This document shows positions 1-42,091 of a stretch of DNA of 42,091 nucleotides, in pieces. This stretch comes from an uncultured Lachnospiraceae bacterium (GTDB taxonomy: Bacteria; Bacillota; Clostridia; Lachnospirales; Lachnospiraceae): contig CANOMQ010000037.1 in the NCBI GenBank assembly GCA_947567595.1, positions 1 to 42,091 of the forward strand, given 5' to 3'. Every line of letters begins with the position of its first letter. Position 1 is the first letter of the stretch. The translations under genes and the position numbers were made by a program. The notes under the pieces are model-generated. The model saw only the letters and a list, made by a program, of their open reading frames with translations. It was not told the origin of the DNA and made no database searches.

Positions 1-55
1 TATAGAAAGGAGCTTTCTTCTGACCCATTCTTCTTAATCTGATTTTTACTGCCAT
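1..55 (-). CDS. rpsP: 30S ribosomal protein S16, N-terminal fragment
   Basis: Only the first 18 codons are in the window; the gene continues beyond the left edge. The peptide begins MAVKIRLRRMGQKKAPFY, which is the very conserved start of ribosomal protein S16, a small-subunit assembly protein. An AGGTG ribosome binding site lies just upstream of the ATG at 55. It follows ffh by about 26 bases on the same strand, giving the ylxM-ffh-rpsP order common in Firmicutes, so the three are probably one operon. Confidence 0.93.
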   Translation of the reverse strand, partial: MAVKIRLRRMGQKKAPFY

Positions 56-81
56 GTTCTTTCACCTCATTAAAAATTTAT

Positions 82-1437
82 TTAAAAGGGAAGTTTAAGT
101 TTCCCTTTTTTACCACCAAATCCTCCCATCATTCCCGGGAGCTGCTTCATCATCTTCTGCGACTGCTCAAACTGCTTGATAAAACGGTTTACCACCGCAA
201 TGTCCACACCCGCACCCTTCGCAATCCGGTGCTTCCTGCTCGGATTTAACAGCTTCGGATCCCTTCTCTCGGCAGGTGTCATGGAAAGCACAATCGCCTC
301 CATACGCGCAAGCTGCTTGTCGTCCACCGCGGACTCAATGTCACTTGCCTTAATCCCCATACCGGGCATCATGCCAAGAATGCTTGACAAGCCTCCAAGC
401 TTTTTCATCTGATTCATACTCTCCAAGTAATCCTCAAAATCAAATTTGCCCTTTTTCAGGCGCGCAGCCATCTCCTTTTCCTTGTCGGCATCCATGTCAA
501 GGTTCGCCTCTGCCACCTTGTCTATCAGCGTGAGCACGTCGCCCATGCCCAAAATCCGGTTCGCCATCCGGTCTGGATAAAACTGCTCGATATCCGTGAG
601 CTTCTCCCCCGTGCTGACAAATAAAATCGGTTTCCCAGTCACTGCCTTTACGGAAAGCGCCGCACCGCCCCTTGTGTCACCGTCCATCTTGGAGAGAATC
701 ACACCGCTTACGCCGACCTTGTCGTCAAATTCCTTTGCGACATTCACGGCGTCCTGTCCTGTCATCGCATCAACCACCAAAAGCGTCTGATGCACATCGA
801 CGTTTGCCTTGATTTCCTGAAGCTCCGCCATCATGTCCTCATCAATGTGAAGCCGTCCGGCGGTATCTATGATTACAATGTTATTGTTGTTTTTTGAGGC
901 GTGCTCCAATGACGCCTTTACAATATCGACAGGCTTATGATTCGTCCCCATCGCAAAAAAGTCAACCTGCTGTTTTTCGGCATTAATCTTTAGCTGCTCA
1001 ATCGCCGCCGGACGGTAAATATCACATGCCACAAGCAACGGCTTCTTTCCTTTTAACACAAGCTTTCCGGCAATCTTTGCCGCCGCAGTCGTCTTACCTG
1101 CGCCCTGTAAGCCGCACATCATGATGACTGTCGTCGCCTTGCCCGGCTGCAGCACAAGCTCCGTCGTCTCCGAGCCCATCAAAGAAACCATTTCCTCGTT
1201 GACGATTTTTATCACCATCTGCCCCGGATTTAAACCGTTCATCACATCGGAGCCGACCGCACGCTCTTCAACCGATTTTACAAACTGCTTAACAACCTTA
1301 AAGTTTACATCCGCCTCCAACAGCGCCATTTTGACTTCCTTGAGCGCTGTCTTGACATCAGCCTCCGTAAGCCGTCCCTTGCTCCTTAAATTCCTGAAAA
1401 CATTCTGCAGTTTATCTGTCAAGCTTTCAAATGCCAT
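82..1437 (-). CDS. ffh: signal recognition particle GTPase Ffh (SRP54)
   Basis: Ffh binds 4.5S/SRP RNA and signal sequences of nascent membrane and secreted proteins, and docks with FtsY at the membrane. The 451-aa product has the full family layout: a helical N domain (about residues 1-90), a G domain with P-loop GLQGAGKT near 109-116, DTAGR near 190 and SKMDGDTRGG near 250, then the M domain, whose Met-rich end (QKMMKQLPGMMGG) binds signal peptides. Length is typical. The start at 1437 follows GAGGAG, and that site overlaps the stop of ylxM, which ends 3 bases upstream, so translation is likely coupled. rpsP follows. Confidence 0.98.
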   Translation of the reverse strand: MAFESLTDKLQNVFRNLRSKGRLTEADVKTALKEVKMALLEADVNFKVVKQFVKSVEERAVGSDVMNGLNPGQMVIKIVNEEMVSLMGSETTELVLQPGKATTVIMMCGLQGAGKTTAAAKIAGKLVLKGKKPLLVACDIYRPAAIEQLKINAEKQQVDFFAMGTNHKPVDIVKASLEHASKNNNNIVIIDTAGRLHIDEDMMAELQEIKANVDVHQTLLVVDAMTGQDAVNVAKEFDDKVGVSGVILSKMDGDTRGGAALSVKAVTGKPILFVSTGEKLTDIEQFYPDRMANRILGMGDVLTLIDKVAEANLDMDADKEKEMAARLKKGKFDFEDYLESMNQMKKLGGLSSILGMMPGMGIKASDIESAVDDKQLARMEAIVLSMTPAERRDPKLLNPSRKHRIAKGAGVDIAVVNRFIKQFEQSQKMMKQLPGMMGGFGGKKGKLKLPF

Positions 1438-1440
1438 GGT

Positions 1441-1779
1441 TCAAAGCTCCTCTATAATTTCATTTGACAACCGTTTAATCTGCGCATCATCCGTCAGCTC
1501 ATTGATTTGCTCAATATTGCGCTTAATCCTTGCGAATTTTTCAACCAAATGCAGCTTATCCTCGTACTCATTTAAAGTTTTATCACACCGCTTAATTAAG
1601 TCATGCACACCCTGTCTGCTGATTCCCCGCTCATCCGCAATCTCGCCAAGCGACAAATCGTTCAACACGGCATCTTCATAAATCCCCTTTTGATGCTGTG
1701 TCAGCAGTTCTCCGTAAAAATCATAAAGCATTCCTTTATATTCCAGTTTTTCCAAACTTACATGCTCTACTGCTTTCAC
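1441..1779 (-). CDS. ylxM: YlxM-family putative SRP-associated HTH protein
   Basis: A 112-aa all-helical protein of the YlxM/p13 family, which is almost always encoded just before ffh and is reported to modulate SRP activity. A helix-turn-helix-like segment ([23 protein letters not shown]) resembles a sigma-70 region 4 fold. I chose a GTG start at 1779 because GGAGG sits 6 bases upstream. A longer frame extends to 1848 but has no ribosome binding site and its extra residues do not look like the family. The stop overlaps the ffh ribosome binding site. Role in SRP is family knowledge; DNA binding is only inferred. Confidence 0.92.
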
Positions 1780-1862
1780 AATGTTCCTCCGTGTCGTCAA
1801 CAGTCCATAAATTTGGACACAAAGCCCTTTCCTTGCCAAACCCTTCACTATGCGACTTTGTT

Positions 1863-1891
1863 ATCATACTACATGAAGAAGCAGGTGTCAA
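1863..1891 (-). promoter_or_regulatory. promoter of the ylxM-ffh-rpsP unit
   Basis: On the minus strand TTGACA (1886-1891) and TATGAT (1863-1868) are separated by exactly 17 bases, a near-consensus sigma-A promoter about 85 bases before the ylxM GTG. It separates this unit from ileS, which ends at 1962. Confidence 0.75.
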
Positions 1892-1961
1892 GTATTTTTT
1901 CTTGTCAAACAAATGTTTGTTTTTATTCGTCTTGTGTTGTCCTATTTCGTGTTACAAAAAT

Positions 1962-4900
1962 TTACCCGAAAACTCTGCTGACAAAAACCTTTACCTGTTT
2001 CCCGTTTTCGGTTTCAAGCGCAACGACACTTTCCGGCGTTAAGACCGTGCCAATCTGCCCAAGTGTTTCCTTACAGATGTAGTCCAGCCATTGCTTTGGC
2101 ACATCGCCCCCAAATGCAAGCAAAACTGTATCCGTAATTTCGCAGCCAATCTGCTTTCTCGCATCCTGTATATTTCTGACAAGGTCCCTTGCCAGGCCTT
2201 CCGCACGCAATTCTTCCGTAATGGTCAAATCCAAAGAAACAACGATACCGCCGCCGCACGCCACAGGCTGCCCGTCCTTTGCACGGTATGTCACAAGAAT
2301 GATATCCGCATCAAACTGCTCTTCCTGATTGCCTGTCTGCAGCATGACCCTATCCTGTGCCATCCGGAAATTCCCGCTTTTGACTGCCCTGATAATCTCC
2401 GCAATTCTATTCGGATATTTGCTGCGGATAACCTGAAAATTAGGATCATATTTTACATCTGCAATCTGTTTTGCATCCTCAAGTATCTCAATTTGTTTCA
2501 CATTCAGTTCGTCTGTAATCACATCCCTAAACGCCGCAATCACATCATTCTTTTCGCAATCAGGCAATGCCACTTTCAGATTGCGAAGCGGCTGCCTGTT
2601 CTTCACCCGGTTCCTGCTGCGAATAGAACGTGCCAGCGAAATCACCTCCTGCACGAAAGCAACATCGGCAATTAATTTCTCATTGGCAAATTTCTGTGCA
2701 ATTTCGGGCCACACTGAAAGGTGCACGGAAAATTCCCCTGTCAGTATCTGATACATTTTTTCCGAAATAATCGGAGCAGCCGGAGCAAACAGCTTCGTTG
2801 TGCAGACCAGCACATAATAAAGCGTCTGATATGCACTCTGCTTGTCTTTAGACATCCCGTTACTCCAAAACCGCCTTCTGGAACGTCTGATATACCAGTT
2901 TGTCAATCCGTCTGTCAAGGACACCATATATTCCACGTACTTATTTACCTGATAAGCGTCCATATGGCTGGTAATACGCTGCTGCGTATCGTAAAGCTTG
3001 GCAAGAATCCACTGATCCAGCTGATTGTCCGATTGCGGCTCCTCCAGCTTTTCCGGTTTGAATCCGTCGATGTTCGCATAGGAAATATAAAAGCTGCAGG
3101 CATTCCAATAGGGCAGAATGATCTGCTGGTATGCGTCCTGTATTCCCGACTCATCAAACAGCAAATCACCGATTAGCATCGCGTTCGTCTGATATAAATA
3201 AAGGCGGAATGCATCGGTTCCATACTGTCTCATCAACTGCATCGGGTCAGTATAATTCTTTGAAGATTTCGAAAGCTTTTTCCCGTCCTTTGCCAGAATG
3301 GTACCGTGAACAATACAGTTTTGAAACGCAGGTTTATCAAACAACGCGACAGACAATACATGAAGGTAATAAAACCAACACCGAATCTGCCCCGTATATT
3401 CCACAATAAAATCACTTGGAAAATGCGACTCAAACCAGTCCTTGTTCTCAAACGGATAATGCTTTTGCGCAAACGGCACCGAACCGCTTTCAAACCAACA
3501 GTCCAAAACCTCTGGAACGCGGCGCATCGTTTTGCCACAGCATTTGCACGGAAACGCCACCAAATCCATATGCTGTCTGTGAAGATTGGTCAACCGAATG
3601 CCGCTTGCCTGATAGATTTCCTCAATGCTGCCCAACACTACTCGTTCGCTGCAGCCTTCACACTCCCAAATCGGAATCGGAGTACTCCAGTATCTGTTTC
3701 TTGAAATATTCCAGTCTCTGGCATTTGCAAGCCAGTTGCCGAAACGCCCGTGTTTCACGGTTTCCGGCACCCAGTTAATTTGTTCGTTTCGCGCTGTTAA
3801 ACGCTCCTTTATTTTCCCGATATCAAAATACCACGCGTCCATCGCTTTGTAGATTAACGGTCTTTTGCAGCGCCAGCAGTGGGGATAATTGTGCTCAATG
3901 GTTCCGTCCGCTACCACCTTCCCTGCCTGATACAAAAAGCGGATTATCGCGGGATTCATTTCAATGACGTTTTTTTCCTGTGCCTTGTCATAAAAATCTT
4001 TTATTTCCTCTGTAAAATACCCTTTTTCGTCCACTGGATTGACAAGCGGAATCCGATTGTTTTTGCAGGTCCAATAATCGTCTTCCCCAAATGCGGGCGC
4101 TATATGGACAATGCCGACGCCTTCCTCTGAGCCGACATATTCCGCAGACACCACGCGAAATGCACCGTCCGCTTTTTTATCGGCAAAATAGTCAAACAGC
4201 GGCTCGTACGTTTTTCCCAACAAATCAGAGCCCTTACATTCCTTTACAATGACAGGTTCCTTTCCAAACACAGACTCAAAATTAGCCAGTGTGTTTTTAC
4301 AAGCAACATAGGCCGCATCACCGACTGCCACATAGGCGTAATCCAAATTTTCGCCGACTGCCAGACACATATTCGACGGCAGCGTCCACGGTGTTGTTGT
4401 CCATGCAAGGAAATATACCTGTTTTCCATTCATGCTTTCTTCGGTCCGAAACCGTGCAATAATCCATCGGTCCTGTCTAAGCCTTGTCGAATCGGACTCA
4501 CGCGTATCGGAAATGGATAATGATGTTTCGCAGTGCATACAGTAGGGCGTGACGCGGTAATCCCGGTAAATATAGCCTTTGTCATAGCACTGCTTAAATG
4601 CCCACATAACGCTTTCCATGAAATCCGGATTCATGGTCTTGTATGCCCCGTCGTAATCCACCCAGCGCGCCATCTGTTCTACGTATTCTTTCCATGATGC
4701 ATTGTTATTGGATACAATTTCGTAGCATTTATCGTTAAACGCGGCGATGCCAAGACGCTTTTCAATCTCGTTCTTGTCATGGATGCCCAAAAGCGCCTCG
4801 GCTTGGTTTTCAATCGGAAGTCCGTGGCAATCCCATCCCCAGACACGCGGGACACGGTATCCTCTCATGGTCCAATAGCGGGCAATCATGTCCTTGATAA

Positions 4901-5093
4901 AAGATACCAGTACCGTTCCGTGATGGGGCTTTCCGGTGGGAAACGGCGGTCCGTCATAGAATACCACTTCTTCACCGGTTCGCTGCTCTACCGATTTTTC
5001 AAAAACCTTTTCCCGTTTCCAAAACTCCAGTATTTCCTGCTGTATCCGCTCAAGCTCCGGTTTGTTTGAAAGTTCTTCATATTTTGTCTTCAT
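1962..5093 (-). CDS. ileS: isoleucyl-tRNA synthetase, long IleS2-like type
   Basis: Charges tRNA-Ile in the cytoplasm and edits misactivated valine. The 1043-aa product carries the class Ia signature PFPTGKPHHGT (HIGH-type motif at 57-60), the nucleotide-binding loop KLSKS near residue 600, a CP1 editing insertion between them, and CxxC pairs (CEGCSERV, CKCCGK) in the catalytic half. The length, KLSKS rather than KMSKS, and overall look fit the eukaryote-like IleS2 class, some members of which are naturally less sensitive to mupirocin; resistance here is inference. Two in-frame ATGs lie at 5099 and 5093. AGGAG is only 1 base from the first but 7 from the second, so I chose 5093. It is controlled by the upstream T-box. 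Confidence 0.97.
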   Translation of the reverse strand: MKTKYEELSNKPELERIQQEILEFWKREKVFEKSVEQRTGEEVVFYDGPPFPTGKPHHGTVLVSFIKDMIARYWTMRGYRVPRVWGWDCHGLPIENQAEALLGIHDKNEIEKRLGIAAFNDKCYEIVSNNNASWKEYVEQMARWVDYDGAYKTMNPDFMESVMWAFKQCYDKGYIYRDYRVTPYCMHCETSLSISDTRESDSTRLRQDRWIIARFRTEESMNGKQVYFLAWTTTPWTLPSNMCLAVGENLDYAYVAVGDAAYVACKNTLANFESVFGKEPVIVKECKGSDLLGKTYEPLFDYFADKKADGAFRVVSAEYVGSEEGVGIVHIAPAFGEDDYWTCKNNRIPLVNPVDEKGYFTEEIKDFYDKAQEKNVIEMNPAIIRFLYQAGKVVADGTIEHNYPHCWRCKRPLIYKAMDAWYFDIGKIKERLTARNEQINWVPETVKHGRFGNWLANARDWNISRNRYWSTPIPIWECEGCSERVVLGSIEEIYQASGIRLTNLHRQHMDLVAFPCKCCGKTMRRVPEVLDCWFESGSVPFAQKHYPFENKDWFESHFPSDFIVEYTGQIRCWFYYLHVLSVALFDKPAFQNCIVHGTILAKDGKKLSKSSKNYTDPMQLMRQYGTDAFRLYLYQTNAMLIGDLLFDESGIQDAYQQIILPYWNACSFYISYANIDGFKPEKLEEPQSDNQLDQWILAKLYDTQQRITSHMDAYQVNKYVEYMVSLTDGLTNWYIRRSRRRFWSNGMSKDKQSAYQTLYYVLVCTTKLFAPAAPIISEKMYQILTGEFSVHLSVWPEIAQKFANEKLIADVAFVQEVISLARSIRSRNRVKNRQPLRNLKVALPDCEKNDVIAAFRDVITDELNVKQIEILEDAKQIADVKYDPNFQVIRSKYPNRIAEIIRAVKSGNFRMAQDRVMLQTGNQEEQFDADIILVTYRAKDGQPVACGGGIVVSLDLTITEELRAEGLARDLVRNIQDARKQIGCEITDTVLLAFGGDVPKQWLDYICKETLGQIGTVLTPESVVALETENGKQVKVFVSRVFG

Positions 5094-5127
5094 CGTCATG
5101 CTCCTTTCCTGTTTGTTATGAATAATA

Positions 5128-5162
5128 AAAAAACCCCCATCCCAATTCAGGATGAGGGCTTA
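5128..5162 (-). terminator. T-box-controlled terminator before ileS
   Basis: On the minus strand CCCTCATCC and GGATGGGGG form a 9-bp stem (one G-U) around a short loop, followed by a run of seven T. This is the regulated attenuator that ends the leader when tRNA-Ile is charged. It lies about 35 bases before the ileS start. Confidence 0.92.
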
Positions 5163-5400
5163 CGCTGCTCATTTTTTACACCACCTGCATACAAACAAAG
5201 CATACCAACATATGCCTTCCCAATAACGGTGGAATACCGGCACAACCTACTCATTTGGATACCATGCATAGCGTTCTTGCAAATCATGGTATGCGGCTTT
5301 TCAGTCTGCAACTCGGGAGTGATATTCGTATTTATTCTGCATTGTCAGCTCTCACCTTCCCTGACTCTCTGTAAAGCTTCCCTAAATACTACTGTCTCCT
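5128..5400 (-). promoter_or_regulatory. T-box riboswitch, isoleucine (ATC specifier)
   Basis: The ileS leader reads uncharged tRNA-Ile. On the minus strand it has AGAGAGTCAGGGAAGGTGAGAG (Stem I distal AG-bulge and loop signature, split here only for naming), then GAAT-ATC-ACTCC, in which ATC (5321-5323) is the isoleucine specifier. A stem II-like segment GTGCCGG...CCGTTA follows. The tRNA 3'-end-binding TGGT (5180-5183) is present in GCAGGTGGTGT, which departs from the usual GGGTGGTACCGCG; the U matches an A discriminator as in tRNA-Ile. The terminator is annotated separately. Confidence 0.9.
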
Positions 5401-5414
5401 TCAACGTTTTTCTC

Positions 5415-5444
5415 ATTCTATACTATTTGCAAATTGTTTGTCAA
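5415..5444 (-). promoter_or_regulatory. promoter of the ileS T-box leader
   Basis: TTGACA (5439-5444) precedes TATAGAAT with a 16-18 base spacer depending on which hexamer is used. The downstream T-box begins within about 20 bases. It starts immediately after the stop of the last island gene (5458), with no terminator between, so island transcripts may read into the T-box. Confidence 0.7.
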
Positions 5445-5457
5445 TAGATATTTTCTG

Positions 5458-6078
5458 TCATTCCTGCGATTCCATCTCAATTCCAAAATCGCCGCACTGC
5501 AAATGCTCTAAAATCGGCGCAAAAAACGGTCCCGCCTTTTTTAGTCCAAGATAAATATCAATCCGCGGAATTTTATATCCATACGAACAGTGAATCAAAT
5601 TAACACCCTGTTCATCGGCATAGACTGCCAAATCCCCATAATGATCCCATTCGCGGTCTGCAAAATCAAAGGTCGGTTTTGTACTGCCGTGAAAGATAAA
5701 TTTCCTGCCATCCGAATAGGCACGCACTTCATATACGTCATCCTTATCTTTTTTATCGTCAATTTCCACAACCGTTTCGCCTTTCATACAGCTTAAATCC
5801 GTAAACGTCCTTCCGCGCACTATGTATGTACAGTCGCGGATTCCCGCATCATAATTCCTATATCTTATTTGGAATGCTTTTTGAAATTCCAATATATTTC
5901 TTTTACTACCCGCTTGGAACCACAAAAATACTGTATTATCAATCCGCTCCACGTTCTCATCGCCTTCCAAAATCCGGACATCCTGTTCTAAAATCAATTT
6001 TTGTTGTTTGATAGCCGAGTCCTCTTGTCCCAATAGTTTATCGTTTTTAAAGAAACTATCCATTTTTTCCATAGACAT
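5458..6078 (-). CDS. hypothetical protein, last gene of the GTPase island operon
   Basis: I do not recognise this 206-aa protein. It has no signal peptide or membrane segment and looks soluble, with mixed alpha/beta character and many aromatic residues (for example DREWDHYGDLAVYADEQG). The N-terminal part is acidic and helical (KLLGQEDSAIKQQKLILEQD). The start at 6078 is chosen because AAGGGAG lies 6-7 bases upstream; the same frame extends to 6246 but those residues are out-of-phase translation of the preceding membrane-protein gene. It overlaps that gene by 85 bases. It is the promoter-distal member of the operon starting at 17493, so a role linked to the dynamin-like proteins is inference from position only. 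Confidence 0.75.
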   Translation of the reverse strand: MSMEKMDSFFKNDKLLGQEDSAIKQQKLILEQDVRILEGDENVERIDNTVFLWFQAGSKRNILEFQKAFQIRYRNYDAGIRDCTYIVRGRTFTDLSCMKGETVVEIDDKKDKDDVYEVRAYSDGRKFIFHGSTKPTFDFADREWDHYGDLAVYADEQGVNLIHCSYGYKIPRIDIYLGLKKAGPFFAPILEHLQCGDFGIEMESQE

Positions 6079-6500
6079 CCTACGCTCCCTTCTTTGGCAA
6101 ACAGCAGCAATCCCAACACAAAACTCTCCGCAATATCCCGTCCGGTAAACGGAAACTCCATATATGCCAAACACATCAGATTTGCCTGCAAAATAATTGC
6201 AATCCCCATTTTCAGCGCATAACCGACTGCAAGATATTGTGCACAATGATTAAGAAAATAATTTTCATTATTCCAATTCCACAAAATAAGAATCAACAGC
6301 ACTGCAAAAATCCCCACATTCATTGATATCATAAACCAAATTGACCGAATGCGGCTGCCCGCCGTTTTCTGCTTTTGATACAATTCGTTCCATCCCTGCC
6401 CGCACACACAGCCCAAATAAATGATGACAGCACCGCATAAAGAAGCAAACATAAACGCTTCCCTGTGTCGGTCTGTCCACTCCTTCACCCCACGAACCAT
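5994..6500 (-). CDS. small multi-pass membrane protein, unknown function
   Basis: A 168-aa hydrophobic protein with about four predicted membrane segments: near FASLCGAVIIYLGCVCG, SMNVGIFAVLLILILW, YLAVGYALKMGIAIILQA and SFVLGLLLFA. The N-terminus (MVRGVKEWTDRHRE) is charged and probably cytoplasmic. No family is recognised. The ATG at 6500 has AGGGG 5 bases upstream; a GTG two codons earlier is less well spaced. The 3' part overlaps the next gene by 85 bases in another frame, an unusually long overlap, so the true end of the protein could be affected by a frameshift, but nothing in the sequence proves one. It is probably the membrane partner of the operon. Confidence 0.68.
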   Translation of the reverse strand: MVRGVKEWTDRHREAFMFASLCGAVIIYLGCVCGQGWNELYQKQKTAGSRIRSIWFMISMNVGIFAVLLILILWNWNNENYFLNHCAQYLAVGYALKMGIAIILQANLMCLAYMEFPFTGRDIAESFVLGLLLFAKEGSVGCLWKKWIVSLKTINYWDKRTRLSNNKN

Positions 6501-6512
6501 ATTCACCCCTTT

Positions 6513-7481
6513 TCAATCTTCTATGACAAATCTATTTTCCTGTTGCAGTATTCTTTGGTATTCAATCCGTTCTTTTATATCCATATGTTTCATCTTTTCT
6601 TCATCCTCAGGAAAAAATTTGAGCTTCTGCTTCCGAAATTTTAAATTACTGTTGTCTGATTCATATTCGGTCATGTGGCACCTTAAAACATCATTCTCTA
6701 CAGGCTCCGAGTCTTTCAATAATATCTTCAAATACCCGACAACCGCGTCCATTAATGCATCTTCCAGTTCTTTCGGAAAAGCCTTCCTATCATTTTCCTG
6801 CTTATTTACATCCCACGTTTCCAAATCCTCATCCTGCACAAAAAAACAGTCCTCCAGTGTAAGACATACCCCTTTCCCGGTTAATGTCTGCGCTGCCCAC
6901 GTTATCAGTTTTTTCTTGTTTTTTGGCTTTTCCAAAAAGGAAATTCCAAGCTTTTCGACTTTTCCCGGCGCAAGCTGCGCTGCGGCTTTTGCGGCAAAGC
7001 CTGCACTGTCTGCCGCTGCTTCCTTTAACCAGCCGATTTTACTGACACCACCTACCATGTTTCCTGCAATGTCCTTGATTTTCTCCTGCACATGGGAATT
7101 ATCGGCAAGACCGCTGTAATTAATCCTGATGTCATATCCTAAAAGCGCCAGACAACCTGTCTCATCCTGCGTCAGGAATACATCGCCGACCTTTACATTC
7201 TTCCCAATCTCGTTCTTTTCCAAGTACATTTTTAATGCTTTCTGAATTTCGTCGCTATACAAATTGAGGAGTGCGCACAACAGCTTCCCTTTGTCCTGTT
7301 CTGCCATCCAGTTCATCACCCCGAGCGCCGCTGTCATGGAAGCATCTCCCATTTTTTTCAGAAACCGGACAGCCATATTCGGGTTCTCAATGGCACTGCA
7401 CTTTTTCAGCGCCATTGGAAACAGATTGGCAAAGCTTTTTTCGTAATCGATCTCGCTTATGATAATTTTTACATGAACCAT
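6513..7481 (-). CDS. hypothetical 322-aa protein of the island operon
   Basis: Not recognised. The protein is soluble and mostly helical. An Ala/Gly-rich stretch (LKEAAADSAGFAAKAAAQLAPGKVEKLG, about residues 151-178) could be an amphipathic or membrane-peripheral helix. The C-terminus is charged and possibly coiled-coil (DEEKMKHMDIKERIEYQRILQQE). The start has GGAGG 6-7 bases upstream. It ends 12 bases before the downstream membrane-protein ATG and sits within a run of same-strand genes with short gaps, so it is very likely co-transcribed with the GTPases. No enzymatic motif is visible. Confidence 0.75.
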   Translation of the reverse strand: MVHVKIIISEIDYEKSFANLFPMALKKCSAIENPNMAVRFLKKMGDASMTAALGVMNWMAEQDKGKLLCALLNLYSDEIQKALKMYLEKNEIGKNVKVGDVFLTQDETGCLALLGYDIRINYSGLADNSHVQEKIKDIAGNMVGGVSKIGWLKEAAADSAGFAAKAAAQLAPGKVEKLGISFLEKPKNKKKLITWAAQTLTGKGVCLTLEDCFFVQDEDLETWDVNKQENDRKAFPKELEDALMDAVVGYLKILLKDSEPVENDVLRCHMTEYESDNSNLKFRKQKLKFFPEDEEKMKHMDIKERIEYQRILQQENRFVIED

Positions 7482-7545
7482 TTAAATCCTCCTGCTCCTT
7501 TTACGCAGAAATCAATCCCACATGTGTCTTATCTGTCTGCCGCTG

Positions 7546-8025
7546 TTACGATATCTGCTCAAAGCAGCTGTCAAACGTAGCCCGTTTTTCCTGCGGCACC
7601 CATGTACGGAACTGTTCAAACAGCTCTTTTGTGCTTTTTGTTGTTGATACAAGCAAAACCATACAGAGCAGGTATATGCAGCCCTGCACAGCCTGACAGC
7701 CGATATACTGATATGAAGCAAACAAGGAGCTCAGCATCCATATTCTGCTCTCATCATCCACCATGACCTGAACCATAATCCAGCAGGCAGGCTTCAAATA
7801 CTCCCACAGAGGCACTTCCTCCTGCTTCCTCCCGCACCTGTTATCAACATATTCTTCCATCTCGAGAAGTCCTTTTCTCCTCGCCAAATCATGACAATGA
7901 AGCGCAATTTCCATTGCAGCAAAAATTTTATCGGGTTCTGTTGTAAAAACTTCTTTGTTATCTTCAATGATTTCCTTGCAGGTTTGTATAATATAATCTG
8001 TATTATCTGTATTCTTGCCGTTCAT
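7546..8025 (-). CDS. hypothetical protein with a MotA-like helical motif
   Basis: A 159-aa protein. The segment AALHCHDLARRKGLLEMEEYVDN (about residues 42-64) resembles the cytoplasmic helix of MotA/ExbB-type stator proteins (consensus like ARREGLLALEE), and the next part, WIMVQVMVDDESRIW, resembles the following MotA helix. A moderately hydrophobic stretch (QAVQGCIYLLCMVLLVS) lies near the C-terminus, but the four-helix channel of MotA is missing. The similarity is by eye and may be only local. The ribosome binding site AAAGGA is about 11 bases from the ATG. It sits in the operon between the NADAR gene and the 322-aa gene. Confidence 0.65.
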   Translation of the reverse strand: MNGKNTDNTDYIIQTCKEIIEDNKEVFTTEPDKIFAAMEIALHCHDLARRKGLLEMEEYVDNRCGRKQEEVPLWEYLKPACWIMVQVMVDDESRIWMLSSLFASYQYIGCQAVQGCIYLLCMVLLVSTTKSTKELFEQFRTWVPQEKRATFDSCFEQIS

Positions 8026-8045
8026 ATTGCGGTTTTTCCTTTCTT

Positions 8046-8531
8046 TTAATCGTCCCTTTGTATCCCACTGTCATCCACAACATTCAATTCATTTCTTACC
8101 CGCATCAAAATCCGCCCTAAATGATTTTCTCCCTGACCAGTACGAATATCCATTCCCCAATAGGTATCGCCCCATGTGTTTCCCTCGACAAGCTGCCGCT
8201 CTTTGGTCGCAAGAAGCTTTCCTGCCAAATGGGAATTTTGAAGGAATTTTGCCCTCACAATTTCTTCCATGAATCCAAGCTTAACACATTCCCAATCCGA
8301 ACGCAATGGCACCTGTCTGCCGCGCCGTTTTGCCTTTGCCGCCGGAAGTCCGCAAAAAAGCTGCTTGTCTTCTTCATGGATGCATTTTTGCGCCTGAAAT
8401 GCCGCTTCCGCATTCTGATACCATAATCCCTGATATTCTATTTGGCAGGGATAGAAATTGCTTAGGAAATCATACTCATCACGAAATGCATAAATGGCTG
8501 ATTCTGATATTTTACCGGTTTTCATAGTCAT
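8046..8531 (-). CDS. NADAR-domain (YbiA-like) protein
   Basis: The 161-aa product matches the NADAR fold across its whole length: FLSNFYPC near 22-29, the Glu and QAQK region near 42-49, GRQVPLRSDWECVK in the middle, and the C-terminal WGMDIRTGQGENHLGRILMRVR. Known members hydrolyse N-glycosidic bonds in riboflavin-pathway intermediates (YbiA/RibX type) or remove ADP-ribose from nucleic acid, and NADAR proteins occur as antitoxins in toxin-antitoxin and phage-conflict loci. Which reaction applies here cannot be told. No recognisable ADP-ribosyltransferase toxin is adjacent. The ribosome binding site is weak (AGGGG is about 16 bases upstream), suggesting coupling to the gene before it, whose stop is 28 bases away. 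Confidence 0.9.
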   Translation of the reverse strand: MTMKTGKISESAIYAFRDEYDFLSNFYPCQIEYQGLWYQNAEAAFQAQKCIHEEDKQLFCGLPAAKAKRRGRQVPLRSDWECVKLGFMEEIVRAKFLQNSHLAGKLLATKERQLVEGNTWGDTYWGMDIRTGQGENHLGRILMRVRNELNVVDDSGIQRDD

Positions 8532-8558
8532 ATATCTGTTTACCGCATCCCCTCTGAA

Positions 8559-9089
8559 TCATTGTTTTTCCGTCAGGATACGCTCAATGCTTAGCTTGTA
8601 TTTGTCCAATTGTTTCATATATGCCTGAATCAATTCTTTTTTTGCATCATCCGCTTTCATGTTCAGGATATTTGTTGTAATCGGGTACGCAACGGCGGCG
8701 GGGAGAATCGTACAGGCAGCACGCGCAAGCATTCCCGCCTCACTAAATCCTGATATGGCAAATCCTGCCGCTGCGCTTCCGGCGGGAATCAGATAACGCA
8801 ATGCGTTGTATTTTGAAGTATATTCTCCTTCATCCGTAAACCGCATATCCTTTAAAAGAATATCCCGTATCATGTCCGCTTTCTTTGGATACTGTGCTTC
8901 GTATTTGTCAAGCCAGCGTCCGCCCTCCGAATATTTTGAATCCCAAAAGCCGACGCAGTCTGCCAAAGTCAGGTTTAAAGCGGAATGAATCAGAATCCCC
9001 TGTTGTGCCTGTGTCATAATCTGTCCTTGTAGCTGTGTGATAAATTTTTTCCAATATTTTTCAAATTCTTCATAATATGTTTCCTGCAT
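8559..9089 (-). CDS. hypothetical protein with central membrane hairpin
   Basis: A 176-aa protein. The N-terminal half is helical (YYEEFEKYWKKFITQLQGQI). Two hydrophobic, Ala/Gly-rich stretches around residues 98-115 and 120-142 (YLIPAGSAAAGFAISGF and AACTILPAAVAYPITTNIL) could form a membrane hairpin. The tail is a charged helix. Size and layout recall small partners or membrane-insertion segments of dynamin-like proteins, but no family is recognised. AAAGGAG lies 10 bases upstream of the ATG and overlaps the stop of the 900-aa GTPase, so it is translationally coupled to that gene and probably works with it. Confidence 0.75.
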   Translation of the reverse strand: MQETYYEEFEKYWKKFITQLQGQIMTQAQQGILIHSALNLTLADCVGFWDSKYSEGGRWLDKYEAQYPKKADMIRDILLKDMRFTDEGEYTSKYNALRYLIPAGSAAAGFAISGFSEAGMLARAACTILPAAVAYPITTNILNMKADDAKKELIQAYMKQLDKYKLSIERILTEKQ

Positions 9090-9096
9090 TGCTTTC

Positions 9097-11799
9097 TTAC
9101 TCCTTTCGCCCGAAATTGTTTAGTTGCAGCATTACGGAATCCAACTGTTTTTTGTGGTTCTGTATGTTTGTCATATCTGTTTTTAGGTCGTTAATCTGCT
9201 GATTAATGGCAGAGCGGCGGTTATTTTCCATTGCAATCTGGCGGTCTACCTCGCTGCGGTAACGATTTAGATATTCATCAATCTCATCTGACAGGCAATC
9301 CCGCATTTTCCTAATGTACCGATTTACCGCAGAAATGACCTTATCCGAAATGCTGTTGTAATAGCTTGTCAACTGTGGTTTTAATTTATCTTTACATCCC
9401 TCGCAAATTTGGGCCTTAGACGCGGTTGATGGGGCTCCTGCCACCAATCCGATAAAACCCCCTACCAATGTCCCGATTCCGGGAAGGATTGCTGTACCAA
9501 TTGCTGCTCCTGCTGCCGTTTTTCCCCAAAATGCCACATTCTCACTGTTCAGTTGACCTGCGATATAATCTGCTGTTGATGCAATATCAGCAGTTTCAAT
9601 TGCAATCTTTTGCGGAAAGTTGTATTTCGCGTGCGACAAATCAAGCGGTATAATATCTAATGATTTATAAATTTGCTGAAAGGAACCATGAAAAGCCTTC
9701 ATTTCCTCCCGAAATATAATTTGTATCCGCCCGTAATAAAAGTCCGTTTGGGACATCAAATTTTCCGCCTGTATCTTACAATCACTGCTCAATGAAGAAT
9801 TAATATATTCCTTTAATGCTTCTGTAGTATCCTTATAATGATCCAAATTTCCAAGAACAGTTATACACGCAGCAGATGCGTTGGCGCTAGCACTCTGTTC
9901 AGCCTTATCTGACAGCTCTTTTGCAGCCACATCAAAACACTGCATCCGCTCCAATTTCTCCTGACGGACAAACATACTCAAATCCGCTTTCTGTGAACGG
10001 TTTAACAGTTCAAGCCTTTGCTCATAATCTTTGGAAATCTGCCCCATCTCTCCCGAAACCGACTGATAGGTATCCTCAATTAACTGCGTCAATTTTTTGG
10101 TGACTGCAAGCGTCCTCTGATTTATGGTGTGCTGAATCAACTTTTGCTCCGTCTCCAAAGACATTCCAAGCAGAGCGTCATCTACAATCACCTGTTCTAA
10201 ATCTGAATAATCCTGACTCCTGTTTTTTGTCAATTCATCCAACAGGCTTGAAATATCAGTTTTTTTGGAATCAGTCGATATATAGCAAACCGGCGAATCC
10301 GACGTGGCGAGTTTATTTACTTGCTCCCTGCAATAATCCTTTATTCTTGGAACTTCCTCCTGTGCTAATTTATCCATGTTATCAACCGCAAATATAAATT
10401 TCATATTATACCAGTCATAATAATGACGAATAAATTCCCTTTCATCACTTCCCCATAAATGTGTTGCGTTCAGAAGCATGATAATATCCGACGCTTTATC
10501 CATAGCATGTCTTATTTCGTCCCGAACAACGAAATCCGAATGCATCTCTTGAAACCAGCAGAGTGTAATTTCATATGCATTTTTAAGACACTCCCATGGA
10601 AGACCTATTGACACGACCGAAAAAACATCCAGATATTCTCCGTCTTGAGCCAATTTCTCTAACTTTTTCAGCAAATCACAAAGAGCCGTATATTGAACCT
10701 CAATTTCAGGCAAATTTACACCATTATATTTTTTTAATATATAATTTAAACTACTTGGACAACATCTAAAAAAGCCACTGTCCAGCTTTATTGGTTCATT
10801 CAATTTAATCTTCACAACAAGCTCTGTCGCATATGAAAATTTCAGAATCGGTGGTGTAAACAATCTAAAGATCTCTGGTATCCTGGCTTTTAAAAAAGCT
10901 TCTGCCAAATCTCTTTTTCCGCTTCCATACGTTCCTATGATGCAAACTTTTTTCTTCACCGCCGTCAATTTATCATCCACTAATATCTCACTTCCAAGAA
11001 CCATCGGCGACACATAAGGCAAAACAACAGCCTCCTGAAGATTCAGTTCTTCTTCCAGTTTCATTTTAACATAAGCAAGCTGCCGGTCTCGTTCCCTTGG
11101 GCGAATCGTATCTAATTTTGTAACAACAAACACACACTGCGGAAGAATGGATTCCAAATTTTTCCTTATGAAGGAAAGCATGGCGTCCGGAACGGGCTTT
11201 TCCGCGGAGGTCAGGATAATCGACAAATCCGACTGCTCCCGCAGCGCCCGCACCGTCACGTCCTCGTGCCATGCCTCGGTTACATTCGTACCCGGCGTAT
11301 CGATAATGCGGAACTCATTTTTCAGGATATCGGCAGGCAGGAACACATTTACTGCCTTTAACTGCTTTGCAACGGAAGTATCCGTTGTGTAATGCTTCAA
11401 TCCTGACTGTAATTCGGCAAAGCAAGTGAATTTCAGCATTTCAGAACGTCCGTTCAGATACTCTAACCTTATTTTATACTGCTCGTCATAATCAATGACG
11501 GTAGATGCTACGGTCGTCCCCTGCAACGCACTGGAAGCCAAAAGCTCTTTTCTAAGAAGCGCATTAATGAACGTGCTCTTTCCCGTTGAAAATTCCCCAA
11601 TCACACTAATGTTGAGTTTTTTATCGTTTTTCTTTTTGCGTATAAATTCAATTTGCTGTCGGACATCCTTCCAAGTGAAATTTTTTTCGCTGTATTTTTC
11701 CACGATCCCTTCCACAAATGACAAATGCTCGTCAATCCTGCTGAGTGTACCTAAATTGTTCAACGAAAAATAATCTTTGTCCTGTATGTTTTTATCCAT
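9097..11799 (-). CDS. dynamin-like GTPase with a second, degenerate GTPase domain (900 aa)
   Basis: The first GTPase domain has P-loop GEFSTGKST (68-76), an effector Thr region (TTVAST, 95-100), DTPG (167-170) and TKLD (227-230), as in bacterial dynamin-like proteins. A second P-loop-like motif GTYGSGKR (289-296) follows in front of about 240 residues that end with NMDK (474-477), so a second Ras-like domain seems inserted; its P-loop has Arg where Ser/Thr should bind Mg, suggesting a regulatory or inactive domain. Residues 545-755 look coiled-coil. A Gly-zipper-like hydrophobic patch near 760-790 (AAGAAIGTAILPGIGTLVGG) is the likely membrane paddle. It is third in a run of three GTPase genes, 6 bases after the previous one. 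Membrane remodelling is family inference. Confidence 0.9.
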   Translation of the reverse strand: MDKNIQDKDYFSLNNLGTLSRIDEHLSFVEGIVEKYSEKNFTWKDVRQQIEFIRKKKNDKKLNISVIGEFSTGKSTFINALLRKELLASSALQGTTVASTVIDYDEQYKIRLEYLNGRSEMLKFTCFAELQSGLKHYTTDTSVAKQLKAVNVFLPADILKNEFRIIDTPGTNVTEAWHEDVTVRALREQSDLSIILTSAEKPVPDAMLSFIRKNLESILPQCVFVVTKLDTIRPRERDRQLAYVKMKLEEELNLQEAVVLPYVSPMVLGSEILVDDKLTAVKKKVCIIGTYGSGKRDLAEAFLKARIPEIFRLFTPPILKFSYATELVVKIKLNEPIKLDSGFFRCCPSSLNYILKKYNGVNLPEIEVQYTALCDLLKKLEKLAQDGEYLDVFSVVSIGLPWECLKNAYEITLCWFQEMHSDFVVRDEIRHAMDKASDIIMLLNATHLWGSDEREFIRHYYDWYNMKFIFAVDNMDKLAQEEVPRIKDYCREQVNKLATSDSPVCYISTDSKKTDISSLLDELTKNRSQDYSDLEQVIVDDALLGMSLETEQKLIQHTINQRTLAVTKKLTQLIEDTYQSVSGEMGQISKDYEQRLELLNRSQKADLSMFVRQEKLERMQCFDVAAKELSDKAEQSASANASAACITVLGNLDHYKDTTEALKEYINSSLSSDCKIQAENLMSQTDFYYGRIQIIFREEMKAFHGSFQQIYKSLDIIPLDLSHAKYNFPQKIAIETADIASTADYIAGQLNSENVAFWGKTAAGAAIGTAILPGIGTLVGGFIGLVAGAPSTASKAQICEGCKDKLKPQLTSYYNSISDKVISAVNRYIRKMRDCLSDEIDEYLNRYRSEVDRQIAMENNRRSAINQQINDLKTDMTNIQNHKKQLDSVMLQLNNFGRKE

Positions 11800-11805
11800 A
11801 TCGTG

Positions 11806-13830
11806 TTATGCTCCTACAAGTGTAAAAATGAGAGTGTCCAGTTTCGTATTCAGTTCATGGACCTTTGCCTCACACTGCGCCAATTCTCTCCTGCGTTTTT
11901 CCACTTCCTGTTCACCCTGCTGCTTTTCCTCAATAATTGCCTGAACCTGATTCTCAATATCGTTCAATTCCTTTGATACACTGCCAATAATCTGTTTTGC
12001 GATATCTTTCATCTTTGCTTTAATTCCGTCTGCCATATCTGCCGCCTGTTTATCTGCATTTTCTGCCAATTTCCTGACTGCTTCTGTTTTAATCTGTTCC
12101 TTCAGTTTTTCTAACGATCTTGACTGCCCTTTTATGATGTTATAGAGAAATTCTCCACCTAATACAGCAACTATAAAAAATGGATTCAGCAGCCCTAACA
12201 TCCCCAAAACAATTACAGAACCAAATTCAACTGCCGTGGTTATTGCAAATTCTTTTCCAAGACCGTTCACCCCGCCCGAAAAAGCCAATGTAACATTGCC
12301 AAGTGCAAGACCTCCGGCAACACCTACAACTCTCTGCCAAAACGGAACATCGTTCGCTGTATACGCTTCTCCCGCCAATTCAACGTTAATGTCATCTATC
12401 TCCCTGAAAATCTTTGAAATATCTTTTTCGGCACCACTGAAAATGTCATTAATTTCCTCTTCTATCACCAACATAAACACATCTTTCTGCCAGTCCCTTT
12501 GTGCATCACTGACTTTTTCCTGTAAATAAGCAGAAATCTCTGCCGTAATCTGTTCCGCCTTTTTTTTGGTAGGCGCAAGACCAAAAGAAGTCTTGGGCGT
12601 AAATTCATCAATCCATACTGGTATGGATTTTATCAGATTATTAATGTTTTTCTTTATCTCCCGCTCAAGTTTCCTGCTGCTTATCTCTATACTTTCAAGC
12701 ATTGCAGACTCTTTCTGCTCTTTTTCCTTTTCTGCCATTGCAAGTCTGGGTTGAATTTTATCATATTTTCGCTTTACCTCATCCAAAGACGAATCCAAAA
12801 GCTTTCTCTCTCTCGGAATAACAACCTCCAAAGCCTCCCTGCTTAAAATCTGTCTGACCTGTTTTGCGGGAGACGCCAGCTTGACTTTTCCTTTTTCCTT
12901 TGTCAAAAACTCCGTCAGACGCTTTTCCAACGGGATAATGCCGGATTTCTCCAACAGGGAATCGTCCTTATCCAGCCGCCCGTCCAACGCGTTGATTGCA
13001 GATAAACAGAATAACTCCGGCTGCGGATAAATTTCTTTTAATTTTATTTCCGCATACTGCCGAATCTGTGGCTGCTCCCTTTGTCTGATTTGGTCAAACC
13101 TGTTCACAACAAAAAATACATCCTCAATCTCTTTATCATACAAATCATTTTTCACAAACTTCATTTCATCGCCCGCGCATATCGCATTTGCATTCAGTAC
13201 ATAAAGGATCGCATCAACCTTTTGCAGATACTCCATTGTCACCCTCGTTCTCGTCTCGTCCTCATTCAGACCGGGAGAGTCAATAACTTCAACACCGTTC
13301 TTTAAAATCTCCAATGGATAAAACAGCTCCACCTTTTCATATGGACTTTGCAGCTTCATCTGCTTTTCATCCACTCCCATCGGGATTACAACATAATCCT
13401 CTATCTCATCATATGGAATTTCAAGCGGCGGGATTTTTTGTCCCTTATACTGCTCCATATGGCGCACCGCTTTGTCCGCAAGCTTGTCGGGCAGCGGCTC
13501 GGGGAGCTTTTCCCTGAAATAAAGCATCGCCCGTTTTTCGGTTCCGTATTTTACTTCATTGATAATCGCCGTAGTGGGCAGAGCATATGCCGGCAGGATT
13601 TCCTCCCCTATCAGTGCATTGATAAAGGTAGACTTTCCATTCTTAAACGTTCCCGTAACCATAATCTTGAACGTATCACTTTGCACTTTTTTGCTAAGCT
13701 GTGCAAGCTCTTTTTCCTTTGACATGTTCAGGCGGCTCGTCACCTCCGCCGCCCCCTCAAGCACCTGCGCCAATTCCTTCTGATATTCCTGATATTTCTC
13801 CAAGCTTCCTATCACATCGTAATTTTCCAT
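11806..13830 (-). CDS. dynamin-family GTPase (674 aa)
   Basis: The GTPase domain carries P-loop GTFKNGKST (60-68), PTT switch (85-87), DSPG (184-187) and NRFD (243-246). A long helical stalk follows, interrupted by two hydrophobic segments around residues 505-570 (for example LNPFFIVAVLGGEFLYNII), expected to contact membrane. The C-terminus is a charged coiled coil (EEKQQGEQEVEKRRRELAQ). Bacterial proteins of this design tubulate or fuse membranes or protect them under stress. The ATG at 13830 has AAAGGA 8-9 bases upstream. Between two other GTPase genes with short gaps, it may hetero-oligomerise with them, as paired bacterial dynamins do; that is inference. Confidence 0.92.
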   Translation of the reverse strand: MENYDVIGSLEKYQEYQKELAQVLEGAAEVTSRLNMSKEKELAQLSKKVQSDTFKIMVTGTFKNGKSTFINALIGEEILPAYALPTTAIINEVKYGTEKRAMLYFREKLPEPLPDKLADKAVRHMEQYKGQKIPPLEIPYDEIEDYVVIPMGVDEKQMKLQSPYEKVELFYPLEILKNGVEVIDSPGLNEDETRTRVTMEYLQKVDAILYVLNANAICAGDEMKFVKNDLYDKEIEDVFFVVNRFDQIRQREQPQIRQYAEIKLKEIYPQPELFCLSAINALDGRLDKDDSLLEKSGIIPLEKRLTEFLTKEKGKVKLASPAKQVRQILSREALEVVIPRERKLLDSSLDEVKRKYDKIQPRLAMAEKEKEQKESAMLESIEISSRKLEREIKKNINNLIKSIPVWIDEFTPKTSFGLAPTKKKAEQITAEISAYLQEKVSDAQRDWQKDVFMLVIEEEINDIFSGAEKDISKIFREIDDINVELAGEAYTANDVPFWQRVVGVAGGLALGNVTLAFSGGVNGLGKEFAITTAVEFGSVIVLGMLGLLNPFFIVAVLGGEFLYNIIKGQSRSLEKLKEQIKTEAVRKLAENADKQAADMADGIKAKMKDIAKQIIGSVSKELNDIENQVQAIIEEKQQGEQEVEKRRRELAQCEAKVHELNTKLDTLIFTLVGA

Positions 13831-13866
13831 CTTCTTTTATCCTTTCCGTCTTTTTACATACAATCC

Positions 13867-15738
13867 TTACGTTGCCTGCAGCAGTGCATTAATATGCATA
13901 ATCTGTTCGTTAATTGATTTCAGGTATTTCTTTTCTTCTTCCATGCTTTCATCGCTTTTAGAGGCGTTGATGCCGTCTATTGCCGCCTGCTGCGCATCAA
14001 GCCATGCCTGCTCCGTTTTATCCGCTTCACTGATAATATTTTGATAAACTGCTTCCAAACGTTTTTCGCTGTCCTCCATAGACTGTTCAATCAATATCGG
14101 AACGCAGCGGGCAATTTCATCCCTAAGCATATTTCGCTGTTCTTCCAGCTTTCTCTTAAAAAACCGCTCCGAAAAAATCGTGGTGCCTGTTCCAATGCCC
14201 ATTGTTGCTATGATTGGCATAAATCCCATTGCGCTAAACAGGGCATACCCCGAAACACTTAAAACCGCCGAGCCGATTTTAATCGCTGTATGCTGTTTGC
14301 TAAAATCCTCAACCTCAACGCTTCCACCGATTTCAACATCCTCAAACATGTGTTTGTCAACAATTGTTTCCTTTTGGTACAGGACATGGGACTGAAACGT
14401 CTTTTCAATCGAGATGCAGTACCATCGCACATCATTCTCAATCTGCTTCGACGCCGCAGCATCAATGCTGACTGCCATATTGGTCAGTTCCATTTTCATC
14501 CTGTATGGGAAATCCTCCCGCCACCACCTTTGCAGGGCGCCTGCATGGGAAAGCTCATATTGCAGACGTTCCGTAATTTTTGCCGCATACTCGTCAATCT
14601 GTGACAGCAGCAGCTGATAGCAGTTCGTGCACCTGCGCTGCATTTGCAGATGCAAATCGCCCCATGCGAGCCTTGCTTTTGCCAACTGCTGCTTCTTTGC
14701 CGCAATCTGTTCCGCTCTCTTTTTCTCGTCGCGCTCTTCCAACAGCAGCAGCTTTTCCGTCAGCGCGGATGATGCATTTTTCAGGATATCTGCGGTCTTC
14801 CCTAAAAGCCACGTCTCAACAAGCTTTTCGCGCTCCACACAGGCAGCCCAGCCCGCAATTTCATCCATTACCTTATCCATGCCTGTGATATTCTGATAGG
14901 TATCCTCGCTCAGTTCCACCGCATAGGGAATATAAATCGGAATCTCCATATTCCAGCTTTTAAGCTTATTCGCTATGTATCCGACTACCTGTGCGCGCTC
15001 GTCTTTTGGAACCAAATCAAGCTTTGTAATGATTAGCATCAGAAACGGCATCTTTTGCGCTGTCAGACGCTCCTCTATAAACAATTTTTCACTCAGGCTC
15101 AAGGCAGCCGTCGCGCTGACTGCAATCACAGCCCCGTCACAGCCTAAAAGAGCCTCCCCGACGACCTTTGCCCTTGTCTCGCTCAAATCGCCCGCGCCCG
15201 GCGTGTCAATCAGCTCCACGTTCCAATCCCGCAGCCATTCGTTCTTTACGCCTGCAAGGACCGTTCCCTGAAAGTCCTCCCCTCCGAAATTCTGCGCAAC
15301 AAGCCCTTCCCATGACTCCTGTGATAAGGCTCTTTCCAATACTTTTTTGTTATTTTTGTCAAAAGCCATGAGCGCTTCCCTGTCATGATACCAGATCCTT
15401 GTCATTACCGCTGTTGTGGGAAGGTCTCCCTCCGGAAGAACCTCTTTGCCGAGCAGCCTGTTCAAAAATGTGCTCTTTCCTCGCGAGAACTCGCCGACAA
15501 CGGCTACCGTAAACCGTTCCCGCCCAGCGCTTTGTCTAAGCTGTTCCAAGTCTGCCGCCATTGACGGACAGCCTGCCGCATTCAGCATATTTTTGCTGTC
15601 AGCCAGTATTGTTTGGACCACGTTTCCGATTTTTAAGGGCTCCGCCTTCGTTTTTTCGTTCTCCTGATTCCCATTTCTTGGGGCATCCGCCTCTGTTCGT
15701 CTTTGAAAGAAACCTGTATCTGAAATCTTATGCGCCAT
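13867..15738 (-). CDS. dynamin-family GTPase (623 aa)
   Basis: The first of the three GTPases to be transcribed. It has P-loop GEFSRGKST (82-90), PTT switch (107-109), DTPG (178-181) and TKLD (238-241). The long helical middle is followed by a hydrophobic pair of segments near residues 485-520 (SVSGYALFSAMGFMPIIATMGIGTG), and the C-terminus is coiled-coil-like. The N-terminal 35 residues are charged and low-complexity (TEADAPRNGNQENEKTKAEP). The ATG at 15738 is preceded by AGGTGG, and by GAAAGGATAG containing the stop of the preceding gene, so translation is coupled. GTP hydrolysis and membrane action are known for the family; substrate membrane and trigger are unknown. Confidence 0.92.
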   Translation of the reverse strand: MAHKISDTGFFQRRTEADAPRNGNQENEKTKAEPLKIGNVVQTILADSKNMLNAAGCPSMAADLEQLRQSAGRERFTVAVVGEFSRGKSTFLNRLLGKEVLPEGDLPTTAVMTRIWYHDREALMAFDKNNKKVLERALSQESWEGLVAQNFGGEDFQGTVLAGVKNEWLRDWNVELIDTPGAGDLSETRAKVVGEALLGCDGAVIAVSATAALSLSEKLFIEERLTAQKMPFLMLIITKLDLVPKDERAQVVGYIANKLKSWNMEIPIYIPYAVELSEDTYQNITGMDKVMDEIAGWAACVEREKLVETWLLGKTADILKNASSALTEKLLLLEERDEKKRAEQIAAKKQQLAKARLAWGDLHLQMQRRCTNCYQLLLSQIDEYAAKITERLQYELSHAGALQRWWREDFPYRMKMELTNMAVSIDAAASKQIENDVRWYCISIEKTFQSHVLYQKETIVDKHMFEDVEIGGSVEVEDFSKQHTAIKIGSAVLSVSGYALFSAMGFMPIIATMGIGTGTTIFSERFFKRKLEEQRNMLRDEIARCVPILIEQSMEDSEKRLEAVYQNIISEADKTEQAWLDAQQAAIDGINASKSDESMEEEKKYLKSINEQIMHINALLQAT

Positions 15739-15745
15739 AATCCAC

Positions 15746-16297
15746 CTATCCTTTCACGAAATATTTGTTGTAAAAACTCTTATCAATCGTTTGGTATATT
15801 GGCAGTAAGAACGGCTCCACCAGTAATTGGAGTAATTCCGACATGCGCTTTTCATCAGAAAATCCGTATGCTCCGCCTTCAAGCAAAGCATGAATCACTT
15901 TGTCGTATTCGTTCATCAGTTCATGATACAGCCCGTCATACTCTGTTCTGTTGTATTTCTTTACCGCATCATGGCGGAAATACCCGATTGGTTTATCAAA
16001 GTCTACCGTTTCGAATTTTTCATTGTACTCAAAATCCTCAAAGCCTGTGATTTTTTCCGTGGGAAGCTCTAATGATATTGCATATTTGATTGGAAACACC
16101 AACGTCTTATCCACTTCTCCTGTTGTCTGATAGTTCAGATAAGGGAATGTAATGCATAGACTTCCGTTTTTTATCTGAAGAATCGGAAATACGGTCCGAT
16201 ATCCCATTGGAATTTTGCAATTTAAGAAAAATCCGCTGGTTTCTAAATTGTTCTTCATCTGTTCAACCATCGTTACCTGTTTCATTTTAATAACCAT
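15746..16297 (-). CDS. hypothetical protein of the GTPase island operon
   Basis: A soluble protein of about 183 aa with no recognised family. It is rich in beta-like and aromatic segments in its first half (YRTVFPILQIKNGSLCITFPY) and helical in the second (MSELLQLLVEPFLLPIYQ). The start is uncertain: AAGGGAG ends 1 base from the ATG at 16297 and about 13 bases from the ATG at 16285. A frame extending to 16375 overlaps the upstream gene and has no binding site. It ends 7 bases before the 623-aa GTPase ATG, so it may be a partner or regulator of that GTPase. Confidence 0.72.
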   Translation of the reverse strand: MVIKMKQVTMVEQMKNNLETSGFFLNCKIPMGYRTVFPILQIKNGSLCITFPYLNYQTTGEVDKTLVFPIKYAISLELPTEKITGFEDFEYNEKFETVDFDKPIGYFRHDAVKKYNRTEYDGLYHELMNEYDKVIHALLEGGAYGFSDEKRMSELLQLLVEPFLLPIYQTIDKSFYNKYFVKG

Positions 16298-16314
16298 GCT
16301 CCCTTCTATTCCTG

Positions 16315-17493
16315 TCATCCCTGATGAGCACACACGTTCATGCAGGTTATCATTTGACAATTGCCGTCTTCCCATGCATCCAAAAAGGTCTCAAGCGGCA
16401 CCAGTTCCCCGCAGCCATTCGGATTTCCGGAATCATTTAGGATAACCATCGTATCATCCGGATTCGTCCGATCAATCCCAATCACTTCAACGGCGTGGTT
16501 TGCCCCGTCGCCGGGCGTGAACAGGTCATCCTGTTCCCCATACCAAATCTCGTCCGCGTCAACCGCAACAATGATTTTCCCTCCTGCTTCCAAGCATTCC
16601 TCAATATCCGACAGATTGTTGTGAAAGCTCATATCGCTGTCAATCCCGTAGTAATCAAGCACTCTGTCCATATTTAACATGGGCGTTCCACCCTCCTCGC
16701 TGAACCAGCCGTTTTCCTGTGCAAGCTTCGCAAGCTCCTCCATATCAATCTCCGTACCTGTTAACTCCTCAATTACAAATTTCTGTGCGTACAAAGCGCA
16801 TCTGCCTGTATCTCCCTGATATTCCCATTCTTCCATAGCGCTCTCCGGTTCCCCGCAGACACGGTTCATGTCCGCATGCGCGGGATTAAAGTTTCCCAAA
16901 TCGTCCGCATAAGTGCCCGCAACCGTTTCTACGGAATGCAGCCCTGCGCCTGTCAGCTTCTCTGTTATTACCAAATCTTCATTTCCGTCACCGTCAAAAT
17001 CCTGATAGGTAACGGCAGTGTCCATGATGCCGTCGCCGTCCGAATCATGCATTTTGACGACTTCTTCAAAATTCTCGTCATAATTGCCATCGTGATAGAT
17101 TGTCTGACTGTCCAAAGTCCCGTCCTGATTGTAGTCGTATTGTTCCATAATAGTGTCAATTCTGCCGTCATGGTCTGTATCAAGCTCTGTATGATAGGTG
17201 TCCGTCACACCGTCACCATTGGAATCAATCCCAAACGTATCCATCATGCCGTCACCGTCCGCGTCAAACAGCTCTGTATCAAGAACGCCATCCGCGTCAG
17301 AATCGATCATGCCTGCATCCCAAGCTCCATCATGATTGGAGTCTAAAAACACAGCATCTGCGTTCCCGTCGCCGTCAAAATCAATCTCTGCATAATCAAC
17401 AATTCCATCGCCGTTGGAATCCATAAATTCCGCATGGGAATCTAGTACACCGTCGCCGTCAAAATCGAAATTCAGATTATCAAAATGAAACAT
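16315..17493 (-). CDS. calcium-repeat protein with C39-like papain-fold peptidase domain
   Basis: The first gene of the operon, 392 aa. Residues 10-172 contain about twelve DxDGDGxxD-type repeats (FDGDGVLDS, SNGDGIVDY, DADGDGMMDT and so on) resembling EF-hand-like/thrombospondin-3 calcium loops. Residues 215-388 resemble a Peptidase_C39-like papain fold with a candidate Cys in GRCALYAQKF (C232), His in GANHAVEVIG (H333) and Asp/Asn in ILNDSGNP (353-354). No signal peptide is visible, which is odd for a Ca-binding repeat protein; it may act in the cytosol as a Ca sensor or leave by another route. ATG 17493 has GGAGG 6 bases upstream; eight extra in-frame codons upstream have no such site. Activity is inferred. 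Confidence 0.85.
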   Translation of the reverse strand: MFHFDNLNFDFDGDGVLDSHAEFMDSNGDGIVDYAEIDFDGDGNADAVFLDSNHDGAWDAGMIDSDADGVLDTELFDADGDGMMDTFGIDSNGDGVTDTYHTELDTDHDGRIDTIMEQYDYNQDGTLDSQTIYHDGNYDENFEEVVKMHDSDGDGIMDTAVTYQDFDGDGNEDLVITEKLTGAGLHSVETVAGTYADDLGNFNPAHADMNRVCGEPESAMEEWEYQGDTGRCALYAQKFVIEELTGTEIDMEELAKLAQENGWFSEEGGTPMLNMDRVLDYYGIDSDMSFHNNLSDIEECLEAGGKIIVAVDADEIWYGEQDDLFTPGDGANHAVEVIGIDRTNPDDTMVILNDSGNPNGCGELVPLETFLDAWEDGNCQMITCMNVCAHQG

Positions 17494-17591
17494 ATGCTCC
17501 CTCCTATCTTTGTACAATATTGGGACTTTTTTACTCCATGATTCGTCTTCTTAGCCCGAACGTATAAACCATATAAAATCCTGTTAAAACA

Positions 17592-17620
17592 ATTATAACG
17601 TAATCTCGTTATATTTACAA
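17592..17620 (-). promoter_or_regulatory. operon promoter with XRE-type inverted-repeat operator
   Basis: TTGTAA (17615-17620) and TATAAT (17592-17597) are 17 bases apart, about 100 bases before the 17493 ATG. The spacer holds a perfect inverted repeat, TATAACG-N6-CGTTATA (17594-17613), well placed for a repressor to block RNA polymerase. Diverged copies lie at 17892-17911 and 20651-20670. The neighbouring XRE protein is the obvious candidate binder (inference). Confidence 0.72.
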
Positions 17621-17661
17621 CTTAAATTTGATATTATTAAAAATAACCGGTATTATCATAA

Positions 17662-17694
17662 ATTGTATCAGTCGTTTTCCCCTGTTTCTGAAAC
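17662..17694 (-). promoter_or_regulatory. GTTTCnGAAAC-type promoter, copy 1 (upstream of operon)
   Basis: The dyad GTTTCAGAAAC (17684-17694), preceded on the minus strand by an A-tract (AAAAAAG), is followed at exactly 17 bases from CAGAAA by TACAAT (17662-17667). The same layout occurs at 18405-18437, 20693-20725 and 23303-23335. It lies upstream of the TTGTAA promoter, so the operon has two stacked promoters. Confidence 0.6.
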
Positions 17695-17717
17695 TTTTTT
17701 CCAAAGCAGTTCCCACG

Positions 17718-17744
17718 AAAAAGGCACCTGCAAATGCAGATGCC
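17718..17744 (-). terminator. rho-independent terminator of a short leftward transcript
   Basis: On the minus strand GGCATCTGC and GCAGGTGCC pair around a 4-base loop, followed by TTTTT. It insulates the operon promoters from transcripts arriving from the right, including the antisense transcript predicted from 18400. Confidence 0.8.
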
Positions 17745-17883
17745 CAAAAACCAATCTGTCGCCCCTGACCATGACAAATGCCGCTTTACCGGCGGCTCTA
17801 GACCGCTCATTTTCCCACCGCATATCCATAATCTTTCCAAGCTCCTCTCTCACTCTTATTCGTCCGTTATTTTTAGCACTTAT
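17718..17883 (-). ncRNA. possible small RNA between promoter 17890-17918 and terminator 17718
   Basis: A good promoter (TTGTAG-N17-TATAAT with operator) faces left and a hairpin terminator follows about 165 bases later, which would give a short discrete RNA. Starting at 17829 or 17853 there is a frame of about 53-61 codons (MDMRWENERSRAAGK...), but it runs through the terminator and its only decent ribosome binding site is about 12 bases from the ATG, so I favour RNA over protein. A GCGG-TCTAGAG-CCGC hairpin lies inside. Function unknown. Confidence 0.35.
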
Positions 17884-17889
17884 GTCTTT

Positions 17890-17918
17890 ATTATAACGTT
17901 ATCTCATTATGACTACAA
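17890..17918 (-). promoter_or_regulatory. leftward promoter with diverged inverted-repeat operator
   Basis: TTGTAG (17913-17918) and TATAAT (17890-17895) are 17 bases apart. The spacer contains TATAACG-N6-CATTATG (17892-17911), two mismatches from the operator at 17594. Further half-sites (CGCTATA 17946-17952, TATAACG 17955-17961, CGTTATG 17995-18001) continue toward the rightward XRE gene, consistent with autoregulation of that gene. Confidence 0.6.
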
Positions 17919-18087
17919 TTGTTTTCTGATATTATGATGAATAAACGCTATAAATATAACGGAAAATATAATCTATACGATATGTCATTGAATGCGTTAT
18001 GATAAATAAGAACATTTATTCCTGTTTTGATGCGCTATCCTGCAGAAACAGGAGAACTATACTGTTTTCGAAATAATGAGGTCTTTG

Positions 18088-18411
18088 ATGAATGAATTAA
18101 ACCCGATCGAACGGATTCAGGAGCTTTGCAGGGAACGCGGCTGGAGCTATTACCACCTTGCAAAAGCTTCCGGAATCACTTATTCCACGTTAAACACCAT
18201 GATAAACAAGCAAAACATGCCCTCGCTGCCCACGCTCTATAAAATCTGCCGCGGCTTTGGCATTCCCATTACGGACTTTTTCGAGCCGGACAGGAGCTCA
18301 AACGGACTGACAGACGAACAGGCACAGTGCCTCTCTCTTTTTACGGCGCTTACCAATGAGGATAAGCAGTTGGTTTTGGCTTATATTAAAGGGCTTTCGA
18401 AGAAATTATAG
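18088..18411 (+). CDS. XRE-family transcriptional regulator
   Basis: A 107-aa protein with an N-terminal Cro/C1-type helix-turn-helix (ERIQELCRERGWSYYHLAKASGITYSTLNTMINKQ, about residues 6-40) and a short C-terminal helix (QCLSLFTALTNEDKQLVLAYIKGLSKKL) probably for dimerisation. It is the only island gene on the plus strand. ATG 18088 is chosen because GAGG lies 7 bases upstream; an ATG at 18076 overlaps that site. The leader contains a CCTGTTT/AAACAGG hairpin (18020-18053) and a diverged GTTTTCGAAAT dyad (18064-18074). It likely binds the TATAACG-N6-CGTTATA operators on both sides (inference). A promoter at its 3' end points antisense through it. Confidence 0.88.
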   Translation: MNELNPIERIQELCRERGWSYYHLAKASGITYSTLNTMINKQNMPSLPTLYKICRGFGIPITDFFEPDRSSNGLTDEQAQCLSLFTALTNEDKQLVLAYIKGLSKKL

Positions 18412-18437
18412 CAAGGGCTTTCTTGTATTTCTGAAAC
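18405..18437 (-). promoter_or_regulatory. GTTTCnGAAAC-type promoter, copy 2, antisense to the XRE gene
   Basis: On the minus strand the dyad GTTTCAGAAAT (18427-18437), after an A-tract, is followed 17 bases from CAGAAA by a perfect TATAAT (18405-18410), which overlaps the XRE stop codon. Transcription would run leftward antisense across the whole regulator gene until the terminator near 17718. Confidence 0.6.
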
Positions 18438-18476
18438 TTTTTTCCGAGATGGATTAAGATGTTTATTGAATTGCGC

Positions 18477-18510
18477 ACAAAAAGCGCCTGCAAAACCGCA
18501 GACGCTTTTG
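18477..18510 (-). terminator. terminator of the zinc-finger protein gene
   Basis: AAGCGTCTGC and GCAGGCGCTT pair (one mismatch/G-U) around six bases and are followed by TTTTTG on the minus strand, 15 bases after the stop at 18525. The stem resembles that at 17723-17744, and both are followed by a GTTTCnGAAAC promoter, suggesting a duplicated terminator-promoter cassette. Confidence 0.8.
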
Positions 18511-18524
18511 AAAAACTGCTAAAA

Positions 18525-19514
18525 TTAATAGGATACCCATCCGTCTCCGCCGCATTTGTAGCATTCTCTGCTTCCTTCACAAGCAGGGCAAAGCGTGCCA
18601 TGCATTCTTCCTGTAGCGCCGCAATCTTTACATTTTCCGCTTCCGCCGCATCTATTACATTGATACCCGCTGTCACTACCAATGTCATCAAAACCATCTG
18701 TGTCAAAATCATAATCGCCAGAAGAATACGAATATGAACGGGAACGCGTGCTTGGTTTCGGAATAGGAACCTCCCCCTTGCCACCACACGTACTGCAAAC
18801 CCCCGGTCTGTTTCTGCATAGCCCACAGTCCTTACTATCTCCGTTAAACCATGTATAATGTCCTTTTCCATCACATCGTTTACATTTACCATTGCCGCCG
18901 CATGAGGTGCACAATTTCATGCCTTCGCTTACGCCCGTCACACTTTTATCGTTTGTGTCAAATTCCTTTGTCACCGGTCCGCCGCAGGTTTCACAGCCTT
19001 CACCGCTACATTCCTGATAGGAAAACTCACATACTACAAAAGCCTCCATTTTCGACAGATCATACTTTACAACCTGTGGATTGTATATATTGGCATTAAA
19101 TTTCACTTTCGTTCTTGGAGGCAGTACCAGCTCTTCAATTGTTGAATAATCCGCATCCGCCATCTCAAACAGATAATTTCCTTCCAAATCCTGAACCACA
19201 ATCTCTGTTCCTTTCATATCCATTATATGGTACTTATCGGATGCATTGTAGAAATATCCCTGTATGAACTGCAGATGCGTTACCGTATTATACAAATTGG
19301 CATCTGTTATTGTATAGCCTAAAATATTTTCGTCTAATTCATTTTTTACTTCACCTGTATACTTATCCATAACCACATGATTATGCTCTGGTCCGCCGCA
19401 GCCAAATGCGGTATGTACTGTAGCTGCATTCACTGACTCTTTTGGTGTTAACATTCCTCCTAGTACAACAGTCATTGACAACAGAACTGCCAAAATTCTT
19501 CTTGTTTTTTTCAT
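18525..19514 (-). CDS. secreted protein with DnaJ-type CxxCxGxG zinc-finger repeats
   Basis: A 329-aa protein. It begins with a signal peptide (KKTRRILAVLLSMTVVLGGML, cleavage probably after SVNAA). The middle (about residues 30-165) is an unrecognised domain. The C-terminal half carries repeated CxxCxGxG-like motifs: CTSCGGNGKCKRCDGKGH, CGLC/CSTCGGKGE, CNRCGGSGKCKDCGATGR and CPACEGSRECYKCGGDG, as in the zinc-binding domain of DnaJ. A Ser/Tyr/Asp-rich linker separates the sets. Such a domain outside the cell without a J-domain is unusual; it may bind unfolded protein or act in redox chemistry (inference). ATG 19514 has AAAGGAG 8 bases upstream. It probably shares a transcript with the Sel1-like gene. 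Confidence 0.85.
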   Translation of the reverse strand: MKKTRRILAVLLSMTVVLGGMLTPKESVNAATVHTAFGCGGPEHNHVVMDKYTGEVKNELDENILGYTITDANLYNTVTHLQFIQGYFYNASDKYHIMDMKGTEIVVQDLEGNYLFEMADADYSTIEELVLPPRTKVKFNANIYNPQVVKYDLSKMEAFVVCEFSYQECSGEGCETCGGPVTKEFDTNDKSVTGVSEGMKLCTSCGGNGKCKRCDGKGHYTWFNGDSKDCGLCRNRPGVCSTCGGKGEVPIPKPSTRSRSYSYSSGDYDFDTDGFDDIGSDSGYQCNRCGGSGKCKDCGATGRMHGTLCPACEGSRECYKCGGDGWVSY

Positions 19515-19609
19515 ATGCACATCTCCTTTCATTTTGATTCAATAATTTGCATCTACAGGTTCAATTATTTCACACTTCTATATTCTTTATTATTTACAGG
19601 AACTCCCAT

Positions 19610-20494
19610 TTACCCCTCCGCACACAGTCTTTTTTTATACTTACGCTCCGATGCCTGATGCTTCGTTTCATCCCAGTACGCCTTTCGTTCCTGTTCCAGA
19701 ATAAGCAGCTTCTGCGAAATCATCTTCTTATTGGCTGTCGGTATCAGACAAAAAAATTCATCATAATAGGCATTTTCGTAATTCCATTCCTCCCCAAAAC
19801 CGGTTTCGTCAGGCGGATAGTAGCTTTCCACATACAAAAAGTCATAGTAACCTTTTTCCCTGCAAAATTCAATTTGACAATCTGTATACCCACGAACCAT
19901 ATCAATCATTCCGATGTTCCAGAGAGAATCACTTTCCCATATGCTGATTGACTGTGAATCTTCACTGGTATGAAAAGTGTTAAAAAAAGCTGCCTCTCCT
20001 TGATAATACGGACAATTTTCAATCAGCAGATTTGCGTTTTGGTTCCCATAGGCTGCCGCCCGAACAAGCCACATCATGTAAGCTTTAACCATACTGCATT
20101 CTTGATTATGCACATGCAGATAGTTTTTGATTGCTTCCTCATTCTGCTGCACAGGATCTGTCTCATATGCGTCAAGCAATTCCTGCAGCGGTTTTTCACA
20201 ACGTTCCCTGAAAAAATACGCCAGCTCCCACATCGCCACAATATCACCCATTTTACAGCAGTCTGCCAGCTTTCTTATTTTTGGATCTTCATAAATGGAG
20301 CCTTCATACACATTCTTTGGCAAAGATTGTTCTCTTAATTTATTTTTTTTCTTTATCATATAGCAAGCAGTACAACACACTGATACGAACACGGCTGGCA
20401 GCATACACACTACAAACGTTTTTCCTTCTCCTGCTGCAAAAAAGAGTATTCCTAATATAATACCTGCCACAACCCAATATAAAGCATCATACAT
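19610..20494 (-). CDS. membrane-anchored Sel1-like repeat protein
   Basis: A 294-aa protein with two N-terminal membrane segments (ALYWVVAGIILGILFFAAG and FVVCMLPAVFVSVCCTACY) followed by a cytoplasmic or surface domain. The segments RKLADCCKMGDIVAMWELAYFF and AYMMWLVRAAAYGNQNANLLIE match the Sel1/TPR-like helical repeat pattern (GdxxAmxxLayxy, aAxxGnxxA), typical of scaffolds. The rest is aromatic-rich and unrecognised. It has no good ribosome binding site of its own; its ATG lies inside the end of a 17-codon upstream frame (20487-20540) with a strong site, so translation is probably coupled to that leader. Confidence 0.75.
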   Translation of the reverse strand: MYDALYWVVAGIILGILFFAAGEGKTFVVCMLPAVFVSVCCTACYMIKKKNKLREQSLPKNVYEGSIYEDPKIRKLADCCKMGDIVAMWELAYFFRERCEKPLQELLDAYETDPVQQNEEAIKNYLHVHNQECSMVKAYMMWLVRAAAYGNQNANLLIENCPYYQGEAAFFNTFHTSEDSQSISIWESDSLWNIGMIDMVRGYTDCQIEFCREKGYYDFLYVESYYPPDETGFGEEWNYENAYYDEFFCLIPTANKKMISQKLLILEQERKAYWDETKHQASERKYKKRLCAEG

Positions 20495-20540
20495 ATATGC
20501 CCATTGCTTTCTTAGCTAAAACGTTTGCTCTTCTCTTCAT
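20487..20540 (-). CDS. 17-aa leader peptide overlapping the Sel1-like gene start
   Basis: MKRRANVLAKKAMGIYV is preceded by AAGGAAGGG at a normal distance, and its TGA lies a few bases inside the next gene, whose own ATG at 20494 lacks a clear site. The arrangement suggests translational coupling or leader control. The peptide is strongly basic and too short to classify. Confidence 0.5.
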   Translation of the reverse strand: MKRRANVLAKKAMGIYV

Positions 20541-20648
20541 ATTGTTCCCTTCCTTTCCCATAAACTTTTCTATTGATACCGTTCCACAAACCTACGCACC
20601 TGCGCCCCCTTTCTTTTTCATGTAATGCCGAGCCAAAAATCTACTGCA

Positions 20649-20677
20649 ATTATATCGTAAAACCATTATAATTACAA
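20649..20677 (-). promoter_or_regulatory. promoter with TATAACG-type operator before the Sel1-like gene
   Basis: TTGTAA (20672-20677), 17-base spacer, TATAAT (20649-20654). The spacer holds TATATCG-N6-CATTATA (20651-20670), one mismatch per arm from the perfect operator at 17594-17613. About 100 bases upstream of the leader peptide. Confidence 0.68.
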
Positions 20678-20692
20678 CAATTTCAGGACAAT

Positions 20693-20725
20693 ATCATAAC
20701 ATAGGAATTTTTGTGTTTCCGAAAC
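20693..20725 (-). promoter_or_regulatory. GTTTCnGAAAC-type promoter, copy 3
   Basis: The perfect dyad GTTTCGGAAAC (20715-20725) after an A-tract, then 17 bases from CGGAAA to TATGAT (20693-20698). As at 17662-17694, it is stacked directly upstream of a TTGTAA/TATAAT promoter. Confidence 0.58.
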
Positions 20726-20743
20726 TTTTTTCTGAAAGGAAAT

Positions 20744-21523
20744 TCAATGCATCTGATTTTGTTCCTCCCACGACTCCCCAATATACGCCGTCCATTCATT
20801 ATACAGCTCCTCCACCTGATCCAGACAGGCATTCATTGACTCCTCCACCGCGTCGCGGCTGTCCTGCCACTGCACATCCTGCGCGGAAAACGAAGTAAGC
20901 TTATCCAAAACCGCCTGCCGGATATACGCCGTTTCTTCCTCTCCCCAGCCTGCAAACCAGTAATTGATACCGATGAAATTATAATGACGCATCAACCGCT
21001 GCTCCTCCTCCATAAAACGGTACGTCACCTGCAAATCCTCCATAAAGGCATCCCCTTCATCCGCGTAGGACAAATACTCCTCTAAATAGGTTAAATCCTG
21101 AATATAATCCTGCAAATAAGTATATCGCGAATCCGCGTTCATCTGGTACTCCACTCTACTGATTTGATGCGCCTCAAGCATCTGTCCAAGCTCCTTGGAA
21201 ATTTCATACGATTCACACGCCGCACTGTCCGTCTCCAGTTGGGCAATCATATCCTCAATTGTATCCTGCGCGGCAGTCTTCTGCTCTGCCGACGCATCCG
21301 CAAGATACGCATGCAGCGCCAAAAGGGCTTTGTCAAAATTTGCGCTGTCCTGATCCTGCAAAAGGATAATTGCAGCGTAATCATCGACAATTGCCCTGCG
21401 CTGTGCAAGCTCCTCCTGATTTTTGGAAGACGCGCAGCCTGTTATCGCTACCGCAATGATAATCCCTGCCAAAACCGCCAGCCGTTTCGGTTTTCCCAAT
21501 GTTTTTTCTATTGTTTTCTCCAT
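20744..21523 (-). CDS. predicted lipoprotein, helical, unknown function
   Basis: A 259-aa protein with a lipoprotein signal: a basic N-terminus, hydrophobic LAVLAGIIIAVAI and lipobox ITGC (Cys about residue 30), so it should be anchored on the outer face of the membrane. The mature part is acidic and almost all helical, with repeated Tyr/Leu-rich helices (YTYLQDYIQDLTYLEEYLSYADEG). ATG 21523 has AAAGGAG 10 bases upstream and lies 19 bases after the kinase stop, so both are co-transcribed. I infer it may sense or transmit an extracellular signal to the kinase ectodomain; no family is recognised. Confidence 0.82.
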   Translation of the reverse strand: MEKTIEKTLGKPKRLAVLAGIIIAVAITGCASSKNQEELAQRRAIVDDYAAIILLQDQDSANFDKALLALHAYLADASAEQKTAAQDTIEDMIAQLETDSAACESYEISKELGQMLEAHQISRVEYQMNADSRYTYLQDYIQDLTYLEEYLSYADEGDAFMEDLQVTYRFMEEEQRLMRHYNFIGINYWFAGWGEEETAYIRQAVLDKLTSFSAQDVQWQDSRDAVEESMNACLDQVEELYNEWTAYIGESWEEQNQMH

Positions 21524-21542
21524 TCCGTTTTCTCTCCTTTTG

Positions 21543-23279
21543 TCACTGCCATCCTTGCGCAGTAATCACGTAATTTCTGCTCCGCATATCGTTCATGCAC
21601 CGCTTCATGCGCGCCTTTGCTGCCGCAAGCTCTGTTTCCAAGATTTTAACGCTTTTCCCCTCATAGGGACATACACTGATATAATCCCTCAAAACTGACA
21701 CCTGTGTCATAATATCAAGCATTTCCTCCGCCGATTCCGCGTCCAGCCGCACCATCACGAGACACAATTCGCGGTACGTAACCTCCGCGTACGCATCCAG
21801 ATACGCCTGATAAAATCCGACAAGCTCCTCCCGCTCCGTATAGGATAATGCTGTCATCCCAAACCCTTCCTCCAAGTGCCCTAAACCTTCCTCCAGTATC
21901 AAATCCATATCATAGGTTTTGTCCAAAAGCTCCTCCAGTGTGGAAACCGGAAGGTCTGCCTTTGGAATGTCCAGCGTTTCCAAAGCATCCTTGTCATCAC
22001 TTCTGTCAAATTGGTAATGCCGCGCCTCATTTCTTTTATAAGAAAGCTTTTCGTAAAACTGCTCCACCGCATCCCTGTCACGTTCCAAAACTTCCTTTTG
22101 TGCTGCGTTCTCAAGCACCTGCTGCTGTATCTCAAGCTGTATTCCCAAAGCGCCTAAATTCCTTCCGACCTGATACAGCACCTCCTTAAGCTGATACCGT
22201 TCCTGCGCGTTAAGCTGATACGGCTGCCGTGCCTTCCATACACACAGGCTGCCCGTCGTAAACAATATCAGCGCCGCCAGCACCGTATAGCAGATTATTT
22301 TGCGTTTTTTCACAGACGCACGCGCCGCCTCCTGCGCTTCAAGCAACTGCAAAAGCGCAAGAACATCCTCCCGCATCTGCGCAACATTCTGATAGCGCCT
22401 GCGTGCCAGCACATGAAGTCCTTTCGTGACAATCTGCACGGTTTTTTGGATAATAGCGACTGGTTCCCCTGAAAAAATGTCCAAATCCCGGGAAAGGCTT
22501 TTTCGAATCTTGTTTTCCACGATATCTTCATCCGTAAGCACGCGTCCTGTCAGCATCCGGAACCATACCGCGCAGACGGAATACAAATCCGTTGCCGGAC
22601 TGATATTTTTCCGTTCCCTCAGACGCACTTCCGGAGCAGAATACCCCTCTTTTTCGCTAAAGCAATACTCCTGCGTTTCCTGTCCGTCCATAAGCCAGAC
22701 ACTGTTATAATCGATTAAAAGCGCCTGTTCCGGCAGCATTACAATGTTATCGGGACTGATATCAAGGTGCAGGATGCCACTCTCATGAAAGCATACGACA
22801 GCCTCCAGTATTTTAAGCACCGTCTCCGCCATGTCTTTCAGCGTTCCAAGCTCCTGCCGGCTTGCCAAAACCGTCTCCAGATTCTTTCCGCCATGAACTG
22901 CAAGCACCGAATAAAAGGTACCATATGCCCGATAAGAGTTCAGATTCCCCGACACCTTTTCCGGCGCCTGTTCCAAAAGCTTCAGATTTGCCTGATTTCC
23001 GCGGTAAAAATTCTGCCTGTGGCGCTCCATGACACGCACGCCGTCCCCGCGGCAGCAGATTTCATTCGACGCGTTTCTGTAAATATCGCCCTTTGGATGA
23101 TACGGAAACAATTCTTTTATCAAGACATAATGACGGCATTCCTGATTCAATTGATCCTTATAGGACGCACGGTAGACCACAGTACTCCCTCCGCATCCCA
23201 CGACTGCTTCCAGCCTGTATTTTGTTCCGCCAAGCAGCAGCATATCTCCGGAACTTAATAACCTTCGTTTATCGCCCAT
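21543..23279 (-). CDS. transmembrane Ser/Thr protein kinase
   Basis: A 578-aa Hanks-type kinase with one transmembrane helix. The kinase domain covers residues 20-315: Gly-rich loop GCGGSTVVYRA (28-38), ATP-binding Lys in LIKE (K55), catalytic loop HLDISPDN (171-178), metal-binding DYN in place of DFG (190-192), and APE (215-217). The activation segment is short. The transmembrane helix is at about 329-348 (ICYTVLAALILFTTGSLCVW); the remaining 230 residues form a helical, probably extracellular domain that is not PASTA. H-L-D instead of H-R-D implies it lacks the usual RD regulation. AAGGAGG precedes ATG 23279. Partners are likely the HTH protein upstream and the lipoprotein downstream; targets are unknown. 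Confidence 0.92.
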   Translation of the reverse strand: MGDKRRLLSSGDMLLLGGTKYRLEAVVGCGGSTVVYRASYKDQLNQECRHYVLIKELFPYHPKGDIYRNASNEICCRGDGVRVMERHRQNFYRGNQANLKLLEQAPEKVSGNLNSYRAYGTFYSVLAVHGGKNLETVLASRQELGTLKDMAETVLKILEAVVCFHESGILHLDISPDNIVMLPEQALLIDYNSVWLMDGQETQEYCFSEKEGYSAPEVRLRERKNISPATDLYSVCAVWFRMLTGRVLTDEDIVENKIRKSLSRDLDIFSGEPVAIIQKTVQIVTKGLHVLARRRYQNVAQMREDVLALLQLLEAQEAARASVKKRKIICYTVLAALILFTTGSLCVWKARQPYQLNAQERYQLKEVLYQVGRNLGALGIQLEIQQQVLENAAQKEVLERDRDAVEQFYEKLSYKRNEARHYQFDRSDDKDALETLDIPKADLPVSTLEELLDKTYDMDLILEEGLGHLEEGFGMTALSYTEREELVGFYQAYLDAYAEVTYRELCLVMVRLDAESAEEMLDIMTQVSVLRDYISVCPYEGKSVKILETELAAAKARMKRCMNDMRSRNYVITAQGWQ

Positions 23280-23302
23280 CTGATTTCCTCCTTGCTGCTA
23301 CC

Positions 23303-23336
23303 ATTTTATCAATCCGCTGGTTCCTTTTCCGAATCT
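23303..23336 (-). promoter_or_regulatory. GTTTCnGAAAC-type promoter, copy 4 (before the kinase)
   Basis: A diverged dyad (GATTCGGAAAA) after AAAAAA, with CGGAAA (23326-23331) 17 bases from TAAAAT (23303-23308). Transcription would start only about 17 bases before the kinase ATG. It is the weakest of the four copies by sequence, but the spacing and A-tract are conserved. Confidence 0.45.
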
Positions 23337-23356
23337 TTTTTCTTTATGATTGCATT

Positions 23357-24475
23357 TCAAGGCGATTGCGTTTCAAACAATGCATTCAGTGCCGCCGACA
23401 TCCTGTCGCTTACCCATTCTCCTCCCTGTGTCCGCATCGCATAAAGCACCAGAAAGTCAAACGGATTTCCCACATCCAAAAGATTCATTCCATACCGGTC
23501 CAAAAACAAATTCATCCGTTCCAAACGTGTTTCAAAAATAGTATCCGCGTCCTCCTCCTCTGTGTCAAAAAAGATATCATCCTCCTGCGTCCCGTCATCA
23601 AACGCTTCCGTCACAAGATAAAGCAAAATCATCACTTTGCGGTTGACATCCTCCTTGCGGTTTTTCATATTCAAGAGCCCGCTTTCACTTGGCCAGTACT
23701 TTTTTATCACCTTCTGCAGCAGCGTATAGTTTGCGGTTTTTTTTGTTTCCGGCACGTGCATCCGCATATAGGTTTCCATTACCTCTTCAATCGTATATCT
23801 GCGCTCTTCCTCACCGCCGATGCCCTCCGGCTTTTGCAGCAGTTCCAGCAGCTGCTCGAACTTTTGGTATGCCGTTTCATGAAGCTGCCCTAAATCGTCT
23901 ATGTGTTCTCTGAAAAATTCCAGCAGCTCTTCCTCACTAAACACATTGGAAAATGCGTCCCGCACCTGCCTTGTATAAATAACACGTTCCTTTTTTGCGT
24001 CAGTGTATGGCGTCTGCGGATACAGCGCCTGAATCTTTTCTTTCAGAATGACCGCCTCCTCATAGCGCATCCCTGTCCTCAGTCCAAATGCATACACCAG
24101 TTCGTTTTGATTCCTGTAATGGATTCCTGTTTCCGACGCCGCACCAAGGAGCTGATACGCACGCTTTTCATCAAGCCCCAGCACAAAACAGATTTGAAAC
24201 AAGGTTTCTCTGTTTTGGGGAATATTGCGGCCTTTCAGCCAGTTCTGCACCTTCCGCGCAACGTTTGTCAAAGGCTCTTTGCTGATTTGGGTCATGCCCG
24301 CTATAAGCCTGTTTTCCAAGTCACTGTCCGGATACACCTGTCTTAACACTTGGTCAAAGCTGCGAAACATCGCCTCCTTTTTTAAAAATTCTACCAGCTC
24401 CCCCGGCGTTTTTTCACCTCCGGACAAAAATCCGATATTATTTCTTGATATCTCCGTCATCTCATGCCCGTCCAT
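23357..24475 (-). CDS. large HTH-containing protein, putative regulator of the kinase locus
   Basis: A 372-aa soluble protein. Residues about 60-115 (TQISKEPLTNVARKVQNWLKGRNIPQNRETLFQICFVLGLDEKRAYQLLG) look like an XRE-type helix-turn-helix embedded in the N-terminal part; the rest is helical and acidic (IFFDTEEEDADTIFE), with no enzyme motif. It may be a phosphorylated target or adaptor of the kinase encoded directly downstream (inference). ATG 24475 follows GAGGAG by 9 bases, and a consensus promoter lies 55 bases upstream. It is the right-hand end of the island, followed by the leuC terminator. Confidence 0.72.
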   Translation of the reverse strand: MDGHEMTEISRNNIGFLSGGEKTPGELVEFLKKEAMFRSFDQVLRQVYPDSDLENRLIAGMTQISKEPLTNVARKVQNWLKGRNIPQNRETLFQICFVLGLDEKRAYQLLGAASETGIHYRNQNELVYAFGLRTGMRYEEAVILKEKIQALYPQTPYTDAKKERVIYTRQVRDAFSNVFSEEELLEFFREHIDDLGQLHETAYQKFEQLLELLQKPEGIGGEEERRYTIEEVMETYMRMHVPETKKTANYTLLQKVIKKYWPSESGLLNMKNRKEDVNRKVMILLYLVTEAFDDGTQEDDIFFDTEEEDADTIFETRLERMNLFLDRYGMNLLDVGNPFDFLVLYAMRTQGGEWVSDRMSAALNALFETQSP

Positions 24476-24530
24476 GTAATGCTCTCCTCGTTTTCGCTAT
24501 TGTAGCTTGATATATTATTGTTCTGATTTC

Positions 24531-24559
24531 ATTATCACTGATACATTTTTTCATGTCAA
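24531..24559 (-). promoter_or_regulatory. promoter of the HTH protein gene
   Basis: TTGACA (24554-24559), 17 bases, GATAAT (24531-24536). It has neither dyad found at the other island promoters, so this gene may be expressed constitutively. Confidence 0.7.
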
Positions 24560-24613
24560 CAAAAAGATATAATGCGATTGCTCTCATTTCAATCCCTCCA
24601 ATATAAAAATAAA

Positions 24614-24651
24614 ATCCTCTGACTAACACAGTAATGTATTAATCAGAGGAT
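24614..24651 (-). terminator. terminator of the leuDC gene pairs
   Basis: ATCCTCTGA and TCAGAGGAT pair over 9 bases around 20 bases and are followed by TTTATTTTTA on the minus strand, about 70 bases after the leuC-type stop at 24720. It separates the dehydratase operon from the island. Confidence 0.82.
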
Positions 24652-24719
24652 ACCCTGCTTTTTCTATTTTGTCATTGGATGCTTAATGCTAACACAAATC
24701 TATATCTTAGTCCACTCTT

Positions 24720-25961
24720 CTACGGCATCACAATCTTCCCCGACACAGCACACGCCGCCGCGGACTTTGGAGAAGCAAGATAAATCTCTACCTTCGACGT
24801 TCCCATACGACCAAGAAAGTTTCTGTTATTCGTCGCTACAACACGCTCGCCATCCGTCAAAATTCCCCCGGTTCTGCCACAGCACAGTCCGCAGCTTGGG
24901 TGCGTGATAATCGCCCCCGCTTCCGCCAGAACCGCCATTGTACCGTTCTCTACCGCTTCCCGGTATATCTTGCGGCTTGCAGGTGTCACAATCAGCTTAA
25001 CAAACGATGCAACCTTCTTTCCCTTCAAAATTTCTGCCGCCGCCATCAAATCTTCCAGTCTTCCGTTCGTGCACGAACCGATAAAGACCTGATCGATTTC
25101 TGTCCCTTCCAGCTCCGATACAGGCTTCACATTGTCCACATTCGACGGACATGCCATCACCGGCACAAAATCCTCCGCCTTATAATTGATTACCTGACAA
25201 TACTCTGCGTCCGCATCTCCCACCAAATCCTTTTCCTTATCCGTCAGCTCTATGCCGCAGTATTCTGCCGTCTTCTCATCCGGCGTAAAAAGTGCACACT
25301 TTGCCCCTGCCTCAATCGCCATGTTCGACATCGACATTCTCGATGCCACGGACATATTTTCCACAGTATCCCCGGTAAACTCAAGCGCCTTGTAAGTCGC
25401 GCCGTCCGCACCCAAATCACCGATTAATTTCAGAATAATATCCTTCGCCATCACATTTCCGGGCAGCTTTCCCGAAATATTTACTTTTATCGTTTCGGGA
25501 ACCCGAATCCAAAGCGTACCTGTTCCCAGAATACTTGCCATTTCCGTATAACCGATACCGGACGAAAACGCCCCCACACAGCCGTATGTCGTGGTATGGC
25601 TGTCCGTACCGAACACGATATTTCCGGGTTTGACATAGCCTGCCTCCGTCATAAGCTGATGACAAATCCCATCGGAGCGGTGAATGTTTTTCATCCCGTA
25701 TTTTTCAACAAACGCATTTCCCACCTTGAAATGCCTTGTATCATCAATCTGACTTGCAGGCACTAAATGATCGTAAATTAGTACCGCCTTATCCGCGTCC
25801 CACAGCTTTTGAAAGCCCATCTCCTCAAATTTTGATGCCACAAACGGGATAAAAATGTCATGTATCATTACGCGGTCTACATTTACCGTCACAATGTCCC
25901 CCGGTTTTACATTCTTTCCGACATTGTTTCCCACAATTTTCTCTATAATTGTTGAACCCAT
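24720..25961 (-). CDS. leuC: LeuC-type dehydratase large subunit (pair A)
   Basis: A 413-aa aconitase-superfamily large subunit that binds the 4Fe-4S cluster. Cluster cysteines are visible in GSCTNGRLEDL and in SCGLCCGRTGG; FGTDSHTTTYGCVGAF is the family substrate/cluster motif. The length fits the short LeuC/HacA/DmdA class, which isomerises isopropylmalate or acts on related malates such as citramalate or 2,3-dimethylmalate, so the substrate is uncertain. AGGAGG precedes ATG 25961. The matching small subunit ends 23 bases upstream; a second, different pair follows upstream of that. No leuA or leuB is in the window, so leucine synthesis is not assured. Confidence 0.85.
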   Translation of the reverse strand: MGSTIIEKIVGNNVGKNVKPGDIVTVNVDRVMIHDIFIPFVASKFEEMGFQKLWDADKAVLIYDHLVPASQIDDTRHFKVGNAFVEKYGMKNIHRSDGICHQLMTEAGYVKPGNIVFGTDSHTTTYGCVGAFSSGIGYTEMASILGTGTLWIRVPETIKVNISGKLPGNVMAKDIILKLIGDLGADGATYKALEFTGDTVENMSVASRMSMSNMAIEAGAKCALFTPDEKTAEYCGIELTDKEKDLVGDADAEYCQVINYKAEDFVPVMACPSNVDNVKPVSELEGTEIDQVFIGSCTNGRLEDLMAAAEILKGKKVASFVKLIVTPASRKIYREAVENGTMAVLAEAGAIITHPSCGLCCGRTGGILTDGERVVATNNRNFLGRMGTSKVEIYLASPKSAAACAVSGKIVMP

Positions 25962-25984
25962 TGCTTTCCTCCTAAATCCACTAC

Positions 25985-26479
25985 TTACCCCTTAGAATTG
26001 TTTAATTTTTGCATCGCCTTTACCAGACCGCCTGCCTTGATAATTTCAACAAGATTCTCCGGAAGGGATGTGATTGGATATTGTATTCCCTTATGTTCAA
26101 TCGCCTCATTAATCGTGACGGTAATCTTGTCACCCTCACACACTGCATCGCGAAGTGTTTCATTCTCAATTAACAAAAGTCCGTTATTAATCGCATTCCG
26201 AAAGAAAATACGCGCAAACGATTTTGCGATAACACATTTGATTCCAAGCGCTTTTATGATTTCCGGCGCCTGCTCCCTTGACGAACCGCAGCCGAAATTT
26301 TTTCCGGCGACAATGATATCGCCCTCTTTTATCCGGGCAGCCAGCTCGGGGCGCAGAGGGGAAAACGCATAAGGCGTCATATCCTTCACTGTCTTTAACG
26401 CCAAATATTCCGTAGGGATGATGATGTCCGTGTCAATGTCATCACCAAGCACCCATATTTTACCGCTGAATTTTTCCAT
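25985..26479 (-). CDS. leuD: LeuD-type dehydratase small subunit (pair A)
   Basis: A 164-aa swivelling small subunit: GDDIDTDIIIPTEYL at the N-terminus, GKNFGCGSSREQAPEII in the middle (active-site Ser/Arg loop) and AKSFARIFFRNAINNGL. It pairs with the LeuC-type subunit immediately downstream. Leaving the [4Fe-4S] cluster to the large subunit, it completes the substrate site. Start ATG 26479 has only AAGGTT-like complementarity, so translation may be coupled with the gene before it, whose stop is 22 bases away. Same substrate uncertainty as its partner. Confidence 0.88.
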   Translation of the reverse strand: MEKFSGKIWVLGDDIDTDIIIPTEYLALKTVKDMTPYAFSPLRPELAARIKEGDIIVAGKNFGCGSSREQAPEIIKALGIKCVIAKSFARIFFRNAINNGLLLIENETLRDAVCEGDKITVTINEAIEHKGIQYPITSLPENLVEIIKAGGLVKAMQKLNNSKG

Positions 26480-26501
26480 TTTACATCAAACCTTAACCTT
26501 T

Positions 26502-27749
26502 CTATATCATGTCCGCCGTAGCAATCTCACCCTTAATTGCCGATGCCGTAACCGTCGCCGCCGACGCAAGATACACAAACGAGTCCTTGTGCCCCGCACG
26601 TCCTTTAAAATTACGTGTACCTGTGCTAATCAGTACCTCATTCTCGCCAATCACACCCTGACAGCTTCCCCAGCAGACACTACAGTTCGGGTTCATCACA
26701 ATTGCGCCCGCTTCCATAAAGGTATCAATAATGCCCTCCGAAAGCGCCTGCCTGTAAACCTCCGCGCTTGCCGGAACCACCAGAAAACGCACAAGCGAAT
26801 GAACCTTCTTTCCCTTAATTAACTCCGCCCCCACGCGCAAATCCTCAATCCGCCCGTTGTTGCACGAGCCAAGAAACGCCTCGTCAATATGCGTACCCAC
26901 GCATTCCTTTGCGTCAACCACACTGTCAACAAAATGCGGCTTTGCCACAATCGGCTTGATGGTGGAAAGGTCAATCTCATATGTATGCGCAAACACCGCG
27001 TCGTCGTCGCTTGCAAAGCAGTGCTTCGGCTCTCTGCCGTGCGCCTTTAAATAGTCAAGCGTAATCTCGTCAACCTCCATCAGCGCCGTCTTTGCTCCTG
27101 CCTCCACACAGAGGTTGCAGACTGCAATCCGGTCGCTCATGTTAAGCGTTTTTAATCCTTCCCCGCCAAACTCCATCGCCATATAGTTTGCACCGTTTGC
27201 GCCAATCATGCCGATAATTGAAAGAATTAAATCTCTTGCATAGACACCTTCCTTTAGCTTCCCTTTCAAATTAAACCGAAGGGTTTCCGGCACCAAAAGC
27301 CATGATTTTCCCGTAACCATCGCATATAAATAATCCGTACAGCCAACGCCTGTACCAAATGCGCCAACCGCGCCGTATGCGCAGGTATGGCTGTCCGCAC
27401 CGAATATCAGTTCTCCGCTTGTGACGTGGTTTTCCATCATCACCTGATGGCACACGCCCGCGCCCTCATAAAACCGAATGCCATGCTCCTTTGCAAAATC
27501 TCGCATTTTTTTATGTGACGCCGCCGTCTTGACGCTGTCACACGGCACGTTATGGTCCACAATCCAAACAAGCTTATTCACATCTGCAATGCGCGGCTCC
27601 TTGAGCTGGTTGTACATATCAATCGTCAGATGTGTCGTTCCGTCATTGCTCATCAGACGGTCAAGCTCCACGGTATGAATGTCGCCCGCCTTGACCTCGC
27701 TTGCGCCTGCCGCTGCCGCAATTATTTTTTCCGCCATTGTCATTCCCAT
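26502..27749 (-). CDS. leuC: LeuC-type dehydratase large subunit (pair B)
   Basis: A 415-aa paralogue of the downstream pair-A large subunit. It has FGADSHTCAYGAVGAFG and the first cluster motif as GSCNNGRIEDLR, while the second motif reads NPNCSVCWGSCQG, differing from the pair A form CGLCCGRTGG. These differences suggest a different substrate rather than a recent copy. ATG 27749 follows AAGGGAG by 11 bases. It is preceded by its small subunit, and the order small-large-small-large is conserved across both pairs. The assignment between isopropylmalate and another hydroxy acid cannot be made here. Confidence 0.82.
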   Translation of the reverse strand: MGMTMAEKIIAAAAGASEVKAGDIHTVELDRLMSNDGTTHLTIDMYNQLKEPRIADVNKLVWIVDHNVPCDSVKTAASHKKMRDFAKEHGIRFYEGAGVCHQVMMENHVTSGELIFGADSHTCAYGAVGAFGTGVGCTDYLYAMVTGKSWLLVPETLRFNLKGKLKEGVYARDLILSIIGMIGANGANYMAMEFGGEGLKTLNMSDRIAVCNLCVEAGAKTALMEVDEITLDYLKAHGREPKHCFASDDDAVFAHTYEIDLSTIKPIVAKPHFVDSVVDAKECVGTHIDEAFLGSCNNGRIEDLRVGAELIKGKKVHSLVRFLVVPASAEVYRQALSEGIIDTFMEAGAIVMNPNCSVCWGSCQGVIGENEVLISTGTRNFKGRAGHKDSFVYLASAATVTASAIKGEIATADMI

Positions 27750-27774
27750 ATTGAAACTTGCTCCCTTCCTATTG

Positions 27775-28242
27775 TTATTTATTCAACGCCGCAATCAGTC
27801 CGCCCTGATCCAAAATTCCCTGCATATACTCCGGCAGCTTTGTACACTGAAATTCCCTGCCGCCTGTGCGCACAACGCCTTCCTTCATCGAAAGCTCCAT
27901 CTCGTCACCCGCATTCACATTCTCATACAAATCCTTACATACAATGACCGGCAGACCGATATTGATTGCATTCCTGTAAAAAATCCGCGCAAACGATTTA
28001 GCGACAACCGCCTTCACGCCAAGTGCCTTCAATACGGCAGGTGCCTGCTCCCTTGACGAGCCGCACCCGAAATTCTCCGACGCCACCACATAATCGCCCT
28101 CCTGAACCTGCGACGCAAACGCCGCGTCAAGCGACTCAAACGCATGCACCTTCATTTCGTCAATCGTCGGATAGATAATGTACTGCGACGCAATAATCTG
28201 ATCCGTGTCCACGTCCTGATGAAACTTAAAAATTTTTCCCAT
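27775..28242 (-). CDS. leuD: LeuD-type dehydratase small subunit (pair B)
   Basis: A 155-aa small subunit, the first gene of the operon: FHQDVDTDQIIASQYI, SENFGCGSSREQAPAVLK and AKSFARIFYRNAINIGLPVIV. It differs in many residues from the pair-A small subunit, so the pairs are old paralogues. AAAGGAG lies about 12 bases before ATG 28242, and a possible -10 (TATGGTAAAAT) lies 40-50 bases upstream. It works with the large subunit encoded at 26502-27749. Confidence 0.86.
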   Translation of the reverse strand: MGKIFKFHQDVDTDQIIASQYIIYPTIDEMKVHAFESLDAAFASQVQEGDYVVASENFGCGSSREQAPAVLKALGVKAVVAKSFARIFYRNAINIGLPVIVCKDLYENVNAGDEMELSMKEGVVRTGGREFQCTKLPEYMQGILDQGGLIAALNK

Positions 28243-28296
28243 GTCTTCTCTATTCTCCTTTTCACCGTTTTATTTTACCATAGCTTCATAGCCGTT

Positions 28297-29520
28297 TCAA
28301 GACGACTTGCCTTCCTCATGGAAAAGCGCGGGAACTGCCGCTCCCAGTGCCGCTGCCACGAGCATCCACACAACCGCGTCCAGCGGAAAGCACAGCATTA
28401 AAAGCAGCACCACCGCCACGGGCTTTTTCATCATAAAGCCAAGCAACGCCGCCGTTACCACTGCCGCCCCAAACACAGGGTCAACGCTGCAGAGCATACC
28501 CATGCCATATCCAATACTGACACCGGAAAAAATGACCGGGAAAAAGTGTCCGCCCTTCCACCCGCTCTGTATGCAGACATTTGTAATAAGAAGCTTTGCG
28601 ACACCAATTCCAATCAGCATAAGGGGTGCATAGTCCAAATACGTCTCCGCAAGAACCTCCATCTGCGACTCCCCTGAAAACATGCTAAATGGCACAAATA
28701 ACCCAAAAATTCCCAAAACGACGCCACCAAGGGTTGCACAGAGTATCACGCCGCACTTCTTCTGAAGCACGCCAAAAAAGCGGCTGCACCCTGTATGGAA
28801 CACCGTATAAATTATTCCAGTCACAATCCCCACCGGAACGAGCACAATCACAGAAAACCGCTCCCTGTTCCCAATGTCAGGCGCCGTCAGACGCGGCAGT
28901 CCTGCACCTCCGCCAAGAAGCTTTCCCAGCAGCACAAAAACACCAAATCCACCCAGAAGCGCCATGATATAGGTAATCATTCTGACCGTTTTTCCATACT
29001 CGGTTGTATGCTCCTCCTCCACGGAAAAGCTGTATCCAAACAATGGGGAACCAAAAATAACGCCCAGCGCCGCCGCAAGCCCCATCTGGGAAAGCTCCTC
29101 TAAATGCTTCCCCGCGTAACGGAACCGGCTGCCTGCCCAAAAGCACAGCCCGGCAATAATCCCTGTCAGTCCCGCCTCAGGACCAAGGCTTGCGCCAAAA
29201 ACAAGTGGCAGCAGTGCCGCGATGGTGCGGATTGCCAAACGGTCACAAGGATACTTCCCTTCTTTTTTAATGACCGCCATGACCTGCTCCATATTTTCCG
29301 GCGAGGCATGAAACAGCTTTTCATAGATACCAATCACCACACCGCCCAAAATACAGATTGCCAAAATCAGGTAAGGCTGTGGTACAAGCGTTGGAAGCGT
29401 TGTAAATAAAAGCGCCTGTCCAATGCCCATAACCCGCAGAAATGCCCATATAAAAGCACCAATCGCCCCACCAATGCACAGGGCAAAAAACAAAAACCGT
29501 ATTCTTTTTCCCATTTCCAT
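28297..29520 (-). CDS. ClC-family chloride channel/transporter
   Basis: A 407-aa polytopic membrane protein. The anion-pathway motifs are present: GASLGPEAG (the GxxGPE motif, with the gating Glu), then GWKGGHFFPVIFSG (a GxFxP-like motif), and about ten hydrophobic helices overall. Members exchange chloride for protons or act as channels; the visible Glu suggests transport coupled to protons, but the second proton Glu was not identified. Length is normal for the short bacterial form with no CBS domains. ATG 29520 follows AAAGGAG by 5 bases and 10 bases after the antiporter stop, so the two form a unit with possible joint ion/pH homeostasis. Confidence 0.88.
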   Translation of the reverse strand: MEMGKRIRFLFFALCIGGAIGAFIWAFLRVMGIGQALLFTTLPTLVPQPYLILAICILGGVVIGIYEKLFHASPENMEQVMAVIKKEGKYPCDRLAIRTIAALLPLVFGASLGPEAGLTGIIAGLCFWAGSRFRYAGKHLEELSQMGLAAALGVIFGSPLFGYSFSVEEEHTTEYGKTVRMITYIMALLGGFGVFVLLGKLLGGGAGLPRLTAPDIGNRERFSVIVLVPVGIVTGIIYTVFHTGCSRFFGVLQKKCGVILCATLGGVVLGIFGLFVPFSMFSGESQMEVLAETYLDYAPLMLIGIGVAKLLITNVCIQSGWKGGHFFPVIFSGVSIGYGMGMLCSVDPVFGAAVVTAALLGFMMKKPVAVVLLLMLCFPLDAVVWMLVAAALGAAVPALFHEEGKSS

Positions 29521-29530
29521 GTCTCTCCTT

Positions 29531-30802
29531 TTACCGCTTCTTTGCGTTCAATTTTGCCTCAATTCCCTGATAGACCCTCTTCATGGTGAGTCCCTGCACA
29601 ATCGTGGTAAAGAACACAATCGCATAAGTCCCCCCAAGCACAATATGGTAAATCGTAGGCGGAAGCATATCCTGCGTGCTCATTGCAAGGGCAACGGACA
29701 GACCGCCCCTTAGACCGCCCCATGTAAGCAGCTTCGTAAAGCTCCACTTGTCATAGCCGTCCGGCAGCGTTCCGGCAAACAAAGACGACGCGCCCACACT
29801 GCCCATGCGCCCAATCAGATTGAAAATAACCACCAGCACCGACACAATCAGCACATTGGGCATTTGCAGGATATGCAAAAAGCTTAATCCCAAAAGCACA
29901 TACAAAACCGAATTTAACAGATTGTCCAAAATCTCCCAAAACGTGTCAAACTGCGCCAGCTCCATCTCATCGCCCTTGAACGCCCGAAGATTGCGCTGTG
30001 CCGAGAACAGCACGCCGCATACAACCGAAGCGATTGCCCCGGAAAAATCGAAACAGACGCACAGCACGTAGGATAAGGTAATCGCCAAAAGGCTGACATA
30101 AATCCGCCTTGCCCCGTCCTGCGTCCTTTGAAAAATCTGAAAGCACACGAGACTAATGACCACGCCCACGGCGACAGCCCCAAACAATTCGCGGAACATC
30201 ACCGCAAAGAAGCCGCCCCCCTCCTTGGCCGTAACCATTCCTGAAAAACAGACAAACAACGCCACGCCAACGCCGTCATTGAGCAGGGACTCTCCTTCTA
30301 TGATAAATCCAATCTGCTTCGGGAGATTGAATTTTTTCAAAATGCTGGTTGCAGCAATCGGATCCGTGGGTGCTGTAATACTGCCAAACATCAGGCAGAC
30401 TGGCAGTGAAACGCCCAAATGCAGCACCACGGAAGCCCCGTAAAAGAGCAGACCGTAAAACACCGCGCCCAAAAGGGTGGCGCCGATTGCAAGCAGGCTG
30501 ATAATCTTGGCATGCTTCTTGAAGGACAGCAGCTTCATATGGCAGGAGCCTGCAAACAGCATGAAACACAAAACACCGTCCATCAGAAATGCGTCCAAAT
30601 CAATCCGCCATATCCTATCCACAAACTGCTCAATGAATGCCACATGAAAAAAATCTCCTGTAATCAGACAGCCCAAGCCGATAATGACTGAAAAAAGCAT
30701 TAAGGCAATCTCATATGTAAGCTTTGTCACCTTTTCATTAAAATACCCCAGTATCACCACAAAAAGCAATAATATGACCACGGTACCCAAAAAATTTTCC
30801 AT
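29531..30802 (-). CDS. CPA1-type cation/proton antiporter
   Basis: A 423-aa protein with about twelve membrane helices. Characteristic motifs are TAPTDPIAATSILKKFNLP, which holds the functional Asp pair region (TDP), and EGESLLNDGVGVALF. LRGGLSVALAMS near the C-terminus also fits the family. It likely exchanges sodium or potassium for protons at the membrane. The start at 30802 has a weak ribosome binding site (GGGG, 10 bases). It is transcribed before the ClC gene with 10 bases between, so the two ion transporters are probably co-regulated. Confidence 0.9.
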   Translation of the reverse strand: MENFLGTVVILLLFVVILGYFNEKVTKLTYEIALMLFSVIIGLGCLITGDFFHVAFIEQFVDRIWRIDLDAFLMDGVLCFMLFAGSCHMKLLSFKKHAKIISLLAIGATLLGAVFYGLLFYGASVVLHLGVSLPVCLMFGSITAPTDPIAATSILKKFNLPKQIGFIIEGESLLNDGVGVALFVCFSGMVTAKEGGGFFAVMFRELFGAVAVGVVISLVCFQIFQRTQDGARRIYVSLLAITLSYVLCVCFDFSGAIASVVCGVLFSAQRNLRAFKGDEMELAQFDTFWEILDNLLNSVLYVLLGLSFLHILQMPNVLIVSVLVVIFNLIGRMGSVGASSLFAGTLPDGYDKWSFTKLLTWGGLRGGLSVALAMSTQDMLPPTIYHIVLGGTYAIVFFTTIVQGLTMKRVYQGIEAKLNAKKR

Positions 30803-30905
30803 TGCGTTTTAACCCCATTTCTCTGTACTGTATTTTTATGATTATGGTTCTTTCAAGTATTAGGAAGGAACCATTCATTAGTAAACCATATCCGCCGTAT
30901 CATTG

Positions 30906-31529
30906 TCAACCGTTGCCGCATACGATTTCCCCCATATGTCTTTCAAAAAACGTCAAAAACCCTTCCTCCACAGCGACCTCGTCAAGCCGGCTTCCCTGCA
31001 AATCGTAGTAATACTTCCCTGTCTTTAAATCAACCGAAATACTGTCAAGCGGAAATCCGGGATTGCGTTTTGGGTGTGCCTTTGTGGTCAGAAGAAACGG
31101 CTCGCTTTCCATGCTCTTTTCCATCGCCGAATACACATGCTTTTCGTCAAGCACGAGGCAGACCGCGTTTTTATAGCGCGCCACGAGATTGCCGTACTGT
31201 CTTGCAAGCCCCATGTAATACGCCTGCATTTCGTCATCGCTAAGGCGCTTTCCCTGCACCCTGCGCACGTTGACGCCCGGCTGGAGTTCGTCAGGCACAT
31301 TGTCAAAATAAAGTCCCGAATCACAGGAAAACAGCGGCACCTGCAAAGCCGCAAAATACGCCTTTGCCTTCTGTATGGCATTCTCCAGCGGCGATTTTCC
31401 CGTTTCCGGCACTTGGGGCAGCGCTTTGCCCAGCTCCATAAGCCCGTAAGGTTCAATGCCAAGAACAGATATCCGCCTGCGCATCGCCTCAATTTTTGCC
31501 GGATTATTGGTTGCATATAGAAGTTTCAT
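30906..31529 (-). CDS. divergent HAM1/RdgB-type NTP pyrophosphatase
   Basis: A 207-aa protein starting LLYATNNPAKIEAMRRRI, the family's SNNxxKxxE-type nucleotide motif, with CDSGLYFD (DSGL, metal-binding Asp) and GFPLDSIS near the position of the usual FGYDPxF. The later part differs from classic RdgB: the C-terminal SHR motif is missing. Classic members hydrolyse dITP, ITP and XTP to keep them out of nucleic acids; this one may act on another base or modified nucleotide (inference). GGAGG precedes ATG 31529 by 6-7 bases. An inverted repeat lies 22 bases upstream. Confidence 0.75.
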   Translation of the reverse strand: MKLLYATNNPAKIEAMRRRISVLGIEPYGLMELGKALPQVPETGKSPLENAIQKAKAYFAALQVPLFSCDSGLYFDNVPDELQPGVNVRRVQGKRLSDDEMQAYYMGLARQYGNLVARYKNAVCLVLDEKHVYSAMEKSMESEPFLLTTKAHPKRNPGFPLDSISVDLKTGKYYYDLQGSRLDEVAVEEGFLTFFERHMGEIVCGNG

Positions 31530-31550
31530 TGTAAGCCTCCACTGTATTTT

Positions 31551-31566
31551 ATGACACCTGTGTCAT
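31551..31566. promoter_or_regulatory. operator-like inverted repeat upstream of the HAM1-type gene
   Basis: ATGACAC-CT-GTGTCAT is a perfect 7-bp inverted repeat with a 2-base centre in the divergent gap between the HAM1-type gene and paaI-like gene. The short centre favours a protein-binding operator over a terminator. Confidence 0.4.
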
Positions 31567-31792
31567 TTTTCTTTTGCCATGCTTTCCACAAAACATGAAA
31601 AGACGCAAAGAACGCCCTGTTAAAAAGTATATCAGTTTTGAAAAAAATTGTACATAATAAAATAAAACACTTGAAAAATTAAAAAAAACGGATAAAATTG
31701 TAAATAACGCGTTTGATAAATTATTTGATACGGAACTGTCACGAATGCTTGAATAACAGTTCTTAACTGCCGTCAGGAAAGGAACATGGATT

Positions 31793-32197
31793 ATGACAAA
31801 CTATGACCATATCAAAGAACATTTCCATAAGAAACAGGGCTTTATCCAACTGCTCAACATGGAGATTACGGATATTTCATACGGCTACTGCAAGGGGGAA
31901 ATGCCCATGAAGCAGGAAATCTTAAACCCGCTTGGCATTGTGCACGGCGGCTGTACCTTTGCGCTTGCCGACACCATCGGCGGAAGCGCCGCCCTCACGC
32001 ACGGAAAGGACGTTGTCACGGTGGACAGCACCATTCACTATCTTGCCCCCGCGTGCGATACCGAAAAGCTGATTGCGGAAGCAAAGGAGGTCAAGTACGG
32101 CTCCAAGGTCGCCGTCTACGAGGTCAATATTTTTAAGGACGACGGCACGATTGTCGCAACCTCCATGCAGTCCTATTTCATAACGGAAGCGTCTTAA
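31793..32197 (+). CDS. PaaI-family acyl-CoA thioesterase (hotdog fold)
   Basis: A 134-aa hotdog-fold protein. The central helix motif NPLGIVHGGCTFALADTIGGSAAL contains the catalytic Asp/Gly environment of PaaI-type thioesterases (HGGxxFALADxxxG). Length and fold fit the family, which hydrolyses acyl- or aryl-CoA esters. ATG 31793 has AGGAAAGGAA about 9 bases upstream. It is one of two plus-strand genes and converges with a phenylacetate-CoA-ligase-like gene, so the two may act on the same aryl-CoA in opposite directions; they share the terminator between them. Confidence 0.9.
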   Translation: MTNYDHIKEHFHKKQGFIQLLNMEITDISYGYCKGEMPMKQEILNPLGIVHGGCTFALADTIGGSAALTHGKDVVTVDSTIHYLAPACDTEKLIAEAKEVKYGSKVAVYEVNIFKDDGTIVATSMQSYFITEAS

Positions 32198-32211
32198 TAT
32201 TTTTTGACTAC

Positions 32212-32250
32212 AAAAGTCAATCGAACATTCACCGCCCGATTGACTTTTTT
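32212..32250. terminator. bidirectional terminator between convergent paaI-like and paaK-like genes
   Basis: A 12-bp stem, AAAAGTCAATCG/CGATTGACTTTT, around 13 bases. T6 follows on the plus strand, ending the thioesterase transcript; a shorter T4 lies on the minus strand for the ligase gene, which ends at 32273. Confidence 0.85.
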
Positions 32251-32272
32251 GGATTGATTTTCATTCTATCCT

Positions 32273-33589
32273 TTATTTCTTGTACAAATCCCTCTTATCA
32301 ATAACCCTGACAGCCTTGCCCTCGCTTCTGGCAATGGTCTTAGGCTCAACCACCTGAACATCAACCTTAATGCCAAGCATGGACTTTAAGCCCGCCACAA
32401 TCTTCTTCTCGCGCGCCGCTACGTCAAAGGTCGCGTCCGCAGCCATCTCCGGCGTCTTTTCCACCTGAACCTCAATCGTATCGTTGTTCTTGATACGGTC
32501 AACCAAAATCTGATAATTTGCCTGATAGCCCTGATTTAACAGCACTGCCTCAATCTGTGAAGGCCATACGTTGACGCCCTTCACCACCATCATGTCGTCG
32601 CTTCTGCCCATCGGCTTGTGCATACGGATATGCGTACGCCCGCATGAGCACGGCTTTCTCGTCAGGTAACAGAGGTCGCGCGTGCGGTACCGAAGCAGCG
32701 GAAACGCCTTTTTCGTGATACACGTAAACACCAGCTCGCCAATCTCGCCCTCAGGAAGCACCTCACCCGTGTCCGGATTGATAATCTCCGCGATGAAATG
32801 ATCCTCCTGTATGTGCATACCCTGCTGTTCCTCGCACTCAAACGAAACGCCCGGGCCGGAAATCTCCGTCAGCCCGTAAATGTCGTATGCCTTAATGCCA
32901 AGCGACTCCTCAATGCTTCTGCGCATTTCCTCCGTCCACGGCTCCGCGCCGAAAATGCCAGCCTTTAGCTTAATCTGATTTTTTAATCCTCTCTCATTAA
33001 TCGCCTCACCTAAATTTGCGGCGTAAGACGGTGTACAGCACAGAATGGTCGAACCCAAATCCGTCATAAACTGTAACTGCCGCTCCGTATTTCCCGAAGA
33101 CATCGGAAGCGTCAGGCACCCTACCTTGTGCGAGCCGCCGTTTAAACCGGGACCACCCGTAAAGAGTCCGTAACCATAGCAGACATGACACACATCGTCC
33201 TTCGTGCCGCCTGCCGCAACAATCGCGCGCGCGCAGCACTCCTCCCACACGTCAATATCCTCCTGCGTGTAAAACGCCACCACGCGCCGTCCCGTCGTGC
33301 CGCTCGTTGACTGGATACGCACACACTCTGAAAGGGGCACGCCCAAAAGCCCGTACGGGTACTGGTCGCGCAGGTCATTCTTGTCGATAAACGGGAGCTT
33401 ATGTAAATCCTCAATCCCCTTGATATCCTCCGGCTTTACGCCTGCCTCGTCCATTTTATCATGGTAAAACTTCACATTGTCATAAACAAACCTTACCTGC
33501 TCGGTAAGCCGCTTGCTCTGAAGCGCCTGTATCTGCTCCACAGGCATTGTCTCAATTTCAGGTTGATAGTAATTCTTAGACATTCTCAT
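32273..33589 (-). CDS. paaK: phenylacetate-CoA ligase-like acyl/aryl-CoA synthetase
   Basis: A 438-aa ANL-superfamily enzyme that activates an aromatic acid with ATP and CoA. The P-loop-like motif STSGTTGRRVVAF (about residues 92-104) and YGLTEISGPG are present, with the C-terminal hinge around GRSDDMMVVKGVNVWPSQIEAV. Length equals the PaaK family. Clostridial members often act on phenylacetate, indoleacetate or related acids, so the exact acid is uncertain. GGAGG lies 4 bases before ATG 33589 and 10 before the in-frame ATG 33583, so either start may be used. It shares a terminator region with the convergent thioesterase. Confidence 0.88.
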   Translation of the reverse strand: MRMSKNYYQPEIETMPVEQIQALQSKRLTEQVRFVYDNVKFYHDKMDEAGVKPEDIKGIEDLHKLPFIDKNDLRDQYPYGLLGVPLSECVRIQSTSGTTGRRVVAFYTQEDIDVWEECCARAIVAAGGTKDDVCHVCYGYGLFTGGPGLNGGSHKVGCLTLPMSSGNTERQLQFMTDLGSTILCCTPSYAANLGEAINERGLKNQIKLKAGIFGAEPWTEEMRRSIEESLGIKAYDIYGLTEISGPGVSFECEEQQGMHIQEDHFIAEIINPDTGEVLPEGEIGELVFTCITKKAFPLLRYRTRDLCYLTRKPCSCGRTHIRMHKPMGRSDDMMVVKGVNVWPSQIEAVLLNQGYQANYQILVDRIKNNDTIEVQVEKTPEMAADATFDVAAREKKIVAGLKSMLGIKVDVQVVEPKTIARSEGKAVRVIDKRDLYKK

Positions 33590-33675
33590 TTCTCCTCCGC
33601 TTTAATGGTTTAACGTAATATACTTTTAAAGTTTATCATAATTCTTATCAAATGAAAATATCTAATTTATTTTTT

Positions 33676-34290
33676 TTACGCATTTAAGAAGTCAAACGGC
33701 GCCTCCCTGTTGCTGTGCAAAAAATTCATCAACAGATATGCCGCGCGAAGCGATACCTTTTCTTCTTTCAGTATCCGCGCCGCTTCCATTTTATCGGCAA
33801 TCACAACCTGTATCGTCTCCGTATCCTCCATATCATCGCGCCCGATTGTCCCTGACGCATACCCGAACACGGCGTTACAGCTCTCGTCCGTAAAGCCCGC
33901 CCCCATAAAAAACGGTCTGCGGTATGCCTCGTTTCCGCCATAGTACACCTCAAAATCCAGCCCTGTCTCTTCCTTCATCTCCCGCACTGCCGCTTCCTCC
34001 GGTTTCTCGTCCCCGTCGATTAAGCCTGCCGGAAGCTCGTAAAGATAATCGCCAACCGGATAGCGGTACTGGCGGATTAACACAATTTTATCCGGTTCTT
34101 CCTTCCATATAGGATAAATCACAACACCCTCCGCCTTCATGTCATTTGTCAACAGCTTGATGTTTTCCGCCTTTCTTCTTGATACGAAAAAATAGTCAAA
34201 TTTCCGTCCGGTGTCTGTTAATGCGTCGAGCTTAAATAAATTTAAGAATTTGTTGTCTGACAGCTTGTGTATGTTTGTATACTTTTTCAT
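33676..34290 (-). CDS. NUDIX hydrolase, probably ADP-ribose pyrophosphatase-like
   Basis: A 204-aa protein with a complete Nudix box (GLIDGDEKPEEAAVREMKEETGL in the middle), whose glutamates bind the catalytic metal. The N-terminal ARSR-like region and the length fit the NudF/ADP-ribose pyrophosphatase group, but substrate specificity cannot be read from the box. ATG 34290 has no good ribosome binding site; the strong AAAGGAAG site instead serves a 5-codon frame (34287-34304) ending in an ATGA overlap. Adjacent PilZ and NadR genes do not fix its role. Confidence 0.88.
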   Translation of the reverse strand: MKKYTNIHKLSDNKFLNLFKLDALTDTGRKFDYFFVSRRKAENIKLLTNDMKAEGVVIYPIWKEEPDKIVLIRQYRYPVGDYLYELPAGLIDGDEKPEEAAVREMKEETGLDFEVYYGGNEAYRRPFFMGAGFTDESCNAVFGYASGTIGRDDMEDTETIQVVIADKMEAARILKEEKVSLRAAYLLMNFLHSNREAPFDFLNA

Positions 34291-34304
34291 AATAAAAACA
34301 CCAT
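34287..34304 (-). CDS. 5-codon frame (MVFLL) overlapping the NUDIX start
   Basis: It begins with ATG 34304, 4-5 bases after AAGGAAG, and stops with TGA overlapping the NUDIX ATG (ATGA). Such a short frame is more plausibly a device for translational re-initiation than a functional peptide. Confidence 0.35.
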   Translation of the reverse strand: MVFLL

Positions 34305-34601
34305 CGCTTCCTTTCCTTTCTTTTCATTTATCTGTTCCTTGTCTGTTAAAATATTAACAACAGAAGCTTCTACGTACCTGTCCTAAATAGGTATTAAAGA
34401 AAATATTTACACTTGGAACCCTCTTTACAATATAATATACACCGATAAAATGCAATATTTATCTTTTTTCTTCATCGCAGGTCGCAGGTTTTATTGCAGG
34501 TCAATCTGGGCAGACACAACAAACGCTTCCATATTCTAAGATTTCCATAAAAATATTTCATAATACAAGCTGACATATATCGTCTTAGAAACCATGTGCA
34601 T
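34291..34601. other. non-coding interval between NUDIX and PilZ genes
   Basis: Apart from the mini-frame at 34287-34304, about 300 bases hold no gene that I can support. An AT-rich segment near 34390-34445 and the repeat CTGTT...AACAG near 34333-34353 (minus strand CTGTTGTTAATATTTTAACAG) lie upstream of the NUDIX gene, and a weak TTGTAA with a possible -10 lies around 34410-34430. No convincing promoter is assigned. Confidence 0.4.
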
Positions 34602-34636
34602 AAAAAAACCGCATAGGTTCCTGCCTACACGGTTTT
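34602..34636 (-). terminator. terminator of the PilZ gene
   Basis: AAAACCGTGTAGG/CCTATGCGGTTTT stem on the minus strand with a 6-base loop and a run of seven T, 16 bases after the PilZ stop. Confidence 0.88.
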
Positions 34637-34651
34637 GTCAATCCATCTCTT

Positions 34652-35005
34652 TTACTTTTGTATATATTTCTCTGCGTCCGCAACAGTGTTGTACACCTCA
34701 ATCCGCTGCAAATCAACCTCCGGCATTCCGATAAACAGCCCGCCGTAATCGTATGCGTCAACATTTTTCTCAATCCGCACAATCTCGATAAAGGCGTGAA
34801 TGACCTCCTTCGTCCAAATCGTGAGGTACGCCTCATAAACCGCTCCCATATCCAGCAGCTCCTCGCAGCTAAAACCGATTCCGGTCTTTGACACGTTCAT
34901 AACCTCCACGCCGATTTCCTCCTGCGCGCCCTTGTCAAGCCGCTTTACCAAAAGCTTTGACACCAAATCCGTTCGTTTACTCTTTCTTCGTTCTTCCATA
35001 TCCAT
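34652..35005 (-). CDS. PilZ-domain cyclic-di-GMP-binding protein
   Basis: A 117-aa single-domain protein. The c-di-GMP-binding motif RRKSKR (RxxxR, about residues 5-10) and NVSKTGIGF (the D/NxSxxG motif) are present, followed by the beta-barrel of PilZ. Such proteins relay c-di-GMP to motility, adhesion or exopolysaccharide systems. ATG 35005 is chosen because AAAGGAG lies 5-6 bases upstream; an upstream in-frame codon at 35023 overlaps the site. It is monocistronic: own promoter (35046-35074) and terminator (34602-34636). Confidence 0.9.
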   Translation of the reverse strand: MDMEERRKSKRTDLVSKLLVKRLDKGAQEEIGVEVMNVSKTGIGFSCEELLDMGAVYEAYLTIWTKEVIHAFIEIVRIEKNVDAYDYGGLFIGMPEVDLQRIEVYNTVADAEKYIQK

Positions 35006-35045
35006 TAACACTCCTTTGTGCAATCTGCTTGCTTTTTATAAGATA

Positions 35046-35074
35046 AGTTTATCCCAATTTGTATTTTCTGTCAA
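35046..35074 (-). promoter_or_regulatory. promoter of the PilZ gene
   Basis: TTGACA (35069-35074) is 17 bases from TAAACT (35046-35051), about 40 bases before the PilZ ATG. Confidence 0.65.
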
Positions 35075-35099
35075 CTTCCTTATCCTTATTTTTTTTCGT

Positions 35100-36137
35100 C
35101 TACCACCGTGTGTCAATCCGCAGATGTTTTTTAATCAGTTCCTTCGCCTTCACAAAGCGGTTCAGATAATCCCCGTCAAGACAATGATAATCCACCTGAT
35201 AACGGTCCAATAATGCCTTAATCTGCCTGCTGTATTTTTCCCTGTCCGCCGCAATCGTCTCATTCCTTGTCCCGTCCTGCACAAACGCAACCGTCGGCTC
35301 CAAAAACAAAACCAAATCCCAATCCGTAATCGCATGAATGGCTTCCGCAAGCTTCCTGCAGCGCGCAATTTCCTCCTGTCCGGTCAATAAAAAATCAGCG
35401 TAAAACAGTGTCGTCAGCGCGTCCGTGTCCACAAACAGAATGCGGTTGCTAAGCTTTACAGCGTCCATAACATGCACCCTTTGCCGCAGCAGGTTTTCAT
35501 AAAGATCCTCCGCAAGCAGCATGTCCTCGCCGCCCGCGTAATCACAGGTATCCCTTCCCACCTCCGCCACAAAATTTGTGCGATACGCCGCCGCCAAATT
35601 CTGAACCAAGGTAGACTTTCCCGTACTCTCGCCGCCCACGACCAAGACCTTTCGCACATAATAAGCCTTGCAGACGTCCGGTACGTAATCCCAGTGCTCG
35701 CCTGCCCATTCCCTTATCTGTGTAGAGCTGATTGGCACCTCTTTGCGTTCAAAATAAACAACCGCTGACGCGGGCGCATACAGACGCTCAAACCGGTCGG
35801 CTCCCTTGTAATCGTCCCCGCAAAACACAACATCAATCGGCTTTCCGACTGCACGCTTAATGTCAGCCGCGCCCTTTTCCCAATAACAATCCGTATTATA
35901 TGCTTCCTTGCTTACCGCCTTGTCCTCTATCAGAATGATTTTTACGTTGGATAGCTGCCTTGTGCTGTTCAAAATCCAACGGTAGCGCAGCTCCTTGCCC
36001 GTGCTTTCACGTCCCTTACACCAACTGATGACAACATACAGCTCCTCGCACATGGAAGCCGCTTTGATAATATCATGTAAGTGACCGATATGCAGCGGAT
36101 CAAACGATCCGCCATACATTCCAACCTTATACTGCAT
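35100..36137 (-). CDS. nadR: NadR-like bifunctional NMN adenylyltransferase/ribosylnicotinamide kinase
   Basis: The 345-aa product has an N-terminal nucleotidyltransferase (GGSFDPLHIGHLHD, residues 9-22, with second motif ISSTQIR at 136-142) and a C-terminal kinase with Walker A GGESTGKST (168-176). Together they phosphorylate nicotinamide riboside and adenylylate the product to NAD. The N-terminal HTH repressor domain of enterobacterial NadR is missing. Two in-frame ATGs exist: 36143, overlapping the pnuC stop (ATGA), and 36137; GGGAG is 1 base from the first and 7 from the second, so I chose 36137. It is co-transcribed with the transporter gene pnuC, giving uptake followed by phosphorylation. 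Confidence 0.93.
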   Translation of the reverse strand: MQYKVGMYGGSFDPLHIGHLHDIIKAASMCEELYVVISWCKGRESTGKELRYRWILNSTRQLSNVKIILIEDKAVSKEAYNTDCYWEKGAADIKRAVGKPIDVVFCGDDYKGADRFERLYAPASAVVYFERKEVPISSTQIREWAGEHWDYVPDVCKAYYVRKVLVVGGESTGKSTLVQNLAAAYRTNFVAEVGRDTCDYAGGEDMLLAEDLYENLLRQRVHVMDAVKLSNRILFVDTDALTTLFYADFLLTGQEEIARCRKLAEAIHAITDWDLVLFLEPTVAFVQDGTRNETIAADREKYSRQIKALLDRYQVDYHCLDGDYLNRFVKAKELIKKHLRIDTRW

Positions 36138-36139
36138 GT

Positions 36140-36838
36140 TCATGCTCCCGTCCTTCTTGCCTCTTTTTCCCATTTGACAAGCATGATAACCGCGTTTCCG
36201 AGATAAACCACCCACATTAAAAGTGTTGCCATGTTATCACTGCCCGACGCAAAATCGCACCACCACATATAAACGCTGAAAATATCAACTGCCACCCAAA
36301 TCCACCACTGCTCCGCAAACATTCTGACACTGACAAGCATTGCAATGACAGACGATACCGTTGTAAATGCGTCGACAAACGGCATTGCGTCGTCTAACTG
36401 CCTTAAAAGCAGACCATATAAAACCGTAAAAACAAGCATGGAAAGTAGCAAAAAAAGACGCTTTCCCCAATTCATATGCCGCTTGCGAACCTCCCGCGTC
36501 TCATCGTTCATATGCCTGTTCCACACGTAAAAACCAACAAACTGCATCGGAACATAGTACAAGGCATTCAGCATGGTCTCACCATACAAGGCTGCCTGAT
36601 AGGAAATGACTGCATAAAGTATCGTGTTGATAATTCCAAAAAGATATGCGGACAGTTTTCCTTTTCCAGTACACACCACACACGCAACTCCCGTTACCGC
36701 TGACAGGATACCCATGACGGAGTCACCCCAGTAGATACTTAGCCCCATAATGACAATACAGGCAAGCGATAACCATGCAACCTCCCATTTTTTCCAGCCT
36801 TCTGTTTCCGTCCTGATAAAGCGCTTAATCCTATTCAT
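36140..36838 (-). CDS. pnuC: nicotinamide riboside transporter PnuC
   Basis: A 232-aa membrane protein with about seven helices, including LFGIINTILYAVISYQAALYGE and MQFVGFYVWNRHMN (PnuC signature Q-x-x-G-x-Y-x-W). It imports nicotinamide riboside by facilitated diffusion, trapped inside by NadR phosphorylation. The preceding GGGG lies about 8 bases before ATG 36838, and the stop overlaps the candidate nadR ATG, so the genes are coupled. It follows queA by about 13 bases on the same strand. Confidence 0.93.
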   Translation of the reverse strand: MNRIKRFIRTETEGWKKWEVAWLSLACIVIMGLSIYWGDSVMGILSAVTGVACVVCTGKGKLSAYLFGIINTILYAVISYQAALYGETMLNALYYVPMQFVGFYVWNRHMNDETREVRKRHMNWGKRLFLLLSMLVFTVLYGLLLRQLDDAMPFVDAFTTVSSVIAMLVSVRMFAEQWWIWVAVDIFSVYMWWCDFASGSDNMATLLMWVVYLGNAVIMLVKWEKEARRTGA

Positions 36839-36851
36839 CTAAAATTCCCCA

Positions 36852-37910
36852 CTATGCTTTCCTGTCTGTCGGGTTGCCATCGATAAACATCGCGTCCCCA
36901 AACGAAAAAAACCGATAACGCTCCCCCACCGCAACCCGGTAAGCATTGAGCACATGCTCCCGCCCCGCAAGCGCGGACACCAGCATAATCAGCGTCGACT
37001 CCGGCAGGTGAAAATTCGTAATCAGGTTATCAAGCACCTTGAACCGATACCCCGGATAAATGAAAATCTCCGTATTCCCGCTTCCGGCAGCCACGTTCCC
37101 GTGCTCGTCTGCCGCGCTCTCAATCGTCCGGCAGCTTGTCGTTCCCACGCAGATTATGCGCCCGCCCGCCTGCTTTGTGCTGTTAATAAGCTTCGCCGCC
37201 TCCGGTGAAATCTCATACCATTCCGAATGCATATGATGGTTGAGCAGGTTTTCCTCCTTCACCGGACGAAACGTCCCAAGCCCCACATGGAGCGTCACAT
37301 AGGCAAGCCGCACACCCTTTTCCTCGACCTTTCTTAAAAGCGCCTGCGTAAAATGAAGCCCCGCCGTCGGCGCAGCCGCGGAACCCTCATACTTTGCATA
37401 AACCGTCTGATAACGATTTTTATCCTGTAGCTTGTGGGTAATGTAAGGCGGAAGCGGCATTTCCCCAAGCCGGTCAAGCACCTCCTCGAAAATGCCTTCA
37501 TACGAAAACTGAATAAGCCTGTTTCCCTCCTCGATTATATCAATGACCGTTCCGGTCAATATCCCGCCGCCAAACAGAATCTGCGCACCCACGCGCGCCT
37601 TTTTGCCGGGCTTTACAAGCGTTTCCCAAACATCATTCTCCCTTCGTTTGAGCAAAAGAACCTCAATCGCCGCCCCCGTCTCCTTCTTCTCGCCCATAAG
37701 CCGCGCCGGAATGACCTTCGTGTTGTTTAGCACAAGGCAGTCCCCCTCGTGCAGGTAATCCACAATGTCCGTAAAAGCCCTGTGCGCAATTTCGCCCGTT
37801 TCCTTATTCAAGACAAGCAGCCTTGAGCCCGACCTGTCCGCGAGCGGATCCTGTGCAATCAGCTCCTCGGGCAGGTCAAAATAAAAATCCTTCTTTAAAA
37901 GCGCTTCCAT
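36852..37910 (-). CDS. queA: S-adenosylmethionine:tRNA ribosyltransferase-isomerase QueA
   Basis: A 352-aa enzyme that transfers and isomerises the ribose of SAM onto preQ1-tRNA in queuosine synthesis. The start reads [22 protein letters not shown], the characteristic opening of QueA, and motifs such as [10 protein letters not shown] and [18 protein letters not shown] are present. ATG 37910 is preceded by AGGTGATAGGGAG; a GTG at 37922 in frame is less likely. Length is normal. It follows pheT by about 43 bases on the same strand and precedes pnuC. Confidence 0.96.
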
Positions 37911-37952
37911 TCTCCCTATCACCTTTATCCGTTCTGCGCCGCACCAAAAACA

Positions 37953-40373
37953 CTACGCGCGCAGTTCAATGCCAAGCCCCTCAAGACCGTTTAAAATCTT
38001 CTTCATCGCGCCGGAAACATCGCTCTCCTCAAGCGTCCTGTCCTTTGCGCGGAATGTAATGGAATAAGCCACCGACTTAAAGCCTTCCTTAATCTGCTCG
38101 CCCTCGTAAATGTCAAAGAGCTGGTAATCCTCCAAAATCTTTCCGCCCCTTTGGCAGATAATCTTCTCAATGTCCCCGACCAAAACCGATTTGGGCACAA
38201 CCATACTGATGTCACGCGACACCGCAGGATACTTCGCAATGCCCTCATACTTTCTGTCAAACGAGGCAAACGGCAGGATTTCCGGCATGTCAAGCACCGC
38301 CACATACACCTTTGTGTCAATGTCGTAATTGTCGGCAACCTCGGGGTGAATTTCCCCAAGATACCCGATTACCGTATCATCATACTGAATGAGCGCCTGA
38401 CGCCCCGGGTGCAGAAACGGCTTTCCCGCATCCGGATCATACGTCGCCTTGTGTTTCATGCCGATATGCTCCAAAAATTCCTCCACAACGCCCTTCATTG
38501 TAAAGAAATCGCCGTCCCCGTACATGCCAAGCGTAAACTGCATTCGCTCGTCGGGATAGTCCACCACCGGCACGCTTTTGGGGATATAAATATTGCCAAG
38601 CTCGTACAAACGTACATTCTTGTTCCTTCTATTATAATTCGTCGCAAGTGAGGTCAGAATGCCGTTTAGCGAAATCGTGCGCATTACCGAGAAATCCTCC
38701 CCTAACGGATTGGAAATCGTGACCGTCTGGCGGAGCGGGCTGTCCATTGGCAGCAGCAGCTTGTCAAACACCTTCGGGCTTTCAAACGAATAGCACATTC
38801 CCTGAGAAAAACCGCAGTATTCCGCAATATCTCTTGCCTTCTCCTCAATCCGCAGCTTAAACGGCAGCTTGCCCGTCATCGCCTCGCCGCTTGGCAGCGT
38901 GGTCGGTATCTTGTCGTAGCCGTAAAACCGTGCCACTTCCTCCGCAATATCCGCAAAGCACTCCACGTCCTGACGAAATGACGGCGCCGTAATCATGCCC
39001 GTATCCGCGTTGTAGAAAAGCTCGAGCCTGTCAAAAATCGCAAGCATTTCCTCCCTTGCAATCTCCGTTCCCAAAAATTTGTTGATACGCTCCGGCTCAA
39101 ATGCAATCTCCCTAAGCGGTGCAAACGGCGCTTTCACGTCCACAAGCCCGCTCACAACCTCGCCGCAGCCAAGCTCCTCAATCAACTGGCACGCCCTGTT
39201 AATCGCCGCCTCGGCATTGCGCGCGTCAAGCCCCTTTTCAAAAATACCGGAAGCGTCCGTGCGCAGTCCCACGCGCTTTGACGAACGCCGGATATTCGCG
39301 CCGTTAAAGGTCGCCGCCTCAAACAAGACCGTCTGCACCTCGTCCGTAATCTTTGAATTTTCACCGCCCATAATGCCGGCAAGACCAATCTCCTTCTCGG
39401 CATCGCAAATCATCAGCATATCCGCGTCAAGCATTCGCACCTGCCCGTCAAGCGTACAAAATTCATCGCCGTCCTGCGCGCGCCTTACGATAATCTTGTG
39501 CCCCGCAACCATGTTCAAATCATAGGCGTGCATTGGCTGACCGTACTCCATCATCACATAATTTGTAATGTCCACAAGGTTGTTAATCGGTCGGATACCG
39601 CAAGCCGCAAGGCGTCTTTGCATCCACTCCGGCGACGGCGCGATTTTGATATTTTTGCAGACCCGCGCACAATAACGCGTACAAAGCTTCGTGTCCTGAA
39701 CCTCAACGGAAACATAATTGTTGACGTCCTCACCGTTTCCCTCTGCCACTACTTTTGGCGCGTGGAACGGCTTGCGGAAGGTTGCGGCAGCCTCCCTTGC
39801 GATTCCCAAAACACTGTAGCAGTCCACACGGTTTGACGTGACCTCATACTCCACCACCGTATCGTGCAGCCCGAGCGCCGCAACCGCGTCCTCGCCCGGC
39901 GTAACCTCCTTTTGGAAAACATACACGCCGTTTTCCGGTGCCTCGGGATAAAAATCACGGCTCGAGCCAAGCTCCTCAATTGAGCACATCATGCCGTTTG
40001 ACTCAATTCCCCGAAGCTTTCCTGCCTTAATCTTAATCCCGTTTTCCGGAAGCGGACCGCCGTCATGTCCGCCCGCAACCCGTCCGCCGTCAAGCACGGT
40101 GGGCACGTAATCGCCCTCCTTTAAATTCGGTGCGCCCGTCACAATCTGAATGGTTTGTATTCCAATATTAACCTGACAGATAATCAACTTATCCGCGTCA
40201 GGGTGCCGCTCTATTTTTTCAATCTTTCCTACCACGATGTTTTCCAAATTTTTGTCAAGACGCGTAAAGCCCTCAACCTTTGTTCCCGAAAGCGTCATCG
40301 CGTCCATATATTCCTTGTCCCCGCACGTCAAATCGGGTACATATGCCCTAATCCATGATAATGGTGTATTCAT
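37953..40373 (-). CDS. pheT: phenylalanyl-tRNA synthetase beta subunit
   Basis: An 806-aa cytoplasmic beta subunit of the (alpha-beta)2 synthetase. The domains follow the family: an N-terminal tRNA-binding EMAP-like domain (about 40-150), B3/B4 editing, B5 with a DNA-binding-like fold, the catalytic-like core (RTISLNGILTSLATNYNRRNKN), and the C-terminal FDX-ACB anticodon-binding domain (FASFDRKYEGIAKYPAVSRD...). AAAGGAG lies 11 bases before ATG 40373. It follows pheS with 35 bases between and is controlled by the same T-box. Confidence 0.98.
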   Translation of the reverse strand: MNTPLSWIRAYVPDLTCGDKEYMDAMTLSGTKVEGFTRLDKNLENIVVGKIEKIERHPDADKLIICQVNIGIQTIQIVTGAPNLKEGDYVPTVLDGGRVAGGHDGGPLPENGIKIKAGKLRGIESNGMMCSIEELGSSRDFYPEAPENGVYVFQKEVTPGEDAVAALGLHDTVVEYEVTSNRVDCYSVLGIAREAAATFRKPFHAPKVVAEGNGEDVNNYVSVEVQDTKLCTRYCARVCKNIKIAPSPEWMQRRLAACGIRPINNLVDITNYVMMEYGQPMHAYDLNMVAGHKIIVRRAQDGDEFCTLDGQVRMLDADMLMICDAEKEIGLAGIMGGENSKITDEVQTVLFEAATFNGANIRRSSKRVGLRTDASGIFEKGLDARNAEAAINRACQLIEELGCGEVVSGLVDVKAPFAPLREIAFEPERINKFLGTEIAREEMLAIFDRLELFYNADTGMITAPSFRQDVECFADIAEEVARFYGYDKIPTTLPSGEAMTGKLPFKLRIEEKARDIAEYCGFSQGMCYSFESPKVFDKLLLPMDSPLRQTVTISNPLGEDFSVMRTISLNGILTSLATNYNRRNKNVRLYELGNIYIPKSVPVVDYPDERMQFTLGMYGDGDFFTMKGVVEEFLEHIGMKHKATYDPDAGKPFLHPGRQALIQYDDTVIGYLGEIHPEVADNYDIDTKVYVAVLDMPEILPFASFDRKYEGIAKYPAVSRDISMVVPKSVLVGDIEKIICQRGGKILEDYQLFDIYEGEQIKEGFKSVAYSITFRAKDRTLEESDVSGAMKKILNGLEGLGIELRA

Positions 40374-40408
40374 TTTTTCCCTTACTCCTTTCTCCGCGCA
40401 TTTTCCGA

Positions 40409-41428
40409 TTAAAACTGCTTTAAAAATCGAATGTCGTTCTCATACAAAAGCCGCATGTCGTCAATCTCATACTTTAACAGCGCAATCCGCTCCAGTCCCA
40501 CGCCAAACGCAAAGCCCGTATATTCCTCGGGATTGATATTGCACATTTTCAGCACCTTCGGGTGCACCATGCCGCAGCCAAGGATTTCAATCCAGCCCTC
40601 GCCCTTACAGAACCGGCAGCCCCTTCCGCCGCACTTAAAGCACGACACGTCCATCTCTGCCGAAGGCTCCGTAAACGGGAAATGGTGCGGTCGGAATTTG
40701 ACCTTCGTATCCTCACCAAACAATTCCTTGGCAAACTCCGCAAGCGTTCCCTTCAAATCCGCGAACGTGATATTTTTATCAATCACAAGCCCTTCAATCT
40801 GATGGAACGACGGCGAGTGCGTTGCGTCCACCTCGTCCGCACGGAACACGCGCCCCGGCGCAATCATGCGGATTGGAAGTCTGCCCTTTTCCATCTCATG
40901 TACCTGCACGCCGGAGGTCTGTGTCCGCAGCAGAATGTCCGCGTTTACATAAAATGTGTCCTGCTCGTCCTTTGCCGGGTGGTCTGCCGGAATGTTGAGC
41001 GCCTCAAAGTTATAATAATCCTTCTCAATCTCAGGACCTTCCACAACCTCATACCCCATGCCGATAAAAATCCGCTCAACCTCCTCAAGCGCGATTGTAT
41101 TCGGGTGACGATGTCCTACATTATTTTTCTGAGCCGGAAGCGTCACGTCGATGACCTCCGCCTTCATTTTCGCCTCGCGCAGCTTTTTCTCCATGCCTGC
41201 CCTTGCTTCCTCCAAAACGCGCTCAATCTCCTCCCGCGCCTCGTTGACAAGCTGCCCGACCTTTGGTCTGTCCTCGGGAGCAACCTCCTTCATGCTTTTG
41301 AGCACGGCGGTCAATTCCCCCTTCTTTCCCAAAAAGTTGACACGCACGTCATTTAATTTGTCCAGTGCGTCGCTTGTGCTAATCTGCCGGATTGCTTCCG
41401 CCTTAATTTTTTCCAATTTCTCTTTCAT
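40409..41428 (-). CDS. pheS: phenylalanyl-tRNA synthetase alpha subunit
   Basis: The 339-aa catalytic subunit of phenylalanyl-tRNA synthetase, class II. The N-terminal coiled coil (MKEKLEKIKAEAIRQI) binds tRNA; the class II motif 2 (PIRMIAPGRVFRADEVDATHSPSFHQIEG) and motif 3 (GFAFGVGLERIALLKYEIDDMR) are clear. I chose ATG 41428. A TTG four codons earlier sits closer to AGAAAGGA (about 2 bases) than the ATG (about 13), so the true start is not certain. The first gene of pheS-pheT-queA, behind a T-box. Confidence 0.97.
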   Translation of the reverse strand: MKEKLEKIKAEAIRQISTSDALDKLNDVRVNFLGKKGELTAVLKSMKEVAPEDRPKVGQLVNEAREEIERVLEEARAGMEKKLREAKMKAEVIDVTLPAQKNNVGHRHPNTIALEEVERIFIGMGYEVVEGPEIEKDYYNFEALNIPADHPAKDEQDTFYVNADILLRTQTSGVQVHEMEKGRLPIRMIAPGRVFRADEVDATHSPSFHQIEGLVIDKNITFADLKGTLAEFAKELFGEDTKVKFRPHHFPFTEPSAEMDVSCFKCGGRGCRFCKGEGWIEILGCGMVHPKVLKMCNINPEEYTGFAFGVGLERIALLKYEIDDMRLLYENDIRFLKQF

Positions 41429-41462
41429 TGCTACAATCAAATCCTTTCTTTAAATTTATTTA

Positions 41463-41499
41463 CAAAAAAAGCCCTCACAGAACACGCATTCTGCAAGGG
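41463..41499 (-). terminator. T-box-controlled terminator before pheS
   Basis: CCCTTGCAGAA...TTCTGTGAGGG stem on the minus strand followed by a seven-T run. It is the attenuator of the phenylalanine T-box, about 35 bases before the pheS ATG. Confidence 0.92.
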
Positions 41500-41760
41500 A
41501 CGAATAAACCGCGGTACCACCCAATTTTCCATATGCTTAATGATAAACATATCGACACTCTGACAGACTTAACGCGTCCTTCACGTCTTTTCCTACAGCC
41601 GCCTAGCCTGTCATATGCCTGAGCACGGTTTCAAAAAAGCAGCTCCGGTGGGAAATTCAACATCTTATCTGAACTTGGGAGGCTTTCAGCCGGTGACCTC
41701 CATTCTCTGAAAGAAAATAAGACGCTACTTTGCACCTTCATCGCATTTTGTACTTGTATG
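41463..41760 (-). promoter_or_regulatory. T-box riboswitch, phenylalanine (TTC specifier)
   Basis: The pheST leader has the exact T-box GGGTGGTACCGCGG (41509-41522), containing TGGT (41516-41519) for the tRNA 3' end. The specifier region is GAAT-TTC-CC with TTC (41652-41654) coding Phe. Stem I shows the expected AG-rich (AGAGAATGGAGG) segment. The terminator is annotated separately. Confidence 0.95.
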
Positions 41761-41776
41761 AAAATATCTAAAAACA

Positions 41777-41805
41777 ATCATATGCTAAGTGTTTCAAAAA
41801 GTCAA
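41777..41805 (-). promoter_or_regulatory. promoter of the pheST leader
   Basis: TTGACT (41800-41805), 17 bases, TATGAT (41777-41782), about 20 bases before the T-box leader begins. Confidence 0.75.
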
Positions 41806-41898
41806 GCCTAAATTCCTATTATTTACTTCATTATTTACTGCACTGTGCCACTCCTGACATCCGTCTTTCTCCCATTTCCAACAAAAATTTTACAAAGC

Positions 41899-42091
41899 TT
41901 ACACAACCGCCTCCACAATCGTCTTGTTTCCAATTGTTATCTCATGAACGCCGATTTCTTTATTTTTGTTAAAATTAAAGCTTAACAGATACCCTTTATC
42001 CTTATGGTAATAATCCAAATAGTCGCTAAGCTGCTTCTCGCCTCTTTCGTTATATTCATTTCCATGCCAAATTTTTAATTCAATGATAAAC
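41899..42091 (-). CDS. PD-(D/E)XK nuclease-superfamily protein, C-terminal fragment
   Basis: The gene enters from the right edge and stops at 41899. The visible 64 codons (FIIELKIWHGNEYNERGEKQ...) have the E-x-K core (IIELKI) and the following conserved QLSDYLDYYHKDKGYLL segment, as at the C-terminus of ATPase proteins that carry a PD-(D/E)XK nuclease domain. The rest of the gene, including any ATPase part, is outside the window. No link to the pheST genes is implied. Confidence 0.7.
   Translation of the reverse strand, partial: FIIELKIWHGNEYNERGEKQLSDYLDYYHKDKGYLLSFNFNKNKEIGVHEITIGNKTIVEAVV

Follow-up and report, generated by a model that had tools for sequence, protein, structure and literature searches.

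Three dynamin-like GTPases (DLPs) lie in a row on a contig of an uncultured, gut-type Lachnospiraceae bacterium (CANOMQ010000037.1; the window is the whole analysed stretch of 42,091 nucleotides), together with a protein that carries calcium-type repeats and a C39-like domain, a NADAR protein and several unrecognised proteins. What holds such a combination together, how many of the genes belong to one machine, and what might that machine do for the cell?

Organisation of the locus

Eleven open reading frames, here called A to K, run leftward from position 17493 to 5458. With the starts of A and B chosen by us as ATG 17493 and ATG 16297, they are separated by nine intergenic gaps of 6-64 bases (from A to K in order 17, 7, 36, 6, 7, 27, 20, 64 and 6 bases) and joined by one overlap, between J and K, which measures 253 bases with the full K frame and 85 bases with ATG 6078 taken as its start. 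The operon-like run of the preliminary description is thereby confirmed. A promoter-like site (17620-17592) and a terminator-like stem (5161-5131) are compatible with a single transcript, but the counts of such features are close to those of shuffled sequence (47 promoter-like sites vs 39.1, sd 5.2; 16 terminator-like stems vs 15.8, sd 4.6). An Rfam search gave one T-box, distant from the operon.

The eleven genes had been taken to be one system, a view that was rejected since A-F recur in other loci almost always without G-K. The recurring core is six genes, namely the C39-like A, B, DLP1, DLP2, DLP3 and F, with the NADAR gene and those that follow it being local.

The three dynamin-like GTPases

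All three GTPases, encoded on the minus strand, are dynamin-like by a G domain with the G1, G3 and G4 motifs, and each exceeds the Pfam Dynamin_N cut-off of 27 bits. Protein C, or DLP1 (13867..15738), scores 75.8 bits and carries GEFSRGKS, DTPG and TKLD; D, or DLP2 (11806..13830), scores 95.8 bits with GTFKNGKS, DSPG and NRFD; E, or DLP3 (9097..11799), scores 89.3 bits with GEFSTGKS, DTPG and TKLD. Three complete GTPases, as first described, are therefore present, and no other Dynamin_N match in their genome is strong, the four further ones having weak E-values of 6.6e-5 to 2.1e-4. The nearest solved relative of DLP2 is Nostoc BDLP1 (2j68; E 2.1e-42 over residues 32-650), and DLP2 is the sole DLP that reaches the Pfam bacterial helical domain (48.4 bits). 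A simple hydropathy scan finds a hydrophobic segment in each protein, at residues 492-510 of DLP1, 530-558 of DLP2 and 770-788 of DLP3. Among aligned relatives the P-loop is kept in 36/36 rows of DLP2 and 33/35 rows of DLP3, and DxPG is missing from DLP1 in 10 of 32 rows.

DLP3 also contains an inserted second G domain, a feature missed by the earlier description. The insert (approximately 10192..10998, minus strand) is a degenerate dynamin-type domain with a P-loop GTYGSGKR at residue 289; it is matched by the DLP2 profile at E 4.4e-11 and is missing from four aligned relatives.

The C39-like protein and its small companions

Protein A (16315..17493, minus strand) is predicted to bind calcium and predicted to be a cysteine peptidase. 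It carries eleven DxDxDG-like motifs, and its Gln234, Cys240, His341 and Asp362, which are the four expected active-site residues, fall in columns that are near-invariant across 20 aligned rows (Gln 18/20, Cys 18/20, His 19/20, Asp 18/20, all four together 17/20). Catalysis by Gln-Cys-His-Asp is a known property of C39-like peptidases. Searched alone against Pfam and NCBIfam, the A of the window reaches no C39 model, and its C39-like identity comes from its relatives: the profile of the family hits 3erv, a C39-like peptidase of known structure, at 7.8e-5, and Peptidase_C39_2 (Pfam, cut-off 24) is exceeded in loci L018 (24.2) and L040 (29.4), with L016 (19.8) and L056 (17.5) below it. The recognition of a Ca/C39-like protein beside the GTPases is thus borne out through these relatives. 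All four active-site residues are lost in L054, Cys and Asp are lost in L018, and the C39 protein of L056 contains a zf-HC2 match. Calcium would not be a general trigger, since 9 of the 20 rows carry only 0-1 calcium-type motifs.

Protein B (15746..16297, minus strand) is a small alpha/beta protein whose fold family is unrecognised, with relatives in 15 searched sources and a predicted structure of pLDDT 90.7. Protein F (8559..9089, minus strand), which belongs to the core in gut Clostridia and Bacteroidales, is small and predicted to be helical (pLDDT 74.6); it has relatives in 9 searched sources, and the hydropathy scan finds no segment above threshold in it. A fold search of both models against the PDB gave nothing at E<=0.001. 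Weak profile matches of B to Hsp70 C-terminal chains (best E 0.057) raised an Hsp70 lid domain as a candidate, which was rejected; the 50 best rows of the fold search hold no Hsp70, and hhalign against the Hsp70-like gene piece of L022, a poor partner as the gene is broken there, gave a probability of 1.2.

Recurrence and joint inheritance

Is the core more than a chance neighbourhood? The survey of other genomes for the same gene order, proposed in the preliminary description, finds that it is, the set recurring with its order kept in other genomes. The order C39-B-DLP1-DLP2-DLP3, often with F next, is found in gut Clostridia and Bacteroidales, and the C39 protein and three DLPs stand in other orders in Acidobacteria, cyanobacteria and a Prevotella. 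Related sets with a C39-like protein occur in Bacillota, Bacteroidota, Acidobacteria, Cyanobacteria and Planctomycetes, and dynamin triads without it occur also in delta-proteobacterial groups and Streptomyces. Among 28 triad loci, C39 is present in 20, B in 13 and F in 8; in the eight loci without a C39-like protein it is either not obligatory or lies beyond the stretch considered, several loci reaching contig edges, so that missing C39, B or F genes are partly unseen.

The three DLPs form separate lineages. In a tree of DLP proteins of at least 500 aa, the 35 DLP2 rows and the 34 DLP3 rows each occupy one side of a branch (SH-aLRT 99), and 27 of 32 DLP1 rows group together. Their pairwise distances over the 28 loci, taken from proteins of at least 450 residues, are correlated (r 0.908, 0.865 and 0.871), with none of 2000 permutations as high. 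This divergence in step shows joint inheritance, which partly mirrors species history. Per locus the best protein of each family was used, and per family one of two overlapping G273 loci; L023, L026 and L027, with broken or overlapped frames, were kept unaltered. Several of the locus and motif comparisons concern chosen loci (49 sources in one), and one scan took all loci then collected.

The system is rare and patchily spread. DLP2 was found in 6 of 299 family genomes, its own included, and the system is absent from the one same-genus genome in which it was sought; the genome-contig scan comprises the best 80 loci and yields no prevalence. Plasmid and phage records gave nothing useful, three stretches having dynamin-type matches only, with no A, B or F. 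The dynamin sets with an M48 peptidase in G258 and G223 were rejected as the same system, falling outside the DLP clades.

Neighbouring genes

The NADAR protein G (8046..8531, minus strand) bears out the domain first recognised, with 93.2 bits against a cut-off of 35.1. Among NCBIfam models it clears the cut-off of the YbiA/RibX type (84 bits vs 73.7) and stays below that of the antiphage type, DS32_2_antiphage (51.6 vs 240), and it was therefore rejected as evidence of defence. The remaining accessory genes, all on the minus strand, encode unrecognised proteins: H (7546..8025) with one hydrophobic segment, I (6513..7481) with relatives in L022 and L020, J (5994..6506) with two hydrophobic segments, and K (5458..6078, from a frame extending to 6246). 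By tblastn at 1e-4 against the best 80 scan loci, G, H, J and K are unmatched and I is matched once (L022). Across the neighbourhoods of five family relatives, the accessory genes matched are NADAR and I, both in L020. A PHROGs search with seven proteins gave nothing useful.

Regulatory genes adjoin the core in several loci. In the window, an XRE-type regulator (18076..18411, plus strand; HTH_26 47.1 bits), possibly that of the operon, has a 62-64% identical relative adjoining the dynamins of G250, and sigma-70 region matches lie immediately upstream of the sets in L048 and L059, with LytTR in L018. An associated signalling module (20744..24475, minus strand) comprises an unnamed protein (23357-24475), a Ser/Thr kinase (21543-23279) and a lipoprotein-like protein (20744-21523). 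This kinase module adjoins dynamins both here and, through its relatives, in G250; it was not counted as core since the stretches analysed from G105, G130 and G194 contain it with no relative of the core.

Relation to known systems

Nostoc BDLP1, Cj-DLP1/2 and DynA/DynB combine a dynamin G domain with a helical part; all three DLPs here share the G domain, and DLP2 matches the Pfam helical domain as well. Bacterial dynamins are described as operon pairs in the available text of PMC6104087, and here too the genes are adjacent in one operon; the present set differs in its three lineages, its C39-like protein, B and F, and the degenerate G domain of DLP3. Eleos, or LeoA-LeoBC (PADLOC; DefenseFinder Dynamins), is called dynamin-like in the excerpted PMC11811056. 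DLP2 and DLP3 resemble the PADLOC LeoA and LeoBC models (82.3 and 70 bits, and 56.4 and 50.1 bits, respectively; these models give no cut-off), whereas the NCBIfam LeoA model gives DLP2 28.9 bits, missing its cut-off of 325. Eleos is a two-dynamin set, in contrast to the three here, and we know of no peptidase in it. Animal calpains join a calcium-binding part to a papain-fold cysteine peptidase; their likeness to A is one of domain logic, A being of a C39-like family, and no kinship is claimed. The conflict systems with DO-GTPases and peptidase cascades also combine paralogous GTPases with regulators, chaperones or peptidases, but use another GTPase family and a GAP1 partner, and the available main text describing them does not contain the word dynamin (PMC7159879). 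A search of the open-access literature found no description of a system such as this one, and the earlier statement that the combination is not a named system holds in the libraries searched.

What the core may do

The best explanation, with a probability of roughly 0.4, is that three dynamins form a membrane assembly that responds to stress, and that a peptidase whose sensor parts are interchangeable gates it. A-F would be a conserved machine of patchy spread, located in the cytoplasm and at the inner membrane face, and DLP1-3 may form a joint assembly on the cytoplasmic membrane, reshaping it by tethering, fusing or sealing. The putative C39-like cysteine peptidase would be the gate and its N-terminal part a swappable sensor or regulator; in gut Bacillota and Bacteroidota this part consists of calcium-type repeats, in a cyanobacterium of a zinc finger of the anti-sigma type. 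Membrane damage, whether by antibiotic, envelope stress or phage, might let calcium enter or free a regulator, and the peptidase, once switched on, would cleave a partner or itself, releasing dynamin assembly or its transcription. Repair is held likelier than cell death as the outcome. A more specific reading, a calcium-gated bacterial machine of membrane repair or immunity, is improbable: calcium influx through a breach would fold the repeat part of A, a putative papain-fold peptidase of the cytosol, which would free an obligate three-dynamin coat to close the wound or block the exit of phage. Such a machine would be analogous but not homologous to the calpain-assisted repair of animal cells, its sensor part being exchanged between lineages.

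Could the core instead be an antiphage system, in which the peptidase part senses infection and the dynamins either put off lysis or break open the membrane, an action proposed for Eleos/Dynamins or seen with DynA? This is possible but doubtful. The likeness of DLP2 and DLP3 to the PADLOC models, the rare and patchy spread, extending to absence from the same-genus genome, and the phage resistance that DynA gives B. subtilis (in the accessible part of PMC8844932) all speak for it; the missed NCBIfam LeoA cut-off, and a failure to find any B relative in viral contigs, speak against it. The linkage to defence genes that the preliminary description proposed to look for is weak overall. Among ten chosen flanking proteins, an IetA-like ATPase comes right after F in L028 and a weak viperin-like match follows F in L048, but most are unconvincing as defence genes, four having no hit at 1e-5 and others matching repeat-protein models (L035) or an LmuB-like model (L041, probably SbcC), and in several loci the core sits among ordinary genes of metabolism or housekeeping.

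A developmental rather than a stress role, with the dynamins remodelling membranes in growth or division and the peptidase as a processing enzyme, would suit the part of Streptomyces DynA/DynB in division (per the excerpted PMC6104087), and the sigma factor and LytTR neighbours are compatible with it too; it is unlikely, however, the great rarity of the set and its absence from close relatives fitting a basic role poorly. Joint action of all eleven genes, with NADAR and the other G-K proteins as effectors on ADP-ribosylated targets, is very improbable. Shared strand and the placing of NADAR directly behind F favour it, as do two proteins of other loci, an ADP-ribosylglycohydrolase-Macro protein encoded downstream in L022 and, in L020, a nucleotidyltransferase-NADAR protein, but the dynamins of L020 are of another type accompanied by an M48 peptidase, and the NADAR protein here is unmatched in the scan loci and of YbiA/RibX type.

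Implications

A dynamin set of three lineages that is inherited together, with a C39-like cysteine peptidase in five phyla, suggests that the dynamins form a hetero-trimeric machine controlled by proteolysis. It would open the control of bacterial dynamins to direct tests, with B and F, for which no family was found, as named partners.

The operon and its recurring core

Between positions 17493 and 5458 of the window, within a source genome of 4.16 Mb, eleven leftward open reading frames (A to K) follow one another; nine of the junctions are gaps of 6-64 bases and the tenth is an overlap. Gene A encodes a protein in which 11 calcium-type DxDxDG motifs precede a C39-like domain, B a small alpha/beta protein (predicted model pLDDT 90.7), and C, D and E the dynamin-like GTPases DLP1, DLP2 and DLP3, of 623, 674 and 900 aa; F is helical in its predicted model (pLDDT 74.6) and G is a NADAR protein. 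The three GTPases score 75.8, 95.8 and 89.3, respectively, against Dynamin_N (Pfam cut-off 27), have intact G1, G3 and G4 motifs, and are the strong matches to this family across the whole genome, four others being weak. Nothing exceeds the curated Pfam cut-off in B, F, H, I, J or K, or the NCBIfam cut-off in B, F, H, I or J, which also match no PADLOC model at E<=1, and a PDB fold search with the models of B and F gave no match at E<=0.001. The Gly/Ala-rich stretch of F is modelled at low confidence and falls below the hydropathy threshold, so a paddle-like role for this protein is a guess.

The preliminary description presented all eleven genes as one operon, but it is the six genes A-F that recur elsewhere and constitute the core. 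In the nearest locus, in family genome G273, the survey of neighbourhoods recovered A-B-DLP1-DLP2-DLP3-F in the same order, with identities of 51-63% for A, B, DLP1, DLP2 and F, and of 59% for the first part of DLP3 and 39% for the remainder. A LytTR-like regulator precedes A in this locus, and G-K have no match within the 34 kb fetched.

Distribution

Within the family a DLP2 match at E<=1e-20 is found in 6 of 299 genomes, the source genome included, and across the 398 genomes sampled from the phylum B occurs in one, again the source genome itself. A scan with the DLP2 alignment, using one genome per species, reaches much further: by their record titles, the best 80 loci among the matches belong to Lachnospiraceae, other Clostridia, Bacteroidales, Acidobacteria, Cyanobacteria, Deltaproteobacteria, Myxococcales, Planctomycetota, Streptomyces and others, and 27 of these 80 carry all three dynamins as assigned by best profile. 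Loci of gut Clostridia and Bacteroidales run C39-B-DLP1-DLP2-DLP3, frequently accompanied by F. The order is DLP3-C39-DLP1-DLP2 in L032 and L038 (Acidobacteria) and L047 (a cyanobacterium), and C39-DLP3-DLP1-DLP2 in L040 (Prevotella), L054 (Acidobacteriota) and L056 (a cyanobacterium). The planctomycete locus L059 has C39 and dynamins, its DLP1 being weakly assigned and outside the DLP1 group in the tree; DLP1-3 are present by tblastn in actinobacterial L050 and L073, and no C39 was found in the delta-proteobacterial triads L045, L046, L052 and L060. L024, titled Prevotellaceae, has Clostridia-like sequence and may reflect contamination. Of 28 triad loci, six-frame profile searches detect the C39-like protein at 20, B at 13 and F at 8, with profiles built from many of those same rows.

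Several other dynamin arrangements were seen. L019 (6849-13845) and L020 (6828-13462) share a second recurring set of three dynamin-like genes in which a further gene separates two of the three; Pfam identifies its product in L020 as an M48 metallopeptidase, and the L019 counterpart is 44% identical to that protein. A HerA/FtsK-type ATPase adjoins dynamins in L016 (10000-13371), L018 (5993-9280), L074 and L042, with a C39-like protein also nearby in L016 and L018; these loci are a possible subtype. On a cyanobacterial plasmid (L115, CP150887.1) a lone dynamin gene (8881-11031) adjoins cas1/cas2 and RAMP-type CRISPR genes, and in L035 a caspase-domain (Peptidase_C14) protein (15087-17216) lies downstream of a cyanobacterial dynamin triad.

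Three dynamin lineages

A quick maximum-likelihood tree was made from 114 proteins, without bootstrap and with families assigned beforehand by profile. In it DLP2 (35 rows) and DLP3 (34 rows) each form one side of a branch with SH-aLRT 99; of the 32 DLP1 rows, 27 form a group and five lie elsewhere. Protein distances across the 28 triad loci correlate strongly (r 0.908 for DLP1/2, 0.865 for DLP1/3 and 0.871 for DLP2/3; 0 of 2000 permutations reach these values), a pattern that shows joint inheritance but not contact, because species history alone lifts such values. The P-loop is intact in 36/36 DLP2, 33/35 DLP3 and 31/32 DLP1 rows, and DxPG in 34/36, 35/36 and just 22/32, respectively, so that DLP1 has likely become a pseudo-GTPase in several loci.

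The window DLP3 carries after its G domain an insert of ~270 residues, missing in four aligned relatives, which is itself a dynamin-type G domain (E 4.4e-11 with the DLP2 profile, 9.1e-8 with that of DLP3) with GxxxxGK and NxxD present and no DxPG seen. In L026, L031, L048, L041 and L018, too, extra GTPase-like regions are fused to DLP3 or lie close to it, each more similar to the DLP2 G domain than to the window insert, and shared descent with that insert is thus not shown.

The C39-like peptidase

Glutamine, cysteine, histidine and aspartate have catalytic roles in C39-type peptidases. Among 20 aligned C39-like rows they are found in 18, 18, 19 and 18, respectively, and the full set in 17; L054 has lost all four, L018 the Cys and Asp, and in L016 the aligned column has no Gln, though one stands next to it. 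The family profile matches PDB 3erv at 7.8e-5, and the proteins of L018 and L040 reach Pfam Peptidase_C39_2.

The N-terminal part differs by lineage, 11 rows having between 4 and 33 calcium-type motifs and nine having 0-1. Repeat number varies strongly, from 33 in L044 (5253-7634) to 4 in L048. In L056 the N-terminal part contains a zf-HC2 zinc finger, an anti-sigma domain; genes upstream in L048 and L059 match sigma-70 regions, and those upstream in L040 and L056 cluster with the sigma-70-type gene of L048. A simple hydropathy scan found no hydrophobic segment in protein A, which should therefore be cytosolic. Cytosolic calcium is normally low.

Genomic surroundings

The operon block adjoins leuCD. 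Same-genus genome G196 matches the right flank at 80-81% DNA identity over window positions 24748-28255 and 36883-41254, and beyond leuC its gene content differs, with no match to core, accessory or kinase-module proteins in the next 20 kb; DLP2 and the lipoprotein-like gene were not found in G196. By comparison with this one genome the block is thus lineage-specific. DNA matches of G196 to the isoleucyl-tRNA synthetase gene (1962-5099, minus strand) are short only, so this gene may be divergent or acquired, and the block may reach further left.

Genes on the operon's right side encode an XRE regulator, a Ser/Thr kinase (21543-23279), a lipoprotein-like protein (20744-21523) and an unnamed protein (23357-24475), the last three on the minus strand. 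Relatives of all four adjoin the dynamins, C39-like protein and HerA-type ATPase of the distant relative G250, and the kinase, lipoprotein-like and unnamed genes (20744-24475) occur together without core relatives in fetched stretches of family genomes G105, G130 and G194 (loci L106, L107 and L108); by gene content they are an associated but separable module. The product of 18525-19532 (minus strand), with no Pfam match over cut-off, is CxxC-rich like the zinc-binding part of DnaJ and putatively secreted or anchored.

Possible role

Bacterial dynamins are described as operon pairs in PMC6104087 and PMC4159319, and multi-dynamin operons are already known. No dynamin triad with a peptidase was recognisable among the matches listed from the open-access literature, and the word "dynamin" is absent from the main text of PMC8195603, PMC11237479 and PMC7159879; as far as that literature was searched, a set of three dynamin lineages combined with peptidase, B and F is undescribed.

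Membrane repair and antiphage action are both possible. Patchy occurrence and spread over phyla would suit the latter, as would a PADLOC similarity to LeoA/LeoBC and the phage resistance that DynA confers according to PMC8844932, but several loci have ordinary flanking genes and B was not found in viral contigs. Linkage to phage-defence islands, raised in the preliminary description as a check, is weak among ten selected flanking proteins, few of which are products of defence genes. In the proposed mechanism, DLP1-3 would assemble with one another at the cytoplasmic membrane, and the C39-like protein, whose lineage-specific N-terminal part would be a sensor or regulator, would gate dynamin assembly or expression after membrane damage.
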